Assembly (NCBI RefSeq): GCF_030268965.1
Contig: NZ_BSSE01000021.1
Coordinates: 1-64,000 of the forward strand
Reading direction: 5' to 3'
Origin: Microtetraspora sp. NBRC 16547
GTDB taxonomy: Bacteria > Actinomycetota > Actinomycetes > Streptosporangiales > Streptosporangiaceae
DNA: 64,000 nt
The translations under genes were made by a program, and so were the position numbers. How positions within the stretch are numbered: position 1 is the stretch's first letter; each line of letters opens with the position of its first letter. The notes under the pieces were generated by a model. That model searched no databases. It saw nothing but the letters and a program-made list of their open reading frames with translations, and was not told the DNA's origin. Shown here one piece after another: positions 1 through 64,000 of this stretch.

Positions 1-164
1 AGGGGAGACCGAGGGCCTAACCCGGCGACCACCGGGCCTTCTGCATGCCCGAACCCGGAACTCTGCACCCAGCACCCTGATCAACACGACCCCAGGAAGG
101 CTTGATCATGATCGTGAAAGATCTGGGTTAGGGCAGGTGCCGCTGTCGTATTTCGCGATGAAAC

Positions 165-281
165 TCATGTCGACTTCCTTCCTTGATAACGGCTGTTGGC
201 GTTCGTCTTGGGCCCGCACTGGTTCCGCATGCGGCGCAAGTCATCGATTATGCCTTCAAGGCGTTTCGCATCAAGGTTCAT
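165..281 (-). CDS. hypothetical small protein, 38 aa
   Basis: Short open frame beginning MNLDAKRLEGIIDDLRRM and ending in a basic tail (QGRKST). I chose the ATG at 281 because an AGGAGG ribosome site lies 9 bases upstream, which is unusually good for so small a frame. The N-terminal half could form an amphipathic helix. I recognise no family and no neighbour that would suggest a function. Its leader runs out of the GC-rich dispersed repeat at 342-425. Small size means the frame could still be fortuitous. Confidence 0.35.
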   Translation of the reverse strand: MNLDAKRLEGIIDDLRRMRNQCGPKTNANSRYQGRKST

Positions 282-341
282 GATGTGGGGCCTCCTCAGG
301 TTCGTGGCGTCTTCGCCTGCTGCGGCCCGAGTCGCCGGCGG

Positions 342-425
342 CCGGGACCGGCCTCCAGGCCGCACGCCCGGACGGCGGGCGGGCGATGGGCCGCAGTGCG
401 GCGGCGCGCCGCGCCGCCGCCTTGA
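342..425 (+). repeat. GC-rich dispersed repeat, copy 1
   Basis: An 84-bp GC-rich block that begins CCGGGACCGGCC and ends in a perfect 10-bp hairpin (398-407 pairing with 411-420, loop GCC) followed by TTGA. The same arrangement occurs at 11171-11254 and 14723-14821. No convincing protein is encoded on either strand. It may be a structured RNA, a REP-like palindromic unit or a 3' end processing/termination structure. Confidence 0.7.
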
Positions 426-704
426 TCCCTACAAGCACAATTCGGCAAGGCAAACCTTTAGCGCCCGGCAGCGACTGGACTAGACATCTGCGTCTGGCGT
501 GCGGAAAAGTTTTGGCGCTGTGGTGTCGGGTCTGGCTCAGCTCGATGCCAAGAAGCTATGTGGCTCTGGAGTGAGGCTGTGGTGTTCTTGGCCAGACGAC
601 GCGTCACAGGGACCAGTGGATCTGGGTGGACTACAAGAGTTGCGGGCAATACCCCATCGGGAACAGGCGCAAGGCGAGTTATTTCGACAGCTAACCTGCA
701 CAGG

Positions 705-902
705 GTGACCTGGCTTGAGAATCAGCTAAAAGAACTGTGCCGCGAATTTAAGAGCAAGAGGCCGATGACTACCGCTGATCGGGACGATTTTCTTCGGGAA
801 GCAAACAAGCTGATCAAGAACCTCGCCGCACTTGGCGGCGATGTGCAGCAATTTCGTGCCAAGGTAAGGACTGCCGCCAAAGTTCGGCGAGTCAGAGGAT
901 GA
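705..902 (+). CDS. hypothetical protein, 65 aa
   Basis: Frame opened by GTG at 705 giving VTWLENQLKELCREFKSK and ending KVRTAAKVRRVRG. It is charged, probably helical, and has no recognised domain. Codon third positions are less GC-biased than in the conserved genes, as expected for accessory DNA. The frame is open upstream to 558, so this could be the 3' part of a decayed gene. Function unknown. Confidence 0.3.
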   Translation: MTWLENQLKELCREFKSKRPMTTADRDDFLREANKLIKNLAALGGDVQQFRAKVRTAAKVRRVRG

Positions 903-1350
903 CAGCGTAGTCAAGAAGTCGCGTGGACCGGTGGAGTTCGGCCGCGTCGCCCTAGAGACCGGGAACATGTTCGTCAAGGGCCAGCAGTTCTGGCGAAGGA
1001 CCGGACCGCACAGGGTCACCATGACGGTCTGGGCTGACGCCGACGATATCCAACCTTCAGGTCACGGGGTAAGGCCGTGTGTTGTCACCGTGTCGGCTTG
1101 TCGCCCGGTATCAGACTGCGCCTCGGGAATGGCACCTGCACCCGCGAGGGGTGACATCTCGCCCGGGTGATTACGGACAATCCATCGACAACTTCATTAC
1201 AGGTTCTATGTAAACCAAACCGAGTTCTGGCCGTCCTACTACTAGATCTTGAGACAGCTCTTAGAGAGCCTGCAAGGCTGCCTTGATCATGGACGAGTCG
1301 AACGGTGGGTTGCACGGTGAGCACACACATCGAGGAACTGGCACAGCGGT
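903..1350. other. stretch without a supportable gene
   Basis: Short frames exist on both strands (for example plus-strand codons from 931 reading MEFGRVALETGNMFVKG), but none has a family resemblance or a good ribosome site. The segment looks like degraded mobile or restriction-modification DNA lying before the hsdM fragment. Confidence 0.4.
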
Positions 1351-1548
1351 CACGAGCTGATCGCCCGGGACAAGGTCAACCTGGACATCACCTGGTTGAA
1401 GGACCCGTCGCTGGAGGACACCGACTCGTTGTTGCCTCCCGAGGTGATCGCCCAGGAGATCGTGGAGGACCTGGAGGCTGCGCTGAGCGAGTTCGCGGCG
1501 ATCGCCGAGGCCTTGCAACAGGCACGACAGAGGTCCACCGACTCGTAA
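1351..1548 (+). pseudogene. hsdM: 3' fragment of a type I restriction-modification DNA methylase (HsdM)
   Basis: The frame ending at the TAA at 1546-1548 reads ELIARDKVNLDITWLKDPSL, followed by LEDTDSLLPPEVIAQEIVE and a helical tail. This is the typical C-terminal end of type I N6-adenine methylases, whose family members carry RDK-x-NLDI-x-WL and AxEIVEDLEAAL motifs. An in-frame TGA at 1318 and loss of all upstream motifs (no FxGG, no NPPF) show that only the last 60 or so residues survive. The stop lies 22 bases before the next gene, which suggests the pair once belonged to one operon. Confidence 0.75.
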
Positions 1549-1570
1549 ATTTCCCGACGAAGGGGATCGC

Positions 1571-2656
1571 ATGGCGTACGAAGTAGGACTCTGGCGGATC
1601 GGCGCGAGCGGTGAACCCGCTCGCGTCACCTCTAACGCGATTCCGCTGGAATCTCAGCTGGAAACGTTGATCGCTCAGGATTCTGCGATCCTGGGCGTAC
1701 CGCTGATGATCATCGGCAGGCAGGTAGCCACGAGTTTCGGTGGGTTCATCGATCTGCTCGGGATCGACGGTGACGGCGTGCTGCACGTCCTGGAGTTGAA
1801 ACGCGGCCGTACGCCTCGCGAGGTCGTGGCCCAGATCCTTGACTACGCTTCCTGGGCCAAGGAGCTCAGCCACGATGACGTCCTGGCCATCTACGCAGAG
1901 TCTCGTCAAGAACTCCCCTTCGAGGTGGCATTCTCCAACGTGTTCGGCGCCAGTCCGCCGGACGAGCTCAACGCCGACCTTCGGCTGACGATCGTGGCTC
2001 ACGATGCGGATCCCGCGACGGAACGCATCGTGAGCTACCTCAGCGCGTTTACTGTTCCGATCAACGTCGCGTTCTTCCGGTACTTCGAAGACGATGGTCG
2101 CCAGTATCTGGCCCGCACATGGCTGATCGACGAGTCCAAGCCGTCGCGCACGACCTCCGTTAAGCAGCGGAGCGGCACGAAGGAGACGTGGAACGGCCAG
2201 GACTGGTATGTGGCTCTGGGCGAGGACACTACTCGTAGCTGGGACGATGCGCGTAGGTATGGGTTCGTGTCCGCAGGGGGTGGCGCTTGGTTCTCCCGGA
2301 CGCTCGTCAACCTGCCTATCGGAGCGCGTATCTTCACGCACATCCCCAAGGTGGGCTACGTCGGCGTCGGTACGGTGACCGGTGAGGCGCGCCCCGCGAA
2401 CGAAGTGGTGCTGGAGATCGACGGAGAACCGCGGCGGTTCGCCGATCTCGATCTGAAGGCGCGGTACCGGCACAACGGCGATGACCAGGACGAGACGCTC
2501 TCGGAGTACGTGATTCCTGTTACGTGGATCCGGACAGTCCCCCGTGAGCAGGCCTTCTGGACCCAAGGGCTGTTCGCCAACCAGAACAGCGCCTGCAAGC
2601 TGCGCAACAAGTTCACCTTGGAGCGGCTGCTGGAGGCGTTCAAGCTGGACGAGTAA
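1571..2656 (+). CDS. NucS/DUF91-like PD-(D/E)XK nuclease domain protein
   Basis: A 361-residue protein starting at ATG 1571. Residues 1-115 resemble the endonuclease NucS (DUF91) nuclease core: a hydrophobic strand (ILGVPLMIIGRQV), FGGFIDLLGIDGDG, then VLHVLELKRGRTPREVVAQI, which supplies the Asp and the E-L-K of a PD-(D/E)XK site. About 240 following residues form an aromatic-rich domain (GQDWYVALGEDTTRSWDDA) that I do not recognise and that may bind nucleic acid. Proteins of this type often sit beside restriction-modification genes, and this one follows an hsdM stump. It is probably a DNA-acting accessory or defence protein. The substrate is unknown. Confidence 0.7.
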   Translation: MAYEVGLWRIGASGEPARVTSNAIPLESQLETLIAQDSAILGVPLMIIGRQVATSFGGFIDLLGIDGDGVLHVLELKRGRTPREVVAQILDYASWAKELSHDDVLAIYAESRQELPFEVAFSNVFGASPPDELNADLRLTIVAHDADPATERIVSYLSAFTVPINVAFFRYFEDDGRQYLARTWLIDESKPSRTTSVKQRSGTKETWNGQDWYVALGEDTTRSWDDARRYGFVSAGGGAWFSRTLVNLPIGARIFTHIPKVGYVGVGTVTGEARPANEVVLEIDGEPRRFADLDLKARYRHNGDDQDETLSEYVIPVTWIRTVPREQAFWTQGLFANQNSACKLRNKFTLERLLEAFKLDE

Positions 2657-2675
2657 GCATGGGAGGAGGGTGAGT

Positions 2676-3509
2676 GTGGAACAGCGGCGGGATCGGTTGC
2701 GGGAGCTGGGGGAGCTGCTGCGGCGGCTGCGTAAGGATGCGGGGCTGACAGGTAAGGACCTGGCACAGCGGGCCGGGGTGGCTCAGCCGACGATCTCTCG
2801 GATGGAGACCGGGAGACTGCTACCGACCCCGGAGACGGTTGAGCGGGTATCCGCGGCGCTTAACCTCGACGAGGAAAAGCGGCGTGAATTGAACGCGCTG
2901 CTGCTGCGGCTGCGTGATGAGGTGTCCCGGTTGAAGAGTGGGCTTGCCGGTCGAGAGGCGGCTAACGCCGCACGGGTTCGGTCGGCTCAATGGATGGCCG
3001 TGTTCTCCTCGGCGATGATTCCGCCGCTGTTGCAGACGGCCGAGTACGCGCGGTTCGCTCTCACGATCGGTCAGGATGTGGACCAGGAGGACGTGGCCAA
3101 GGCGGCGGCCGTACGGGTCGAGTCTCAGGCCGTCGTGTTCGAGCCTGGCCGGAAGTTCGCGTTCGTGCTGACGGAGGGTGCGGTGCGGACGTGGCCCGGG
3201 TCGCCGTCGTTGATGCCGGCGCAGCTCGACCGGCTCGCCCAGGTGTCCACGCTTCCCCATGTGCGCCTGGGGGTCGTTCCCTGGAGCGTGGAAGCGCCGG
3301 CCTTCCCCCTTCACGGGTTCACGATCTACGACGGCGCGGTGAGCGTGGTCGAGAGCCTGACCGGTGATCTCACCCTGACGGAGACCGGCGAGATCGACGC
3401 ACACACCGACGTGTTCGAGGCGTTCGCGGCTGCCGCTGTGTACGGCGATGAGTTGCGGGATCTTCTGGGGCAGATCGGGGCGGACTACCGCGCTCTCGCG
3501 AGCAAGTAG
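2676..3509 (+). CDS. XRE-family regulator with DUF5753 (Scr1/BldB-partner type)
   Basis: A 277-residue DNA-binding protein. Residues 10-65 form a Cro/CI helix-turn-helix (LRKDAGLTGKDLAQRAGVAQ, then PTISRMETGR). The remainder is the DUF5753 domain, with hallmark phrases IPPLLQTAEYAR, FVLTEGAVRT, LGVVPW and FTIYDGAVSVVE. I chose GTG 2676 over GTG 2670 because GGAGGAG at 2662-2668 is then properly spaced. In actinomycetes such regulators usually pair with DUF397 proteins and RsbW-like ATPases. Here an RsbW-like ATPase follows, preceded by a perfect inverted repeat (3582-3599) that is a plausible operator. Confidence 0.88.
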   Translation: MEQRRDRLRELGELLRRLRKDAGLTGKDLAQRAGVAQPTISRMETGRLLPTPETVERVSAALNLDEEKRRELNALLLRLRDEVSRLKSGLAGREAANAARVRSAQWMAVFSSAMIPPLLQTAEYARFALTIGQDVDQEDVAKAAAVRVESQAVVFEPGRKFAFVLTEGAVRTWPGSPSLMPAQLDRLAQVSTLPHVRLGVVPWSVEAPAFPLHGFTIYDGAVSVVESLTGDLTLTETGEIDAHTDVFEAFAAAAVYGDELRDLLGQIGADYRALASK

Positions 3510-3581
3510 CCAGTTCTGGCGCATTTATACGTCGAATGCCTTGAGTAGCTTCTAGCGTTGGTCATACGCTGCCGACATGGA

Positions 3582-3599
3582 TGTATAGCCCCCTATACA
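3582..3599 (+). promoter_or_regulatory. inverted repeat, probable operator for the 3613 gene
   Basis: Perfect 7-bp arms TGTATAG-CCCC-CTATACA immediately upstream of the AGGAG ribosome site of the ATPase gene, and downstream of a -35-like TTGGTC at about 3559. Size and position suit a dimeric HTH regulator. The XRE/DUF5753 protein just upstream is the obvious candidate. Confidence 0.55.
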
Positions 3600-3612
3600 C
3601 AGGAGTACGCCC

Positions 3613-4020
3613 ATGTCAGGTTGGCGAATGTCCCGCCACTTCCTCGGCTCCCCCGCCTCGATCACCGAAGCCCGCCGCTTCGTCACCACCTTCCTGAAGG
3701 GCTGGCCGTCCCTGGAATCGGCCGAACTCATCGTGAGCGAACTGGCCACCAACGCCATACGGCACTCCGCCAGCGGCAAGTTCGGCGGGCTGTTCATCGT
3801 CACCATCCGCGTCAACCACCGGCGGCTGTGGCTCGGTGTCGCCGACGAGGGCGGCCCCCGCTCCCCGGAACTGCTCCCCGCCTACGAAGAGGCCGAAGGA
3901 GGGCGCGGCCTCATGCTGGTCTCCACCCTCGCGACCGGTTGGGGTGTCCTGGGCGACCACAACGGCCGCACCGTGTGGGCTGTCCTCGACCCCGCCCCCG
4001 CCATGGCGACCGGCAGATGA
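3613..4020 (+). CDS. RsbW/SpoIIAB-like anti-sigma ATP-binding protein
   Basis: A 135-residue single-domain GHKL ATPase. It shows the N box (ELIVSELATNAIRHSA, about residues 38-53), the G1 box (VADEGGP) and the G2 box (EGGRGLMLVSTLA). This is the layout of anti-sigma-factor kinases of the HATPase_c_2 family, which bind or phosphorylate partner-switching proteins. The start is ATG 3613 after AGGAG, in the leader GGAGTACGCCC that recurs before the gene at 6178. It overlaps the next gene by four bases (ATGA), so the two are translationally coupled. The partner is unknown. Confidence 0.85.
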   Translation: MSGWRMSRHFLGSPASITEARRFVTTFLKGWPSLESAELIVSELATNAIRHSASGKFGGLFIVTIRVNHRRLWLGVADEGGPRSPELLPAYEEAEGGRGLMLVSTLATGWGVLGDHNGRTVWAVLDPAPAMATGR

Positions 4021-4289
4021 GCGACTGCATCGCCCCTCACCTGTCCCTGCCGCAGCCCAACTGCCGCAAGCTGAAATGGTTCGAGTTCGTTCCCGGTGAT
4101 CGGTGCCGGGTGGTGGCGTGGACGTGTGACTGCACGGCCCGGTTCTACGAGCTGTACGAGATGGCCGGCGTCGGATTCATCCGGCACACGATCCAGGGAA
4201 CTCCGGTCTCGATCGTCGAGACGAACCGCTGGCCGCTCCGGCAGGCCCACGAGGTCTGGGCGGACATCATGGCCGGACGGGCGAGATGA
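4017..4289 (+). CDS. hypothetical protein, 90 aa
   Basis: Starts at ATG 4017, overlapping the preceding stop by four bases. The protein is small and aromatic (KLKWFEFVPGDRC, VVAWTCDCTARFYELYEM) with several cysteines (CRVVAWTCDC). Its end (RQAHEVWADIMAGRAR) looks helical. I recognise no family. Coupling to the RsbW-like ATPase suggests joint function or a binding partner. It could be a conserved actinobacterial small protein found in similar mobile cassettes. Confidence 0.65.
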   Translation: MSDCIAPHLSLPQPNCRKLKWFEFVPGDRCRVVAWTCDCTARFYELYEMAGVGFIRHTIQGTPVSIVETNRWPLRQAHEVWADIMAGRAR

Positions 4290-4357
4290 GCCCGCACGGT
4301 GTCCCCAACCGACGCTCTGCCATACGCGCAACGAATCCCAAAACCGGCGAATTCGTA

Positions 4358-4399
4358 CCGTCTAGAGGGATAGACGGCATTCTGTCCAGGGGTCTAGAC
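4358..4399 (+). promoter_or_regulatory. paired operator-like palindromes upstream of the HTH gene
   Basis: Perfect inverted repeat CCGTCTA-N6-TAGACGG (4358-4377) followed 15 bases later by the palindrome GTCTAGAC (4392-4399). Both share the GTCTA half-site and lie just before the GGGGGAG ribosome site at 4419. This is what an autoregulated HTH gene would be expected to show. Confidence 0.5.
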
Positions 4400-4426
4400 T
4401 CGGCGGAGTTCAACCCTGGGGGAGCA

Positions 4427-5266
4427 ATGCCACCGAGCGACCTTGAGCGCATAGCCGCCATCGACGATCCGTACCTGCTGCTGCGGACCGCCACCGAACG
4501 GCTGAATGCCGCTCAACAAGAGGTCACCGAGTTGGCTCGACTCCGCCGCCGCGTGATCCAAGAGCTCCACGCCCAAGGCATGTCCTACGCCCAGATCGCC
4601 CAGGCGGCCGGGCTCACGCGTGGCCGTATCCACCAGATCCGCCACACCGGTCCAGCACCTGAGGGCGCGTTCCTCGGCACCGGCACCATCACCCTGTCCA
4701 CACCGCTCAAGCGCGAGGCCACCAACGCCCGGCCCGTGGTCGCGATGGAAGACGTCGCGGCGGCAAAGCGGCTGGAAGACCTCGCCCGCGGCTTCGGCCT
4801 GTCGATGGAACTCGAACACGTCCCCCTCGGCGGCGAGATCGACCTGAACCGGCCCAACCTCATCGTGATCTGCGGCCCCAAGCTCTCCCCGGTCATGGGT
4901 GCGCTGTACGAGTCCGATCCCGTGTTGGAGTGGGTCAAGGACGGCGCTTGGACGCTGCGCGATACCCGCACTGGCGAGAGTTACAGGTCCGGCTCCGACA
5001 GCGACCCGACCCGGCCGGTCGACTACGCCTATCTTGGTCGGCTGCCCCGGCCGGACGGCAAGGGCAACGTCCTGGTCTTCACCGGCATCCACCCGCAAGG
5101 CACCCTCGGCGTTGTCCAGCTCATCACCACCGAGATCGCCACCCTGTGGGGCCAAGCAGGCGACGGGCGGTTCTCCACCGTGGTAGGCGTCGAATACGAC
5201 CCACAGACGGGGGAACCGGTCACAGCGGAACTCGCCAGCCCGCTCTACCGCCACGAGGACACCTGA
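4427..5266 (+). CDS. sigma-region-4-like HTH protein with an unassigned C-terminal sensor-like domain
   Basis: A 279-residue protein. Residues 8-75 hold a helical segment and a sigma-70 region-4-type HTH (LHAQGMSYAQIAQAAGLTRG, then RIHQIRH). The C-terminal 170 residues form an alpha/beta domain with NLIVICGPKLSPVMGALY, YAYLGRLPRPDGKG and VLVFTGIHPQGTLGVVQLI. The G-P-K and G-T-L turns look like ligand-binding loops, but I cannot name the domain. I prefer ATG 4427, which has a strong ribosome site; ATG 4286 overlaps the previous stop, but its extra 47 residues look non-coding. The stop overlaps the phosphatase start by one base (TGATG), so the two are coupled. Confidence 0.75.
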   Translation: MPPSDLERIAAIDDPYLLLRTATERLNAAQQEVTELARLRRRVIQELHAQGMSYAQIAQAAGLTRGRIHQIRHTGPAPEGAFLGTGTITLSTPLKREATNARPVVAMEDVAAAKRLEDLARGFGLSMELEHVPLGGEIDLNRPNLIVICGPKLSPVMGALYESDPVLEWVKDGAWTLRDTRTGESYRSGSDSDPTRPVDYAYLGRLPRPDGKGNVLVFTGIHPQGTLGVVQLITTEIATLWGQAGDGRFSTVVGVEYDPQTGEPVTAELASPLYRHEDT

Positions 5267-6114
5267 TGCGCGTCACCTTCGCCACCGAACCCGCATCCCC
5301 TGACCGGCCCAACGAGGACTTCATCGCCGCAACCCCGGACGCCGTGGTCCTCCTCGATGGCGCGGGTACGCCTGCGGGCTCGGAATCCGGCTGTTCCCAC
5401 GGTGTGGCTTGGTATGCGCGGACGCTCGGCTCAACCCTGATCGCATCTCTGACGCAAAGCGCCGGCACCTTGACGGAGATCTTGGCGGAGGGCATCAAGG
5501 CCACAACGTCGCTGCATGACTTCACCTGCGACGTCACCCATCCCGGCTCGCCCTCGGCAACCGTCGTCATGCTCCGCCGTACCGGTGACCATCTGGGCTA
5601 TCTCGTCTTGGCCGACTCCGTCCTCGTGCTCGACGTAGTCGGCGTCGACGAGCCGATGTTCATCACCGACGACCGGGAAGCACAGGTTGGTAGGCGCTAC
5701 CGGACGGCCATGGATGCGCTGGGCTCCGGCACTCCCGATCACACCGCTGCTCTGCGTGCGTACGTGGAAGCCATGCGGGCGCACCGCAACCGCAACGGCG
5801 GATTCTGGGTCGCCTCATCCGACCCCCTCGCCGCTGAACAAGCGCTCACAGGAACACTTCCCGCTGACCAGATTCGCGCGGCGGCGCTTCTCAGCGATGG
5901 CGCGTCCCGCCTCGTCGACCGCTTCCACATCGCCACCTGGCGGCAAGCCCTCGACATCCTCGACCAGGACAGTCCGGCCGAACTCATCCGCCGAGTCCGC
6001 GAGGCCGAACACACCGACCCCGCAGGCAAGCGCTGGCCACGCGGCAAGACCTTCGACGATGCAACCGCCGTTCACGTCACCGCTGAACAAGGTCACCAGT
6101 TACGGCTGAAATAG
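5266..6114 (+). CDS. PP2C-like protein phosphatase domain protein
   Basis: A 282-residue protein with PP2C landmarks: DRPNEDF near residue 13, VVLLDGAGTPAG near 25 (metal-binding DG), SATVVMLRRTGDHLGYLVLADS in the middle, LLSDGASRLVD, and a final DDATAV. These correspond to metal-dependent Ser/Thr phosphatases, although the family's usual size and C-terminal motif are somewhat divergent. The start overlaps the stop of the HTH protein gene. Together with the RsbW-like ATPase at 3613 this resembles part of a partner-switching signalling module. It is probably cytoplasmic, as no signal peptide or membrane segment is seen. Confidence 0.78.
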   Translation: MRVTFATEPASPDRPNEDFIAATPDAVVLLDGAGTPAGSESGCSHGVAWYARTLGSTLIASLTQSAGTLTEILAEGIKATTSLHDFTCDVTHPGSPSATVVMLRRTGDHLGYLVLADSVLVLDVVGVDEPMFITDDREAQVGRRYRTAMDALGSGTPDHTAALRAYVEAMRAHRNRNGGFWVASSDPLAAEQALTGTLPADQIRAAALLSDGASRLVDRFHIATWRQALDILDQDSPAELIRRVREAEHTDPAGKRWPRGKTFDDATAVHVTAEQGHQLRLK

Positions 6115-6177
6115 CTCGCGTGAGGCGCTGCAAGTGGCCTGCGCCCAAGCGCTGTACTAATCGTTTGGAGTACGCCC

Positions 6178-6645
6178 GTGAGCGATGACGTCCTTTCAGT
6201 CATTCCGACTGACCCCTACTGGCAGCCCGATCAGGCCGCAGCCGACCGCACCGCCGCGATGGTGGCCGAGTTGACCCCCGGCGCCCCTGGCGGCGTCGAT
6301 GTCGAAATCAACGTCGAATGGCACGACAAGCCCACCTTCGTGGACTGCGGCGAGAACCTGGAGAGGATCGGCTGTCCTCGCTGCGGCGCGTCAATCAACA
6401 CCGACTGGTGGATCGAGCTCATGGATGCCCACTACGAGGACGGCTTCGCAAGCCTCGCAGTGCAAGTCCCCTGCTGCTGTGCCAAATCATCACTCGATGC
6501 ACTGGAATACGACTGGCCGTGCGGCTTCGCGCGTTTCGAGATCGCGATCTGGAATCCCGCCCGTCCCTGGCTCAGTGACGAGGAACTGATCAGCCTCGGG
6601 ACCACGCTCGGTCACCCGCTGCGACAGATACGAGCTCACATCTAA
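6178..6645 (+). CDS. hypothetical protein with zinc-knuckle-like cysteines, 155 aa
   Basis: GTG 6178 follows TTGGAG in the same GGAGTACGCCC leader used at 3603. The protein carries CPRCGASIN near residue 66 and a CCCAK cluster near residue 98, consistent with a structural metal site. It ends with a helical segment (LSDEELISLGTTLGHPLRQI). No enzyme motif is seen. Similar uncharacterised proteins are common in actinomycetes. An IS5 remnant begins immediately downstream. Confidence 0.65.
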   Translation: MSDDVLSVIPTDPYWQPDQAAADRTAAMVAELTPGAPGGVDVEINVEWHDKPTFVDCGENLERIGCPRCGASINTDWWIELMDAHYEDGFASLAVQVPCCCAKSSLDALEYDWPCGFARFEIAIWNPARPWLSDEELISLGTTLGHPLRQIRAHI

Positions 6646-6662
6646 CATCCTCGGAGATATCA

Positions 6663-7187
6663 GAGGGCGTCTGAAAAGCGTAGTTCCTGATTGATTGTTG
6701 GTTACGTGTCTCGCCAGGTTGGAGTGGTTTCGCCGGTGATGCGCCGAGCGAGGTTGTCGATCGACGCGACGCGGATCATCACTGCGGCGTGGTCGGTTCG
6801 GGTTTCGTAGTCGCGAGCGAGTCGGCGGTGGAGCATCAGCCAGCCAAGGGTGCGCTCGACGACCCAACGGCGCTTGACGACGTGGAAGCCGGGCTGGTCG
6901 GAGCGGCGTGGAACGACTTCGACGTCGATCCCCAACCTGGCGCCGTGTTCGATGGCGGCGTTCTTGAAGCCGGTGTCCACCCACGCTTTGGTGATCGTCG
7001 GGTAGGTGGTGCGAGCCTGGGTGAGCAGGGTCTTGCCGATGGCGTTGTCGGACAAGTCGGCGGCGGTGACGGTGACGGCCAGGAGCAGGCCCAGGGTGTC
7101 GGTGAGGATGCCGCGCTTGCGTCCGACGATCTTTACGTCGCCGCGATCCTCAGCGATCCGCGAACCGACACCGCGGTTCCATATGAC
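6663..7187 (-). mobile_element. 5'-truncated IS5-family insertion sequence (transposase remnant)
   Basis: On the minus strand a frame from about 7187 to the stop at 6702 reads AEDRGDVKIVGRKRGILTD, VTVTAADLSDNAIGKTLL, then WVVERTLGWLMLHRRLARDY. This is the C-terminal half of an IS5-type DDE transposase with its catalytic E-x6-K/R helix. The N-terminal half and the left end are missing: the frame runs directly into the HEAT-repeat remnant near 7187. The surviving outer end is near GAGGGCGTCTGAAAAGC at 6663. The element is probably inactive. Confidence 0.8.
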
Positions 7188-7605
7188 AGAGGGGGCCGGC
7201 GACTTCCACTGCGCCAGGTACTCCTGGACTGGCTGGGATCGGTGGCCTACGAGGTCGGCAAGGAAGCAGAAGCAACGCTAGTACGCCTGGGTTTCCCACC
7301 CGAGGAGGACCCAGCGTTTGTCGAGCTCCGAGCCATCCGTCCCACGCTCTTCCAGAGCGTGGCCTCACTCCTCCATAGTTCGGATCCCGTCATACGGGAA
7401 GCGGCTCTCGCCGTCGTCGTCTGGCTCGTGGACGCCCCCGAGCTCACCCATCATCAAGCAGTTCTCATTCCGATGGTGCGCGCCTTCCTGGCTACCAGTT
7501 CCAACCGGGTCTACCGGGCGATCGCGGTTGATGGGCTCGACGCTTGGGGCGAGGAGACCACATCGCTAGTCAGTCAGGCAGAGGAAACAACGCACAACCG
7601 AGGCG
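7188..7605 (+). pseudogene. 3' remnant of a HEAT-like repeat protein
   Basis: The plus frame reads LLDWLGSVAYEVGKEAEATL, FQSVASLLHSSDPVIREAAL, then VVWLVDAPELTHHQAVLIPM: paired-helix repeats of HEAT/armadillo style. Upstream the frame is antisense to the IS5 transposase, so the N-terminus has been lost at the IS junction. Codon-like composition fades after about 7605, although the frame stays open to 7781. It was probably a scaffold-like protein. No specific function can be assigned. Confidence 0.6.
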
Positions 7606-7730
7606 AATGGGGGCGGGATCCATGGTCCGTAGACGGTTCAGCGGTGCCGCCTTCTGATGTGCGGCCGCGACCTACCGTTGAGCACGGACAATGTGGGGCT
7701 GGCAGCCAGTTCTCGTGCCCTAATGGCCCG

Positions 7731-7765
7731 AACGCCGCTTTCCTTGATCGGGAAAGCGGCGTTTT
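7731..7765 (+). terminator. rho-independent terminator
   Basis: AACGCCGCTTTCC pairs with GGAAAGCGGCGTT across the loop TTGATC and is followed by TTTT. It sits four bases before the first tRNA-Ala attachment core. An equivalent terminator precedes the other att copies, so this may be the last trace of a lost integrase gene. Confidence 0.8.
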
Positions 7766-7768
7766 GGC

Positions 7769-7816
7769 TGGTGGAGCCTAGGAGATTCGAACTCCTGACA
7801 TCCTGCTTGCAAAGCA
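7769..7816 (-). repeat. attachment core 1: tRNA-Ala 3' fragment
   Basis: 48 bases matching the anticodon loop to CCA end of the intact tRNA-Ala(TGC) at 19821-19896, with a single T-to-A difference in the variable-loop region that is shared with the other two cores. It marks the left boundary of element A and would be its attL. Confidence 0.9.
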
Positions 7817-7911
7817 ACTGCAACACACGTTCGACATGGCACGAACCGTCACTGGCCTGCTGGAACCCGTCCGTCGTTGTCCATCAGTGTCCACGGTCGT
7901 GCGGCGGTGTC

Positions 7912-7931
7912 GTCACTCAGTTGGTCACCCA
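7912..7931 (+). promoter_or_regulatory. presumed integrase arm-type site, left end of element A
   Basis: Two GTCACYCA octamers 12 bases apart, beginning 95 bases inside att core 1. The same doublet with the same 95-base gap occurs at 11520 beside core 3. Confidence 0.6.
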
Positions 7932-8122
7932 CTCGCGCCACCAACGTGTTCGGGGCGCCGTTGAGGGCTTGGTCTGGAGGAGTTGCCGCCCTCACGGGGC
8001 TGATTGCAAAGCGGTTCGCATGTCGCGATCAAGGAACATACAAGCGGGCGGCCTTTCACTGGGCACACAACCCCCGGAAGGCAAGGGTGATGCCGGGAAG
8101 CAATCGCACTCAGGAGATCACC

Positions 8123-8911
8123 ATGAAGCGCACCGCACTCGGCCTGGCCACCACCGCGATCGCCGGCCTCGCCGTCCTCCCCACCGCCGTCATCGCCATG
8201 CCTGCATCCGCCGCCGACTACGGTCCCGACACCTGCGTTCAGGGCTACGTCTGGCGCGAGGCACGCCCTTCCGACCACGTCTGCGTCACTCCCGCCGTCC
8301 GCACCCAGACCGCCCAGGACAACAGCGTCAACGCCTCCCGCTGGACCAACGGCGCGTACGGACCGCACACCTGCATCCAGGGATACGTGTGGCGCGAGGC
8401 CTTCACCGGGGACGATGTCTGCGTCACTCCCGCGGTCCGTAGCCAGGCACAAGCCGACAACGCCGCCGCAGCCAGCCGCCTGGCCTCGTCGTCCAGCTTG
8501 CCTTCGCCGATAGCTGTCAACCGCAACGTCACCTTCAGCGGAGGGGTCCCGGTGGGAGGCTGGACATCGCTGACCCTGTACGACAACGGGACCTACCAGT
8601 GGTCCGGACACATGCACGACTCGGGTGCCACCAGCTACAACTTCTCCGGTGTCTGCGTCGTCCGCCTGTCGTCGGGCTCGGCCTTCGTATTCGAAACCTC
8701 CGGACGACTCCACGGAACGTTCGAGTCCGGGTCCCGCGACTACAACTGGAGCAAGTCGGGCACCATCTCCTCCCTCCCCACGGCTTGGCGCGCGTCCTCC
8801 AGCTACAACGCGAACTGCCAGAACAGCGTCAGGCTCAACCTCGCCGGAACCGTGAACGCGGCTCTGGAGGCCGTCGGCTACGCCTCCGCGGTCATCGCGA
8901 TCGTCGCTTGA
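8123..8911 (+). CDS. secreted protein with two YGPxTC-GYVWREA repeats
   Basis: A 262-residue exported protein. Residues 1-30 are a Sec signal peptide (KRT, hydrophobic core, cleavage after MPASA). Two roughly 46-residue repeats follow, each with YGPxTCxQGYVWREA and VCVTPAVR and two conserved cysteines likely to form a disulfide; this repeat is common in uncharacterised actinobacterial secreted proteins. The last 130 residues (VTFSGGVPVGGWTSLTLYDN, then YNFSGVCVVRL) form a beta-rich domain of unknown role. ATG 8123 follows CAGGAG. It is cargo of element A. Function unknown. Confidence 0.75.
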   Translation: MKRTALGLATTAIAGLAVLPTAVIAMPASAADYGPDTCVQGYVWREARPSDHVCVTPAVRTQTAQDNSVNASRWTNGAYGPHTCIQGYVWREAFTGDDVCVTPAVRSQAQADNAAAASRLASSSSLPSPIAVNRNVTFSGGVPVGGWTSLTLYDNGTYQWSGHMHDSGATSYNFSGVCVVRLSSGSAFVFETSGRLHGTFESGSRDYNWSKSGTISSLPTAWRASSSYNANCQNSVRLNLAGTVNAALEAVGYASAVIAIVA

Positions 8912-9013
8912 GAGAACCCGCGACGCCAGCCGATGACGGAGGTGTCCGGTCCGTACGCACCACTCTCCCCCCGCCCCCGATAGCTGCCAGGAATCGCGAC
9001 TGTCGGTCGGGTT

Positions 9014-9098
9014 CTGTCAAGTCCGGCCTTGCGTGTACATGTGCCCGGTGACCTTCCTCGCGCGCTGGGTGGCCTGCCTGCACGGCCGGACTTGACAG
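9014..9098. repeat. 85-bp fold-back element with 15-bp perfect inverted ends
   Basis: CTGTCAAGTCCGGCC (9014-9028) is exactly repeated in inverse orientation at 9084-9098, enclosing 55 bases that do not resemble the flanking genes. It lies at the point where the integrase gene loses its 5' two thirds, so it may be a small transposon-like insertion or a deletion scar. Confidence 0.65.
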
Positions 9099-9138
9099 GT
9101 TCCGGCCGCCGCGAAGACTGGGCAGCCGGGGGCGGGGG

Positions 9139-9547
9139 AGCACTGCACCTTCCAGCGCTGCCCCAGCGGTGTGTTGAGGCACTGCGGAACCTGCGGGAGC
9201 AGGATGGACAGACCCACGAGGCTCATGGGCACAGCGGGACACATAAGAGGCTGGTGTTCTGCACGAAGACCGGAACGGCGCTCAGTGCCGGCAACGTGCG
9301 GCGCGACTTCCGCAAGGTGCTCAAGAGCGCTGGACTCAACGCCAACGAGTGGACGCCGCGCGAGATGCGCCACAGCTTCGTATCGCTGCTGTCGGACTCG
9401 GGCGTCCCTATCGAGAACATCTCGCGCCTGGTCGGCCACGCCAACACCGTGGTCACTGAGACGGTGTACCGGATGCAGATTCGCCCTGTCATGCAAGAAG
9501 GTGCCGCGGCGATGGATGACATCTTCCGAGGTGGCTCGGGCGCTTAG
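9139..9547 (+). pseudogene. C-terminal fragment of a tyrosine integrase
   Basis: From about 9139 the frame reads LPQRCVEALRNL, RLVFCTKTGTALSAGNVRRD, WTPREMRHSFVSLLSDSG and GHANTVVTETVYRMQIRP. It is closely similar to residues 270-397 of the intact integrase at 18571. The arm-binding and core-binding domains and the first catalytic Arg are missing, and the sequence just upstream is the fold-back element. It still ends inside the right arm doublet, as the intact gene does. It cannot be active. Confidence 0.9.
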
Positions 9548-9566
9548 TCACTCAGTTAGTCACTCA
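9547..9566 (+). promoter_or_regulatory. presumed integrase arm-type site, right end of element A
   Basis: GTCACTCA doublet, 12-base period, overlapping the integrase stop codon and ending 37 bases before att core 2. The gap is identical to that between the 19764 doublet and the intact tRNA. Confidence 0.6.
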
Positions 9567-9600
9567 CACCCCGTTTCCGATCTCGGAGGCGGGGTGTTTT
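9567..9600 (+). terminator. terminator after the truncated integrase
   Basis: CACCCCG pairs with CGGGGTG around a short interior loop, followed by TTTT, directly before att core 2. Confidence 0.7.
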
Positions 9601-9603
9601 ACC

Positions 9604-9649
9604 TGGTGGAGCCTAGGAGATTCGAACTCCTGACATCCTGCTTGCAAAG
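9604..9649 (-). repeat. attachment core 2: tRNA-Ala 3' fragment
   Basis: 46 bases identical to core 1 over the shared part. It is the junction between elements A and B (attR of A, attL of B). The match ends inside the anticodon loop region at CTTGCAAAG. Confidence 0.9.
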
Positions 9650-9744
9650 ACGTACGCCGATCTTGCCCCACCAGCGGAAACGCAGATTAGCGCGCCGATC
9701 GTCTTCCCTCTGACTCCCCGCTGTTCCCCCTCGTTTCCCCTCCC

Positions 9745-9766
9745 ATCGGGCACGCGACGGGCACGG
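9745..9766 (+). promoter_or_regulatory. presumed integrase arm-type site, left end of element B
   Basis: ATC followed by GGGCACG-N4-GGGCACG, 11-base period, starting 95 bases after att core 2. An almost identical doublet lies at 11285-11306 near the other end of element B. Confidence 0.5.
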
Positions 9767-10307
9767 CGATACCCGCTGGGGTGGTCTGGGCACTGCACCG
9801 CGCCTCCCCGTGCGCTGGCGACGAGTTGACGCAGGAACCTGCGGATTAAATGTGGAAGGTCCATCTTCGGGCCGCTGCGGCTATGACCTTGGGTTTCGTG
9901 CCGTAGTCCTGGTCGACTGCTGGTCACAATCCGCACATGTTCCGGATCTTGCTTACTGGACGACCGCTTTCAGCGCGCACCCGACCCTGATGGAACTGCC
10001 CATACGTCCTCGTCCTTGACGGGCACCCCCTGGGCGCGGAGATGTTCGGGACCCGGCGCGGGGGCATCCCCATCAATCCTCATCGTCGGAGTCGTCGGCG
10101 TCAGGATCGCGCAAGGCGAGGGATGATTCCCTGCTCACCATGGCCATTCGATCTTGGTCTTGCCAGATAACGAAGGTTATCTCGCAACCCTTCGACGGGC
10201 GAGGCGTTCAGGCTGGAGCTGTGGATCTTTTCAGGACTTCGCCAATCCGGCCGGGGTGCACGGTGGGCGATTACGGTGTGCATAGTGATCTATGGGAAAA
10301 TTTCCCC
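9767..10307. other. stretch without a supportable gene
   Basis: No frame has a recognisable family or good ribosome site. Plus-strand codons near 10017 read LDGHPLGAEMFGTRRGG and could be the end of a decayed gene, but I cannot name it. The last 50 bases are the AT-richer leader of the VOC gene. Confidence 0.4.
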
Positions 10308-10742
10308 ATGGTATCCGTTAAGCAGATTCAAGTCGCCTTCGATTGCGCTTCACCTGAGCGTGTCGGTCGCTTCTGGTGCGAGGTGTTGGGGTATGTCGCG
10401 CCGGCACCGCCTGAGGGGTTCGCCAGTTGGGACGACTTCAATCGCACGCTGCCGCCCGAGCAGCGGGACTCATGGTTCGCATGCAGCGACCCCTCGGGTG
10501 TCGGTCCGCGGCTGTACTTCCAGCGCGTCCCCGAAGGCAAGGTCGCCAAGAATCGGCTGCACCTTGACGTGCGGGTCGGCACCGGACTCGTCGGTGCAGA
10601 GCGCCTGGCAACCCTCGAAGCCGAATGCGCACGATTGATCCCTCTCGGCGCGAAACGCGTGCGGCTCCTGCCCGCCGATGAAGAAAACGAGTCGTGCCTC
10701 GTGATGCAGGACATTGAGGGCAACGAGTTCTGCCTGGGCTGA
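10308..10742 (+). CDS. VOC/glyoxalase-superfamily protein
   Basis: A 144-residue single VOC protein (KQIQVAFDCASPERVGRFWC, then VLGYVAPAPP, GPRLYFQRVPEG, NRLHLDVRV, and QDIEGNEFCLG at the end). This is the betaalphabetabetabeta pattern of glyoxalase-like proteins with possible metal ligands His (NRLHLD) and Glu (GNEFCL). The substrate cannot be read from the sequence; many actinobacterial members are annotated only as glyoxalase-like. ATG 10308 lacks a strong ribosome site, and GTG-type upstream starts are less convincing. It is cargo of element B. Confidence 0.8.
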   Translation: MVSVKQIQVAFDCASPERVGRFWCEVLGYVAPAPPEGFASWDDFNRTLPPEQRDSWFACSDPSGVGPRLYFQRVPEGKVAKNRLHLDVRVGTGLVGAERLATLEAECARLIPLGAKRVRLLPADEENESCLVMQDIEGNEFCLG

Positions 10743-10806
10743 CGAACGTCTACCTCGTTGAACGCGACACAGACCTGACTCGCTGATCGGCTCCCACGGG
10801 GAAGGC

Positions 10807-10965
10807 TGTCCAGCTCTCCCTTCGCACCGCGCCGCTGTTGATCTCGGGAAGATCGGGGATCTCGCCGAGTTCGCGCAGTCCCTCGGAAGGCCCGGACGAA
10901 GCGATGGCATAGCGGCCCAGGAAATTCACGTGGGCGTGGCCCAGCGGGCTGAGCCGGGCGACTGC
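10807..10965 (-). pseudogene. Tn3-family transposase C-terminal remnant
   Basis: The minus frame reads AVARLSPLGHAHVNFLGRYA, the conserved LSPL-x-HxHxNxLGRY end of Tn3-family transposases, followed by GLRELGEIPDLPE. An in-frame TGA lies just upstream on the same strand, and nothing else of the roughly 1000-residue transposase is present. It is a relic of an older insertion in element B. Confidence 0.7.
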
Positions 10966-11170
10966 ACGCGGTGATCAGCCACGTTCCTCGGTGAGCCAGG
11001 GTGAGGAACGAACCCTGGATCGTCGATCGCCCCCAACCATGTGCGGCGTCCAGCCATGCAGTGGCGATCGTAGGGCTGCATCTGTGCGGCGGCGCGGCAA
11101 CCCCGGTCAGCGCGTTCGGGAAGTGCGGCGGGGCCGGCGTGCGGTGCCCGGCCCGGTGTCCCGCCGTCGT
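10966..11170. other. stretch without a gene
   Basis: Continuation of decayed Tn3-like DNA in broken frames leading into the GC-rich repeat. I see nothing functional. Confidence 0.35.
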
Positions 11171-11254
11171 CCGGGACCGGCCCCCAGGCCGCACGCCCGG
11201 ACGGCGGGCGGGCGGAGGGCCGGAGATGCGGCGGCGCGCTGCGCCGCCGCTTGA
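11171..11254 (+). repeat. GC-rich dispersed repeat, copy 2
   Basis: 84 bases, the same length as copy 1 and nearly identical over the first 45. The terminal hairpin (11228-11237 with 11241-11250) keeps the same 10-bp stem with loop GCT instead of GCC, and the TTGA trailer is retained. Confidence 0.7.
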
Positions 11255-11284
11255 CTCCCTCGCGCGAGGACAACTCAAGAGCGG

Positions 11285-11306
11285 ATCGGGCACGCAGCGG
11301 GCACGG
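11285..11306 (+). promoter_or_regulatory. presumed integrase arm-type site, right end of element B
   Basis: ATC followed by GGGCACG-N4-GGGCACG, differing from the 9745 copy only in the spacer, 72 bases before att core 3. A frame through it (ERIGHAAGTEAEEGRIK) resembles an integrase tail, matching the habit of elements A and C of overlapping the integrase stop with the arm site. Confidence 0.5.
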
Positions 11307-11332
11307 AAGCCGAGGAAGGCCGAATAAAGATC

Positions 11333-11373
11333 AAAGCCCAGGTCGGGGAAACCATCCCTCACCTGGGCTTTCT
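11333..11373 (+). terminator. terminator before att core 3
   Basis: AAAGCCCAGGT pairs perfectly with ACCTGGGCTTT, followed by CTTA, just before the core. It is in the same position as the integrase terminators of the other elements. Confidence 0.75.
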
Positions 11374-11378
11374 TATGA

Positions 11379-11424
11379 GTGGAGCCTAGGAGATTCGAAC
11401 TCCTGACATCCTGCTTGCAAAGCA
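11379..11424 (-). repeat. attachment core 3: tRNA-Ala 3' fragment (attL of element C)
   Basis: 46 bases matching the 3' half of tRNA-Ala(TGC), without the terminal CCA (GAGTGG in place of TGGTGG). It shares the variable-loop A with cores 1 and 2. Confidence 0.9.
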
Positions 11425-11519
11425 AGACCGGTGGGGGCGGGACCATGGGCTATACCCGCTCCCACCTGCGCATACGGTCCATGGCGATCCACCGTCGTCC
11501 GGCCTCGTCCAGGGTCGTT

Positions 11520-11539
11520 GTCACCCAGTTCGTCACCCA
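11520..11539 (+). promoter_or_regulatory. presumed integrase arm-type site, left end of element C
   Basis: GTCACCCA doublet, 12-base period, starting 95 bases inside att core 3, exactly as in element A. Confidence 0.6.
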
Positions 11540-11664
11540 GGAAAGCACTCCCACGGGTGGCCTTGCTACACACGTTATCCGAGACGCATCCGGCATTTGG
11601 CGATCAAGCTCTTTTGTCGGTGACGGCTGCGATCATGCCGCTCACCCGATCAAAAGGAGTGACA

Positions 11665-12270
11665 ATGACAGAACCCTACGAAGAGTTCCGGTGGCTCTCC
11701 GGCAACCGACCACTGGGTGAGATCTACTGCGTGTCCTTCGTCCGGGGCCTCTCCCCGACCGAAGTGCTTCACCGATTCGGCGTGGACGAAAGCACGATCG
11801 AGGAAGTGACCTTCGAAGAGCTGGATGAGCGCTCGATGGAGAACTCGAATGGCGCGGCCGGTTACATCGGTGCCGTGAAGATCGGCGACTGGGCCGTAGT
11901 CATCGAACCGGGAGGATGGCAAATCGCCGTCGACTCCGAGATAAGAGCCCGGATCTCACAGGGAACCGAAGTCGTGTCGGTCTGCTGCCACGACTACGCC
12001 TCCGACACCTTCGCCCACGAGATCGACGGGAAAACGATCACCTGGTTCGACCCACTGGCCCCGTCGTCGCGGTCGGGCAGCGATCCTGATCGCCTCGTCG
12101 ACGCGATGCGCGACGTCGGGCTGAACCCCGACCACACCTTCGAAGGCCCGAGCATCGATTACCCGATCCCCAGCTCCTTCGCCCTGGCGAGCAGAATCAC
12201 TGGCCTTCCCTTCTCCCAGGACATGCTGAACCTGCGATTCCTCGGCGCAGAACCCAGCGAGGAGGAATAA
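11665..12270 (+). CDS. DUF6461 family protein
   Basis: A 201-residue cytoplasmic protein beginning MTEPYEEFRWLSGNRPLGEI. It contains the DUF6461 signature phrases YCVSFVRGLSPTEVLHRFG and IGDWAVVIEPGGWQIA, and has no catalytic motif. ATG 11665 follows AAAGGAG. This family occurs widely in actinomycetes, often in accessory DNA or beside defence and toxin genes, but no biochemical role is known to me. It is cargo of element C, alone on its strand. Confidence 0.8.
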   Translation: MTEPYEEFRWLSGNRPLGEIYCVSFVRGLSPTEVLHRFGVDESTIEEVTFEELDERSMENSNGAAGYIGAVKIGDWAVVIEPGGWQIAVDSEIRARISQGTEVVSVCCHDYASDTFAHEIDGKTITWFDPLAPSSRSGSDPDRLVDAMRDVGLNPDHTFEGPSIDYPIPSSFALASRITGLPFSQDMLNLRFLGAEPSEEE

Positions 12271-12319
12271 GCCCCTCCTGTCCCACGTAGATGCGACACG
12301 CCTCCGCCGGAGGCAGCCC

Positions 12320-13552
12320 TTACCCGCGACCACTCAGTTCCCGATACGCCTCGCGTAGCTCGGCGGCTTCCGGCATGCGACGCGTTTCGATGGCACCGAT
12401 CACCTCACGTGCCCTCCAGTAATTGGACGGCACCAACACGCCGCTTGTCATGGTCGTGAGAGCAAGCTGACCCGCCTCGTCAGGCTGATCGGTGGCAAGA
12501 AGCGCCAGAGCAAGATCAAGGCGCGCGGAGGCCGCTCGACGCGGGCGAATCAACCCGTCCGCGGCTGACTCCAGGCGGGCGAGCACCTGCCGGGCGTACG
12601 GCTCGGCGGCCGGGTCTCCCAGCCATGACAGGGTGGTCGCCACGTACGCCTCGCTCTTGGAGGGGTCGTAGCGGTAGTGGTGCTCGGGGTGCTCGGGCAT
12701 CGACAGCGGTGAGACCAGCCGGGCAACGCGGTTCAGCGCATCACGCGTCTCCGGGCCGGAACCCAGTCGCGCCCAGATCCGGCCTTCCTGCGCGGTCGCC
12801 TGGATGTAGGCCGAACTGGTGCGCGGTGCGACCACCTGCGCTCCCTGAGTCAGGGTCAAAGCGCGGCGGTAGTCGCCAGTGGTAACCGCCTGCCATGCCT
12901 CCGTCTCCAGACACCACGCGGCGATCTCGGGATGCTCGGCATGCTTCGCCAACTGGGCAGTTGTCTGAAGCCATGTTCCGGCAGCCTCGAGCTGGCGAAG
13001 GTCGATGTGACATGTGGAGGCCAACAGCGCCAGCCAGCCACCGACCGTGAGGAGACGGCGGTGCTCGGCGAACGTCTTCTTGGCGTCGACCAGGTGCGAG
13101 ACATACGACAGGTGCTGACGTACCCGCTCCAGCAACTCGGCCGGCGGTGTCCCCTGATAAGCCATCGCGAGATCATCGACGGCCAGTTCCAGTCGATCAA
13201 GCGTTTCGGTACCCACGTCGCTGGCGGCGACACGGCGGGTCAGCTCCAACGCCTCCATCTCATCGGCGAAGTGAGGGCCGACCGGTGCTGGGCTTTCCGG
13301 CTCCTCGCTGAACAACTCGGCTTCTGTCGTACCGAACACCCGGCAGTAGAGCAGCCGGTAGGGGTCTTTGGGCTGGTGCTTGCCTGCTTCCCAATCCTTG
13401 ATCATTCGGATCAGGGATTCCCGTTGGGGCAGGCGGGCACGAGTGCGCGGATCGGCGGCGTCGGCAAGGTGCCTGGCCATGTCTCGCTGGGTCCACAACT
13501 TGCCACGCCTTGCGGCGCGTAACCGCAGCGCCCAGGCCGGAACGTTATTCAT
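12320..13552 (-). CDS. XRE-family regulator with TPR-like C-terminal region
   Basis: A 410-residue protein. Residues 5-75 form an XRE HTH (WALRLRAARRGKLWTQRDMA, then MIKDWEAGKHQP). Residues 80-410 are repeated helical hairpins rich in Ala and Leu (LLTVGGWLALLASTCHIDLR, ALTLTQGAQVVAP, ARLDLALALLATDQPDEAGQ), resembling TPR arrays of actinobacterial regulators that sense peptides or partners. I chose ATG 13552, eight bases after GAGG, over GTG 13561. It is divergent from the 13719 gene, with an inverted repeat between them (13566-13601) that is its likely operator. Confidence 0.82.
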   Translation of the reverse strand: MNNVPAWALRLRAARRGKLWTQRDMARHLADAADPRTRARLPQRESLIRMIKDWEAGKHQPKDPYRLLYCRVFGTTEAELFSEEPESPAPVGPHFADEMEALELTRRVAASDVGTETLDRLELAVDDLAMAYQGTPPAELLERVRQHLSYVSHLVDAKKTFAEHRRLLTVGGWLALLASTCHIDLRQLEAAGTWLQTTAQLAKHAEHPEIAAWCLETEAWQAVTTGDYRRALTLTQGAQVVAPRTSSAYIQATAQEGRIWARLGSGPETRDALNRVARLVSPLSMPEHPEHHYRYDPSKSEAYVATTLSWLGDPAAEPYARQVLARLESAADGLIRPRRAASARLDLALALLATDQPDEAGQLALTTMTSGVLVPSNYWRAREVIGAIETRRMPEAAELREAYRELSGRG

Positions 13553-13565
13553 TGTGTGCACCTCG

Positions 13566-13601
13566 GGGGACTGGGGTCCTCCTGTCTCCCCCAGTCTCCC
13601 C
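13566..13601. promoter_or_regulatory. inverted repeat between divergent genes, probable XRE operator
   Basis: GGGGACTGGGG (13566-13576) faces CCCCAGTCTCCCC (13589-13601), with the eight inner bases of each arm perfectly complementary. It lies directly upstream of the regulator start. Confidence 0.5.
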
Positions 13602-13718
13602 TACTCGCACTGTCGGCGCGGGATACCGGGCGATGTCATGGGAGCACCAGGAAAAACGGGACCCGCAGGCGCGGTAACGCCGTACGGGCCCCTTGATCGC
13701 ACACTGGAGGTGCGACCC

Positions 13719-14096
13719 ATGGACAACTGTAAAGCCGTCCCACCCGCCGTTGACGAAGCGACAGTAGAGACCCACGACAAGGCACTGGCCGTCGTACAGC
13801 GGCTTCTCACCGAGCGGGGAATCCGTGCTCACCGCCATCACACGATCAGCCTGGGGCTCTTCGCCAACAGCGCGGCGGCCTGGCCCGACCAGCCGCCTCT
13901 TCGGTCGTGGATGGAGCGACACCCGCCGGAGTTGACCGTGAAAGGTCCGCAGGGCTGGTGCGAAGCCACGGTGACCATGGGGGCGCGCTCGGGCAGCTAC
14001 CTGGTCTCCCTGCGCAACGGCTCCGATCTCCAGGCGGTGCGAAGCGAGCATCCCGAACAGGTGGTTGCCCTGATCATGGCTGCTCGGGGATCGTGA
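13719..14096 (+). CDS. hypothetical protein, 125 aa
   Basis: ATG 13719 follows CTGGAGG. The protein has a helical N-terminal half (HDKALAVVQRLLTERGIRAH) and a mixed C-terminal half (ELTVKGPQGWCEATVTMGAR, then YLVSLRNG). I recognise no family. The stop overlaps the next gene (GTGA), so the two form an operon divergent from the XRE regulator. Probably cargo controlled by that regulator. Function unknown. Confidence 0.6.
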   Translation: MDNCKAVPPAVDEATVETHDKALAVVQRLLTERGIRAHRHHTISLGLFANSAAAWPDQPPLRSWMERHPPELTVKGPQGWCEATVTMGARSGSYLVSLRNGSDLQAVRSEHPEQVVALIMAARGS

Positions 14097-14353
14097 CCGT
14101 GTACGGCTGGATCATCCTGAGCGATGCGGCCACGAAGAGAGTCAACGGCCAGGAAGTCATTGTCACGGCCGGTAAGTCGGGCGACATCGGGGTGGTCATC
14201 AAAGCCTGGGAGAACGCTGAACGCCATCGGATGCTGTACGAACTGGGCAACCTCGGCCGCCTGGTCGATGAGGCAATGACCCACCTCCAGCTCCGCCACC
14301 GCACTCCGGACAGTCGCGAAAGAGACTCACCGGAAAGCGACGACATCCAATGA
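14093..14353 (+). CDS. hypothetical protein, 86 aa
   Basis: GTG 14093 overlaps the stop of the preceding gene by four bases. The sequence begins VTVYGWIILSDAATKRVNGQ and continues with a helical middle (KAWENAERHRMLYELGNLGR) and a charged disordered end. No known domain. It is translationally coupled to the 13719 protein and likely works with it. Confidence 0.55.
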   Translation: MTVYGWIILSDAATKRVNGQEVIVTAGKSGDIGVVIKAWENAERHRMLYELGNLGRLVDEAMTHLQLRHRTPDSRERDSPESDDIQ

Positions 14354-14722
14354 TCGTTGGTTGGGTACGGCAACGCGGCCTTCTCCGTAACCGCATCGCC
14401 GTACCCGACCAGTGACAACCGCACTCAGGTGGCCCGTGTCATCCGGTGGCAACCTGACCCGGAGCACAGGGCCGCCAGGCCCGCGCACCGGAAGCAGGGC
14501 GGCAGAGTCCTTGATCATCTCTATGGAGGCGTTCCTGATGATCACCGAGTGGAGACGGCCGGCGCAATGCCGAATGGCACCCGAAGGGGCCGCGAAGCGG
14601 TTGGGCCGGCGGTCGGAGCGGCAGGCGGCAGCGCGTACCAGGGGCGGCGGGTGCATTCGGTGCGGTGGGCGCTCGGTACGGCGGGCGGCGGGCTTACGCC
14701 GCGCCGTCCCGGCTGGCGCGGG
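14354..14722. other. intergenic stretch before repeat copy 3
   Basis: Increasingly GC-rich DNA without a supported gene. A GCGTTCCTGATGATCACC segment near 14528 and alternating purine tracts lead into the dispersed repeat. Confidence 0.4.
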
Positions 14723-14821
14723 CCGGGACCGGCCGCCAGGGCCGCACGCCCGGCCCGCTGGCCGTGCCGGGGCGGCGGGGCGTGTCCCGCCGTGCGGCGG
14801 CGCGGAGCGCTGGCGCCTTGA
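14723..14821 (+). repeat. GC-rich dispersed repeat, copy 3 (divergent)
   Basis: 99 bases that begin CCGGGACCGGCC and end with TTGA, like copies 1 and 2, with an expanded middle. The terminal hairpin persists as ten pairs with one G-T and one G-G position and loop GGA, suggesting that structure rather than exact sequence is kept. Confidence 0.6.
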
Positions 14822-14888
14822 ACCAGTAAAGAAACTATGAGCCACTGAGTGCGTTGTTGGGCTGTCCACTGAACCCCGCCAGGCTCGG

Positions 14889-15839
14889 CTAGTCTGCGAT
14901 TCGCCGGTCGCTGCTTTCAGCACGGACAAAGTCTGCAGTGTGTCGGTTCGGTTTAAAGAAGACGTGCTTCCGAGCGTTACTGATCTGCCAGCTGTTCATC
15001 CGCTGAACGACAGCGAGTTCGGCAGTCGCGGCAGTTGATCGAGGCCCCATAGAGAGGAGATGCCGAGGTCCGAGCGGCAGAATCATGGCTTTGGCATCAT
15101 CGATCGCAACGTTGGTTTGGACGTCCGTCGCGGTGTCCATAAGATTGCCTTGCCAGCGGAGAGTGATCGCCGGACTGTCGCCAATGATGAAGTGGCCCAT
15201 GGGCGCCCAGATGATTTCGGGGTACCAGTTCTGAAGCCTCTCCTTCGCCAGGGCGAACATTCGCTCGAGGCTGTTGGGAAAGTCTCTGCCTGCGATATGG
15301 GCCTGCGCCGGCGAGGACTCGGCGATCATCCGGGCGGCGTACTCGTCGAGCCTCTTATCATCGAGGTGCTCACCCGTGGCCCGGAGGGCGAGTCTCAGGA
15401 GAGGCTCCCGGTGCGTCTCAAGCAATTTTACTTTCAGCTTTGCGGAGGCCTCCGACAGAGCGTTCGTGTGAACGGTTTTGAACCGGTACGAACGCACCAG
15501 GTGCAATGCCATGAAGTCGCGGAGCAGTGTCAGGTGCTGGGGATCAGTGACCGGGACGTTCTTCTCGGTCGCAGCGAATACCTTCGGCATGTACTGTTCA
15601 GTCTTCTGCCATAGGTCCTCGATCTTCGCCGAGTCATGTTCGACGAAGTCTGTGGCGTTGGCACACACTTTCGGCGAGACCTCCGACTGCCAGTCTGGAT
15701 GATCGAGGTCGAATCTGGTGAGCCGACTGCCCCTGCTACCGCTGCGCCGAACAGTGAACCGGCTCAGGAGCACTTTGGAAACGACATGCTGATTTGTCAC
15801 CTTGCGGGATACAGGAGGCTTTAGCGACGGATCTTGCAC
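14889..15839 (-). CDS. DUF4238 domain protein
   Basis: A 316-residue protein with the DUF4238 pattern: an early basic motif (NQHVVSKVLLSRFTVRRSGS), then a central helical part (LLRDFMALHLVRSYRFKTVH), then WAPMGHFIIGDSPAITLRW and ILPLGPRHLLSMGP. The family is uncharacterised; a nuclease or defence role has been suggested for some members, but no catalytic proof is visible here. GC content is lower than its neighbours (many A/T third positions), a sign of separate acquisition. It is cargo of element C. Confidence 0.65.
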   Translation of the reverse strand: MQDPSLKPPVSRKVTNQHVVSKVLLSRFTVRRSGSRGSRLTRFDLDHPDWQSEVSPKVCANATDFVEHDSAKIEDLWQKTEQYMPKVFAATEKNVPVTDPQHLTLLRDFMALHLVRSYRFKTVHTNALSEASAKLKVKLLETHREPLLRLALRATGEHLDDKRLDEYAARMIAESSPAQAHIAGRDFPNSLERMFALAKERLQNWYPEIIWAPMGHFIIGDSPAITLRWQGNLMDTATDVQTNVAIDDAKAMILPLGPRHLLSMGPRSTAATAELAVVQRMNSWQISNARKHVFFKPNRHTADFVRAESSDRRIAD

Positions 15840-15889
15840 AGACCCATTCTCATGTACGTGGTGACTCCCCGCACACGATTTATGCCGCG

Positions 15890-16762
15890 CTAGATCATGA
15901 GGGCGATGCCGTTGTCGGCGAGTTCTTCGGGAGTGAATACCGCACTGAGGTCATCGGCCAGCTCGGCGCTGTAGCCGATCTCGTAGCGGTTGGCGGGGGC
16001 CTTGACCTCGGTGACCTCGATCGGGTGACCGTTCTGGTGGGCCATCGTGCGGCGGATGATGAGGATCGCCTCGGCGTAGTCCATGCCCAGGCGGGCGCGT
16101 TCGTCTTCGTAGGCGATGCGAGAGGTGGTCAGGGTCATCCACCGGACGGGGCCGTGTTCGCGAATGAGTGACTGGTAGAAGAAGCCGGGCCGCTTGCGGT
16201 ACTGGTCAAAGCGCTTGGGGTTGTCCCAGTCGGGGAGCATGTCGGCGTTGGTGTAGGAGTTGATCTCCAGGCGGGCTGACGCGCCGTGGATGCGGGCGGT
16301 GTGTCCGCGGTGCCACATGCTGCGGCGACGAATGACCGGGTGCCCGGCCCGGACGCCGAGGATGATCGCGGTGTCCCGGTTGGCGGTGATCTTCTCGCCG
16401 GTGAACAGCGGGGTCTCGGGGTCGACGTCGCGCAGGGCCAGGTCCCAGCCGAATTCCTGGATGTCGGGGTGGTTGCCGGGTGCGGCCAAGTCGGGGCGGG
16501 TCTGGTGGCTGATGAGGATGACCTGGCGCTCAGGCATGGGGCGGACGAAGGAGCCGCGTCCGCGCATGACGTAGGCCAGTCCTTCGGAGACCAGGGTGTC
16601 GATGGCCTTGCGCACGGTGGGGCGCGAGACCTCGTAGCGACGGACCAGTTCCGGTTCGCTGGGCAGGGCTCCGCCGGGTGGGTAGCGGCCGTCCAGGATG
16701 GCGCCTCGCAGGTCGCCGGCGATGGTGCGCCAGCGGACGTCTTTGTCTTCGGCGGTCTCCAT
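15890..16762 (-). CDS. GntR-family repressor with UTRA domain (KorSA-like)
   Basis: A 290-residue regulator. Residues 10-75 are a GntR winged helix (IAGDLRGAILDGRYPPGGAL, then PSEPELVRRYEVSRPTVRKA). Residues 95-285 are a UTRA-type effector domain (GHPVIRRRSMWHRGHTARIH, MAHQNGHPIEVTEV). ATG 16762 follows GAGGAG. In pSAM2 and related elements the equivalent protein KorSA represses replication and transfer functions. Here it is divergent from the Rep gene, and two matching palindromes lie in the shared promoter region, so it probably represses both itself and rep. Confidence 0.85.
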   Translation of the reverse strand: METAEDKDVRWRTIAGDLRGAILDGRYPPGGALPSEPELVRRYEVSRPTVRKAIDTLVSEGLAYVMRGRGSFVRPMPERQVILISHQTRPDLAAPGNHPDIQEFGWDLALRDVDPETPLFTGEKITANRDTAIILGVRAGHPVIRRRSMWHRGHTARIHGASARLEINSYTNADMLPDWDNPKRFDQYRKRPGFFYQSLIREHGPVRWMTLTTSRIAYEDERARLGMDYAEAILIIRRTMAHQNGHPIEVTEVKAPANRYEIGYSAELADDLSAVFTPEELADNGIALMI

Positions 16763-16796
16763 GGGCGCTCCTCTTCGTCGTGAACTTCCATAACTA

Positions 16797-16849
16797 CTTG
16801 TACTACAGGTTGCATAGACACAGCAATGTAGGGCAACCTGTACTACAGG
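16797..16849. promoter_or_regulatory. two operator palindromes between GntR and rep
   Basis: CCTGTACTACAGG (16837-16849) is a perfect palindrome around a central C. CTTGTACTACAGG (16797-16809) differs by one base. The centres are 40 bases apart, about four helical turns, which suits cooperative binding by a GntR dimer pair. TGTAC-TACA is close to the TTGTACTACA-type sites known for KorSA. Confidence 0.7.
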
Positions 16850-16877
16850 CAGTGTTGCATGAAGGGAGGTGGTCACC

Positions 16878-18371
16878 ATGAACCAACCGAACGAGCACCA
16901 CGAACAGGCACGACACCCGGAATGGATGACCGATCTGGTCCAGGTGCTCAACGCACCGGGCTACGAGCGGTGGCGATCGATGGTGGCCGGCACCGGCGGC
17001 TGCGCCAACCCGATCCACCTGGCCGGAGAGTCAGCCATCGTCAACACCGACACCGGCGAGATCCTGCACCACTACCGCACCGCCGACGAGCCGTCCGGGC
17101 ATCTGCTGGTGGCCTGCGGCAACCGACGGGCCTCGGTCTGCACATCCTGCTCGGAGGTCTACCGAGCCGACACCTTCCACCTCATCCGAGCGGGCCTGTC
17201 CGGCGGCAAAGGCATCCCGGAGACGGTCAGCGCGCACCCTCGGGCGTTCGTCACCCTCACCGCTCCCTCCTTCGGCCCCGTGCACACCCGGCGAGAGAAG
17301 AACGGAGCCGTGCGGGCCTGCCGTCCCCGCAACCGCGACAAGATCTGTGAGCACGGGCATCCGGTCGGCTGCCACGCTCGCCACGAGCCAAAGGACGAAC
17401 GGCTCGGGCAACCCATCTGCGGCGACTGTTACGACTACGTGGGCGCGGTGCTCTGGCAGGCCCACGCGGGCGCGCTCTGGCACCGCTTCACCCTGGAAGT
17501 ACGGCGCACCCTGGCAGCTGAGGCGGGGCTGAGCCGCATGGCGTTCGGCAAGCAGGTCCGGGTGTCGTTCGCCAAGGTCGCCGAGTATCAGCGGCGCGGC
17601 CTGGTGCACTTTCACGCCATCATCCGCCTCGACGGCCCCGAAGGTGGCAGCCAACCTCCTCCGGACTGGGCTGATCATCGCCTGCTCACCCGGGCGATCC
17701 CTCCGGCCGTCCAGCGGATCACCGTGACCTCACCCCTCAGCGATCTCGGCCGGTGGGATCTGGTCTGGGGTGATCAGCTCGATATCCGGCCCATCCTGCT
17801 CGACTCCAGCGCTGATGGGCTGAGTGAGCGGGCGGTGGCCGGCTACATCGCCAAGTACGCCACCAAGGGTGCCGAAGCCTCCGGCACCGTCGACCACCGC
17901 CTGTCGTGTCCGGCCTGCGGCGGTCGGGGGCGGCTGCGCCTGATGGCCTCCTGCGAACGCTGCCACGGCACCGGCCTCAAACCCGGCCTGCACCTGGACT
18001 CACTCCCCGTCACCGAGCACGCCCGGCGGATGATCCGCACTTGCTGGGAGTTGGGCGCACGCCCGGAGTTCGCCGCGCTACGGCTGCGACCTTGGTCGCA
18101 CATGCTGGGATTTCGCGGCCACTTCTCATCCAAGTCACGCCGTTACTCCACCACCCTCGGTGACCTGCGGCAGGTGCGCGCCGTGCACCGGGCCACCCAG
18201 ACACGCGAACGGCATGGGCTTCCGGCTCTCGCGGATGAGACGACGCTCGTGCTCGGTCACTGGCGTTTCGCCGGAATGGGCTACACCCCCGGTGAGGCGA
18301 TCATGGCCGAACACATCCGGCACCGCGTCTCCCAGGCCCGCGCCATCGCGGCGAAGCGGGAGGACGGTTGA
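16878..18371 (+). CDS. RepSA-like rolling-circle replication initiator
   Basis: A 497-residue AICE replication protein. Cysteine clusters early (CTSCSEVYRADTF, CGDCYDY) and late (CPACGGRGRLRL, CERCHGTG) suggest zinc sites. The HUH nuclease motif is GLVHFHAIIRLDG, about residue 240, and the likely catalytic tyrosine lies in VAGYIAKYATKGAE, about residue 325. It should nick the element's double-strand origin and start rolling-circle synthesis after excision. ATG 16878 follows AAGGGAGG. It overlaps xis by four bases, giving the rep-xis-int operon. Confidence 0.9.
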   Translation: MNQPNEHHEQARHPEWMTDLVQVLNAPGYERWRSMVAGTGGCANPIHLAGESAIVNTDTGEILHHYRTADEPSGHLLVACGNRRASVCTSCSEVYRADTFHLIRAGLSGGKGIPETVSAHPRAFVTLTAPSFGPVHTRREKNGAVRACRPRNRDKICEHGHPVGCHARHEPKDERLGQPICGDCYDYVGAVLWQAHAGALWHRFTLEVRRTLAAEAGLSRMAFGKQVRVSFAKVAEYQRRGLVHFHAIIRLDGPEGGSQPPPDWADHRLLTRAIPPAVQRITVTSPLSDLGRWDLVWGDQLDIRPILLDSSADGLSERAVAGYIAKYATKGAEASGTVDHRLSCPACGGRGRLRLMASCERCHGTGLKPGLHLDSLPVTEHARRMIRTCWELGARPEFAALRLRPWSHMLGFRGHFSSKSRRYSTTLGDLRQVRAVHRATQTRERHGLPALADETTLVLGHWRFAGMGYTPGEAIMAEHIRHRVSQARAIAAKREDG

Positions 18372-18574
18372 CCGCACTCCGACCGCCCGGCGACCGGCGG
18401 CTGTATCGCGTCAGCGAAGCCATGTACCTGCTCAGCATGAGCCGCAGCGTGATCTACGAACAGATCAGATCGGGCCGTCTGCGCTCGGTCACCCAGGGCC
18501 GTACCCGGCTCATTCCGGCCTCGGCCATCTCCGACTACGTGGCACTACTCGAACAGGAAGCGAGGGCATCATGA
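18368..18574 (+). CDS. xis: excisionase (helix-turn-helix, MerR/Xis type)
   Basis: A 68-residue DNA-binding protein with a compact winged-helix motif (YRVSEAMYLLSMSRSVIYEQ, then IRSGRLRSVTQGRTRLIPAS), the usual form of AICE Xis proteins that bias the integrase towards excision. TTG 18368 overlaps the rep stop, and its own stop overlaps the integrase ATG, so all three are translationally coupled. Confidence 0.88.
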   Translation: MTALRPPGDRRLYRVSEAMYLLSMSRSVIYEQIRSGRLRSVTQGRTRLIPASAISDYVALLEQEARAS

Positions 18575-19764
18575 CCACACGACGCAGCCGGGGAGACGGC
18601 GGCCTGCACTGGGACGAACAGCGAGAACGCTGGGTCGCCACGGTAACGGTCGGCTATACCCCGGCCGGAAAGCGCATCGTCAAGAAAGCCAGTGGCAAGA
18701 CCAAGACCGAAGCCAAGGCCAAGCTCAAAGAGATCATCCGCGACTACGAAGACGGGCTGGCCATCGCGTCGGGCGGCTACACCGTGGCCGATGCCGTCAA
18801 GTACTGGCTTGAGCACGGGCTGAAGGGACGGGGGAGTAAGACGGTCGGCCTGTACACCGAGTTCGCCGAGAATCACGTCATCTCCGCCCTTGGCGCGCGC
18901 AAGCTCCGTGATCTCTCGGTGGAGGATGTTGACCGTTGGCTGGCGAGTAAAGCCCCGGAACTCAGCACGCGGACGCTCAAGATGATCCACGGCATCCTCA
19001 ACCGGTCGGTGAAGAACGCCATGGTCCGCGACAAGGTGAAACGGAACGTCGTGGATCTCTGCGAGGTCCCCGAGGGGCGTGAAGGGCGCAAGTCCAAGGC
19101 ACTCACGCTGGCCCAGGCCACGGCCGTGATGGCGGCTACGGAACAGGCGAACGCACGTATGCGCGGGTATGTCGTCCTGTCGCTGCTCACCGGAGCCCGG
19201 ACCGAGGAACTGCGCGAACTGTCCTGGACACACGTGGTGGCGTTCGACCAAGAACGCAAGATGTGGCTTCCCGTCACGGTGGCGGGATGGGAGCACACCG
19301 AGTACGCCGTCTACGTGTGGCGGTCGGTACGGCAGAGCGGTGACACGAAGACCGTCAAGTCCCGCCGGACCCTCAAGCTGCCACAGCTCTGTGTCGAGGC
19401 GCTTCGAAAGCTCTGGGAGCACGAAGGGCTCAGCGACGGGGCCGCGCATCAGAGCGCAACTGACAGGCTGGTGTTCTGCACGAAGAACGGGACCGCGCTG
19501 AGTGCCGGCAACGTCCGGCGGGACTTTCGGAAGATCCTCAAAGACGCCGGGCTGGTCGACGCGGAGTGGACACCCAGGGAGATGCGCCACAGCTTCGTGT
19601 CACTGCTCTCGGACTCGGGCGTCCCCATCGAGCACATCTCGCGACTGGTCGGCCACGCCAACACCGTGGTCACCGAGACGGTCTACCGTCTCCAGATCCG
19701 CCCCGTCATGCAGGAAGGCGCGACGGCGATGGACGGCCTGTTCGGGAACAGGCAAGAGGCTTAG
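18571..19764 (+). CDS. int: tyrosine site-specific integrase (tRNA-Ala target)
   Basis: A 397-residue integrase. It has an N-terminal arm-binding region (residues 1-60), a core-binding SAM-like domain (about 65-165) and a catalytic domain with Arg210 (TGARTEELREL), Arg339 (WTPREMRHSF), His362 (GHANTVV) and nucleophile Tyr372 (ETVYR). The usual first His of H-x-x-R is Arg336, as in many actinomycete element integrases. The gene ends inside the right arm doublet, 57 bases from the tRNA. The truncated copy at 9139 is its close relative. Confidence 0.93.
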   Translation: MTTRRSRGDGGLHWDEQRERWVATVTVGYTPAGKRIVKKASGKTKTEAKAKLKEIIRDYEDGLAIASGGYTVADAVKYWLEHGLKGRGSKTVGLYTEFAENHVISALGARKLRDLSVEDVDRWLASKAPELSTRTLKMIHGILNRSVKNAMVRDKVKRNVVDLCEVPEGREGRKSKALTLAQATAVMAATEQANARMRGYVVLSLLTGARTEELRELSWTHVVAFDQERKMWLPVTVAGWEHTEYAVYVWRSVRQSGDTKTVKSRRTLKLPQLCVEALRKLWEHEGLSDGAAHQSATDRLVFCTKNGTALSAGNVRRDFRKILKDAGLVDAEWTPREMRHSFVSLLSDSGVPIEHISRLVGHANTVVTETVYRLQIRPVMQEGATAMDGLFGNRQEA

Positions 19765-19783
19765 TCACCCAGATAGTCACTCA
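19764..19783 (+). promoter_or_regulatory. presumed integrase arm-type site, right end of element C
   Basis: GTCACCCA and GTCACTCA, 12-base period, overlapping the integrase stop and ending 37 bases before the tRNA 3' end. It is positionally identical to the doublet at 9547. Confidence 0.6.
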
Positions 19784-19820
19784 AGCCTGGTTTTCAAGAT
19801 CACATAATGAGTGTTTTTGC

Positions 19821-19896
19821 TGGTGGAGCCTAGGAGATTCGAACTCCTGACTTCCTGCTTGCAAAGCAGGCGCTCTGCCAACTGAGCTAAGGCCCC
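19821..19896 (-). tRNA. tRNA-Ala(TGC), intact, attachment site
   Basis: 76 bases with encoded CCA. The acceptor stem GGGGCCT pairs with AGGCTCC, including the G3-U70 pair that identifies alanine tRNAs. The anticodon loop TTTGCAA gives anticodon TGC, and the T arm is GGAGTTCGAATCTCC. The gene remains complete next to the element, so integration restores it. In related genomes this tRNA sits beside tRNA-Ile(GAT) and DLW-39. Confidence 0.97.
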
Positions 19897-19912
19897 TGGT
19901 GCTAGGGAAAGC

Positions 19913-20632
19913 TTACCGGGCGGAAGTGGCAACCTGGTGCGTGTCGATCCCGCTTCCGGCGAGCAGAGCGGGGAATTCCGCGATCGACTCGACGATGTGG
20001 GTGGCGCCGCCTTCGATGAGACGGTCGCGACTGTGGCCGCCGGAGAGCATGCCGGCGATGAGCGAGGCGCCCGCGCGCCTCCCGGCGAGCATGTCGTTCT
20101 CGGAGTCTCCGAGAACGGCTACCTCGCGCACGTCTTTGATGCCGGCTCGCAGGACAGCGGTGAGGACCAGGTCCGGGAAGGGGCGCCCCCGTCCGGCGCA
20201 GTCCTCGGGGCAGAGAGCGAAGTCGAGCTCGCCGGCCCATCCCAGCGTGCCGAGGACACGTCCGAGCGTGGACCTGCTGAACCCCGTGATCAGGGCGATC
20301 TTTATCTCGGCCTCGCGGAGCTTCTCCAGCGCCTCGACGGCTTCCGGGAGCGGGAACAGCCCCGTCCTCTCGATGGCCCCCTCGTAGGAGCGCTCGAAAG
20401 TCAGGTTCGCCGCCTGCGCCTGGGCCTCGTTGCCGGGAAAGATGCCCCGAAAGACCTCGATCGTCGGGCATCCCCGGGACCGATGCACATGCACCATGGC
20501 GCGCGCGTACGCGCCGGTCCCGGGGACGATGCCCTGAGTGGCGATCGCCTCAGCGAACGCCCGCTCCACCATGGCGATGTCGCCGATCGTGGTGCTGGCC
20601 AGATCAAGACAGACCAGCCTCACGGGTGTCAT
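19913..20632 (-). CDS. phosphonatase-like HAD hydrolase
   Basis: A 239-residue HAD-superfamily protein. The nucleophile loop LVCLDLASTTIGD has D-x-A-x-TT as in phosphonoacetaldehyde hydrolases, where Ala replaces the second Asp of ordinary phosphatases. The cap helices follow. The later motifs are IALITGFS, then GRPFPDLVLTAV, then VAVLGDSENDMLAGRRAGA. The Schiff-base lysine of true phosphonatase is not clearly identifiable, so the substrate is uncertain. I chose ATG 20632 because the ten extra upstream codons have no family resemblance. It lies just beyond the tRNA-Ala element boundary. Confidence 0.8.
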   Translation of the reverse strand: MTPVRLVCLDLASTTIGDIAMVERAFAEAIATQGIVPGTGAYARAMVHVHRSRGCPTIEVFRGIFPGNEAQAQAANLTFERSYEGAIERTGLFPLPEAVEALEKLREAEIKIALITGFSRSTLGRVLGTLGWAGELDFALCPEDCAGRGRPFPDLVLTAVLRAGIKDVREVAVLGDSENDMLAGRRAGASLIAGMLSGGHSRDRLIEGGATHIVESIAEFPALLAGSGIDTHQVATSAR

Positions 20633-20671
20633 GCCCGCACCTTCCCCACGATCAAGGTCCACCCCCGGTGG

Positions 20672-20791
20672 TCAGTTCTCGCTGCCGGTGGCCTCAGTCC
20701 ACAGGTCCAGCTCGGCGCGGTCCGCCTGCACCTTGCGCCAGACGAGCAGTCCCCCAAGAGCGACCAGCGCGAGAACGAGCAGCTTCTTCAC
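20672..20791 (-). CDS. DLW-39 family small protein
   Basis: A 39-residue protein starting with GTG: VKKLLVLALVALGGLLVW, a single hydrophobic segment, then RAELDLWTEATGSEN with the D-L-W motif that names the family. In actinobacteria it is encoded next to the tRNA-Ile/tRNA-Ala pair downstream of gyrA and the DUF3566 gene. Here it is about 10.6 kb from tRNA-Ile. Probably membrane-anchored. Role unknown. Confidence 0.9.
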   Translation of the reverse strand: MKKLLVLALVALGGLLVWRKVQADRAELDLWTEATGSEN

Positions 20792-20813
20792 GGTGTGACC
20801 CCACTTCTATGAC

Positions 20814-20906
20814 GGTCTCACCTGCCGGGTGAGACAACGCCCGGTTCTACAGTTCCTTGCAGCCTAGCAAGTGATCGGCGTTCAGCCCTGCTCACGGTAG
20901 AACCGG
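20814..20906 (-). promoter_or_regulatory. leader with two inverted repeats upstream of DLW-39
   Basis: GTCTCACC-TGCC-GGGTGAGAC forms a tight hairpin at about 20814-20835. CCGGTTCTAC (20841-20850) is exactly complementary to GTAGAACCGG (20897-20906). They lie in the region transcribed into or just before DLW-39, so they may be a leader structure or the terminator of an upstream unit. Confidence 0.4.
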
Positions 20907-21073
20907 CTGGACCTTTATCAAAGGGCCAATCGGCCCGTATAACAGGCCGTGCGGCTCGCGACGCACGGCGTACTACGTCAGATTTCCCAGGTCAGAGACT
21001 CGCTAATCCCGGGAGCGCGAGCGGGGCGCCCAGGCTTTCGGACGACCACCCCGGGCTCCGCCCTGAGCAAAAA
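20907..21073. other. intergenic region
   Basis: No gene seen. It includes a GGGCCAATCGGCCC palindrome near 20924. Confidence 0.4.
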
Positions 21074-21457
21074 TCAGGGGAGGGGGGCGGAGAGGAGTAC
21101 GGCGGTGCCGTTCGGCCCGGTGCGGATGCTGACGTCGGCGAGCCGGTGCATCAGCCAGATTCCCCGGCCGCCGAAATCGAACCGGGCCATGCGCTTACGA
21201 TGCAGCGTCCTGTCCGGGATGCCCGGGCCGCTGTCGGTGACCTCGCAGCGGAGCACGCCGGGCTCTCGCCACATGGCGATCCCCCGGGGTGCGACGCCGT
21301 ACCTGACCGCGTTGGTGACCGCCTCGTGGACGGCGAGGACGAAGTCTTCCAGCGCCATATCCGCCAGACCGGCGTTGCGCGCCGACTCGGTGACCATGTG
21401 CCGGACCATGGTGATCGAACTACGGTCGAACTCCAGGCTCAGAAGGGTGCCCGACAC
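21074..21457 (-). CDS. RsbW-like anti-sigma ATP-binding protein
   Basis: A 127-residue GHKL ATPase: N box DFVLAVHEAVTNAVRYGVAP, G1 box VTDSGPGIPD, G2 box FGGRGIWLMHRLAD. This is the HATPase_c_2 family of anti-sigma kinases and ATP-binding partners common in actinomycetes. It starts at GTG 21457. A DUF397 gene lies just upstream on the same strand, a frequent pairing in actinobacterial XRE/DUF397/ATPase signalling clusters, although the XRE partner is not adjacent here. Confidence 0.85.
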   Translation of the reverse strand: MSGTLLSLEFDRSSITMVRHMVTESARNAGLADMALEDFVLAVHEAVTNAVRYGVAPRGIAMWREPGVLRCEVTDSGPGIPDRTLHRKRMARFDFGGRGIWLMHRLADVSIRTGPNGTAVLLSAPLP

Positions 21458-21563
21458 CTCATCACCGCCTCTTGCGTCTGCCGCTTTCGTCTCCTTTGCC
21501 CTTACTGCTACTTACCGCCGATGCGCGGCTGACACATCTTTCGGGCAATCGGCTGCGGAAAGC

Positions 21564-21803
21564 TCAGCCGCCGGCCAGATCGTCGAACTCGCCCGCCTTG
21601 ACCGCGCAGACGAAGAGACGCAGGTCAGAGGAACGGTAGACCAGCGCGGGCCCCTCGGGGTGCCGCGAGTTCCGCATCGCCACGCTTCCGCCCGGCAGCG
21701 GTGCGAGCTCGACGCAGTTGCCGTTCGGGTTGCTGTGCCGGCTCTTGCGCCATGGCACGTCCCCCAGTTCGGCGGACGGCATCCCGTTGTAGACCTGGGT
21801 CAT
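21564..21803 (-). CDS. DUF397 domain protein
   Basis: A 79-residue protein with the DUF397 pattern W-R-K-S-x-x-S-x-x-x-G-x-CVE (WRKSRHSNPNGNCVELA), then VAMRNSRHPEGPALVYRSS and FVCAVKAGEFDDL. DUF397 proteins act as small partners of XRE/DUF5753 regulators (BldB/WhiJ type). None is adjacent, so its partner may be the one at 2676 or lie elsewhere. The start is one of two overlapping ATGs after GTGAGG. Confidence 0.9.
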   Translation of the reverse strand: MTQVYNGMPSAELGDVPWRKSRHSNPNGNCVELAPLPGGSVAMRNSRHPEGPALVYRSSDLRLFVCAVKAGEFDDLAGG

Positions 21804-22058
21804 CCATGCCTCACTCTCTTTTGATCAAAGAATACGATCCCTTTACGTTTGCACGTGCATCCGTACATGCAGGCGTAAATGCGCGAACCATACCGAACGG
21901 GCAGAGCCGAGGACCGGCCCTACGGCGCGGACCGAGTCGTCGAACGCCGGCCGCAGTCGGCCCTGTTCGTCGAGGGTCCGGTGCCCCTCGTCCGTCAGGC
22001 GGCAGTAGCGGCGTCCCGCGCGGGTATGACCTGACCAGCCGGGGGTAAGGGCGGGCCC

Positions 22059-22151
22059 ATGGCTCGCATCGCGTCGGAATCCCTGATCGAACGGCTGGCC
22101 GCCTGGGGCGTGGACACGGTGTTCGGCCTGCCTGGTGACGGCGGTGACTAG
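22059..22151 (+). pseudogene. N-terminal fragment of a thiamine-diphosphate enzyme
   Basis: A 30-codon frame reading SLIERLAAWGVDTVFGLPGD, the conserved start of acetolactate synthase/pyruvate oxidase-like proteins (VFGLPGDG), then stopping at TAG 22149. The remaining 500 or so residues are gone. Confidence 0.7.
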
Positions 22152-22162
22152 AGGAGTGTTCC

Positions 22163-22504
22163 ATGGCTTCCCGCAACCTTCTCCTGGGGCCCCGGCCGGC
22201 GACGCACGACCACTGCACCATCGGGGGGATGCTGGGCAACAACTCCTGCGGCGCGACCGCCCAGGCGTACGGCAAGATGTCCGACAACGTGCTCGGCCTC
22301 GATGTGCTGACGTACGGCGGCGCCCGGTTCTGGGCCGGTCCGGGTGGCGGCGACGGCATGCCGCAGGAGATGAGGGCGCGGCTGCGCGACCTGGGGGAGC
22401 GGTACGGCGAGGAGATCCGGCGGCGGCCGGTCCACCTCGCCGAGGCCCTGGACGAGGCCTGGCGGGCCGCCGTGCCCGGCGCCTCCCCCGGCGGGCACGG
22501 CTGA
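22163..22504 (+). pseudogene. internal fragment of an FAD-linked oxidase
   Basis: The frame includes DHCTIGGMLGNNSCG and DNVLGLDVLTYGGARFW, the FAD-binding motif of D-lactate dehydrogenase/glycolate oxidase GlcD-like proteins. It has neither the natural N-terminus nor the cap domain. The following residues (LRDLGERYGEEIRRR) may come from the same ancestral gene. Non-functional. Confidence 0.7.
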
Positions 22505-22538
22505 CCCCCGTGCCCGCGGACGGGACCACCAGAACCCG

Positions 22539-22680
22539 ATGACCCCGATCCGGATGGGCCGGGCCATGGAGGAGTGGGACGTCCGCTGGTTCGAGGAGCC
22601 CGTCACCTCCGACGACATCCGTGGGCTGCGCCGGGTCCGCGACGCAGCCGCGCGTGACGATCAGCCGCGCGTGACCTGTG
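22539..22680 (+). pseudogene. fragment of an enolase-superfamily dehydratase/racemase
   Basis: MGRAMEEWDVRWFEEPVTSD, then DIRGLRRVRDA: the W-F-E-E-P-V-x-x-D segment of mandelate racemase/muconate lactonizing enzymes. Nothing precedes or follows it in frame. It is the third consecutive scrap of catabolic genes in this stretch. Confidence 0.65.
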
Positions 22681-22756
22681 TGGGTGATCAGTCCCGCGTG
22701 GGCGATCGGCCCGCGGCATCCGGCTTCGGTGGCAAGAGCCGAGCCGATGACGCCGA

Positions 22757-22789
22757 ATCGGGGCCCGGCGGCGAACGCCGGGCCCCGAT
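22757..22789. terminator. strong GC hairpin, terminator of the protease gene
   Basis: A perfect 14-bp stem (22757-22770 with 22776-22789) around GCGAA. It lies 50 bases after the protease stop on the minus strand. There is no long U tract, as is common for actinomycete terminators. It may also end stray plus-strand transcripts. Confidence 0.65.
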
Positions 22790-22838
22790 GGCATCCCTTT
22801 TCTTCAGGAGCGGTCTTCCGCGCCTTGCCGGTCAGGCC

Positions 22839-24392
22839 CTAGATGATCGTGCCGGACCAGACGTTGGCGGCCTGCTTGTAGACGCCGTACGTCTCACCGT
22901 CGAAGTACGGGGACATGCTGGTGTCGATCCGCTTGTTGCCGTCACGGTCCGCGACCGCGATGGTCACGCCGTTCAGGTAGCCGAGGCGGCGGGAGTTCTT
23001 GTAGTTGAGCAGCCACGCGGAGCCCAGCGAACCCTCACCGGTGAAGGACGACTTGACTCCGACGAGCTCGTCGCCCTTGATGGCCGGGGCCTTGGCGGCG
23101 AAGGTCTTGCCGTACGACCACTTGAGGGTCTGGCCCGTGAAGGCGTGGTGGCCATCCGGGTGCGAGCCGCTCGGGTAGCCGAAGACGTAGACCGGCTTGC
23201 CGATCTTCTGGTTGTAGGCCAGGCCCTGCCCGCCCACGTTGTCGCCCAGGCGGCCGGCGTCGGACACGCTACGGACGTAGTAGTGGTCCTTGTAGTACTT
23301 CTCCTGGCTGGAGGTCTTGATCCACTTCTTGACGAAGTACTGCTTCTTGTACGCCTCGACGTAGCGCTTGCCGCGCGTCAGCTTGAGGTCGCCCTGGAAG
23401 TTCTTGTCCTTCTTGAGCTTGTGGTACTCGGTCATGGAGATGCGGGTCCACGCGTCGCTCTGGTGACCGCACCAGGTGGGGCACTTCTCGCCGTTCTTCA
23501 TGGCTTCGGTGCCGTTCGGGGCGGCGGCGTACTCCGACCCCTTGACCTCGACGGCGGTCAGCTTGATGCCGTTGATGCCCTTGGTGTAGTACTCGTCGTG
23601 CTTGGCGTAGCCGTCCGCCGGGGGATCGACCTCCACGGTCTCGGGGTCGAGGACCTTCTTCCAGTACGGCCCGCCCTCGGTGTACTTCTCGGCGAACTCG
23701 GCGGCGCTGACCTCCTCGGAGAGGATCTGCTTGTCGCCGGTGTAGGCGTCGTAGGTCTTCTTGTCGACTTCCTTGTCGCCGGCCAGCTTGATGCCGTTGT
23801 AGACGGTGACGAAGGCGTAGTCGCGGTCGCCGTCCTCATAGACGTCGAAGTCGTAGTGGGTGAAGGCCTGCTTGCCGACGTAGATGCCCCACGGGGTCTT
23901 GCCCTGGTAGTAACCGGGCACGAAGACCCACTTGTCCAGGGTGGCCTTGTTGGACTTCGTGTCGTACACGCAGTGCCCGGCCGTGGCGACCAGGTTGCGG
24001 TACTTCGACTGCACGGAGGTGGCGGTGCACCAGTGCGGGTTGCCGTCGGCACCGAGGAAGAACACCTTGCCGGTGGTCTTCGGGAGGTTGACGTTCTTGG
24101 ACGTCGAGGACGACTTCTTCTCGTCCCCGATGGCCGGAACCGTGCCGGGCTTGCTGCTCTTGGACGGCCCGCCGCTGGAGATGTGCTTCGCCGAGACCGT
24201 GGTCTCGACGTTGTACGGCGTGGCCTGCTTCAGCATCTGCGCCGACCAGAAGAAGGCGACCTGCTGTGCGGCCTGTGAGGATCCGGCCAGCGTCTCCTTG
24301 ACGCTGTAGCTGCCCGCTTGGGCCGGGGTGGCCACCAGGCCGGCGGCCAGGAGGCCAGTGAGGGTTCCGCCGATGGCGAGGGTGCGCTTCAA
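22839..24392 (-). CDS. secreted trypsin-like/V8-like serine protease
   Basis: A 517-residue protein with a Sec signal peptide (residues 1-26, cleavage after PAQA). The catalytic His is in NLVATAGHCVYDT, about residue 140, and the likely Asp is in FDVYEDGDRDYAFVTVYNG. The probable Ser lies in FTGEGSLGSAWLL near residue 455, where the usual G-x-S-G is altered. A long insert with a CPTWCG cysteine pair separates Asp and Ser, making it about twice the usual size. It probably degrades extracellular protein. TTG 24392 follows GGAGC. It stands alone, with terminator-like hairpins downstream. Confidence 0.75.
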   Translation of the reverse strand: MKRTLAIGGTLTGLLAAGLVATPAQAGSYSVKETLAGSSQAAQQVAFFWSAQMLKQATPYNVETTVSAKHISSGGPSKSSKPGTVPAIGDEKKSSSTSKNVNLPKTTGKVFFLGADGNPHWCTATSVQSKYRNLVATAGHCVYDTKSNKATLDKWVFVPGYYQGKTPWGIYVGKQAFTHYDFDVYEDGDRDYAFVTVYNGIKLAGDKEVDKKTYDAYTGDKQILSEEVSAAEFAEKYTEGGPYWKKVLDPETVEVDPPADGYAKHDEYYTKGINGIKLTAVEVKGSEYAAAPNGTEAMKNGEKCPTWCGHQSDAWTRISMTEYHKLKKDKNFQGDLKLTRGKRYVEAYKKQYFVKKWIKTSSQEKYYKDHYYVRSVSDAGRLGDNVGGQGLAYNQKIGKPVYVFGYPSGSHPDGHHAFTGQTLKWSYGKTFAAKAPAIKGDELVGVKSSFTGEGSLGSAWLLNYKNSRRLGYLNGVTIAVADRDGNKRIDTSMSPYFDGETYGVYKQAANVWSGTII

Positions 24393-24684
24393 GGGAAAAG
24401 CTCCTTGGGCTGTCGTGGGACGTCATCTGCGCCCCATCCGTCAGTTAAGGACAGGTCAAAAACCTACAAGCCACACCAACTGTCCGTAAGGCCGTTTGCG
24501 GGCATCGTTTTCCCAGGTCGGACGAGTGACCGTTTCGTTACCTAAAAGACGATCATATTGAGATAATGGCGTTCCCCCAGGTCAAGCGGGATATCTGGCC
24601 ACGCGTCCTGACCGGTCGGCGTCGCCCCAGTCAAGGCGAATTATGTGATGCGAATCACATCGAGAAGATGGCACGGATTTCGCC
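24393..24684. other. promoter region of the protease gene
   Basis: AT-richer DNA (for example CCTAAAAGACGATCATATTG near 24540) lacking genes. It is likely to contain the protease promoter on the minus strand and one for the 24685 frame on the plus strand. Confidence 0.4.
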
Positions 24685-25014
24685 GTGGAACCGTCTAAAT
24701 CGGCTTGCGCCGTCGAGGAGGCCCCGGGAGCCACCGGAAGTTGGGTGCCGAAGCCGGTTCACGAGCTGGTGCCGAAGCCGGTTCACGAGCCGGTTCACGA
24801 GCCGGTTCACGAGCCGGTTCACGAGCCGGTTCACGAGCCGGTTCAGGAGCTGGTGCCGGAGCGGGTGCCGGAGCGGGTTCACGAGCGGTTTCACGAGCGC
24901 ACAGGACCCGCCACCGGCCGCAATGCCGTGAGCCTGCCGTGGGTCGTGTTTCGCGGATCTTTTCGGCCTACGGCGACCGTCCGCCGAGGCCAGCGCTCAG
25001 GACGCCGGTTCTAG
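24685..25014 (+). CDS. possible repeat protein with PVHE tetrapeptides
   Basis: Starting at GTG 24685 the frame gives VEPSKSACAVEEAPGATGSW, then VPKPVHELVPKPVHEPVHE with five more PVHE units, VPERVPERVHERFHERTG, and a short basic tail. The acid-histidine-proline repeat could be an extended metal-binding or surface spacer, but no signal peptide is present and no ribosome site is convincing. It may simply be a frame opened by the tandem repeat. Confidence 0.25.
   Translation: MEPSKSACAVEEAPGATGSWVPKPVHELVPKPVHEPVHEPVHEPVHEPVHEPVQELVPERVPERVHERFHERTGPATGRNAVSLPWVVFRGSFRPTATVRRGQRSGRRF
24754..24849 (+). repeat. 12-bp tandem repeat CCGGTTCACGAG
   Basis: Seven units of CCGGTTCACGAG (one broken off by a GTGCCGAAG spacer, the last with GG for CG), flanked by degenerate units to 24899. 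The period is a multiple of three, so the plus frame from GTG 24685 encodes PVHE repeats and the minus frame encodes NRLV repeats. A fixed 12-bp unit without spacers excludes CRISPR. Confidence 0.85.
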
Positions 25015-25227
25015 TGCCCCAACCGGCAAGGTTTGCCCGGAAGGAGCGGTGTCCAGGGTGGTGCATCGCAAGGCGGAGGAGGAGGTCGTAGCGGAGCCTA
25101 CGGCCGACATTCCCGGGCCCCGCGGAAAGTCCGAGCTTGCGAGGAGTTTTCGTGGGTGGGGCGACAACGCGGCGAGGTGCCGCCCTGGGCGACGCGACGG
25201 GGCAAAGATTGATTGGCGGGGCACTAG
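25011..25227. repeat. MITE-like element, copy 1
   Basis: 217 bases running from CTAGTGCCCC to its exact inverse GGGGCACTAG, nearly identical to 49278-49493. It differs by two substitutions, a GGA triplet and an ATTG duplication. Ends of the form CTAG-TGCCCC suggest a CTAG target duplication or palindromic target. No transposase is encoded. The right end supplies the stop codon of the MFS gene. Confidence 0.85.
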
Positions 25228-26501
25228 GCGCCGGCCTCCATCGGCGCGGCATTCCGTGGGCCGGCGGCCGGTTCCTCTTCCGGGGCGCGCAGGCCGCGTA
25301 CCCCGGGGGACAGCAGCGCGAGCAGGGATACCACCGCGATGATCGCCGAGCAGCCGAGCAGTGCGGGCCGCGGCCCGATCGCGACGGCGACCGGCCCGGC
25401 CACCAGCAGGCCGATCGGGCCGAACATCAGCGAGCCGAGCGCGTCGTAGGAGCTCACCCGCGACAGCGCCTCCGGCGGGATCTCCCGCTGCATGGTGGTG
25501 TTCCACAGCACGCCGAAGATGTCGAAGCAGACGCCCATCACGACCCCTGCGGCGACCACGGCCCACAGCGGAGACGCCGCCCCGAGCAGCAGGTATGGCA
25601 GAGCCGTCGGCAGGGTGAGCAGGGTCGCGAACAGGATGGGACGGCGCGGCCGCAGCCGCAGAGTCACCAGGATGCCGACGATCATGCCGACGGCCTCACC
25701 CGCGAGGACCGCCGACCAGGCCGGGGCGCCGCCCAGGCTCTCCTTGGCCACCAGGGGCCCGAGAACGCCGTGCGCGGCCTGGAAGGCCACCATCAGCACG
25801 GAGAACTGCGCGACCACCACCCACAGCCACTGCCGGGAGGAGAACTCGCGCCATCCCTCGCGCAGGTCTGCGATCACCGAGTGCCGCTCCTCCGCGGAAC
25901 GCTCCGCCGGGGTGAGGCGCAGCGCCGTGACCAGCATGGCCGCTATGGCGAACATCGTGCCGCTGACGGCGAGCGCCCAGCCGGCCCCGAGCAGGACCAC
26001 CGCGACGCCGCTCAGGACGAGCCCCATGACCCGGGAAATGTTGGTGCCGAGCCCAAGCAGGGCATTCGCCGTCTGCAACCGGTCGGCCGGGACGACGTCG
26101 GGAACGATCCCGGTCAGCGCGGGAAAGAAGATCGCGGTCGCGATGCCGCTGACGGCCGCCGCCGTCACCAGACCGGGAATCGGCGTCCACCCGATGAGCA
26201 TCATCGCGGCGAGGCAGAAGTACGCCGCCGCGTTGAGCCCCTCGCCCGCCATCATCACGCGGTGCCTGGGGAACCGGTCCGCGATGACACCGCCGACCAG
26301 CATGAACGCGACCATCGGCAGCGCCTCGGCGGCGAGGACCACCGACAGCGTCGTGGGAGTCGCCCCCGGCAGCGCGAGCACGCCGAAAGCGAGGGCGACG
26401 GGCGCGAAGGCGCTGCCGAGCACCGAGATGGTCCGCGCGGCAAGCAGCAGGGCGAAACGCCGATCCCGGAGCATGCCGAGATCGCGACGGACACTGTGCA
26501 C
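25224..26501 (-). CDS. MFS transporter (drug efflux type)
   Basis: A 425-residue protein with about twelve hydrophobic segments, the MFS loop GGVIADRFPRHRVMM between TM2 and TM3, and a second-half counterpart GILVTLRLRPRRPI. It resembles actinobacterial macrolide or multidrug efflux permeases. The substrate is not deducible. GTG 26501 follows GAGGAGC. The last codon lies at the edge of MITE copy 1 and the TAG stop is inside the repeat end, so the C-terminus may have been altered by the insertion. Confidence 0.85.
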   Translation of the reverse strand: MHSVRRDLGMLRDRRFALLLAARTISVLGSAFAPVALAFGVLALPGATPTTLSVVLAAEALPMVAFMLVGGVIADRFPRHRVMMAGEGLNAAAYFCLAAMMLIGWTPIPGLVTAAAVSGIATAIFFPALTGIVPDVVPADRLQTANALLGLGTNISRVMGLVLSGVAVVLLGAGWALAVSGTMFAIAAMLVTALRLTPAERSAEERHSVIADLREGWREFSSRQWLWVVVAQFSVLMVAFQAAHGVLGPLVAKESLGGAPAWSAVLAGEAVGMIVGILVTLRLRPRRPILFATLLTLPTALPYLLLGAASPLWAVVAAGVVMGVCFDIFGVLWNTTMQREIPPEALSRVSSYDALGSLMFGPIGLLVAGPVAVAIGPRPALLGCSAIIAVVSLLALLSPGVRGLRAPEEEPAAGPRNAAPMEAGA

Positions 26502-26567
26502 TGCTGCTCCTCGCTGGTGGCCCCCGGAACGGATCCATGTTGCCGTTCACGGCAGGGAACTGTCGCT

Positions 26568-26834
26568 TCATTTAAGCGGCGCGAGGTGGGGGTGATCCTC
26601 CGTCCGCAGGTCCAGAAGGACCGGGACGAAGGTCTGAAGCCCTCCGGTGGAAAACCCCGGCGAAGGCCGCGCGTGACGTCCCACCAGCCGGTCGGTGAGA
26701 TCCTCTCGAGCTACGGCCTCACCCTGAGGGTGTGGCGGCGGGAACCCGAGCCCGAGTCCCAGCCCCAGCAATCCGCCCGGCGGCTCCCTGACCCGCCGCG
26801 GCGGTGGCACGCTCACGTCGTCCAGATCGGTCAT
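26568..26834 (-). CDS. hypothetical protein, 88 aa
   Basis: Starts at ATG 26834, overlapping the DUF6343 stop by four bases. The sequence is low in complexity (PPPRRVREPPGGLLGLGLGL) with a plainer C-terminal end (FVPVLLDLRTEDHPHLAPLK). Coupling supports expression, but no family is recognised. It could be a degenerate tail. Confidence 0.35.
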   Translation of the reverse strand: MTDLDDVSVPPPRRVREPPGGLLGLGLGLGFPPPHPQGEAVAREDLTDRLVGRHARPSPGFSTGGLQTFVPVLLDLRTEDHPHLAPLK

Positions 26835-27100
26835 GGCTCTTCCGATTCCCGTTTCTCCGCTCTCCTGCGGCGCCTGATCCGGACCCAGATGACGAGCAGG
26901 TCGATCGCGGCGACCAGGGCGATGAAGGCGGCGATGCCCGACTCGACGGCCCAGACCCCCTCTCCGGTCGCGACCGCGGCGTACGCGAACACGATCGCGG
27001 CTGCCAGCGCGATGGGCAGCGCCACTCCGGAAAGGAGCATCCGGGCACGGAGGGCACTGCGCGCCTCCAGCGGCTCGGTGCCCCGCCGGTTGCCCCACAT
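26831..27100 (-). CDS. DUF6343 family membrane protein
   Basis: An 89-residue protein with the family opening RRGTEPLEARSALRARMLLS, two transmembrane helices (VALPIALAAAIVFAYAAVA and GIAAFIALVAAIDLLVIWV) and a basic C-terminus. It is a small inner-membrane protein of unknown role, common in streptomycetes and relatives. ATG 27100 lies close to a GGGGAAGGGG stretch. Confidence 0.8.
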   Translation of the reverse strand: MWGNRRGTEPLEARSALRARMLLSGVALPIALAAAIVFAYAAVATGEGVWAVESGIAAFIALVAAIDLLVIWVRIRRRRRAEKRESEEP

Positions 27101-27173
27101 GAGCTCATCCCCTTCCCCGGAACCTCACCCGGAATCCGGCGGAACCCGTACCGCGAAGCCCCGCCGTACGGCG

Positions 27174-27530
27174 TCAGTCACCAGAGGGGACGGGTCCGAG
27201 CGGATCGTGACCCACCGACATCAGGGTGTGCCGCCAGCGGTCGTCCCTGGCCGCCACGGCCGGGGCGCCGACCACCCTTTCCCGTACGAAGTCGACGACG
27301 CGGCGCATCACCTCGACGTCCTCGTCCGTCAGGTCGACCTTGCACTTACCGAGCACGTGGAGGACGCCACGCCCCAACTCCTGGACGTCCAGGTCGGGAT
27401 CGGCGGGGGAGGCGTTCTCACCGGGCGCGGAGGTGAGCAGCCAGGAGCGCAACTCCGCCGATGTCATGTTGACCACCCCGTGGAACTCCTCCCAGAGCAG
27501 GTCCACCTCAGGGTCGGAGCGATGGGCCAT
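27174..27530 (-). CDS. DUF3140 family protein
   Basis: A 118-residue protein reading LLWEEFHGVVNMTSAELRSW, later KCKVDLTDEDVEVMRRVVDF and WRHTLMSVGHDP at the end. This is the DUF3140 pattern (DNA-binding-like small actinobacterial protein, function unknown). ATG 27530 follows GGGGGAA. A strong hairpin lies in its leader (27617-27646). Confidence 0.85.
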   Translation of the reverse strand: MAHRSDPEVDLLWEEFHGVVNMTSAELRSWLLTSAPGENASPADPDLDVQELGRGVLHVLGKCKVDLTDEDVEVMRRVVDFVRERVVGAPAVAARDDRWRHTLMSVGHDPLGPVPSGD

Positions 27531-27616
27531 GAGTTCCCCCTTCGACCAGGCTCGTCTACCCGTGAGCGCCGCGCGGATGCAGGCGCGTCCGGTCCGAAGA
27601 GAGGACGAAAAGACGA

Positions 27617-27646
27617 GACCCCGCCAGGAGTGCTCCTGACGGGGTC
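27617..27646 (-). terminator. hairpin upstream of DUF3140 (terminator or leader structure)
   Basis: GACCCCG-C-CAGGAG faces CTCCTG-A-CGGGGTC with a two-base loop. In the minus-strand RNA the odd pair is a G-U wobble, so all 14 positions pair, and a TCTCGTCTTTT tract follows. It is either a terminator of transcription entering from upstream or an attenuator of the DUF3140 message. Confidence 0.45.
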
Positions 27647-27885
27647 CCGACGTGTGCGTAACCGGTGCCGGGTCGCCTCTCGGCGAAATGCACAACGCGG
27701 CTCCAGCCGAACGGTAGTCCGCGAAGGCTAAATTAGGTGAGGCCCGGGGACACCTGCACACCGGCCACGAGAGATGTAACCACCCTTCGCCGGGCTTTGT
27801 TCCCGGCCTCCGGACTTCGTCTTCCGGGCCGCCCGCCGTCCACGCCGGGACGTGCCATGCCCCGTCCGGCGGGTAGGGCTGACTC

Positions 27886-28578
27886 ATGGTTCACACGATC
27901 GACCGTGACGCCGTACAGGAACTGCTGGCCGACCATGAGGCCCAGCTCGTCGAAGTGCTGCCCCTGGAGGAGTACGAGTGGGCGCACCTGCCGGGCGCCG
28001 CGCACCTGCCGCTCAAGGAGCTCGACGAGGAGTCGGCCGCGCGGCTGGACGCGTCGCGACCGGTGATCGTCTACTGCCACGACCGGATGTGCGACATGAG
28101 TCCGCGCGCGGCCCGTCGGCTCGAACGGCTCGGCTTCGACCAGGTCCACGACTACGCCGAAGGCAAGATGGACTGGATCGCCGCCGGGCTGCCCTTCGAA
28201 GGGCACGCCGTCCTGGTCGCCCAGGCCGTCCGCCGCGACCCGGTGATCGCCTACCTCGACGACCCGGTGGACGAGGTCGCCGAACGGATCATCGCCGATC
28301 CGGCGGGACTCGCCGTGGTGGTCGACAGGGACCACCTCGTCCAGGGCGTCATCGGCGAAGCCGAGCTGAAGGGCGTGGCCACCGGCTCGACCGCCGAGCA
28401 GGCCATGCGGTTCGGCGTCACCACCGTACGGCTGAGCGAGGACATGGAGCCGCTGGTCCGGCGGATGGATCGGGCCAAGATCCACCATCTGGTCGTGACC
28501 CGCCCGGACGGCCGACTGGCCGGCCTCTTCGTCCTGGACGCCGTCAGAGCCCCCGAATCCGAACCCGACCAGGGCTGA
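27886..28578 (+). CDS. rhodanese-like and CBS-domain protein
   Basis: A 230-residue cytoplasmic protein. Residues 1-105 form a rhodanese-like fold (VEVLPLEEYEWAHLPGAAHL, then VIVYCHDRMCDMSPRAARRL) with the active-site cysteine position in YCHDRMC. Residues 112-222 contain paired CBS motifs (DPVDEVAERIIADPAGLAVV, MDRAKIHHLVVTRPDGRLAG) that typically bind adenine nucleotides. It may transfer sulfane sulfur or sense redox under nucleotide control. ATG 27886. Confidence 0.8.
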   Translation: MVHTIDRDAVQELLADHEAQLVEVLPLEEYEWAHLPGAAHLPLKELDEESAARLDASRPVIVYCHDRMCDMSPRAARRLERLGFDQVHDYAEGKMDWIAAGLPFEGHAVLVAQAVRRDPVIAYLDDPVDEVAERIIADPAGLAVVVDRDHLVQGVIGEAELKGVATGSTAEQAMRFGVTTVRLSEDMEPLVRRMDRAKIHHLVVTRPDGRLAGLFVLDAVRAPESEPDQG

Positions 28579-28621
28579 CCATCCTTCCCGCCTTGGCGAG
28601 GCGGCACGGCGGATCATATGG

Positions 28622-29728
28622 TCAACCGGCCTGGAGCACTATCCGGGCGATCCGTTCGACGGTGGTGAAATCGCCCGCCGAAGCGCGGTTCTTCATCACC
28701 CCCACGCTGAACCCGGTGGCGGTGTCCGCGAAGGCCGCGGTGCCGCCGCTGCCGGCCATCCCGAACAGGGTGGGCTCGTCGAGTGTCGCGGTCAGGCCGA
28801 TCGAGTAGCCGAGTCCCCACGTGGCGGGGGCGCCGGTGACCTCGTCCAGGCCCGTGACCGCCGCCGAGGACAGCTCGCGCAGCCGGCCGGGGGAGACCAG
28901 CGTTTTGGCCAGCAGCGCGTCGTACATGCGCGCGACCGCGCGAGCGGTCATCGTCGCACCCGCGGGAATGTCGGCCCTCAGCACATCGGCGCGGTTGCTG
29001 AACGCGGCATCCGGCATGGCCGCCATCGGAGCCGCCGTGTAACCGTTGACCACCCTGAAGAACGGGATCTCGGCCAGCATCTCCGCGGGCAGTTCCATCG
29101 CGGGACCGGCGTCCTCGATCGTGGCCAGTCGGCCGAGTTCGGACTCGGGCACGCCGAAGAACAGCTCGTCGGCCACGCCGAGCGGACCCGCAACATCCTC
29201 GCGCAGCACCTGCGAGATCGTCCGGCCGGTCACCCGGCGTACGACCTCGCCGAGAATGAAGCCGTACGTCTGGGGGTGGTAGCCGAACCGGGTGCCCGGC
29301 TCCCACCACGGCACGGCGGCGGCGATCCCGGCGCACATCGCGTCCCAGTCGCACAGATCCTCCGGCGTGGTGCCCACCGGCACCCCGGGCACGCCGGTCG
29401 CGTGCGTCAGCGCGTGCCGTACGGTCGCCTTGTCCTTGCCGTGGGCGGCGAACTCCGGCCACACGTCCGCGATGGGGGTGTCGTAGTCGAGTACCCCGCG
29501 CTCGGCGAGCACGTGGACGACGGTCGCGGTAACGCCCTTCCCGGTCGAGGTGGCGTAGACGGGGGTCTCGGACGTGAGCGCACGGCCCGTCTCCGGGTCT
29601 GCGACGCCCGCCGCCGCGTCGACCAGGAGCGCGCCGCGCCGGTAGACGGCGACCTGCACGCCGCGCTCGACTCCCGCCCCGACGAGCTCGTCGATGGCGG
29701 CCTGCACGTCCTGCTGAAGATCGGTCAT
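28622..29728 (-). CDS. serine hydrolase of the beta-lactamase/EstB family
   Basis: A 368-residue penicillin-binding-protein-like hydrolase. The nucleophile is in VYATSTGKGVTATVVHVLA (S-T-G-K, about residue 61), the Tyr motif is GYHPQTYGFILGEV, and the late glycine motif is FGMAGSGGTAAFAD in place of K-T-G. This is the class C-like esterase/carboxypeptidase group rather than a true beta-lactamase. It has no signal peptide, so it is probably cytoplasmic. ATG 29728 follows GAGGA. Confidence 0.85.
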   Translation of the reverse strand: MTDLQQDVQAAIDELVGAGVERGVQVAVYRRGALLVDAAAGVADPETGRALTSETPVYATSTGKGVTATVVHVLAERGVLDYDTPIADVWPEFAAHGKDKATVRHALTHATGVPGVPVGTTPEDLCDWDAMCAGIAAAVPWWEPGTRFGYHPQTYGFILGEVVRRVTGRTISQVLREDVAGPLGVADELFFGVPESELGRLATIEDAGPAMELPAEMLAEIPFFRVVNGYTAAPMAAMPDAAFSNRADVLRADIPAGATMTARAVARMYDALLAKTLVSPGRLRELSSAAVTGLDEVTGAPATWGLGYSIGLTATLDEPTLFGMAGSGGTAAFADTATGFSVGVMKNRASAGDFTTVERIARIVLQAG

Positions 29729-29867
29729 GGTGAGTTCCTCTCTCGTTGACTCCCTCATGAGACGAGCGGAGCGCGAGAAAGGAATCGGTCCGCCTCCGAA
29801 CCCCAGAGCCGCAGAGCCTCGAAACCGCAAAGCCCCGCACTTCAGCTCGGGACCTCAGCTCGGAACC

Positions 29868-30875
29868 TCAGAGCGAGGCCGGAAGGCCGAGCCATGGGAA
29901 CAGGTCGTACGTCGTGATCTGGGTGATCAGACCGTCCTCAACCCGCAGCACGCCCAGCCAGGAGGGGGCAAATCCGGACTCGCCGGGCCTGCGAAGATAA
30001 GCGGCGGCGGCAGGCTGCCGGTTGGCCCACACGGGGAGGAGCCGCCAGTCGCCCCACGCCTCGGGACCCACCATCGCGGGAGTCCACGACGCCAGGAACG
30101 CCTCACGTCCCAGGATCCAGATCGGCTCGGGCGGCATCGTCTGCCACACGTCGGCCCGGAGGATCCCCGCCAGGACCGACGGATCGGCCTGCTCAACGGC
30201 ATCGATGTAGCGCCGCAGGACTGCCCGCTCCTCCGCGGTGGGCTCGGTGGAGGCGCCCCACTCCAGCCGCCGCTCCGGCAGGTGCCGCCTGACCGTCGGC
30301 CTGGCCCGCTGCAGAGCGCTCTTCACCGCGGCGACGGTCAGGTCGAGCGACTCGGCGGTCTCCTGCGCCGACCAGCCGAGCACATCGCGCAGGATGAGCA
30401 CGGCCCGCTGCCGAGGCGGCAGGTGCTGGATCGCGATCAGAAAGGCCAGCTCGATCGTCTCGCGGTCGATCACGACATCGGCCGTGTCCAGCAGCACATC
30501 GGGGTACGGCTGAAGCCACGGCACCGCGTCCGAGGCCGGCGCGTCAAGCCCTGGATCGGCGACGACCGGCGCCGAACGCGGCTGCGGCCGCCGGGGATGC
30601 GCCCTGAGGTGGTCCAGGCAGGCGTTGGTGGCGATCCGGTACAGCCAGGCGCGCAGGCCGGACTCGTCCCGCAGGGTGTCCCGCCGCCGCCAGGCCCGCA
30701 GGAACACCTCCTGCACCAGGTCCTCGGCCTCGTCGAAGGAGCCGAGCATCCGGTAGCAGTGCACGTGCAGCTCGCGCCGATGCTCCTCGACCCGCGCGCC
30801 GAACCCCTCCACGACCACCACCCGATCCGTCCCTGCCACGTCCCGGCGAGCCAACCAGAGTTCGCACGCGTACAC
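29868..30875 (-). CDS. ECF sigma factor with SnoaL-like C-terminal domain
   Basis: A 335-residue sigma factor. Region 2 is ELHVHCYRMLGSFDEAEDLV, then QEVFLRAWRRRD. Region 4 is HLPPRQRAVLILRDVLGWSA, then QETAESLDLTVAAVKSALQR. Residues 215-335 form a SnoaL-like domain (RYIDAVEQADPSVLAGILRA, MPPEPIWILGREAFLASW) that takes the place of a separate anti-sigma factor in the ECF41/ECF56 types. The start may be one of the GTGs near 30821, since the first 18 residues do not match family N-termini. No partner gene is adjacent. Confidence 0.85.
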   Translation of the reverse strand: MYACELWLARRDVAGTDRVVVVEGFGARVEEHRRELHVHCYRMLGSFDEAEDLVQEVFLRAWRRRDTLRDESGLRAWLYRIATNACLDHLRAHPRRPQPRSAPVVADPGLDAPASDAVPWLQPYPDVLLDTADVVIDRETIELAFLIAIQHLPPRQRAVLILRDVLGWSAQETAESLDLTVAAVKSALQRARPTVRRHLPERRLEWGASTEPTAEERAVLRRYIDAVEQADPSVLAGILRADVWQTMPPEPIWILGREAFLASWTPAMVGPEAWGDWRLLPVWANRQPAAAAYLRRPGESGFAPSWLGVLRVEDGLITQITTYDLFPWLGLPASL

Positions 30876-31007
30876 ACTCGAAATGATCGGATCAGCGGTC
30901 CGCCGGTGGCCGTTTGTCGGGTTGTCTCGCTACAGCCAACCCGTGAGCGATGACCAGAGCGGGTTGGAGCGGCTCATCGCTGTGCCTTCCCTGTCGGGTC
31001 CTCACAG

Positions 31008-31220
31008 ATGGTGCGGTGGGCGTTCGAGGCGGGATTCCATCGCCTGGAGCTGAAGCACTCGATCGCCAATGCGGCCTCGTGCCGAGTGGCGGACAAGCTT
31101 GGCTTTCCGCTGGAAGGTGTCTTGCGCAGCGCGCTTCGCCATGGGGACGGATGGCATGACATGCACCTGCATGCCCGGTTTGTAGACGACACGTTGGTAT
31201 CAGCTCACTCTGACGAGTAG
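31008..31220 (+). pseudogene. C-terminal fragment of a GNAT acetyltransferase
   Basis: 70 residues reading VRWAFEAGFHRLELKHSIAN, then AASCRVADKLGFPLEGVLRS and DGWHDMHLHARF. This is the last third of RimJ-like acetyltransferases, including the N-x-x-S-x-x-V-x-x-K-x-GF acetyl-CoA end. The first two thirds are missing and the upstream DNA is unrelated. Non-functional. Confidence 0.75.
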
Positions 31221-31403
31221 CACGCCGTACGCGGCCTGACGTTCCTGCTGAGGTCGCTCCTCAGGTGGCCTCGTTGATGTGGAACTGTCCGATATGGCCC
31301 TGCTCGGCTACCGTCCATAGGCACGCGCTTGCGGTGACGAGTGGCGGGTGACCGGGCTCTTCGAGTGAGCCGAGTGAGGCCGTTGCAGTACCGGTTGCAG
31401 CAG
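31221..31403. other. stretch with a possible integrase tail
   Basis: No gene. The last bases before the terminator can be read AVAVPVAAERPEA-stop, like the low-complexity tails of actinobacterial integrases that target tRNAs, so this may be the scar of an element once inserted at tRNA-Ile. Confidence 0.35.
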
Positions 31404-31437
31404 AACGCCCCGAAGCTTGATCGCTGCGGGGCGTTTT
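31404..31437 (+). terminator. terminator adjacent to tRNA-Ile
   Basis: AACGCCCCG pairs with CGGGGCGTT across AAGCTTGATCGCTG, followed by TT. It points towards the tRNA on the opposite strand, as in the int-terminator-att arrangement at the tRNA-Ala cores. Confidence 0.7.
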
Positions 31438-31440
31438 CGT

Positions 31441-31517
31441 TGGTGGGGCTACCAGGACTTGAACCTGGGACCTCTTCCTTATCAGGGAAGCGCTCTAACC
31501 GACTGAGCTATAGCCCC
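31441..31517 (-). tRNA. tRNA-Ile(GAT)
   Basis: 77 bases with encoded CCA. The acceptor stem GGGGCTA pairs with TAGCCCC. The anticodon stem CTTCC/GGAAG encloses CTGATAA, giving anticodon GAT. T arm CCAGGTTCAAGTCCTGG. It lies downstream of the DUF3566 gene as in other actinobacteria. Confidence 0.97.
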
Positions 31518-31664
31518 GCGCACGCGCCACGAACGTTACCGCATCCGCTGGGCGGAGGCGAATTTCGTTGCTCGAACGAGGAAAAGCCTACCGTGTTCCG
31601 GAGGGTGGTCACGCCCTCCCGGTTGGTACGGCCACCGCCGGACGGGCGGCGGCCGTACCGCGGA

Positions 31665-32525
31665 CTACTCGGCCTCGCTGAAGGTCACCTCGATGCCACC
31701 GACGAGGCTGGACGACAGGTTGTAGATGACGGCGCCCAGCGTGGACAGGGCGGTGATGAGGACGACGTTGACCGCACCGAGCAGGGCCGTGTAGCCGAGG
31801 ATGCGGACGGGGTCGAACCAGGCGTCGATGCTCTTCGCGAGATCGCTGGTCGCCTTGCCGCCGTCGCCGGCCGTCAGCTGGGTGACGGCGTCGGTGATGG
31901 TGTCGAAGACGCCGAGCGCCGAGAGCACGCCGTACAGCACGGCCACGGCGACGAACAGCACCACGAAGCAGACCAGCGACAGGACGAAGCTGAACTTCAT
32001 CGCCGACCACGGCTCCACCCGGCGCAGCACCAGGTGGGCCTTGCGCGGGGCGCGGATCCCCGGCTTGCCGTCCGGAGCCGGCTCGGTCCGTACGACCGGC
32101 TCAGGAGCACCGGACGGGAAGGCCGCACCGGCCGCCGGCTTCGGCGACGAGCCCATGGCGGGGCGGGGGTAGGCGGCGGTCGGTCCGGGACCGGCCACCT
32201 GCCTGCCGGGGGCGGAGGCGCCGCCGGGCCCGGTTGCTCCGGGACCGCTCGGCCCCGGGTTGCCACCGGGACGCGGAGCGCCGCCGTCGCCGGACTGCTT
32301 CCACGACTGGTCCGGCCCGCCGGGCCGGACGCGGAGGCTGTCCCCGGATTTGTTGTCCTTGCCGGGAGATGTCACATCATCAGCATCGCGCGCCACCCCA
32401 GCGACGCTACCGCTTTCGCCGACCCGCTCGGTCACCTGGTCCCGCCTCGGGGAGGAGGCGGGACGGGCGCCTCCTGACTTCTTATCGGGCGCGCCGGCCG
32501 CGTTCCCGCCGCTGGAGTTGCTCAT
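31665..32525 (-). CDS. DUF3566 transmembrane protein
   Basis: A 286-residue protein. The first 165 residues are disordered and rich in Pro, Gly and Ala. The conserved DUF3566 part starts at [20 protein letters not shown] and contains two membrane helices ([19 protein letters not shown] and [20 protein letters not shown]) flanking a periplasmic helix segment. It starts four bases inside the gyrA stop (ATGA), so it is cotranslated with gyrase. A role in cell envelope or division is suspected from its conserved position but not shown. Confidence 0.9.
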
Positions 32526-35023
32526 GCCTCGTCTCCTGCCCCGTCTTCCTCGGTCTCCAACGACTCGGCATTCCGGGCGAGGGCCACAACGCTGTCGCCA
32601 TCGGCGAGGTTCATCAGGCGCACACCCATGGTCTGCCGGCCGGACTGCTTGACTTCACCGGCGCTGGTCCGGATCACCCCACCGGCAGAGGTGATCGCGA
32701 AAACTTCGTCCTCAGGACGAACCATGACGGCACCGACAAGCTTGCCACGAGCGCTGACGATTTTCGCCGTCAGCACGCCCTTTCCACCGCGGCCCTGAAC
32801 CGGATATTGACTGGCTGGCGTCCGCTTTGCATAGCCGCCTTCGGTCGCGACCAGCACATCGTCGCCATCGCTGATGACGTTCATCGCGAGAAGCTCGTCA
32901 CCTTCGAGGAACCGCATGCCGATCACGCCGCTGGTGGCGCGCCCCATCGGGCGGAGCGCCTCGTCGGAAGCGGTGAACCGGATCGACTGCGCATCCTTGG
33001 AGACGAGGAGCAGGTCGTCGTCCTCGGAAACGAGCCGGGCCGCGATCACCTCGTCGTCCTCGCGCAGGTTGATCGCGATGAGGCCGCCGGAGCGCGGCGA
33101 GTCGTACTCCGACAGCCGCGTCTTCTTCACCAGGCCGCTGCGCGTGGCGAGCACCAGGTACGGCGCCACGTCGTAGTCGCGCAGGTCGAGGATCTCCATG
33201 ACGTGCTCGTCCGGCTGCATGGCGAGCAGGTTCGCCAGGTGCTGCCCTCGGGCGTCCCGGCCCGAGTCCGGCAGCTCGTACGCCTTGACCCGGTACACCC
33301 GCCCCTTGTCGGTGAAGGCGAGCAGCCAGTGGTGCGTGGTGGTCACGAAAAAGTGCTCGACGATGTCGTCCTGGCGGAGCTGCGCGCCCCTGACGCCCTT
33401 GCCGCCGCGCTTCTGCGCGCGGTAGAGGTCCATGTTGGTGCGCTTGGCGTACCCACCGCGGGTGATCGTGACGACCATGTCCTCTTCGGCGATCAGGTCC
33501 TCGATGGACATGTCGCCCTCGTAGGCGATGATCTCGGTCTTGCGGTCGTCGCCGAACTTGGCGGCGATCTCGGTGATCTCCTCGGAGACGATGGTCCGCT
33601 GCCGCTCGGGCGAGGCGAGGATGCTCTGGTAGTCGGCGATCTGCGTCATCAGGCCGTCGTACTCGTCCTGGATCTGCTGCCGTTCGAGGGCGGCCAGCTT
33701 GCGCAGCTGCATGTCGAGGATGGCCTGCGCCTGGATCTGGTCGATGTCCAGGAGCGTCATCAGGCCGCCCTGCGCCTCGGCCGCCGACGGCGACCGCCGG
33801 ATGAGGGCGATGACCTCGTCCATCCGGTCGAGCGCCCTGAGCAGGCCGCGCAGGATGTGCGCGCGCTCCTCGGCCTTGCGCAGCAGGAAGCGGGTCCGCC
33901 GGACGACGACCTCGACCTGGTGCTCGATGTAGTACTTGACGAACTGGTCGAGCCGCAGCGTGCGCGGCACGCCGTCCACCAGGGCGATCATGTTCGCGCC
34001 GAAGGTGGTCTGCAGCTGGGTGTGCTTGTACAGGTTGTTCAGCACGACCTTGGCGACGGCGTCGCGCTTGAGCACGATCACCAGCCGCTGGCCGGTGCGC
34101 GAGGAGGTCTCGTCGCGCACGTCCGCGATGCCGGTGATCCGGCCGTCCTTGACCAGCTCGGCGATGGTGAGGGCGAGGTTGTCCGGGTTCACCTGGTACG
34201 GCAGGGCCGTCACGACCAGGCACTGCCGGCCCTTGGCGTCCTCCTCGACCTCCACGATCGCCCGCATGGTGATCGAGCCGCGGCCGGTGCGGTACGCGTC
34301 GTCGATGCCCCTGCGGCCGACGATCAGCGCGCCGGTGGGGAAGTCGGGGCCCTTCACGCGCGCGATGAGCGCTTCGAGCAGCTCCTCGTCGCTCGCGTCG
34401 GGGTTCTCCAGGCTCCACTTCACCCCCGCGACGACCTCGCGGAGGTTCTGCGGCGGGATGTTCGTCGCCATGCCGACCGCGATGCCGGCGGAGCCGTTCA
34501 CCAGGAGGTTGGGGAACCTCGACGGCAGGACGATCGGCTCCTGCGACCGCCCGTCGTAGTTGGGCTGGAAGTCGACGGTCTCCTTGTCGATGTCCCTGAG
34601 CATCTCCATGGCGATCGGCGCGAGACGGCACTCGGTGTACCGCATCGCGGCGGCCGGGTCGTTGCCCGGCGAGCCGAAGTTGCCCTGGCCGTCGACCAGC
34701 GGATAGCGCAGCGACCAGGGCTGCGCGAGCCGTACGACGGCGTCATAGATCGACGTGTCGCCGTGCGGGTGGTAGGAACCCATGACGTCACCGACGACGC
34801 GGGAGCACTTGAAATATCCCCGGTCGGGCCGGTAGCCGCCGTCGAACATCGCGTACAGCACCCGGCGGTGCACGGGCTTGAGCCCGTCGCGCACGTCGGG
34901 CAGGGCACGCGACACGATGACCGACATCGCGTAGTCCATGTAGCTGCGCTGCATCTCGGACTGGATGTCCACCGGTTCGATGCGGTCAGCGGGCGGTCCA
35001 GGCGGAGTGTTCACTTCCGTCAC
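32522..35023 (-). CDS. gyrA: DNA gyrase subunit A
   Basis: An 833-residue protein that cuts and religates DNA in the A2B2 gyrase. It shows [20 protein letters not shown] near residue 35, the quinolone region [19 protein letters not shown] (Thr at the position of E. coli Ser83, Asp87 equivalent retained) and active-site Tyr in [11 protein letters not shown]. The C-terminal pinwheel has the GyrA box ([10 protein letters not shown]) and repeated blades ([20 protein letters not shown]). The acidic tail is typical. It starts 13 bases after gyrB, so both are one operon. Confidence 0.98.
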
Positions 35024-35036
35024 GAAAAGTCAGTCC

Positions 35037-37270
<2,234 letters not shown>

Positions 37271-37864
37271 CTAGCCGTAGGTATCGCCGGGCCCCTGGCT
37301 GCCTCGGACGCGCAACCCGCCCTGACGGGGCCCCGTACCCGGGCCGCGCACCCTGACCCGCTTGACCGTGCCGTCGCCGAGCTCCTCGTTCAGGCGCCTG
37401 ACCAGCGTAGCCGCGAGCAGGCGCACCTGCGTGGCCCACGCGGTGGAGTCGGCCGCTACGAAAACCTCGCCGTCCTCGAAGGATTCAGGCTTCGTGTGCG
37501 CGGCCAGATCGGGCCCCACGATCTCGCGCCAGCGGCCGAACACCCCGCCGACCGCGACCGGCTGCTCCCATCCCCGGTCCGCGAGCAGATCCCTGATGGC
37601 CTTCCCGAAGGGCTGTGGATCGCCGGCGTCCCGCCGCTGCCCGGAGGATTTGCGGCGCGGCTCGGTGCGCGGCAACTGCCCCCGCCTGGCCGCGTCGGCC
37701 TTCGCCTGGGCCAGCCTCTCCCGGGCGAGTGCCGCGCCCCTGGCGGTTGTGCTCATGGCGCTCGCTTCGCTCGCGCGGTTCGGGGCGCTTTCGAGGCCGC
37801 TCGTGATGTACGCGGCGTTCGCTTCGCTCGCGCGGGATCTCCCTTGTGGCGACTCATCGGACAC
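37271..37864 (-). CDS. dciA: DciA-type (DUF721) helicase-associated protein
   Basis: A 197-residue protein. The C-terminal DUF721 domain is [40 protein letters not shown] and [19 protein letters not shown]. DciA proteins load or interact with the replicative helicase DnaB in bacteria lacking DnaC. The first 90 residues are disordered and basic. It starts at GTG 37864, overlapping the recF stop by 11 bases, the canonical recF-DUF721-gyrB arrangement. Confidence 0.92.
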
Positions 37865-39035
37865 GGGTCACACTCCCCGCGGTGACGTCGAACCGCGCGC
37901 CGGCCAGCTCGGCGGGCACGTCGCCCGGCACCGCCGCCGTGATCAGGACCTGCTCGGCCGGGGCGACGATCTCGGCCAGCCGGGTCCGGCGGTGGCTGTC
38001 CAGCTCCGCGAACACGTCATCGAGGATCAGCACCGGATCGCCGCCGTCCGCGCGGAGCAGGTCATAGGCCGCCAGCCGCAGCGCCAGCGCGAACGACCAC
38101 GACTCGCCGTGGCTGGCGTATCCGCGCGCCGGCAGCTCACCCAGCGCCAGGTGCAGGTCGTCGCGGTGCGGCCCGACCAGAGTGACACCGCGCTCCAGCT
38201 CCGCCTGCCGCACCTCGGCGAGGCTCGCGCGCAACGCCTCCTCCAGAATGTCGCGACTTGTTCCACAGCCTGTGGACAACTTCGCGCCCGTCCGGTACTC
38301 CAGGTCCGCCGGGGCCGACGCCGGCGCGAGCGTCGCGTACGCCTTGGCGGCCAGCGGCCGCAACGCCTCCACCAGGTCCAGCCGGGCGGCCAGCAGCTCC
38401 GCGCCGTGTCGTACGAGATGGGCGTCCCAGACGTCGAGCGTGCCCAGCACGTCGCCGGCGCCCGCGGAGGCGAACGCCGCCTCGTCATCCTGTCTGCGCG
38501 CGCTGCGCCGCCGCCCCGGTTTGGTCGAGGCCGCCGTACGCAACAGGGTGTTGCGCTGCTTGAGGACGCGGTCGTAGTCGGCGCGGACCCCCGCGAAACG
38601 GGGGGTGCGCGCGACCAGCAGGTCGTCGAGGAACCGGCGGCGCTCGGACGGGTCGCCCTTCACCAGGGCGAGGTCCTCGGGGGCGAACAGGACCGTGCGC
38701 AGCAGGCCGAGGGCATCACGCGGCCGCGAGACCGGCGAGCGGTTCACCCGCGCCCGGTTGGCCCGGCCCGGGTTGATCTCCAGCTCGACCAGCGCGCGGC
38801 GCTCGTCCCTGGCGACCAGCGCGCGGACGATCGCCCGGTCGGCGCCGTGCCGTACCAGCGGGGCGTCGGTGGCGACCCGGTGGCTCGACTGCGTCGCGAC
38901 GTATCCGATGGCCTCGACCAGGTTGGTCTTGCCGTGTCCGTTGGGTCCGACGAACGCCGTCACCCCCGGGTCGAGGGCGAGCTCGGCCGAGGGGTAGGAC
39001 CGGAAGTCGGTCAGGGACAGGTGGCACACACGCAC
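37854..39035 (-). CDS. recF: DNA replication/repair protein RecF
   Basis: A 393-residue SMC-like ATPase that loads RecA at gaps. Walker A is [20 protein letters not shown], the signature region follows [18 protein letters not shown], and Walker B is [20 protein letters not shown]. Length and order agree with the family. It lies between gnd and dciA, transcribed with them. The sequence contains a CCACAGCCTGTGG palindrome (about 38267-38279) resembling a paired DnaA half-box. Confidence 0.97.
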
Positions 39036-39111
39036 CCCGAAAGGCTAGTCCCTGCCGGCACCCGTTCGTGGGGCGAAGAACCGCGTCCCCTTCACGCCCG
39101 GACCGCGCGCG

Positions 39112-39129
39112 TTATCCACAGGCTGTGGA
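39112..39129. promoter_or_regulatory. DnaA box with inverted partner between recF and gnd
   Basis: TTATCCACA at 39112-39120 is followed by GGCTGTGGAT, giving the palindrome ATCCACAG-G-CTGTGGAT. It overlaps the gnd stop region and is the only near-perfect DnaA box I found between recF and gnd. Confidence 0.5.
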
Positions 39130-40074
39130 TCAGCGCTGGGCCTCCACAGGCGGGGTCACGTCGGCGCCGGGAGCGTCCGCGCCCTTGCCGGTCTGCCCCT
39201 CCTGCGCGGTGACCGCGTGCCCGCCGAACTGGTTGCGCAGCGCCGCGACCATCTTCATCGCGGGGGAGTCCTCCTGCCTGGAGGCGAACCGGGCGTACAG
39301 CGCGGCCGTGATGACCGGCAGCGGCACGGCGTGGTCCACCGCGGCCTGGACCGTCCAGCGGCCCTCTCCCGAGTCCTCGGCGTACCCCTTGAGGTCCGCC
39401 AGGCCGGGATCCTGGTCGAGCGCGCGGACCAGCAGGTCGAGCAGCCAGGAGCGGATGACCGTGCCCTGCCGCCAGCTCTTGAACGCCCCGTGGACGTCCG
39501 TGACGATGTCGGCCGCCTCAAGCAGCTCCCAGCCCTCCGCGAAGGCCTGCATCATGCCGTACTCGATGCCGTTGTGGACCATCTTCGCGAAGTGACCGGC
39601 GCCGATCCGGCCGGCGTGGACGAAGCCGTCCTCGCCCTCGGGCTTGAGCGTCTCGAAGATCGACCGGAGCCGCGCGACGTCCTCGGCCGCGCCGCCGACC
39701 ATCAGGGCGTAGCCGTTCTCCAGCCCCCACACGCCACCGCTGACGCCGACGTCGACGAAGCCGATCCCCTTGGTCGAGAGGTCGGCGCCGTGCTTCTGGT
39801 CGTCCACATAGTGTGAGTTGCCGCCGTCGATCACGATGTCCCCGGGGGAGAGCATCTCGCCCAGCAGTCGCACGGTGCTGTGGGTGGGCTCGCCGGCGGG
39901 CACCATGACCCAGACGGCGCGGGGAGCCTCCAGGCGATCGATGAGCTCCTTGAGGCTGCCGACGTCGCTGACCTGCGGATCGTGGTCGTAGCCGACCACA
40001 TCATGGCCACCGCGGCGCAGCCGCTCGGCCATGTTGCCGCCCATCTTGCCGAGCCCGATCATGCCGATCTGCAT
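39130..40074 (-). CDS. gnd: 6-phosphogluconate dehydrogenase, decarboxylating
   Basis: A 314-residue short-form enzyme of the oxidative pentose phosphate pathway. Rossmann motif GMIGLGKMGGNMAERLRRGG, substrate signature VIDGGNSHYVDD, VDVGVSGGVWGLENGYALMV, and the catalytic-Lys region GHFAKMVHNGIEYGMMQAFA. Length and sequence match the shorter NAD-preferring GndA/YqeC-like type rather than the 470-residue form. ATG 40074. Its place between dnaN and recF is usual in streptomycetes and Streptosporangiales. Confidence 0.96.
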   Translation of the reverse strand: MQIGMIGLGKMGGNMAERLRRGGHDVVGYDHDPQVSDVGSLKELIDRLEAPRAVWVMVPAGEPTHSTVRLLGEMLSPGDIVIDGGNSHYVDDQKHGADLSTKGIGFVDVGVSGGVWGLENGYALMVGGAAEDVARLRSIFETLKPEGEDGFVHAGRIGAGHFAKMVHNGIEYGMMQAFAEGWELLEAADIVTDVHGAFKSWRQGTVIRSWLLDLLVRALDQDPGLADLKGYAEDSGEGRWTVQAAVDHAVPLPVITAALYARFASRQEDSPAMKMVAALRNQFGGHAVTAQEGQTGKGADAPGADVTPPVEAQR

Positions 40075-40162
40075 AGAGCAACCCCCCTCAGGGTCGAACA
40101 TCCACAAGGACGCCGTACCCGGACATACGACCTCCACGCCCGGGAGATCGTACGCCCCCGGG

Positions 40163-41299
40163 TCAGCTCGACAGGCGGATAGGCATGATCAGATAGCGAT
40201 AGTCCGGAGTGGCGCCTTCGTCCACAGGCTTGCCGCCGGTGAGGATGGCGGGCTTCGTCGACGTCGTGAACTGCAGGCGCGCGACGTCGGAGTCGATCGC
40301 GCCGAGCCCCTCCAGCAGGAACTGGTGGTTGAACGCGATGTTGATCTCGTCTCCGTCGAAGTCGACCGGAAGGACCTCGACCGCCTGGGCCTCGTCGCCG
40401 CTGCCCGCCTCCAGGACGACTTCGTCGCCGCGGAAGGCCAGCCGTACCGGCGTGTTGCGCTCGGCGACCAGGGCGACGCGCTTGACCGCCTCGACGAACG
40501 ATGCTGTGGACAAGTCGGCCCGCGCCGAGAACTCGGTGGGCAGCAGCGAACGATACTTCGGGAACTCGGGGTCGAGCAGCCGTGTGGTGGTCCGCCGTCC
40601 GGCACTGGAGAACCCGATCATGCCCTCGCCGGTGCCGCCGACCGAGCTGAGCGCGATCTCCACCTCGGCCCCGGTGCCGCCCAGCGCCTTGGCGGTGTCG
40701 GCGAGCGTACGGCCGGGCACCATCGCGATCGCCTGGAAGTCGGGCTGCTCGGGGTGCCACTTCAGCTCGCGTACGGCGAGGCGGTAGCGGTCGGTGGCGG
40801 CGAGCGTCACCGTGTCGCCCTCGATCTCCATCCGGACGCCGGTGAGCATCGGAAGCGTGTCGTCCTTGCCCGCGGCCACGGCCACCTGGCCGACGGCACT
40901 GGCGAACACGTCGCTCCCGATCCGCCCCGCCGCGGGGGGCATGGCGGGCAGGGAGGGGTAGTCCTCGACGGGCATCGTCAGCAGGGTGAACCGCGCGCTG
41001 CCGCACGTGACCACGGCCTTGGCGCCCTCGACCACGAAATCCACAGGCTGTGCGGGAAGCGCGCGGGTGATCTCGGCGAGGAGCTTGCCGGAGACGAGGA
41101 CCACACCGGCCTCACCGGTCTGCGGTTCGAGGGTCACCTCCGCCGACACCTCGTAGTCGAAGCCGGAGAGCTTCAACTGCTGGTCGTCGGTGACCTCTAG
41201 GCGCATGCCCGCCAGCACCGGCACGGACGGCCGCGCCGGAAGGCTGCGTGCCGTCCACGCGACGGCCTCGGCGAGTACGTCGCGGTCGATCCGGAACAT
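40163..41299 (-). CDS. dnaN: DNA polymerase III beta subunit (sliding clamp)
   Basis: A 378-residue clamp with three repeated domains. It begins FRIDRDVLAEAVAWTARSLP, has VLAGMRLEVTDDQQLKLSGF, a central FASAVGQVAVAAGKDDTLPM, and the clamp end TPDYRYLIMPIRL. It tethers the replicative polymerase to DNA. I take ATG 41299; GTG 41302 is equally possible. It lies directly beyond oriC from dnaA. Confidence 0.98.
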   Translation of the reverse strand: MFRIDRDVLAEAVAWTARSLPARPSVPVLAGMRLEVTDDQQLKLSGFDYEVSAEVTLEPQTGEAGVVLVSGKLLAEITRALPAQPVDFVVEGAKAVVTCGSARFTLLTMPVEDYPSLPAMPPAAGRIGSDVFASAVGQVAVAAGKDDTLPMLTGVRMEIEGDTVTLAATDRYRLAVRELKWHPEQPDFQAIAMVPGRTLADTAKALGGTGAEVEIALSSVGGTGEGMIGFSSAGRRTTTRLLDPEFPKYRSLLPTEFSARADLSTASFVEAVKRVALVAERNTPVRLAFRGDEVVLEAGSGDEAQAVEVLPVDFDGDEINIAFNHQFLLEGLGAIDSDVARLQFTTSTKPAILTGGKPVDEGATPDYRYLIMPIRLSS

Positions 41300-41820
41300 C
41301 ACGTGGATCAGCCTCCTGGGTATCGCTGCTTGTGCATTGTCGCAAGTCTTCACTCTCCCGCACCTTGGGACCTCGAGAACCCTCTATGGCTCTTGAGTTC
41401 TTTAGGAGAGAGAGCTAAACGTCATCGTCATAGGGGCGGTGGATACTGTGGAAATCAGGTTCCTCCGCAGGTCAGAGCCCATTATTCATCCACCGCCGGG
41501 TGTGGAGGACCGGTGGATTACGTGTGCGTGGCTGGGGACGGCCGTTCTTTCCCCACAGGACGTCCCCAGGAGACGGGGTGTCTGTCCACTGGTTATCCAC
41601 GAGGTTTCCACTGGTTATCCACGGGGTAAAAACACTTCTCAGGCGGACATCTTTCCACTGTGCACAGGGCGTCCCCAAGGTATCCACGGGTCATCCCCAG
41701 GTTTCCCACAGACTTGTCCACAGCATGTGGGCAGAGTTCTCCCTTGGACGACGGGGTTATACGGCGGAGTGGACCGGCGTCAGCGGACGCCGATCCACAG
41801 AGATATCCACAGCCTGTGCA
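41300..41820. other. oriC: chromosomal origin of replication oriC
   Basis: The 520-bp dnaA-dnaN spacer carries a cluster of DnaA boxes: TTATCCACG at 41593 and 41615, TATCCACG at 41681, TTGTCCACA (streptomycete consensus) at 41714, ATCCACA at 41792 and TATCCACA at 41804, with further half-matches (GTCCAC, TTTCCAC). An AT-richer stretch (41395-41420, TTCTTTAGGAGAGAGAGCTA) could be the unwinding element. Position and box density match actinobacterial oriC. No gene is present. Confidence 0.9.
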
Positions 41821-43356
41821 TCACGCGTTGCGTGCGCGCTGCTTGATCCGGGTGGTCAGCTCGTTGACCTGGTTGTACATCGACCGGCGCTCCGCCATGA
41901 GCGACCTGATCTTGCGTTCGGCGTGCATGACGGTGGTGTGGTCGCGGCCGCCGAACTGCTGGCCGATCTTGGGCAGGGACAGGTCGGTGAGCTCGCGGGC
42001 GAGGTACATGGCGATCTGGCGGGCCGTCACCAGGGCGCGCGAGCGCGAGCTGCCGCAGACGTCGTCGAGGGAGACGCCGAAGTACTCGGCGGTCGTCGAC
42101 ATGATGAGCGAGATGGTGATCTCGGGTGTGGAGTCCTCGCTGATCAGGTCTTTGAGGACGACCTCGGTCAGCTTGATGTCCACAGACTGGCGGTTGAGGC
42201 TGGCGAACGCGGTCACCCGGATCAGCGCGCCCTCGAGCTCACGGATGTTGGTGGCGATCCGGCTGGCGATGTACTCCAGCACGTCGGGCGGCGCGGCCAG
42301 GCCCTCCTGGATCGCTTTCTTCCGGAGGATCGCGATCCTCGTCTCCAGCTCGGGCGGCTGGACGTCCGTGATCAGGCCCCACTCGAACCGGTTGCGCAGC
42401 CGGTCCTCCAGGGTGACCAGCTGCTTCGGAGCGCGGTCGCTGGAGATGACGATCTGCTTGCTGGCGTTGTGGAGCGTGTTGAAGGTGTGGAAGAACTCCT
42501 CCTGCGTCTGCTCCTTGCCCTCAAGGAACTGGATGTCGTCCACAAGCAGGATGTCGACCGCGCGGTAGCGGGCACGGAACCCGTCCGCCTTGTGGTCGCG
42601 GATGGAGTTGATGAAGTCGTTGGTGAACTCCTCCGAGCTCACGTATCTGACCCGCGCGCCGTCGTACAGGCTCTGCGCGTAATGGCCGATCGCGTGCAGC
42701 AGGTGGGTCTTGCCCAGCCCGGAGTCGCCGTAGATGAACAGCGGGTTGTACGCCTTGGCCGGCGCCTCGGCGACCGCTACCGCGGCGGCGTGCGCGAAGC
42801 GGTTGCTCGCGCCGATGACGAAGGTCTCGAAGGTGTATTTCGCGTTCAGCCGGGCGGGCTCGCCGGACGTACGGCTGCCGCGGCTCTCCCACCTGTTCTG
42901 CGCGGCCTCGGGAACGGCCGGTTCCATCGGCTCCGGGGGCCGGACGCCGTCCTGCTGCTCCTGTGGACGCACCTGTGGATAGTCGACCGGTGGCGGCGCG
43001 GCGGCCGGGCGGGACTGCGGTCCGGGGCCGGCCGGGGAAGCCGAGGGAAAGGACGGCCCGGGGGAGAAGGTGTCGTGCTTGCGCGTGTCACCCGTGCTCT
43101 CGCGAGGATCGACCATCACGGCGATCCGCACCGGCCGGCCGAACTCCTGGGAAAGCGCGTGTGCGATGAGGGGACGAAGCCGGACTTCGATGACTTCCTT
43201 GGCGAAGTCGTTCGGGGCGGCGAGGAGGATGGTGTCGTTGATGAGCCCGGACGGCTCGGTCATCTGGAGGAACGCCCGCTGTTGTCCTGAAACGCCCTCA
43301 TCGAGAAGGGTCCCCAGCGCGCGAGCCCACACCTCGTTGAGGTCGTCGGCCTCCAT
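41821..43356 (-). CDS. dnaA: chromosomal replication initiator DnaA
   Basis: A 511-residue protein. Domain I is [20 protein letters not shown], followed by a proline-rich linker of about 90 residues typical of actinomycetes. The AAA+ domain has Walker [21 protein letters not shown] and Walker [21 protein letters not shown]. Domain IV carries the DnaA signature [16 protein letters not shown]. It binds the oriC boxes and melts the origin. ATG 43356 follows GGGAGGAG and gives the family N-terminus [10 protein letters not shown]. Confidence 0.98.
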
Positions 43357-43653
43357 GGTCCGGCACTCCTCCCTGCGCGGCCCCCGCATTTTCGCCGCGA
43401 TCCGTTTTTCCACGCCGATCCCGGCCGGGGGCTCCCCGGCGGTACCAGCCCCCGATACGTGATCCACAGAGGATCCACAGGTTATGCACAACCCGCGCAC
43501 AGGTCCCGGGCGCATCCACATTCGATGGAGGAGGGTCCGGAGGGTTGACAGTAGTGGTGTGCGCGACCTGGGTTCAAGACGTTGTCCACAGCCTACTGGT
43601 AGCCATGGCCGCCTCGGGTGGGCGATGGACGCACCAGGAGGAAAACCCCTCCC
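43357..43653. promoter_or_regulatory. dnaA promoter region with DnaA boxes
   Basis: No gene. It contains TTGTCCACA at 43580, GTTATGCACA at about 43481 and GATCCACAG twice near 43461-43480, suggesting autoregulation of dnaA. It separates the divergent dnaA and rpmH genes. Confidence 0.6.
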
Positions 43654-43701
43654 CTTGTGGAGAGAGCCGTCCCTGATCTTGTGGAGGGAGCCATCCCTGA
43701 T
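43654..43701 (+). repeat. tandem 24-bp duplication upstream of rpmH
   Basis: CTTGTGGAGAGAGCCGTCCC-TGAT is followed at once by a second copy differing by two transitions. Each contains TTGTGGA, a reversed DnaA-box-like half. It lies 160 bases before rpmH and may affect the rpmH promoter. Confidence 0.7.
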
Positions 43702-43863
43702 CGCGGTCCGGTTTGACCTATGGCAGGAACGCCGCCTAACGTGTGGAGGTCGGCTGGTCACGCGACTGCTATTTCGCATGTCCACGCAACTGGCGAGCCG
43801 TATCCTTGGAATGTTGCGCGCCCGTGGCCTCCTGCGGGTGTATCTGAAGCCTGGAGACCACTC

Positions 43864-44001
43864 GTGAGCAAGCGTACTTACCAGCCGAACAACCGTCGCC
43901 GCGCGAAGACCCACGGCTTCCGGCTGCGCATGCGCACGCGTGCCGGCCGCGCCATCCTGGCCGCCCGCCGCCGCAAGGGCCGCGCCGAGCTGGCCGTCTG
44001 A
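43864..44001 (+). CDS. rpmH: 50S ribosomal protein L34
   Basis: 45 residues, [20 protein letters not shown], then [21 protein letters not shown] very basic large-subunit protein, identical in plan to other L34 proteins. GTG 43864. First gene of the rpmH-rnpA-yidD-yidC-jag-rsmG run. Confidence 0.97.
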
Positions 44002-44069
44002 CGAACGAAGCCGTCGTCGCCCGCCGTCTGTGTTCCGGCGGGCGATCGTCGTAGTTCGAGGAAGTTCTG

Positions 44070-44447
44070 GTGCTGCCGTCCGCGTCCCGCATGCGACGCG
44101 GTGACGAATTCGCCGACGCGATCCGGCGCGGGCAACGCGCCGGGCGCCCCACCCTGGTCGCCCACCTGAACGTGCGTGACAGCGAGGGGCCGCCGTTGGT
44201 GGGCTTTGTCGTGAGCAAGGCCATCGGTGACGCCGTGACCAGAAACCGGGTAAAGCGCAGGCTCAGACACCTGATGCGGACCCGACTCCACCGGCTCCCG
44301 CGAGGTAGCCTGCTTGTGGTACGCGCCAACCCAGCTTCCGCGTCCGCGCGGAGCGAGCACCTGGCCGCCGAACTCGACACCGCGCTCGATCGTTTACTCC
44401 GGCGGCGGGGGTCCGCGCCGCGGACCCTGACGGATGGACGGTCATGA
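44070..44447 (+). CDS. rnpA: ribonuclease P protein component
   Basis: 125 residues beginning [20 protein letters not shown], with the RnpA signature [20 protein letters not shown] (RNR box). It assists the RNA subunit in removing tRNA 5' leaders. GTG 44070. Its stop overlaps yidD (ATGA). Confidence 0.95.
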
Positions 44448-44752
44448 CAGTCGAGCAGTCGAGCCCCGAGCGATCGGACACCTCCGACGTGCGGCCCACC
44501 TTGGCCGCCCGTGTACTGCTCGGCCCGATCAGGTTCTACCGGGCGTTCATCAGCCCGGCGCTCGGGCCGCGATGCCGATTCGAGCCGTCCTGTAGCGCAT
44601 ATGGGCTGGAGGCCATCACCGTACACGGAGCAGTGCGCGGATCGTGGCTGACCATCAGGCGTATCGGGCGTTGCCACCCGTTCCATCCCGGAGGTTTCGA
44701 CCCGGTGCCCCCACCCCGAGGCCGGTCTCACGACACAACGCAAGGGAGCTAG
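44444..44752 (+). CDS. yidD: membrane protein insertion efficiency factor YidD
   Basis: 102 residues with the YidD core [32 protein letters not shown] and [11 protein letters not shown]. An amphipathic helix binds the inner membrane face and helps YidC insertion. ATG 44444 overlaps the rnpA stop by four bases. yidC begins four bases after its stop. Confidence 0.93.
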
Positions 44753-44756
44753 CTCG

Positions 44757-45710
44757 GTGGAGCTGTCATTCCTCAACTGGCTGTATACGGCCGTGGCGTG
44801 GGTGATCACCCATATCCACGCCGGTTACAGCATTTTCCTCTCCCCGAACAGCGGACTGACCTGGGCGCTGACCATCATCACGTTGACCGTGGCGATGCGG
44901 ATGCTCATCTTCCCTCTCTTCCTCAAGCAGATGCGCTCGTCGAGGAAGATGCAGGAGCTCGCTCCCAAGGTGCAGGAGCTGCGCAAGAAGTACAAGAACG
45001 ACAAGCAGCGCATGAACCAGGAGGTCATGCGCGTCTACCAGGAGGCGGGCGCCAACCCGCTGGGCGGCTGCCTGCCGATCGTGGCGCAGTTCCCGATCTT
45101 CATCTCCATGTTCACGGTGCTCCGGGCGATCGCCGAGGACCAGGCGAAGTTCGGCATGACCCAGGAGCTCGTGGACAGCGCGCGGCACGCGCACGTCTTC
45201 ATGGCGCCGCTTCCCGCCACGTTCTTCAGCAGCCCTGCCGAGATCGAGGCTCTGGGCGCCGACCCGATCATCACGAAGATCGTCCTCGCCTGTTTTGTGG
45301 CGATCAGCTCGCTCACCACGTTCCTCACGGTTCGTCAGAGCGTGACGCGGTCGATGGCGCAGATGCCCGACAACCCCATGGCGCAGCAGCAGAAGATCCT
45401 GATGTACATCTCGCCGCTGTTCGCCATCTTCAGCCTCAACTTCCAGCTCGGTCTGATCCTCTACTGGGTCACCACCAACGTCTGGACCCTCAGCCAGCAG
45501 CACTGGTTCTACAGCCGGCACCCCATGCCGGTCATCGACGCGAAGGGCAACGTGACGACGCCGGCCCCCTCCCACGGCATCTTCGGGAAGGTGCTCGGAA
45601 AGCCGAAGGTCGACACCTCGGAGTCCCCCGCCGCGCCGGAGCCTAAGATCGTCCGTCAGCAGCCGTCGCGGCAGTCGCGCAGCAAGCGGACCGGCAGCAA
45701 GAAGTCGTAG
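44757..45710 (+). CDS. yidC: membrane protein insertase YidC
   Basis: A 317-residue Oxa1/YidC insertase with about five transmembrane helices. It begins ELSFLNWLYTAVAWVITHIH, with the cytoplasmic hairpin MQELAPKVQELRKKYKNDKQ and the conserved NPLGGCLPIVAQFPIFISMF. The C-terminal tail is basic (RQQPSRQSRSKRTGSKK), ribosome-binding in type. GTG 44757. Actinobacterial short form without a large periplasmic domain. Confidence 0.96.
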   Translation: MELSFLNWLYTAVAWVITHIHAGYSIFLSPNSGLTWALTIITLTVAMRMLIFPLFLKQMRSSRKMQELAPKVQELRKKYKNDKQRMNQEVMRVYQEAGANPLGGCLPIVAQFPIFISMFTVLRAIAEDQAKFGMTQELVDSARHAHVFMAPLPATFFSSPAEIEALGADPIITKIVLACFVAISSLTTFLTVRQSVTRSMAQMPDNPMAQQQKILMYISPLFAIFSLNFQLGLILYWVTTNVWTLSQQHWFYSRHPMPVIDAKGNVTTPAPSHGIFGKVLGKPKVDTSESPAAPEPKIVRQQPSRQSRSKRTGSKKS

Positions 45711-45728
45711 GAGAAGGAGAAACCGGAC

Positions 45729-46223
45729 GTGACCGAAGCTGAGGAGAGCGTCAAGCCTGCTCCCGACCTCGCCGCCCTGGAACAGGAGGGTGAGATCGCG
45801 GCCGACTACATCGAGGGCCTGCTGGACATCGCTGACATCGACGGTGACATCGACATGGACGTCGAAGGCGACCGTGCCGTGGTGTCGGTGGTCGGTGTCA
45901 AGGGGAGCGATCTCGTCGGCTCCGGCGGCGAGGTGCTGGAGGCCCTTCAGGAGCTCACCCGCCTCGCGGTGCATCGCCAGACGGGCGAGCGGTCCCGGCT
46001 CATGCTCGACGTCGGCGGCTATCGGGAGCGCCGCAGGGCCGAGCTGACGAAGATCGGCGCCGCCGCCGCCGACGACGTGAAGCGCAGCGGAGAGCCCAAG
46101 GCGCTCCAGGCGATGACGCCGTTCGAGCGGAAGATCGTGCACGACGCGGTCGCCGCGGCCGGTCTGCGCAGCGAGTCCGAGGGCGAGGAGCCGCGGCGTT
46201 TCGTCGTCGTCCTTCCCGCGTAG
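45729..46223 (+). CDS. jag: Jag/KhpB RNA-binding protein
   Basis: 164 residues. Acidic N-terminus, then a KH domain (ADIDGDIDMDVEGDRAVVSV, LVGSGGEVLEALQELTRLAV) and a C-terminal R3H domain (LQAMTPFERKIVHDAVAAAG, SEGEEPRRFVVVLP). It lacks the long N-terminal Jag domain of Bacillus. It probably acts with KhpA on mRNA. Start GTG 45729. Confidence 0.92.
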   Translation: MTEAEESVKPAPDLAALEQEGEIAADYIEGLLDIADIDGDIDMDVEGDRAVVSVVGVKGSDLVGSGGEVLEALQELTRLAVHRQTGERSRLMLDVGGYRERRRAELTKIGAAAADDVKRSGEPKALQAMTPFERKIVHDAVAAAGLRSESEGEEPRRFVVVLPA

Positions 46224-46240
46224 TTCCGTTTTGTATCGAA

Positions 46241-46274
46241 GGCCGCCGATCCCTCCGAGGGTCGGCGGCCTTTT
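46241..46274 (+). terminator. terminator after jag
   Basis: GGCCGCCGA and TCGGCGGCC enclose TCCCTCCGAGGG, followed by TTTT. It ends the rpmH-jag transcript before rsmG. Confidence 0.9.
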
Positions 46275-46386
46275 CCGTACCCACTGGAAACGCGAGCCCT
46301 GCGTCCGGGAAACGGGAATGACCGCGGGGCTCGGCCGGAGCGGGGCGGCTACCCTTACCCCGAGAGCATCCATAGATGAGTGAGTG

Positions 46387-47076
46387 ATGACGGAAAGCAA
46401 CGAGCTGCCCGAGGCGCCCGCAGTGGCGCGCGAGGTGTTCACTGGTGAGGCATTGGGCAGGGCCGAGACGTTCGCGAAGCTGCTCGCGAGCGCCGGAGTG
46501 GTACGCGGACTGATCGGGCCACGTGAGGTTCCCCGAATCTGGGACCGCCACCTGCTCAACTGCGCGGTAGTGGCGGAGGCCGTCCCACAGGGGACACGAC
46601 TGGTGGACATCGGTTCCGGCGCCGGCCTCCCGGGTCTGGTCTTGGCTATCGTCCGTCCCGACATCACGGTGACGTTGCTCGAGCCGCTGCTGCGCCGGAC
46701 CACGTTCTTGGAGGAGTGCGTGGCGGCGTTGGAGCTGGACAACGTCGAGGTGCTGCGCGGCCGGGCCGAGGAGCTGGCGCGCAAGCGGATCTTCGACGTC
46801 GCGACCGCGCGCGCGGTGGCCCCGCTCGACCGTCTGCTTGCCTGGTCCATGCCATTGCTTGGCGAAGGTGGCGAGCTGCTCGCCATGAAGGGCGAGCGCG
46901 CGGCGGAGGAGCTCGACGCCGCCGGGCCGCAACTCAAGGCGTACGGAGCGCGTACCGCCGAGCTTGTGACGGTGGGGCACGGTAAAGTCGAGCCGCCCAC
47001 CACTCTCGTTCGTGTCGTCGCGGGCCGGTCCCCAGAGCGAAGTGGAAAGGGCGCGCGGCACCGACGAAAGAGGTGA
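46387..47076 (+). CDS. rsmG: 16S rRNA (guanine-N7) methyltransferase RsmG (GidB)
   Basis: A 229-residue SAM enzyme that methylates G527 of 16S rRNA. It shows LIGPREVPRIWDRHLLNCAV, SAM motif I LVDIGSGAGLPGLVLAIVRP and ATARAVAPLDRLLAWSMPLL. The C-terminus is basic. I take ATG 46387; GTG 46384 is next to it. It lies between jag and parA in the typical order. Confidence 0.95.
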   Translation: MTESNELPEAPAVAREVFTGEALGRAETFAKLLASAGVVRGLIGPREVPRIWDRHLLNCAVVAEAVPQGTRLVDIGSGAGLPGLVLAIVRPDITVTLLEPLLRRTTFLEECVAALELDNVEVLRGRAEELARKRIFDVATARAVAPLDRLLAWSMPLLGEGGELLAMKGERAAEELDAAGPQLKAYGARTAELVTVGHGKVEPPTTLVRVVAGRSPERSGKGARHRRKR

Positions 47077-47216
47077 AGGTCTTGGCGGGTGCGGCCGCAG
47101 GCCTGGGTTGGCCGGAGAATCACATCGCCGTACCCTTGGAGATCGCGTCGGTAGGTCGGCCATCGGGGGTCGGCTGGCCTTTTATCTCTGTTTCGCAGGG
47201 TGAAAGGACGACGACC

Positions 47217-48155
47217 GTGTCCCAGACCCCCCTTAATCCCGGCGATTCGCCGCTGGTACGAGAGGCACTGAGCTCTGTGGTTTCACGTGAAACAGCCACG
47301 GCCGCTCCTGCGGCTGCGCCTTCGGTTGGATACTCGACGCGGAACGAGGGGGAGTGGCCTCGCCCCTCGAAGTGCCGGGTGATGACCGTGGCGAACCAGA
47401 AGGGCGGCGTCGGAAAGACCACGACCACCGTCAATCTGGCCGCCGCACTGTCGATGCATGGTCAGCGCGTTCTTGTGGTGGACCTTGACCCGCAGGGCAA
47501 TGCGTCGACGGCATTGGCGACCGAACACCGGTCAGGCGTGCCTTCTGTTTATCAGGTCCTGGTGGACAATCTCCCGTTGGCGTCGATCGTGAAGCCGGTG
47601 CCGGAGATGCCCAACCTGTACTGCGCTCCGGCGACGCTGGACCTGGCCGGCGCTGAGATCGAACTGGTTCCGATGGTCGGTCGAGAGACCCGGTTGAAGC
47701 GGGCATTGAGCGCGTTCGACTCCATGGAGCTGGACTACATCCTGATCGATTGCCCGCCGTCGCTCGGCCTTCTCACGGTCAACGCCATGACGGCGGCGCA
47801 GGAAGTGCTGATCCCTATCCAGTGTGAGTACTACGCGCTTGAGGGACTCACCCAGCTATTGCAGAACGTCGAACTGGTGCGGGTTCACCTGAACCAGGAA
47901 CTGAGCGTCTCGACGATCCTCCTGACGATGTACGACGGCCGTACTCGGCTCGCTTCGCAGGTGGCGGAAGAGGTGCGGTCGCACTTCGGCGACACGGTAC
48001 TGAAAGCCGTCATCCCGAGAAGCGTCCGCGTCTCCGAGGCGCCCAGCTACAGCCAGTCGGTCATGACGTATGACCCCGGATCGAGCGGTGCCCTGGCGTA
48101 CAAGGAGGCCGCCCGCGAGATGGCCTACCGCGGCGCGGCCGTCGTGGAGGCGTAG
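47217..48155 (+). CDS. parA: chromosome partitioning ATPase ParA (Soj)
   Basis: A 312-residue ATPase. Deviant Walker A VANQKGGVGKTTTTVNLAAA, then VLVVDLDPQGNASTALATEH, DYILIDCPPSLGLLTVNAMT and VIPRSVRVSEAPSYSQSVMT. A long N-terminal extension of about 55 residues is typical of actinomycetes. A parS palindrome is embedded in this part (47279-47294). It starts at GTG 47217 after AAAGGA. It segregates ParB-parS complexes. Confidence 0.96.
   Translation: MSQTPLNPGDSPLVREALSSVVSRETATAAPAAAPSVGYSTRNEGEWPRPSKCRVMTVANQKGGVGKTTTTVNLAAALSMHGQRVLVVDLDPQGNASTALATEHRSGVPSVYQVLVDNLPLASIVKPVPEMPNLYCAPATLDLAGAEIELVPMVGRETRLKRALSAFDSMELDYILIDCPPSLGLLTVNAMTAAQEVLIPIQCEYYALEGLTQLLQNVELVRVHLNQELSVSTILLTMYDGRTRLASQVAEEVRSHFGDTVLKAVIPRSVRVSEAPSYSQSVMTYDPGSSGALAYKEAAREMAYRGAAVVEA
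47279..47294. promoter_or_regulatory. parS: parS site 1 (inside parA)
   Basis: GGTTTCACGTGAAACA, matching the parS consensus TGTTTCACGTGAAACA at 15 of 16. It is read through as coding sequence (VSRETA). Confidence 0.92.
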
Positions 48156-48317
48156 CGGGCTGCGCAAGCCCGGCGGGTTGCGGAAGATCAGTGGGTACGG
48201 AGGCGTAGCGGGTTGCGGGCGCTGAACGGGCCCGCGCAGCGGTAGCCTCTCGTGGTGGAGTGCCCGGCGACTCTGGATCGCTGGGCACTGTCTTTCGTGC
48301 GGTGTGAAGGAGCAGCG

Positions 48318-49271
48318 TTGTCTCAGCAGCGTCGGGGACTGGGCAAGGGCCTTGGGGCACTGATTCCCACCGGGCCGATCGTCGAGCCGACGATCGCCGC
48401 CGGTCCACCGGCGGAGCCGGCGGACTCCGGGCTGCGGCCGGTAGAAGGGGCCTACTTCCAGGAGATCTCCCTCAACGCCATCGTGCCCAACCCGCGCCAG
48501 CCGCGCGACGTGTTCGACGAGGAGCGCCTGGACGAGCTGGCGTCCTCCATCTCCGAGGTCGGGTTGCTCCAGCCGGTCGTCGTACGCGCTCTCGGAGACG
48601 GGCGCTTCGAGCTCGTGATGGGGGAGCGGCGGTGGCGCGCGTCCAAGCTCGCCGGTCTGGAGCAGATCCCCGCAATCGTGCGCAGCACCCAGGACGACGA
48701 GATGCTCCGCGAGGCGCTGATCGAGAACCTCCAGCGGGAACAGCTGAACGCGCTTGAAGAGGGCGCGGCGTATCGCCAGCTGCTCGATGACTTCGGGGCC
48801 ACGCACGAGGTCCTGGCGAAGAAGGTCGGCCGCTCCCGCTCGCACATCACGAACACCCTCCGGCTGCTGAACCTGCCGCCTAACGTCCAGCTACGGTTGG
48901 CGGCGGGGACGATCAGCGCCGGGCACGCCCGGGCGCTGCTGGCGCTGGACGACCCCGCCGCCCAGGAGCGGCTGGCGACCCGTATCGTTGCGGAGGGCCT
49001 CTCGGTCCGTACGGTGGAAGAGATCGTCGCCCTGGGCGAGGCCACCGCGGGTCCCGCTCCCCGCAAGCCCCGGGAGAAGAAGCCGACCGCGCCGGCGCTG
49101 AGCAATCTTGCGCGGGAGCTCTCCGACCATTTCGAGACTCGGGTGAAGGTGGACCTGGGGAGTCGCAAGGGCCGGATCGTTGTCGAGTTCTCCACGATCG
49201 ATGACCTGGAGCGGATCATCGGCACGATGGCACCTGAGGCCGTCAACAGCATGCGCGACGGCGAGGAATAG
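48318..49271 (+). CDS. parB: chromosome partitioning protein ParB
   Basis: A 317-residue CTPase-type ParB. It begins SQQRRGLGKGLGALIPTGPI. The N-terminal domain has ISLNAIVPNPRQPRDVFDEE and GERRWRASKLAGLEQIPAIV (ENLQREQLN follows), then an HTH (EVLAKKVGRSRSHITNTLRL) and a C-terminal dimer domain. TTG 48318 follows AAGGAGC. It binds parS at 47279, 49504 and 50572. MITE copy 2 lies seven bases after its stop. Confidence 0.96.
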   Translation: MSQQRRGLGKGLGALIPTGPIVEPTIAAGPPAEPADSGLRPVEGAYFQEISLNAIVPNPRQPRDVFDEERLDELASSISEVGLLQPVVVRALGDGRFELVMGERRWRASKLAGLEQIPAIVRSTQDDEMLREALIENLQREQLNALEEGAAYRQLLDDFGATHEVLAKKVGRSRSHITNTLRLLNLPPNVQLRLAAGTISAGHARALLALDDPAAQERLATRIVAEGLSVRTVEEIVALGEATAGPAPRKPREKKPTAPALSNLARELSDHFETRVKVDLGSRKGRIVVEFSTIDDLERIIGTMAPEAVNSMRDGEE

Positions 49272-49277
49272 ACGGAT

Positions 49278-49493
49278 CTAGTGCCCCAACCGGCAAGGTT
49301 TGCCCGGAAGGAGCGGTGTCCAGGGTGGTGCATCGCAAGGCGGAGGAGGAGGAGGTCGTAGCGGAGCCTACGGCCGACATTCCCGGGCCCCGCGGAAAGT
49401 CCGAGCTTGCGAGGAGTTTTCGTGGGTGGGGCGACAACGCGGAGAGGTGCCGTCCTGGGCGACGCGACGGGGCAAAGATTGGCGGGGCACTAG
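49278..49493. repeat. MITE-like element, copy 2
   Basis: 216 bases from CTAGTGCCCC to GGGGCACTAG, the counterpart of 25011-25227. It occupies the space between parB and parS 2. Confidence 0.85.
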
Positions 49494-49497
49494 TCAC

Positions 49498-49525
49498 ACA
49501 TCGTGTTTCACGTGAAACACGATGT
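49498..49525. promoter_or_regulatory. parS: parS site 2 with extended palindrome
   Basis: Consensus TGTTTCACGTGAAACA at 49504-49519. Six additional bases on each side are also complementary, so the whole 28 bp is a perfect palindrome. It begins four bases after MITE copy 2. Confidence 0.95.
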
Positions 49526-50571
49526 CGATATCTGCGGCTTTCGTTGTTGTCGGCGGTCCGGGAACTCTCTTCTCGATCGGTTTGGCATGAGCGCGATGAG
49601 CTGAAACGCGCGCTGGCGGTTCGTCGGGTGGCCTGCGGGTGGTTGCTGGGTTGTCTTTGGGTGCTACGTGGGGTGGCTGCTGCGGTGGGCGGCGGGATTG
49701 TAGGGGGAGCGGCCGGATGGCTGTCATCCCATAGGTGCTGTCCCACGTGTCGTCCATGAATGCCGCCGTCACTGTCATCCGCGGCTGGCGACTTGTGGCG
49801 GCCACTCGTGCCGCCGTTCATGGATGCCTGTCCATGGGGTCTCCATGGGTCGTTCTCCGTGGGGGTCTCCGTGGGGGTCTCCGTGGCTGATGTCCGTGGC
49901 TGATGTCCGTGGCTGGTGTCTGTGGCTGGTGTCTGTGGCTGGTGTCCGTAGGCGCTACGACGGGGGTTGTTCCGGCCGGCCGTGATAGCGGGCCACTCGT
50001 GATGCCGCTCTCGCGGCCATCGCGGGCGCGGTGGTACATGGCACGGTCTTACGCCGGCCTCCACAACCCCCGCCTCCGCGCCACGCTCTCCCGCCGCACC
50101 TCCCCCACAAACCCCCGCCTTCACAAGCCCCCGCCTCCGCGCCACGCTCTCCCGCTGCACCTCCCTCCACGCCACGTGAGCGAATGAAGCCGAACCCTCC
50201 AGTTGATGCGGCCACTACTGATTGAGCCTGCAGCGAGGCTCGCTGGATCCCCGGCATGGCCTTTTGCCGGCATGTGCTCAACACGAGCGCCATGTTGGCC
50301 GGGTCGTCGACCACCTCGCCGCACAGGAAGCCATCCCCACCGGCACCTTCTGGACAGAAGCCCTGATCGACTTCGGGCATCCCGTGCCATGGTGCTTCGC
50401 TATCGGACTGTCAGCCCTCTGCTGGGGCTTCGCTGCGATTCCCGCGTCGGAGGGGCGCCAACCGCTGACATCGCCGTGATCGGGATCAGGGGAGTGCGTG
50501 CGGACACATCGGCCGCGGGCCAGAGCGATGAATGCGAGCGATCTCGGCGCACTCCCACCGGTGGGGGGCGC
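49526..50571. other. gene-free repeat-rich stretch between parS 2 and parS 3
   Basis: About 1 kb with no supported gene. It contains short tandem repeats (two 12-bp GTGGGGGTCTCC units and five 13-bp CCGTGGCTGRTGT-like units, 49858-49945) and a 37-bp direct repeat (50067-50103 and 50128-50164, one mismatch). A frame on the plus strand from 50222 (LLPACAQHERHVGRVVDHLA) and others lack family resemblance. Confidence 0.55.
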
Positions 50572-50587
50572 GGTTTCACGTGAAACA
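50572..50587. promoter_or_regulatory. parS: parS site 3
   Basis: GGTTTCACGTGAAACA, same 15-of-16 match as parS 1, located 50 bases after the ddl stop side. Confidence 0.92.
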
Positions 50588-50636
50588 GGAGAGGGATCTG
50601 CCGGGGTGGATCCCTCTCCTGGCGAAGCGGCGGGTG

Positions 50637-51587
50637 TCAGCCGCGGCGGGCGGCCAGTTCGAGGAGCCCCTTGCAGAGCGTGCCGAGATCCCGGCCGGCG
50701 GCCTCCGCGGCCATCGGGAAAAGTGAGGTCTCGGTCATGCCGGGGGCGACGTTCACTTCAAGGAAGTAGGGGCGGCCGGTCTCGTCCACGATGAGGTCGG
50801 TACGGGAGACGTCCCGCAGGCCGAGCGCCGCATGCGCGGTCACCGCCATCGCGGCACACGCCTCGGTGTCCTCCGGCGACAGACGGGCCGGAGCGAAGAA
50901 CTCGGTGTGCCCGGCCGTGTAGCGAGCGGCGTAGTCGTACACGCCGCGGTCGGGCACGATTTCCACGGGTGGGAGCGCTACCGGCCCGTCACCGAGGTCC
51001 ACGACGGACACGGCGACCTCCACCCCGGCGATGTACTTCTCGATGAGCACGGTGTCGCCGTACGCGAAGCAGCCGACCATGGCGGCGGGGAGTTCCTCGG
51101 CCGAGCGCACGATGGAGGCGCCCAGGGCGGATCCGCCACGGGAGGGCTTCACGAACAGCGGGAGACCGAGCCGGTCCACGATGCGCGCGAGGACCGCCGT
51201 CGCGCCCAGGTCGTGGAAGGTCTCCTTGGGAAGGGAGACCGAGTCGGGCGTGTTCAGCCCCCAGGAACGGACGACCGCCTTGGCCGTCGGCTTGTCATAG
51301 GCGACGCGACAGGCATCGGGGGTGGCCCCGACGTACGGCACGTTGAGGAGTTCCAGCACGGTACGGATCGCTCCGTCCTCACCGGCTCCGCCGTGCAGCG
51401 TGACGAAGACGGCGTCCGGCGGGTCGGCGAGCACGGCAGGCACCAGCGTGGCGTCGGTGTCGCGGGTCTCGACGACCACTCCGGCCGCGCGCAGGACCTC
51501 GCTGACCCGGCGGCCGGAGCGGATGGAGACCTCTCGCTCGTACGAAAGGCCCCCCGCCAGCACCAGCACATGCGCCAAGTCATTCAT
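50637..51587 (-). CDS. ddl: D-alanine--D-alanine ligase family protein
   Basis: A 316-residue ATP-grasp ligase that joins D-Ala for peptidoglycan. N-terminal VLVLAGGLSYEREVSIRSGR, then PDAVFVTLHGGAGEDGAIRT, LPLFVKPSRGGSALGASIVR and YFLEVNVAPGMTETSLFPMA. The G-x-SxEREVS and FLEVN-x-x-PGMT motifs are catalytic. It is rather short compared with housekeeping Ddl, and many actinomycetes have a second ddl elsewhere, so this may be a paralogue. Confidence 0.9.
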   Translation of the reverse strand: MNDLAHVLVLAGGLSYEREVSIRSGRRVSEVLRAAGVVVETRDTDATLVPAVLADPPDAVFVTLHGGAGEDGAIRTVLELLNVPYVGATPDACRVAYDKPTAKAVVRSWGLNTPDSVSLPKETFHDLGATAVLARIVDRLGLPLFVKPSRGGSALGASIVRSAEELPAAMVGCFAYGDTVLIEKYIAGVEVAVSVVDLGDGPVALPPVEIVPDRGVYDYAARYTAGHTEFFAPARLSPEDTEACAAMAVTAHAALGLRDVSRTDLIVDETGRPYFLEVNVAPGMTETSLFPMAAEAAGRDLGTLCKGLLELAARRG

Positions 51588-51619
51588 AGGGAGAGGGCCT
51601 TTCTCACTTCAGGATTCCG

Positions 51620-51649
51620 GTACGGCCAGCCCGAACAGGCTAGCCGTAC
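51620..51649 (-). terminator. hairpin after the aminotransferase gene
   Basis: GTACGGC-C-AGCC and GGC-T-AGCCGTAC form a 12-bp stem with one wobble in the minus transcript and a six-base loop. There is no U tract. It lies eight bases beyond the aminotransferase stop and just before ddl. Confidence 0.5.
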
Positions 51650-51656
51650 GGGCACC

Positions 51657-52982
51657 TCAGGCGAGGTCCGGACCGGGCGTGTCGACTCCGGGGTGCTCGG
51701 GAACGGAGCCGGTGCCGAAGGTGTCGCGGAGTTGCAGCTCCTGCTCGATCACTCCGGCGAGCCGGCGCACGCCCTCACGGATGCGGTCGGGTTCGGGGTA
51801 GCAGTAGGACAGCCGCATGTGCTGCGCGCCGCCGCCGTCGGCGTAGAAACCGGTCCCGGGGACGAACGCGACGCGCTGGGCGACCGCGCGCGGCAGGATC
51901 GCCTTGGAGTTGAGCCCTTCGGGGAGGGTCATCCAGACGAAGAACCCGCCGGCGGGACGAGTCCACGAGCAGCCGGCGGGCATCAGCACCTCGAGTGCGC
52001 CGAGAAGGGCGTTGCGCCGCTCCCGGTACAGCTCGCGGAACGATTTGATCTGCTCGCGCCACGGCTGGGTGGCGAGATACTGGCCCACGGCGAGCTGGGT
52101 GAAGGTCGAGTGCGACAGCACCGCCGACTCCATCGCGAGGACCAGCTTCTCGCGGATCGCGTGCGGGGCGAGCGCCCAGCCCACCCGGAAGCCCGGGGCG
52201 AGGGTCTTGGAGAAGGAGCCGAGATAGACCACGCCGTCGGGGTCGTCGGCGCGCAGCGCGCGCAGCGGCTCGCCGTCGAAACCGAGCAGCCCATACGGAT
52301 TGTCCTCGACGACCAGAACGCCGGCTCGCTGGCAGATCTCCAGCACCTGCCTCCGACGGACCTCGTTGAGCGTGACGCCCGCCGGGTTCTGGAAGGTCGG
52401 GATGGTGTAGAGGAACTTGACGGGCTTACCCGCCGTGTGCAGCGCGTAGATGGTCTGCGCCAGCGACTCGGGGATGAGGCCCTGGTCGTCCATCGAGACG
52501 TGCACGACCTTGGCCTGGTAGGCGCTGAAGGTGCCGAGCGCCCCGACATAGGAGGGCCCCTCGGCGAGCACCACGTCACCGGGATCGATGAAGATCCGCG
52601 TGATCAGGTCGAGCGCCTGCTGGGAACCGACGGTGACGACGACGTCGTCCGCCCCGGCCTCGATGCCCTCCATCCGCATGACCTCGCAGATCTGCTCGCG
52701 CAGGTCCGGGTCACCCTGACCGGAGCCGTACTGGAGCGCGACCGGGCCGCGTCTGGCGACCAGATCGGCGACCAGCTCGCCGACCACGTCGAGGGGGAGA
52801 GCCGTGACGTACGGCATGCCGCCGGCGAGCGAGACCACCTCGGGTCTCGACGCGACGGCGAAGAGAGCTCGAACCTCGGAGGCGACCATCCCGGCAGCTC
52901 GTGCGGCGTACCGATCGACATAGGCGTCAATTCGCGACCCGTGGGGCGCGGTCGTCCGACCGTGATCGAGCTCGTGCGTCAC
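51657..52982 (-). CDS. PLP-dependent aminotransferase (class I/II, 2-aminoadipate-like)
   Basis: A 441-residue fold-type I transaminase. PLP lysine in VYLGSFSKTLAPGFRVGWAL, substrate and cofactor motifs YGSGQGDPDLREQICEVMRM, YTIPTFQNPAGVTL and VVEDNPYGLL. Such enzymes act on large amino acids (2-aminoadipate, aromatic or leucine-type) rather than aspartate. GTG 52982 follows GGAGG. An N-terminal stretch of 30 residues precedes the core. It is located next to ddl as in related genomes. Confidence 0.9.
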   Translation of the reverse strand: MTHELDHGRTTAPHGSRIDAYVDRYAARAAGMVASEVRALFAVASRPEVVSLAGGMPYVTALPLDVVGELVADLVARRGPVALQYGSGQGDPDLREQICEVMRMEGIEAGADDVVVTVGSQQALDLITRIFIDPGDVVLAEGPSYVGALGTFSAYQAKVVHVSMDDQGLIPESLAQTIYALHTAGKPVKFLYTIPTFQNPAGVTLNEVRRRQVLEICQRAGVLVVEDNPYGLLGFDGEPLRALRADDPDGVVYLGSFSKTLAPGFRVGWALAPHAIREKLVLAMESAVLSHSTFTQLAVGQYLATQPWREQIKSFRELYRERRNALLGALEVLMPAGCSWTRPAGGFFVWMTLPEGLNSKAILPRAVAQRVAFVPGTGFYADGGGAQHMRLSYCYPEPDRIREGVRRLAGVIEQELQLRDTFGTGSVPEHPGVDTPGPDLA

Positions 52983-53242
52983 GGTCCCACCTCCGTTCAC
53001 ATAGCCGAGAATCCAGCGTACGGCAGCGCGGCCGTCAGATCGCCGCCGGGTTGCTTCCCGGTGACGCCCAGCGAGGCCGATCATGCGGCGCGCGAGAGCG
53101 CGGGAATGCCTCGCCAGTACGGCGACCAAGCGGGTTCGCTGAGTTACGATGCCAGCGGAAGGCGCGATGGTCGTGTGGTATTCCGCACATCCGACGGCGT
53201 TTTCGGGGGCTCATGTACTCCTCTCGGGGATTGGGGCAACAC

Positions 53243-53860
53243 GTGTCGCGTCGGCTGGCCAACGTCACTCTGGACAATCTCGACGATTTGCCGCGGCGAT
53301 GCCGGCGCTGTGTCTTCTGGGAGCTCGATCCCATGAGCGGTGAGCGCGCCGTGCAGGCAGGCGACCCAGGTCTGGAGAAGGAGGCGTGGATCTCCGCGAC
53401 CCTGCTGGAGTGGGGGAGCTGCGGCAAGATCGCCTACGTCGACGGCGTGGCCGCGGGCTTCGTGCTCTACGCGCCGCCGCTGTACGTCCCCCGCTCGGTC
53501 GCGTTCCCGACGTCGCCGGTCAGCTCGGACGCGGTGCTGCTGATGACGGCGCACATCATCCCCGAGTTCTCGGGGGGCGGGCTCGGCCGGATGCTCGTGC
53601 AGGGCGTCGCCAAGGACCTCACCCGGCGGGGGGTGCGGGCGATCGAGGCGTTCGGTGACCTGAAGTGGGAGCAGCCCGGCTGCCTGGTCCCCGCCGAATA
53701 CCTGCTGTCCGTCGGGTTCAAGACGGTGCGCCCGCACCTCCGGTTCCCGCGGCTCCGGCTGGAGCTGAAGTCGGCCGTCTCCTGGCGCGAGGACGTCGAG
53801 GTGGCTCTGGAGAGGCTGCTGGGATCAATGAGTCCGGAGCGGGCGCTACGACCGGTCTGA
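53243..53860 (+). CDS. GNAT-family N-acetyltransferase
   Basis: 205 residues starting SRRLANVTLDNLDDLPRRCR, RCVFWELDP. The GNAT core has IAYVDGVAAGFVLYAPPLYV, then HIIPEFSGGGLGRMLVQGVA (acetyl-CoA loop) and VRAIEAFGDLKW. I chose GTG 53243 because the family begins at this SRRL. ATG 53213 adds ten residues. Target unknown. Convergent with trxA, with a shared terminator. Confidence 0.85.
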   Translation: MSRRLANVTLDNLDDLPRRCRRCVFWELDPMSGERAVQAGDPGLEKEAWISATLLEWGSCGKIAYVDGVAAGFVLYAPPLYVPRSVAFPTSPVSSDAVLLMTAHIIPEFSGGGLGRMLVQGVAKDLTRRGVRAIEAFGDLKWEQPGCLVPAEYLLSVGFKTVRPHLRFPRLRLELKSAVSWREDVEVALERLLGSMSPERALRPV

Positions 53861-53895
53861 GGCGATCTCAGGGCCTTCGGGCGCCATGGTACGCG

Positions 53896-53930
53896 GAAGC
53901 CCCCTGCGCCGAGGACGGCGAGGGGGCTTC
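53896..53930. terminator. bidirectional terminator between GNAT and trxA
   Basis: GAAGCCCCCT pairs with AGGGGGCTTC around a GC-rich loop, between the convergent GNAT and thioredoxin genes. Confidence 0.8.
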
Positions 53931-53988
53931 GCTGTGGGTGGTTGCCGCCGGAAGGCGGTGGTACGGCTCGCGCCGCAGGGGCACCTCG

Positions 53989-54312
53989 TCAGATGACGCC
54001 CTCGAGCTCGCGGAGCAGCATCGCCTTCGGCTTGGCGCCGATGATCTGCTTCACGACCTCCCCACCCTTGTAGACGTTCATCGTCGGGATCTGGAGTACG
54101 CCGTAGTCCCGAGGAGTGGCGGGGTTCTCGTCGATGTTGAGCTTGACGATGGTCAGCCGGTCCGCGTTCTCGGCCGCGATCTCCTCCAGGACCGGCGCGA
54201 CCTGGCGGCACGGACCGCACCACTCCGCCCAGAAGTCGACGAGGACGGGCTTGTCGCTCTTGAGCACGTCGGCTTCGAAGGTGGCGTCGGTCACGCTCTT
54301 GATGGCGCCCAA
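53989..54312 (-). CDS. trxA: thioredoxin
   Basis: 107 residues. VDFWAEWCGPCRQVAPVLEE gives the redox-active WCGPC. The cis-Pro loop is VLQIPTMNVYKGG. It reduces protein disulfides and is itself reduced by TrxB, encoded 63 bases upstream, so they form one operon under the sigM-type stress context. ATG 54312. Confidence 0.97.
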   Translation of the reverse strand: MGAIKSVTDATFEADVLKSDKPVLVDFWAEWCGPCRQVAPVLEEIAAENADRLTIVKLNIDENPATPRDYGVLQIPTMNVYKGGEVVKQIIGAKPKAMLLRELEGVI

Positions 54313-54375
54313 TGTATTTCTCCCCTTACTCGGTGTGGAGGGTTCAACCGCGGGGGCCCGCCCCGCATTCCCGGG

Positions 54376-55308
54376 TCAGCTGTCGTGCTGGGCGAGCCAG
54401 CGCTCCGCGTCGATGGAGGCGGCGCAGCCCGTGCCGGCGGCGGTGATCGCCTGGCGGTAGGTGTGGTCCACGACGTCGCCCGCCGCGAAGACGCCGTCGA
54501 TGTTGGTGCGCGTGCTCGGCTGCTCGACCTGGACGTATCCGTCGTCGTCCAGGTTCACCTGGCCCTTGACCAGCTCGGTGCGCGGGTCGTGGCCGATCGC
54601 GACGAACAGGCCGCCGACGGCGAGCTCGGTCTCCTCGCCGGTCTTGCGGTTGCGGATCAGCACGCCGCTGATCTTGTTCTCGCCGAGGACGTCCACGACC
54701 TCGCTGTCCCAGATGAAGCGGATCTTCTCGTTGGCGAACGCCCGATCCTGCATGATCTTGCTGGCGCGCAGCTCGTCGCGGCGGTGCACGACGATCACCG
54801 AGGAGGCGAACCGGGTGAGGAAGATGGCCTCCTCCATCGCGGTGTCGCCGCCGCCGACCACGACGATGTCCTGGCCGCGGAAGAAGAAGCCGTCACAGGT
54901 GGCGCACCAGGAGACACCGTGGCCGGACAGGCGCTTCTCGTTCTCGAGGCCCAGCTCCCGGTAGCCCGACCCCATCGCGAGGATCACGGCCTTCGCGTAG
55001 AAGGTGCCGGTGTGGGTCTTGACGACCTTGGGGGTGGCGTTGAGGTCGACCTCGACCACGTCGTCGGCGACCAGCTCGGCCCCGAACCGCTCGGCCTGCT
55101 TGCGCATGTTGTCCATGAGATCGGGCCCCATGATGCCGTCGGGGAACCCGGGGAAGTTCTCCACGTCGGTGGTGTTCATGAGGGCGCCGCCCGCGGTGAC
55201 CGAGCCTTCGAACACGAGGGGGTTCAGTTCCGCGCGGGCCGAATAGACAGCCGCCGTGTAGCCGGCGGGTCCCGACCCGATAATGATCACATTACGGACG
55301 TCGCTCAA
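54376..55308 (-). CDS. trxB: thioredoxin reductase
   Basis: 310 residues. FAD motif [20 protein letters not shown], redox-active CATC in [20 protein letters not shown] motif [20 protein letters not shown], and the end [23 protein letters not shown] 55308 follows AAAGG. It passes electrons from NADPH to thioredoxin. In actinomycetes trxBA lies beside sigM, as here. Confidence 0.96.
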
Positions 55309-55403
55309 CGGTCTGCCTTTCGATCCGGTGCTTGCCTGTCGCGTCAACAGATCCTAGGCGTCAGGGATTCCCTCCACCCCGCTCCGCCGCTCCCGCCCGG
55401 CCC

Positions 55404-55434
55404 GGAAACGGAGACGGAAACGGAGACGGAAACG
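55404..55434. repeat. short tandem repeat GGAAACGGAGAC
   Basis: Three units (the last GGAAACGGGGAC) of 12 bp between trxB and the anti-sigma gene, next to the terminator. Confidence 0.7.
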
Positions 55435-55470
55435 GGGACAGCCCCCCGCTGTGACGCGGAGGGCTGTCCC
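55435..55470 (-). terminator. terminator of the sigM-anti-sigma operon
   Basis: GGGACAGCCC and GGGCTGTCCC enclose a 16-base loop. In the minus transcript it is followed by a CGTTTCCGTCTCCGTTTCC stretch. It ends the sigM transcript before trxB. Confidence 0.8.
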
Positions 55471-55502
55471 GAAGTCGTCCGTACGGCGACGCCTGGCTCG
55501 GT

Positions 55503-56387
55503 TCAGTTCCAGGAGGCCAGGCTCTCGCGCCGGAGGCTCTTGCAGGAGGAGTCGACCACCACCACGCGGACCGCGTTGATGTTCTTGTCCTCCCAGAAGG
55601 CCATGATCGTGGCCTCGTTGCCGTTGTAGAACGCCTTGTCGACCCCGATGGGCGTGCGGTCGAGCTGGTCGGAGACCCGCCTGACGCACTTGTCGAGCGT
55701 CTCGTCGTCGTTGGTCCCGAACCCGGGGGCGGGGCCGAAGTAGTCGAGCAGCGGGCCGCTCAGCTCGCGGCTGGTGTAGTTGTGGCCGCTCGCGGAGACC
55801 GCGTAGGCCATCGCCGTCGGATTGTTCGCCGAGGGACTGCCCTTCGGCTCTCCCTGGCCCATCACGTAGGACGGCTGAGGCGCGCCGCCCTGGGCGGACA
55901 GGACGGTGGTGGCCAGCCCGGTACCCCCGACCACGACGGCCGCCGCGGCCGCCGCCACAGCCGGCATCGCCCACAGGCGCCGCCGCTTCTTGGTGACGAC
56001 GGGCACGATGGTGCCGTCGTCCGCGACGACGCCGAGAGGGGCCACGGCGGGCGTGTCCTCCTCCTTCGGAGCCGTCGTCTCCCATGGGGCGTCCTGCATG
56101 ATCCGGCCCCAGTCGGGGGTCTCCACGACACGGAGTCGGCTGTCGCCGAGGTCGCGGGACGCTTCGGCGGCCAGCGCGCGATCGATGCGCATGGCGACGC
56201 CCAACGGCATCGCCGGCGTCGGGACCGCTGCCAGCACCTCCCGAACCGCCGCCAGGTCGGCAAGGCTCTCCCCGCAGGGATCGCAGACCGCGAGATGCTC
56301 GCGGACGCGCCGTGCCGTGGCGTCGTCGAGGAGACCTTCCGCCAATTCGGCGAGGATCTCCAGGTCGTAATGCGTATCACCCGTCAC
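55503..56387 (-). CDS. zinc-finger anti-sigma factor (partner of SigM)
   Basis: 294 residues with a zf-HC2 domain near the N-terminus (ARRVREHLAVCDPCGESLAD, H-x3-C-x2-C) that can bind zinc and the sigma factor. One membrane helix follows (AMPAVAAAAAAVVVGGTGLA). The C-terminal 130 residues are extracytoplasmic (NYTSRELSGPLLDYFG). Start GTG 56387, overlapping the sigM stop by 11 bases. Oxidation or envelope stress may release the sigma factor, by analogy with RsmA of M. tuberculosis. Confidence 0.88.
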   Translation of the reverse strand: MTGDTHYDLEILAELAEGLLDDATARRVREHLAVCDPCGESLADLAAVREVLAAVPTPAMPLGVAMRIDRALAAEASRDLGDSRLRVVETPDWGRIMQDAPWETTAPKEEDTPAVAPLGVVADDGTIVPVVTKKRRRLWAMPAVAAAAAAVVVGGTGLATTVLSAQGGAPQPSYVMGQGEPKGSPSANNPTAMAYAVSASGHNYTSRELSGPLLDYFGPAPGFGTNDDETLDKCVRRVSDQLDRTPIGVDKAFYNGNEATIMAFWEDKNINAVRVVVVDSSCKSLRRESLASWN

Positions 56388-57021
56388 GAAGTTCTGCTCC
56401 CTTCGCGGATGAGACGCGAGTTCGCCCTGATTGGTTCCGCAGATGCGAAAGAATCGGGGCAAGTTTGGCGCGTCCGCGCGCACATCGGCTCTTCACCGTC
56501 CCTGCGGGAACACCGAGGACGCCTGCCGCGTCCTCCACGGAATAGCCCATCATGTCGACCAGGACCAGGGCCGCCCGCTGGTCGGCGGGCAGCACCTTGA
56601 GCGCGGCCGAGACGTCCATCGAGACCTCGCGCTCGGCGGCCTGGTCGGGCATCGGCGTGTCGCGCTCGGCGGCCTCGATCAGCTCGTCGTCGGCTACGGG
56701 CCGTACCGACTTGCGGCGCATCCTGTCGAGACAGGCGTTCACCACGATGCGGTGCAGCCAGGTCGTGACCGCGGCCTCGCCGCGGAAGCTCTCGGCCTTG
56801 CGGTAGGCGGACACGAACGCGTCCTGCACGGCGTCGGCCGCCTCGTCAGGGTCGCCCAGAGTCCGCAGGGCGACGGCCCACATGCGGTCACGGTGGCGCT
56901 TGACGATCTCGCTGAACGCGTGGGGGTCGCCGCCGATGTGGCGGCTCAGAAGGTCGGCATCGCTCACCGCCGACCGGGCGGCGTGCTCAGCCGGTGGGAA
57001 GTTATCAGGTGGGGAGTTCAC
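56377..57021 (-). CDS. sigM: ECF RNA polymerase sigma factor SigM
   Basis: 214 residues. Region 2 is ADLLSRHIGGDPHAFSEIVK with MWAVALRTLGDPDEAADAVQ and WLHRIVVNACLDRMRRK. Region 4 is VLPADQRAALVLVDMMGYSV, then EDAAGVLGVPAGTVKSRCAR. The order sigM-anti-sigma-trxB-trxA is conserved in actinomycetes. It responds to oxidative or envelope stress there. The ATG lies eight bases from the pseudokinase stop. Confidence 0.93.
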   Translation of the reverse strand: MNSPPDNFPPAEHAARSAVSDADLLSRHIGGDPHAFSEIVKRHRDRMWAVALRTLGDPDEAADAVQDAFVSAYRKAESFRGEAAVTTWLHRIVVNACLDRMRRKSVRPVADDELIEAAERDTPMPDQAAEREVSMDVSAALKVLPADQRAALVLVDMMGYSVEDAAGVLGVPAGTVKSRCARGRAKLAPILSHLRNQSGRTRVSSAKGAELRDG

Positions 57022-57029
57022 TAGGCCTG

Positions 57030-58526
57030 CTATGCCGATCCAGGGGAGTGCACTATTACGTCATAGATGGTGCCACGATACCTATCCTCATGCGGAGGAA
57101 GCTGGGTGAACCAGATTAAAACGTACTGACCGGTTACCTGCTTGCCCGGCGTGAGGGTCACCGTGCCGGAGACGTTCTTGCTCTCGGCCACGGTCTTCAA
57201 CACGCTGAGGTCGGCGGCGTTCCCCACCTTGAGCTGCACGGACGCGCCGGGCGTGTCAGCCAGTGTCACCACGACATCGGAGACCGGGACCGGACCGCCC
57301 ATGTCGAGGATGAGCCCGACACCCTCCTTCAACCGGCCGAAATCCGCGCTGTTGTATTTCGTGGTGTGCCACTCGGTCGACGGCTTGCCGTCGATGGCGT
57401 ACGGCGCGAATTGCGGGTTCTCCTCCAGGTCGTCACCGAGGGGGTCGAACCCCGTGGCGCTGACCGGCTTGACGACTACCGGCTTGTGGGTGATCGCCGG
57501 TGACGCGGACGTCGTGGGAGTGGCGACCGGGTTGTTCCCGAGGCGCCTGCCGATCGTCCACGCGCCGATCCCCACCGCCAGCATGATCACCAGGACCAGG
57601 GTGGTGACCAGCACCCGGCTGAGCGTTCCCGACGACGGGCGCGGCTGCGCCATCGGATGCGACATGGTGGGCGGTAGGGGCGGACGCGGGCTCATCGGGC
57701 GGGGCGTGGCCGGCCCCTCGGACTGCAGCACGGCGGGCGGCACCGCGGCGACCGGGACGGGAGAGGGCCGAGGCACCTCGGACAGCGCCTCCGAGACCTC
57801 AGCGGGGGTGACCAGCGGCGTCAGCCCGCGCCTGCTCTCCGGCAGGAGCGCCCGGCAGGTGATGGTGTCGAGATATCCCGGCACCCCCGCGGTGACCTGG
57901 CGCGGAGTGCAGATCTTGCCGTCGTCCGTGGGCGCGGGGGGAAGCCTGGTGTCCTCGTCACTCGGCCAGTGGCCGGTCAGCGCGGCGTACAGCAGGCGAC
58001 CGAGACCCTCGGCGTCGTCCCTCGCCGGGTCGTCGCTGGACAGGCCGACGATCGCGGCGTCCACCGCGAGGCCGAGCAGCTTGACCGTGCCGCTGGAGGT
58101 CCACAGCAGGCGGGCGGGAGTGAGTTGCAGGTGGGTCAGCCCCGCCTTGTGCGCGTGGGTCATCGCCTCGGCCGCTTCGGCCACCAGGGCGGCCCCGCGC
58201 TCGGGTTCCAGGCCCCCCGCGGAGATCAGGTCGGCGAGTGAGTCGCCGCTCACCCACTCGCTCACGACGTAGGCCGTGCCGTCTTCGTCGGCGGCGTCGA
58301 ACACCTGCGTCAGGCGGGGGTCGGTGAGGCGGCTCGCCGCGCGGGCGGCGGTCACGACCTCTTCCACCCGGTCGAACTCGGGCGAGAAGGTGTGCACCGC
58401 GACCGGCCGGGCGAGGATCTCGTCGATGGCCTTCCAGAGCGTCACGCCGTTGGACTCGCTGACGCGGTCTTCAAGGCGGAACCGGTCGGCCAGACGAGAC
58501 CCCGGTTCTACCGCGGACATACTCAT
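57030..58526 (-). CDS. pseudokinase membrane protein (MurJ partner type)
   Basis: 498 residues. Residues 12-250 have a Ser/Thr kinase fold (RFRLEDRVSESNGVTLWKAI, AYVVSEWVSGDSLADLISAG) whose catalytic residues are lost: the VAIK lysine is His (ARPVAVHTF), HRD is replaced by THLQLTP and DFG by LLGLAVDA. One transmembrane helix follows (VLVTTLVLVIMLAVGIGAW), then a discoidin-like extracytoplasmic domain (FAPYAIDGKPSTEWHTTKYN). In mycobacteria the corresponding domain is fused to MurJ and binds phosphorylated FhaA. Here it is separate, upstream of sigM and downstream of murJ. Confidence 0.9.
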   Translation of the reverse strand: MSMSAVEPGSRLADRFRLEDRVSESNGVTLWKAIDEILARPVAVHTFSPEFDRVEEVVTAARAASRLTDPRLTQVFDAADEDGTAYVVSEWVSGDSLADLISAGGLEPERGAALVAEAAEAMTHAHKAGLTHLQLTPARLLWTSSGTVKLLGLAVDAAIVGLSSDDPARDDAEGLGRLLYAALTGHWPSDEDTRLPPAPTDDGKICTPRQVTAGVPGYLDTITCRALLPESRRGLTPLVTPAEVSEALSEVPRPSPVPVAAVPPAVLQSEGPATPRPMSPRPPLPPTMSHPMAQPRPSSGTLSRVLVTTLVLVIMLAVGIGAWTIGRRLGNNPVATPTTSASPAITHKPVVVKPVSATGFDPLGDDLEENPQFAPYAIDGKPSTEWHTTKYNSADFGRLKEGVGLILDMGGPVPVSDVVVTLADTPGASVQLKVGNAADLSVLKTVAESKNVSGTVTLTPGKQVTGQYVLIWFTQLPPHEDRYRGTIYDVIVHSPGSA

Positions 58527-58696
58527 CAGGCCGCCTTACCGCGCAGCCGACCGGCACGCATCAGACGATGCCGGGTGGATCCGCCCACGCCTTCTCGCTT
58601 CCGCTCGCCGGTCGAACTCTCGGCGCACCATGCTAGTGCCGTACCGGTCCTGCCTGCCTTCCCCTTGGGAGAGGCCTCACACGGAGCAGGCGGACA

Positions 58697-60301
58697 CTAG
58701 CGCCTTACCCGCCCCGCCACCAGTCCAATGATGGAGCTGACCTCCGGGATCCGCATCCTGTGCGCCGTGGCGAGGTAAAGCAACACGCCGAACCCGCCGC
58801 CGACGGCCAGCATGATCGCCGACGTGAGCGGGGTGATGTCGGCGAACTGCCGGGTCAGCCACAGCGCGACCAGCGCGATCAAAGCCGCCGGGATCGCCGC
58901 GACGTACATCTGCGAGAGTCCCGAGAGGACGTCCCTGCCACCGAGTCCGCCGATCTTCCGGCTGGCCATCACCCAGGCCACGCCGCTTCCCAGAACATAG
59001 GCGATCATGAAGGAGAACGCCAGCCCGATCACGATGTAGCGCGGCGGGAGCAGGAAGTACGCGACGAGGCTCAGTGCGGCGTTGACCAGGACGTTCAGCC
59101 CGCCGAGGATCGTGGGGGTCCGCGTGTCACCGAAGCTGTAGAACACTCGCAGCAGCAACTGGAAGATCGAGAACGGCACCAGCGCGAGCCCGAAGACCTG
59201 GAGCACATTGCCGATGTAGAGGGCGTTGCCGCCGGTCATCCGCCCCCAGGAGAAGATCAGGGTCGTCACTGCGGGACCGAGCACCATGAGCAGCAGCCCG
59301 GATGGCACGATCACCGCGGAGATGAGCCGCACCGCCGATCCGAACTCCTGCCTGGCCGACTCGAACTCGCCGTCGGTCACGTACCGGCTCATCCGCGGCA
59401 GCATCGCGGTGATCACCGAGACCGCGACGATCCCGTACGGGAGCTGGAAGAGCTGGAAGGCGTAGGAGTAGGCGCTGTTGCCCGCACCCGGCGCCAGCTC
59501 GCCCGCGCCGGTGGCGAGCTTCGTCGTCACCAGGAAGCCGAGCTGGGTGATGCCGACATAGACGAAGGTCCAGCTCGCCGTCTTGGCGGCCTCCCCGAGC
59601 CCCGTGTTGCGCAACCCGAAACGGGGACGGAACCGGAACCCCGCTCGGTGCAGGGCGATCACCAGGATGACCGACTGGGCCACGATGCCCGCCGTGGTGC
59701 CGAGGCCGAGCAGGAGCAGGTCGCGGTTGGTCACGTCCTCGATGTTCGCCGAGGCGCCGCCGATGACGATGTACGTGATGCCGACCCCGATGACGACGAT
59801 GTTGTTCAGCACCGGCGCCCACATCGGGGCGGCGAACCTGTCGCGGGTATTGAGGATCGCGCCCGCCAGCGCGCCGATCCCGAAGAACGCGATCTGCGGG
59901 AGGATCAGCATGGCCAGCGTGGTGGCGATCTCGACCTTCCGCGGCGACCAGTTGTTCGCCGTGTACAGCTGCATGATCGGCCCGGCCAGGAGCACGCCCA
60001 GCACGGCGATCGCCGTGAGGATGAGGATGGCGAGGGTCATCAGCCGCTGCTCGAACGCCTCGCCCGCGTCGGCGTCCCGCTTCTGCGCGCGCACGATCAA
60101 CGGCACGATCACGCTGCTCAGCACACCGCCGATGAGCAGGTCGAACAGGATGTACGGGATCTGGTAGGCCGCGTTGTAGGCGTCGCCGAGCGCCCAGGTG
60201 CCGATGGCCGCGGCGATCACCGCGGTCCGCAGGAAGCCGGTGAGCCGGGACACCATGGTCCCGGCCATCATGACCGCGCTCGCGCGCAACATCCTGCTCA
60301 T
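58697..60301 (-). CDS. murJ: lipid II flippase MurJ (MviN)
   Basis: 534 residues, about 14 transmembrane helices. It starts SRMLRASAVMMAGTMVSRLT, GFLRTAVIAAAIGTWALGDA (charged residues of the MurJ cavity), and has PYILFDLLIGGVLSSVIVPL and LPRMSRYVTDGEFESAR. It flips lipid II across the membrane for peptidoglycan synthesis. I chose ATG 60301; the longer upstream frame is not family-like. Confidence 0.95.
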   Translation of the reverse strand: MSRMLRASAVMMAGTMVSRLTGFLRTAVIAAAIGTWALGDAYNAAYQIPYILFDLLIGGVLSSVIVPLIVRAQKRDADAGEAFEQRLMTLAILILTAIAVLGVLLAGPIMQLYTANNWSPRKVEIATTLAMLILPQIAFFGIGALAGAILNTRDRFAAPMWAPVLNNIVVIGVGITYIVIGGASANIEDVTNRDLLLLGLGTTAGIVAQSVILVIALHRAGFRFRPRFGLRNTGLGEAAKTASWTFVYVGITQLGFLVTTKLATGAGELAPGAGNSAYSYAFQLFQLPYGIVAVSVITAMLPRMSRYVTDGEFESARQEFGSAVRLISAVIVPSGLLLMVLGPAVTTLIFSWGRMTGGNALYIGNVLQVFGLALVPFSIFQLLLRVFYSFGDTRTPTILGGLNVLVNAALSLVAYFLLPPRYIVIGLAFSFMIAYVLGSGVAWVMASRKIGGLGGRDVLSGLSQMYVAAIPAALIALVALWLTRQFADITPLTSAIMLAVGGGFGVLLYLATAHRMRIPEVSSIIGLVAGRVRR

Positions 60302-60424
60302 GCCTGTCCCTCGCCCGGCGGCTCGGGTCTGGGTCGTGCCGGAGGCGCGCTGGGCAGCACGTCGCCGAATGTGCTGTGCTTGTTGATTCGCTCGCTGCGC
60401 TCGCTCATGCGGCAACCCGCTCGC

Positions 60425-62611
60425 TCAAGGTTTTTCTCCGTGGTCGGCAGGTATGGTGCGCTGTTCGACCGCCTCGTCGGGTGGCTTCGGCGCACCGGAG
60501 GGAAGGGACTTGCCGGACCGGCGCCGCAGGATGCGCATGACCACGGCGGCCAACATGATCGTGAGAGCGGCGCCGACGATGACGAGGGCGATGCCCGTGT
60601 AGCCGGTGGCGCGGACGGTCACGTGGACCTCCTTGCCGTACGGCCTGCCGTCCGCGGTGAGGAGCTGCACGGAGATCGTGCTCTCCCCGCCGCCGCCGTG
60701 CACGGTCACCGGGACGTTCACCAGCTGGCTGCGGTTTCCGAGGATGTTGAGCTGCTCGGTCTCGTAGACCCCTCTGTTGGCGTCGATCGCCAGCCGCGAC
60801 TTGTCGTCGGACGTCACCCTGATCTTGAGTGCGATGCTCTTGGACAGCGAGTTGTCCACGCTGACCGGCACCTGCCCGTTGTTGCCCGCGAGCGCCCGGG
60901 GCGTGTCGATGACCGACACCTGGGAGATCTGATGCTCGATGGACGCGCGCAGGTGCTTGACGAAGCCCTGCGCCCGCTTGGCGTCACCTCGCCAGGAGGC
61001 CGAGGTGAGCCGGAGGACGGCGTTGTCGAACAGCTTCTGCGGCTCGACGGTCACGGTCTGGGCGATGTCCGCCTGGCGGCTGAGCTTCTTGACCCCGCCG
61101 AGGTAGGAACGGGGGAGTTCCGCCTCGCGATCCTGGTCGGTGTACACCAGGTCGGAACGCGGCACCTGCACCTTGCCGGGCCGTATCGAGTTGAGCGTGG
61201 CCATCTGCAGCCACGGGGCCGCCGAGGCCGCCTTGACCAGTCCCGACACGAACTCGGGATCGGGGTTCCACAGGCGCGTGGAAGGCGCCGCGATCACGCT
61301 CCTGGCCGGCGGCTGCGGTTGTCCGGTCTGCTGCGCGAGGCCACCCTGACCGGCCTGCTGCGGTTGCTCGAACGCGATCATCGCGGTCTCGGCGAGGAAG
61401 CGCTGCCGCGCGAGCAGGGCGGCCCCGGGAACGGACGCGTCCGCGTCGAGGATCTCACTGAGCGTGGGGTCGGTGAGCAGCGCGGTGACCGGCCCGGAGA
61501 CGGTGTCGACGGTCGCCGCCGCGTCCGGAGTCGTGGTGATCTGCGGGTCCGGCGGCAGGGTCGCGCCGGAGAGCAGCACGGTGCGCACGCCCGACGTCGC
61601 CAGCTCGTCCAGGCCGTCCCGGTCCAGGGCGCCGCCGACCGGCCACGCCGTCGCGGTCGAGATCTCCCGGCCGAGGACGTCGCCCGCGACCTCCGCGCCC
61701 TTCTTGACGGCGTCCTCCGTGGGCGAGTCCAGCCCGGCGTGGACCAGCGCCGTCACGTCCGGATCCGCGTACGGCGTGGCCACCACGGACCGGCTCGTGA
61801 GCGCGGCGCGCAGGCCGTCGAGCCAGCGGCGGGCGGCGGGGTCGGCGGCCTTCTTCGCGCCTCCGCTCGGAGTCCTGACGGTGTACTCGCCGGTGGCGGT
61901 ACGGCGGGCGTCGTCGAGCAGCGCGGGATCGACGAACCAGGTGACGGCGCGCCCGGTCTTCTGCACGAGGTCGAGCAGGGAGGCGAGGCGGCCCGTGGAG
62001 ACCGACGCGCGCAGGTCGTCGTCGATGAAGTCGGAGTCGTCCGCACGGTGCGGCCGGTCCACGATCGGCATCGCCATGGCGAGCTTCACCTTGGGCACCG
62101 GCTGGTCGTCCGGCACGTACGTCAGGAAGGTGCGCTCGATCTCGATCGGCTGCAGGGTGACGGCGTCCTGGACCTCGATGGCCAGGGGGTAGACGCCCTG
62201 CCGCGACATGCCGAGGTCGCGCGGGGTCACCGTGAACTCGAACCGCAGCTTCCCCGACCCGTCGAGCGGCGTCGCCTGCACCTTCGTGTTGTAGGACGGC
62301 GTGGGGTAGCCCTGTCCGGCCGCGAAGGCCGCCATCTGCGCCCGCGTCTGGAACGGCTGGCCCCAGTGGACCCGGACCCGGACGGAGGCCGACGGCGTGC
62401 CCGTGACCACGCCCGAGATCGTTATGGGAGTGGCCGGATCCCGCAGCGCCGCCGAGCTGATCTGCTCCACCAGCAGCGGATCGACCGCCGGGGCCGCCGC
62501 CTTGGTCGTCACTGCGCTCGTCGCCGCCGTGCTCGCGACAGCCGTACCGGCCATGCCCGTCGGAGCGAGCAGGGCGGTCAGCAGGATCAGCGGAGCGGCC
62601 TTACGGATCAC
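60425..62611 (-). CDS. DUF6049 family secreted/membrane protein
   Basis: 728 residues with a signal peptide (ITLL-type core, residues 1-25), an extracytoplasmic beta-rich body (AIEVQDAVTLQPIEIERTFL, VLLSGATLPPDPQITTTPD) and a single C-terminal membrane helix (TGIALVIVGAALTIMLAAVV) with basic end. It is a conserved neighbour of MurJ in actinobacteria, probably linked to wall synthesis. Function unknown. Confidence 0.88.
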   Translation of the reverse strand: MIRKAAPLILLTALLAPTGMAGTAVASTAATSAVTTKAAAPAVDPLLVEQISSAALRDPATPITISGVVTGTPSASVRVRVHWGQPFQTRAQMAAFAAGQGYPTPSYNTKVQATPLDGSGKLRFEFTVTPRDLGMSRQGVYPLAIEVQDAVTLQPIEIERTFLTYVPDDQPVPKVKLAMAMPIVDRPHRADDSDFIDDDLRASVSTGRLASLLDLVQKTGRAVTWFVDPALLDDARRTATGEYTVRTPSGGAKKAADPAARRWLDGLRAALTSRSVVATPYADPDVTALVHAGLDSPTEDAVKKGAEVAGDVLGREISTATAWPVGGALDRDGLDELATSGVRTVLLSGATLPPDPQITTTPDAAATVDTVSGPVTALLTDPTLSEILDADASVPGAALLARQRFLAETAMIAFEQPQQAGQGGLAQQTGQPQPPARSVIAAPSTRLWNPDPEFVSGLVKAASAAPWLQMATLNSIRPGKVQVPRSDLVYTDQDREAELPRSYLGGVKKLSRQADIAQTVTVEPQKLFDNAVLRLTSASWRGDAKRAQGFVKHLRASIEHQISQVSVIDTPRALAGNNGQVPVSVDNSLSKSIALKIRVTSDDKSRLAIDANRGVYETEQLNILGNRSQLVNVPVTVHGGGGESTISVQLLTADGRPYGKEVHVTVRATGYTGIALVIVGAALTIMLAAVVMRILRRRSGKSLPSGAPKPPDEAVEQRTIPADHGEKP

Positions 62612-62657
62612 GTGCGGGCCAGGTGTGAGGATCGGCGCACGCCCAGAATGGTATGGC

Positions 62658-63194
62658 CTAAGCCGTCCTCATTGGGCTTGCCAGGGTCGTCAGAGCGCGT
62701 GGCCGGGGCATCGCGAGGCCCGCCGGCGTGCCCGCGACCAGCGAGAACAGGTGCTCCGCGCGGATTCGCAGCGCCGTACGGCGTTCGCCCGTAACGGTGT
62801 AAAGGGACTCTTCAGGATGGGGGCCGTCGGCGAGTCGCCGGTCGATGAGGACCGTCAGTCCGTCGGGAAGCAGCAGCGGGCAGACGAGCCCGGCGGCGTA
62901 GTCGGTGACCGAATTCACAACGAAGGCCGGTGCGGCGGAGACGCGGTCGGCCCCGAGGGCGGCCGCCACCGCGGACGGCGCCGGGACCGTTCCCACCGCG
63001 CCGACCACGGCCACAGGCTCGACCACCCCGCGCGTCACGGCCTCGAACACCGCGACGCAGACGCATCGGGAGGCGGGGACGTCGAGGACCTCCGGCAACT
63101 CGTCGGCGCATGTCAAGGGACGCGGAAGACGTACGATCTCATGGTGGATCTGGTGGGCGAGGAGCCAGCGGTGAATGGCGAGAGCGTCCTTCAT
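62658..63194 (-). CDS. YbaK/ProX-type aminoacyl-tRNA deacylase domain protein
   Basis: 178 residues. MKDALAIHRWLLAHQIHHEI, CVCVAVFEAVTRGVVEPVAV and APAFVVNSVTDYAAGLVCPL, then GLTVLIDRRLAD. This is the YbaK fold that removes mischarged amino acids from tRNA. ATG 63194 follows AAGGAG and is conserved in relatives. Substrate (Cys-tRNA-Pro or Ala-tRNA-Pro) not deducible. Confidence 0.8.
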   Translation of the reverse strand: MKDALAIHRWLLAHQIHHEIVRLPRPLTCADELPEVLDVPASRCVCVAVFEAVTRGVVEPVAVVGAVGTVPAPSAVAAALGADRVSAAPAFVVNSVTDYAAGLVCPLLLPDGLTVLIDRRLADGPHPEESLYTVTGERRTALRIRAEHLFSLVAGTPAGLAMPRPRALTTLASPMRTA

Positions 63195-63297
63195 CTCTTT
63201 GCTCCTTGCCTCGTCCCAGAGCCCCCGGCCCAGCCGTAAGAGGTGATCGCAGGATGTCGGGGGAAACCTGTTCCGTGACCGAAGGACGTACCCAGCC

Positions 63298-64000
63298 TTG
63301 TCCGTTTCAAATCTGAGCGACATTCAGAAACGCGCCGTGGACGACCTGTTCCGGCGGATCGCTCCGGTCGCCGACGAACTCGGCGAGATGTTCGCCGCGC
63401 GCGGCCACGAGCTGGCCCTCGTCGGCGGGTCGGTCCGCGACGTCTTCCTCGGCCGGATCGGGAACGACCTCGACCTGACCACGGACGCCAGGCCCGAGCA
63501 GGTGCTGGAGATCGTCAAGGACTGGGCGGACGCCATCTGGACGATCGGGATCGAGTTCGGCACCGTGGGTGTCCGCAAGGGCGGCTGGCTGCTGGAGATC
63601 ACCACCTATCGCGACGAGTCGTACGACCGCGCCTCCCGGAAGCCCGACGTGGCGTACGGCGACACGCTGGACGGCGACCTGGCCCGGCGGGACTTCGCGG
63701 TCAACGCGATGGCGGTGCGGCTGCCCGGCCACGAGTTCGTGGACCCGCACGGCGGGCTGTCGGACCTGATGGCCAAGGTGCTGCGGACCCCGGGCACGCC
63801 GGAGCAGTCCTTCGACGACGACCCGCTGCGGATGCTGCGCGCCGCGCGGTTCGCCTCCCAGCTCGGGTTCACGGTCGACCCGAAGGCCGTGGAGGCGATG
63901 ACGGAGATGGCCGGGCGCATCGAGATCGTCTCGGCCGAGCGGATCCGCGACGAGCTGGACAAGCTGATCTCGGGCGGGCATCCCCGCGAGGGCCTGTCGA
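63298..64000 (+). CDS. CCA tRNA nucleotidyltransferase / poly(A) polymerase family, N-terminal part (cut by window end)
   Basis: At least 234 residues. Nucleotidyltransferase motif LALVGGSVRDVFLGRIGNDL-DLTTDA (catalytic carboxylates D-L-D), then FGTVGVRKGGWLLEITTYRD, LARRDFAVNAMAVRLPGHEF and LRMLRAARFASQLGFTVDPK. The reading frame continues to the window edge. TTG 63298 is the likely start, since no ATG/GTG is in frame nearby. It adds or repairs the CCA end of tRNAs. It is divergent from the deacylase gene. Confidence 0.95.
   Translation, partial: MSVSNLSDIQKRAVDDLFRRIAPVADELGEMFAARGHELALVGGSVRDVFLGRIGNDLDLTTDARPEQVLEIVKDWADAIWTIGIEFGTVGVRKGGWLLEITTYRDESYDRASRKPDVAYGDTLDGDLARRDFAVNAMAVRLPGHEFVDPHGGLSDLMAKVLRTPGTPEQSFDDDPLRMLRAARFASQLGFTVDPKAVEAMTEMAGRIEIVSAERIRDELDKLISGGHPREGLS

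Follow-up and report, generated by a model that had tools for sequence, protein, structure and literature searches.

The closest described systems are pACPL, an AICE of Actinoplanes sp. SE50/110, and pSAM2 of Streptomyces ambofaciens. In pACPL, a 43-nt attP identity segment lies between two 21-nt repeats, GTCACCCAGTTAGT(T/C)AC(C/T)CAG, which have been likened to the pSAM2 arm sites bound by Int (PMC3364876). Cis-mobilisable elements (CIMEs), remnants with attL and attR that lack integration genes, are known to stack with a fuller element at one tRNA, much as elements A and B do here (PMC5704250), and comparable stacking has been described for AICE/DAICE accretion in Streptomyces (PMC9513070).

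Our window, the whole stretch of 64,000 nucleotides analysed from Microtetraspora sp. NBRC 16547, contains an intact tRNA-Ala(TGC) gene on the minus strand (19821-19896, tRNA gene call) and, by sequence comparison, three copies of its 3′ part on the same strand. These copies form the core at the left end of element A (7769-7816), the A/B junction core (9604-9649) and the B/C junction core (11379-11424), and are 98% identical to the 3′ part of the intact gene, whose own 3′ half would come from the right end of element C. An earlier, sequence-only reading had reported these four copies, and they agree base for base. It had also counted three tandem elements; A, B and C are indeed present, but the count falls short, since a right end of an older fourth element (7721-7768, plus strand) abuts the first core. 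This remnant, a D-type half arm (TAATGGCCCG, at 7721) plus a hairpin-like stretch, resembles right ends in three genomes of the same genus (L294, L295 and L296). Because it lies left of the 7769 core, the stack comprises at least four elements or remnants, and as the window begins at base 1 of the contig, the left border of the stack is outside view; further tRNA-Ala cores are carried by contigs C53 and C45. We are confident that the locus is an accretion of pSAM2-like integrative elements and remnants, namely a D-type right end, A, B and C, in which paired repeats are the arm sites. Unlike the CIME accretion cited above, this single stack combines two arm types, or three with the remnant.

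Exact copies of the doublet GTCACYCA-N4-GTCACYCA occur four times in the window (at 7912, 9547, 11520 and 19764); allowing up to three mismatches gives nine matches, against a mean of 2.1 in shuffles. The exact copies are the left and right arms of A (GTCACTCAGTTGGTCACCCA, 7912-7931; GTCACTCAGTTAGTCACTCA, 9547-9566) and of C (GTCACCCAGTTCGTCACCCA, 11520-11539; GTCACCCAGATAGTCACTCA, 19764-19783), all on the plus strand. As the sequence-only reading had stated, the gap from core to doublet is exactly 95 bases at both left ends and 37 bases at both right ends. Its judgement that such equality is unlikely by chance is upheld, with about 1e-4 exact doublets expected in 64 kb (an arithmetic estimate) and gap sequences of A and C only 40% (left) and 54% (right) identical, so that the equal lengths are not due to near-identical copies. 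Genome-wide there are eight exact doublets, two of which (C11:60949 and C11:164555) are not placed at a tRNA core. Paired GTCAC-type repeats flanking the core on both sides are the arrangement of pSAM2-type arm sites, and the doublets are very probably integrase arm sites, as had been suggested; similar repeats are known for pACPL, and for pSAM2 both Int binding and a requirement of the sites in recombination are reported (PMC3364876). Since the pACPL doublet is already published (PMC3364876), the arm sites themselves are of a known kind, not new.

Element C encodes a RepSA-type replication initiator (16869-18371, plus strand; Pfam 553 bits, cut-off 34; NCBIfam 531 bits, under the equivalog cut-off of 700), an excisionase (18368-18574, plus; HTH_17 / TIGR01764) and a tyrosine integrase with an Arm-DNA-bind_4 domain (18571-19764, plus), whose TAG stop (19762-19764) overlaps the right arm. 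Integrase and excisionase adjoin the attachment site at the tRNA 3′ end, as is typical of pSAM2-type AICEs. We take the genes for Int, Xis and RepSA to lie near att in the same order in pSAM2, and C's GntR/UTRA regulator (15890-16951, minus) presumably occupies the place of pSAM2 korSA. C further carries an NsdA-family TPR-like regulator (12320-13561, minus) and, as cargo, a DUF6461 protein (11665-12270, plus) and a DUF4238 protein (14889-15839, minus). An FtsK/SpoIIIE-type transfer protein had no Pfam match among 15 ORF translations of C (7 at E 0.001 and 8 at E 0.01, a subset of its ORFs); lacking a recognisable transfer protein, C is classed as AICE-like, not as a complete AICE. pACPL shares with C a near-identical repeat and int, xis and repSA beside attP, but it uses tRNA-Pro and has tra, and the part of its report concerned with this region gives no spacing rule (PMC3364876). 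The arm repeats that Int binds in pSAM2 resemble the pACPL ones (PMC3364876), whereas no transfer gene was found in C.

Elements A and B have both attL and attR and keep only 3′ pieces of an integrase gene, the integration genes being lost, and therefore resemble cis-mobilisable elements. Scanning one main ORF of each gave no Pfam match to transfer genes. In A, the integrase C-terminal fragment (9155-9547, plus) aligns to residues 269-392 of C's integrase with 77% identity. Its TAG stop overlaps the right arm, which is followed by a 37-base spacer with a terminator-like hairpin (9567-9603, plus). The cargo protein of A (8123-8911, plus) has no Pfam/NCBIfam match and looks secreted by eye. B carries a Glyoxalase_6 domain protein (10308-10742, plus), and its right end (11259-11305, plus) consists of about 12 codons resembling a B-type integrase end (LARGQLKSGSGT; compare LARGALTKKPSGT followed by a stop in L224) and then the doublet GGGCACGCAGCGGGCACG (11288-11305). 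With GGGCACGCGACGGGCACG as left arm (9748-9765, plus), B has arms of its own, and we reject the idea that it is mere filler between A and C. The sequence-only reading had given arms for A and C alone; these were exact, but the arms of B, which have a different sequence (a GGGCACG doublet), were overlooked.

This geometry recurs in other genomes. Left matches span 144-146 bases in 83 of 98 cases (mode 145; visible range 127-157), and right matches (n=106; visible range 72-102) fall at 79-84 (67), 90-94 (31), 101-102 (4) and elsewhere (4), where the search patterns preset a gap range and sample distances inside it, and require TCGAACY, so that tRNAs with another T-loop are missed. The reversed-pattern control gave 0 matches in one of these searches and 1 in the other. 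With the anticodon as reference point, the 28 distinct left ends are 100 (19), 99 (3), 89 (3), 101 (2) and 102 (1) bases away and the 48 right ends 77-82, 86, 88-92 and 99-100. They come from Ala, Val, Thr, Pro and Phe tRNAs; being related by descent, they do not give independent counts. This survey drew on 74 sequences (60 loci, L127-L186; 13 loci, L053-L065; and the window piece), with rows from loci in which an intact tRNA was detected. The 95/37 distances had been offered as a rule for finding related elements: the layout is kept in many related genomes, but these two values vary with the tRNA. Counted from the anticodon, the general rule, which holds beyond the window, puts the left doublet about 100 (or 89) bases away and the right one at about 79, 90 or 100. 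The fit to a helical period is weak; the right ends are best at 10.25-10.5 but almost equal from 10 to 11, the left peak is at 11.25-11.5, and a single right end falls at 86 bases. At class level (345 genomes, family members included), 17 genomes match the right pattern and 16 the left. Among the matches from outside the family, 6 of 11 on the right and 5 of 8 on the left look by eye like chance; in one search the reversed control produced 2. In the genus of G380 (145 genomes) the pattern is present in six genomes, by eye only G380 having a real left end, and the exact GTCAC rule looks rare there.

Could the equal spacing reflect plain inheritance of one int-attP cassette in A and C, with no constraint on distances? 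The 77% identity between A's integrase fragment and C's integrase fits such descent, as does the tendency of int and right arm to travel together (directly adjacent in 23 of 29 elements, not so in 6). However, the 95-base spacers of A and C are equal in length at 40% identity, left spacers in general are alike in length and not in sequence (median ungapped identity 0.44, 171 pairs), and length is kept across several tRNA species, changing mostly by about 10-11 bases. We consider pure copying improbable and have dropped it in favour of constrained arm distances.

Nor is the doublet missing or randomly spaced beside closely related integrases. In all nine other elements with a full-length integrase at least 70% identical to that of C (length-weighted), it lies 55-56 bases before the T-loop, compared with 55 in the window. 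Four of these were found by an integrase search blind to spacing (L053, 82%; L054, 83%; L055, 74%; L056, 75%), and five were fetched through a spacing-pattern match (L145, 71%; L150, 77%; L153, 72%; L172, 71%; L175, 71%), L150 and L153 matching in pieces. In L053 and L056 the full integrase is not directly followed by the tRNA-proximal arm, which lies 1.7 and 1.1 kb away. Left ends were available for six of the nine, five at 100 from the anticodon (L053, equal to L167; L054, equal to L168; L150; L153; L172) and the sixth, in L175, with a span of 144 against the mode of 145. Among all 29 fetched elements outside the window with near-full-length integrases (49-83% identical), 28 have a doublet before a tRNA T-loop, at 53-56 (16), 63-65 (8) or 74-75 (4) bases. 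L156 (49% integrase) has a doublet with no T-loop nearby, and no doublet was found at the tRNA-Val of L062 (59% integrase). Inspection of tRNAs covered 11 of the 14 integrase-search loci, leaving out L061, L063 and L066.

The position of the right doublet might also suggest an operator or a terminator part of the int operon, bound for example by the GntR regulator. Of 39 integrase C-terminal ORFs that end close to an A-type arm, 31 have a stop overlapping the doublet at the identical base (as do 3 B-type cases and 3 of 4 D-type), a constancy that also favours the arm-site reading; with a wide motif, 44 A-, 16 B- and 5 D-type matches had no integrase-like ORF. The right spacers that follow form a strong hairpin (median -24.6 kcal/mol over 48 spacers, 40 of which lie below z -2). 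Yet the doublet is also found at the far left end, with no int beside it and at a fixed distance from the core; it is retained in L160 and L164, where no integrase was found; and the similar pSAM2 repeats are reported to be bound by Int (PMC3364876). We judge the operator or terminator reading very improbable and have dropped it, the doublet being present at the int-less end as well, and treat the doublets as arm sites.

Between the crossover and the left doublet lie phased repeats. In A these are GTCC, GTCC, GTCC and GTGC at -43/-33/-23/-13 of the doublet (7869-7902, plus), in C GTCC, ATCC, GTCC and GTCC (11477-11510, plus), and in B the other type, TCCCT, TCCCC, TCCCC and TCCCC at -43/-33/-23/-12 (9705-9740, plus). 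Across 28 left spacers, 63 of 67 GTCC occurrences fall at four positions 10 bases apart, each position holding 13-18 of them, while the maximum over 100 shuffled sets is 4. Excisionase (RDF) sites are known to consist of direct repeats within the attachment site at intervals of one helical turn. The repeats of A, B and C are candidate sites of this kind, and most likely bound by excisionase. For phage 186 Apl and other recombination directionality factors, the attachment site likewise contains direct repeats with a 10-11 bp period, their sequence differing from that of the repeats here, where binding would follow by analogy (PMC7498355).

The repeats could instead be bound by the integrase or by an IHF/HU-like host factor, a reading we regard as unlikely but worth keeping in mind. 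Host factors bend attP in other systems. Covariation between Xis and repeats, furthermore, is unsupported (n=15, Spearman 0.39, p 0.15). Poor GTCC repeats accompany the three Xis proteins that diverge most (48, 52 and 60%), but they also occur in L058 and L147, whose Xis is near-standard. Against this, excisionase sites as published take the form of direct repeats spaced by one turn (PMC7498355). In the B- and D-type elements, repeats of another sequence stand in a similar register, and this speaks for a protein encoded by the element rather than by the host.

From these sequences, spacings and gene contents we infer an order of events. Each element would have entered by a crossover in the anticodon loop, rebuilding the tRNA 3′ half. 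The integrase N-terminal domain would grip the doublet on each side while the catalytic domain works at the core; because arm and core must meet by DNA bending, distances would be held and shift by about one helical turn. For excision, the excisionase may assemble on the four 10-bp-phased repeats and bend the DNA. Int and Xis of C should then be able to excise C, A, or A, B and C together, and B might also come out, since it is closely flanked on both sides by A-type arms.

Beyond the GTCAC doublets, a third arm word, the TAATGGC doublet of the D type, follows a similar plan with a shorter left arm. Relative to the A rule, the left arm stands 12-14 bases further in for the D type and, at tRNA-Gly, 4-5 bases further out for the B type. 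In an integrase tree of 27 sequences, B and D share one clade whose internal order is not settled. The B-type right pattern matched in 7 of 200, with a gap limit of 80 that misses B's own right end, so this figure is not informative on absence. A literal sequence-word literature search for the spacing rule or the B- and D-type words returned only the pACPL paper (PMC3364876). We tentatively propose a shared blueprint, which could about as readily prove wrong as right, for the tRNA-targeting elements of this family, across two or more integrase groups and three arm words (GTCAC, GGGCAC and TAATGGC): a crossover in the anticodon loop, three or four excisionase repeats about 10 bp apart whose number sets the left arm distance (87-89 for three repeats, about 100 for four), and a second doublet over the int stop. 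Arm words would then act as addresses in mixed stacks, one integrase freeing int-less cassettes of the same address and, where two of its sites enclose a foreign cassette, that cassette as well.

In practical terms, the paired repeats become a usable rule for the ends of small, gene-poor or decayed elements at tRNAs. Gene-based finders miss such ends, whereas core, phased repeats and doublet together can locate them. A candidate excisionase site is now named and open to footprinting, and the different types provide comparison material on how a change of arm word accompanies a change of integrase. If the address model is true, it would foretell which parts of a stack can be freed by a single integrase.

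Four exact matches to the doublet GTCACYCA-N4-GTCACYCA, very probably an integrase arm site, were found in the window, as the sequence-only reading had claimed, and its gaps of 95 and 37 bases between tRNA core and doublet were exact on recheck. The intact tRNA-Ala(TGC) gene lies at 19821-19896 on the minus strand, and the other cores, three copies of its 3' part, lie at 7769, 9604 and 11379. These cores bound the stacked elements A, B and C, with C adjoining the intact gene. Between A and C, the spacers separating core from doublet are 40% identical at the left ends and 54% at the right ends, on the tRNA side. Eight exact doublets occur in the source genome, two of them, both on contig C11, not placed at a tRNA core (G000:C11:60949, locus L186, and C11:164555, locus L166); near the L166 doublet lies an integrase fragment of 57% identity.

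The same spacing, which that reading had expected to recur in related elements, is found in other genomes. Patterns joining the tRNA T-loop to the doublet, run over 297 genomes of the order, matched right ends in 77 and left ends in 69, counts that, like those below, are not independent trials because the elements share descent; reversed patterns gave no right and one left match. Left spans were 144-146 bases in 83 of 98 cases and 134 in six (detectable range 127-157), and the 106 right spans were 79-84 in 67, 90-94 in 31 and 101-102 in four (detectable range 72-102). With the anticodon as reference point, 28 different left ends lay 99-102 or 89 bases away, and 48 different right ends 77-82, 86, 88-92 or 99-100 bases away; the set takes in Ala, Val, Thr, Pro and Phe tRNAs. 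A second list, based on the integrase, comprised 29 further fetched elements in which this protein is near full length, many of their loci having originally been fetched by pattern; the doublet preceded the T-loop by 53-56, 63-65 or 74-75 bases in 28 and lay at most 51 bases from the end of the integrase alignment in 23. Against the rule count L062, which is without a doublet, L156, with no T-loop near its doublet, and the two C11 doublets of the source genome that were not placed at a tRNA core. Given that the spacers have a median identity of 44%, the simplest reading is that constraint on spacer length explains the kept distances. Beyond the family this arm type (A-type) is sparse, with 17 and 16 of 345 class genomes matching, family members and chance matches counted, and a convincing match in one of 145 genomes of the genus of G380.

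Repeats of the GTCAC kind have already been published as arm sites (PMC3364876). No published account was found, in searches of literature outside subscription journals, of the phased repeats, of a spacing rule holding across many tRNAs or of the two further arm words described below.

The left spacers also contain phased direct repeats, candidate excisionase (Xis) sites. In 28 spacers between crossover and doublet, 63 of 67 GTCC words fell at -43, -33, -23 or -13 of the left doublet, compared with at most four per position in 100 shuffled sets, and a larger set of 74 left ends gave counts of 32, 44, 37 and 41 at the four positions. Published excisionase sites take the form of direct repeats spaced by one turn (PMC7498355). 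Of the three A-type ends at 89, L178 and L181 read as one repeat short, and L179 has no clear repeats. No significant correspondence was seen between phased repeats and Xis identity. In the left spacers of L173 and L174, GTGC replaces GTCC at two phased positions, and their Xis helix-turn-helix reads SRRYLYQEIR in place of SRSVIYEQIR, the overall correlation with the repeats not being significant. Relative to the left doublet, a TGACCTG-like word lies at about -58 in A-type and -67 in B-type ends; many right ends have it again immediately beyond the tRNA 3' end.

Gene order in C runs from a RepSA-type initiator through an excisionase and a tyrosine integrase with an Arm-DNA-bind_4 domain to the arm and the tRNA. 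Its other named products are a GntR/UTRA regulator, an NsdA-type TPR regulator, a DUF4238 protein and a DUF6461 protein; a scan of 15 ORF translations of C revealed no FtsK-type transfer protein. A carries a C-terminal integrase piece (aligned at about residues 269-392, 77% identical to the C integrase) and a protein with a secreted look, and the cargo of B is a glyoxalase-like gene. B too is an element in its own right: its arms are a GGGCACG doublet at 9748 and another at 11288. Some 12 codons directly before its right doublet resemble the C-terminal end of the integrase of L224, a locus with a partial tRNA-Ala core, next to which a doublet of the GGGCACG kind sits at the integrase stop codon; the L224 enzyme shares about 25% identity with the integrase of C.

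The array of three elements that the sequence-only reading had described is real, but its count was too low, since the right end of a further element type, a half-arm TAATGGCCCG with a hairpin-like stretch, lies left of A at 7721-7768. An equivalent right end, with two half-arms beside the tRNA, occurs in L294 and L296, and in altered form in L295. Window positions 2677-6070 match, at 92% identity, DNA lying between the final two tRNA cores in G198, a genome of the same genus (L296). As the contig starts at window base 1, the stack may extend further left, and contigs C53 and C45 of the source genome hold more tRNA-Ala cores, with D-type left ends. Tandem AICEs and accretion have been published (PMC3218068, PMC9513070). 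Left of A lie a DDE transposase fragment (6702-7055, minus strand), a protein that weakly matches the NucS C-terminal domain (1571-2656) and its neighbour, an HTH/DUF5753 regulator (2544-3509) in the region common to a sister-species element.

Several two-armed units span merely 2-4 kb, with a partial integrase or none found. The partial integrases cover residues 197-391 (L131), 113-391 in two pieces (L155), 300-393 (L159), 300-391 (L161), 264-391 (L162) and 274-391 (L165); L160 and L164 have both arms and no integrase found in the unit. Among the cargo seen, L160 and L161 each have a GntR regulator and L164 a glyoxalase-like protein. Units with paired arms match the published description (PMC5704250) of CIMEs, remnants with both att ends and without integration genes. 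No left arm was detected in L154 (1.8 kb). Smaller still are two units, 1.2-1.3 kb long and flanked by tRNA cores, each with one or two genes, a left arm and no detected right arm: one in L153 (1917-3176, oriented coordinates), with a Gp49-like protein, and one in L147 (3419-4628, oriented coordinates), with a SUKH (SMI1/KNR4) protein.

Three arm words can be named, the doublets of GTCACYCA (A), GGGCACG (B) and TAATGGC (D). The B left pattern was found in 76 of 200 family genomes and the right in seven, several away from any tRNA, with a gap limit that missed the window's B itself; the D doublet was found in 44 of 140. B-type left ends (n=32) carry TCCCC-type repeats in almost the register of GTCC, and many D-type left ends, judged by eye, have about three such repeats, with the arm 12-14 bases nearer. 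Triple rather than double arm repeats occur at G142:C31:55274 and G128:C35:9077 (A-type) and at G016:C1:3054335 (D-type). The integrase stop overlaps the arm in 31 of 39 A-type cases, there always at the same base, and in 3/3 B-type and 3/4 D-type cases. In a tree of 27 integrases, with only two each of B and D, the B- and D-arm enzymes form one clade apart from A.

Finally, we examined the orthologous tRNA-Ala beside a HAD-type gene in eight relatives, picked from 25 for a visible flank and extra core copies at this tRNA. Several have A-, B- or D-type pieces there. All eight hold at least one further core copy, and the tRNA-Ala site is therefore a hot spot, at least among those eight.
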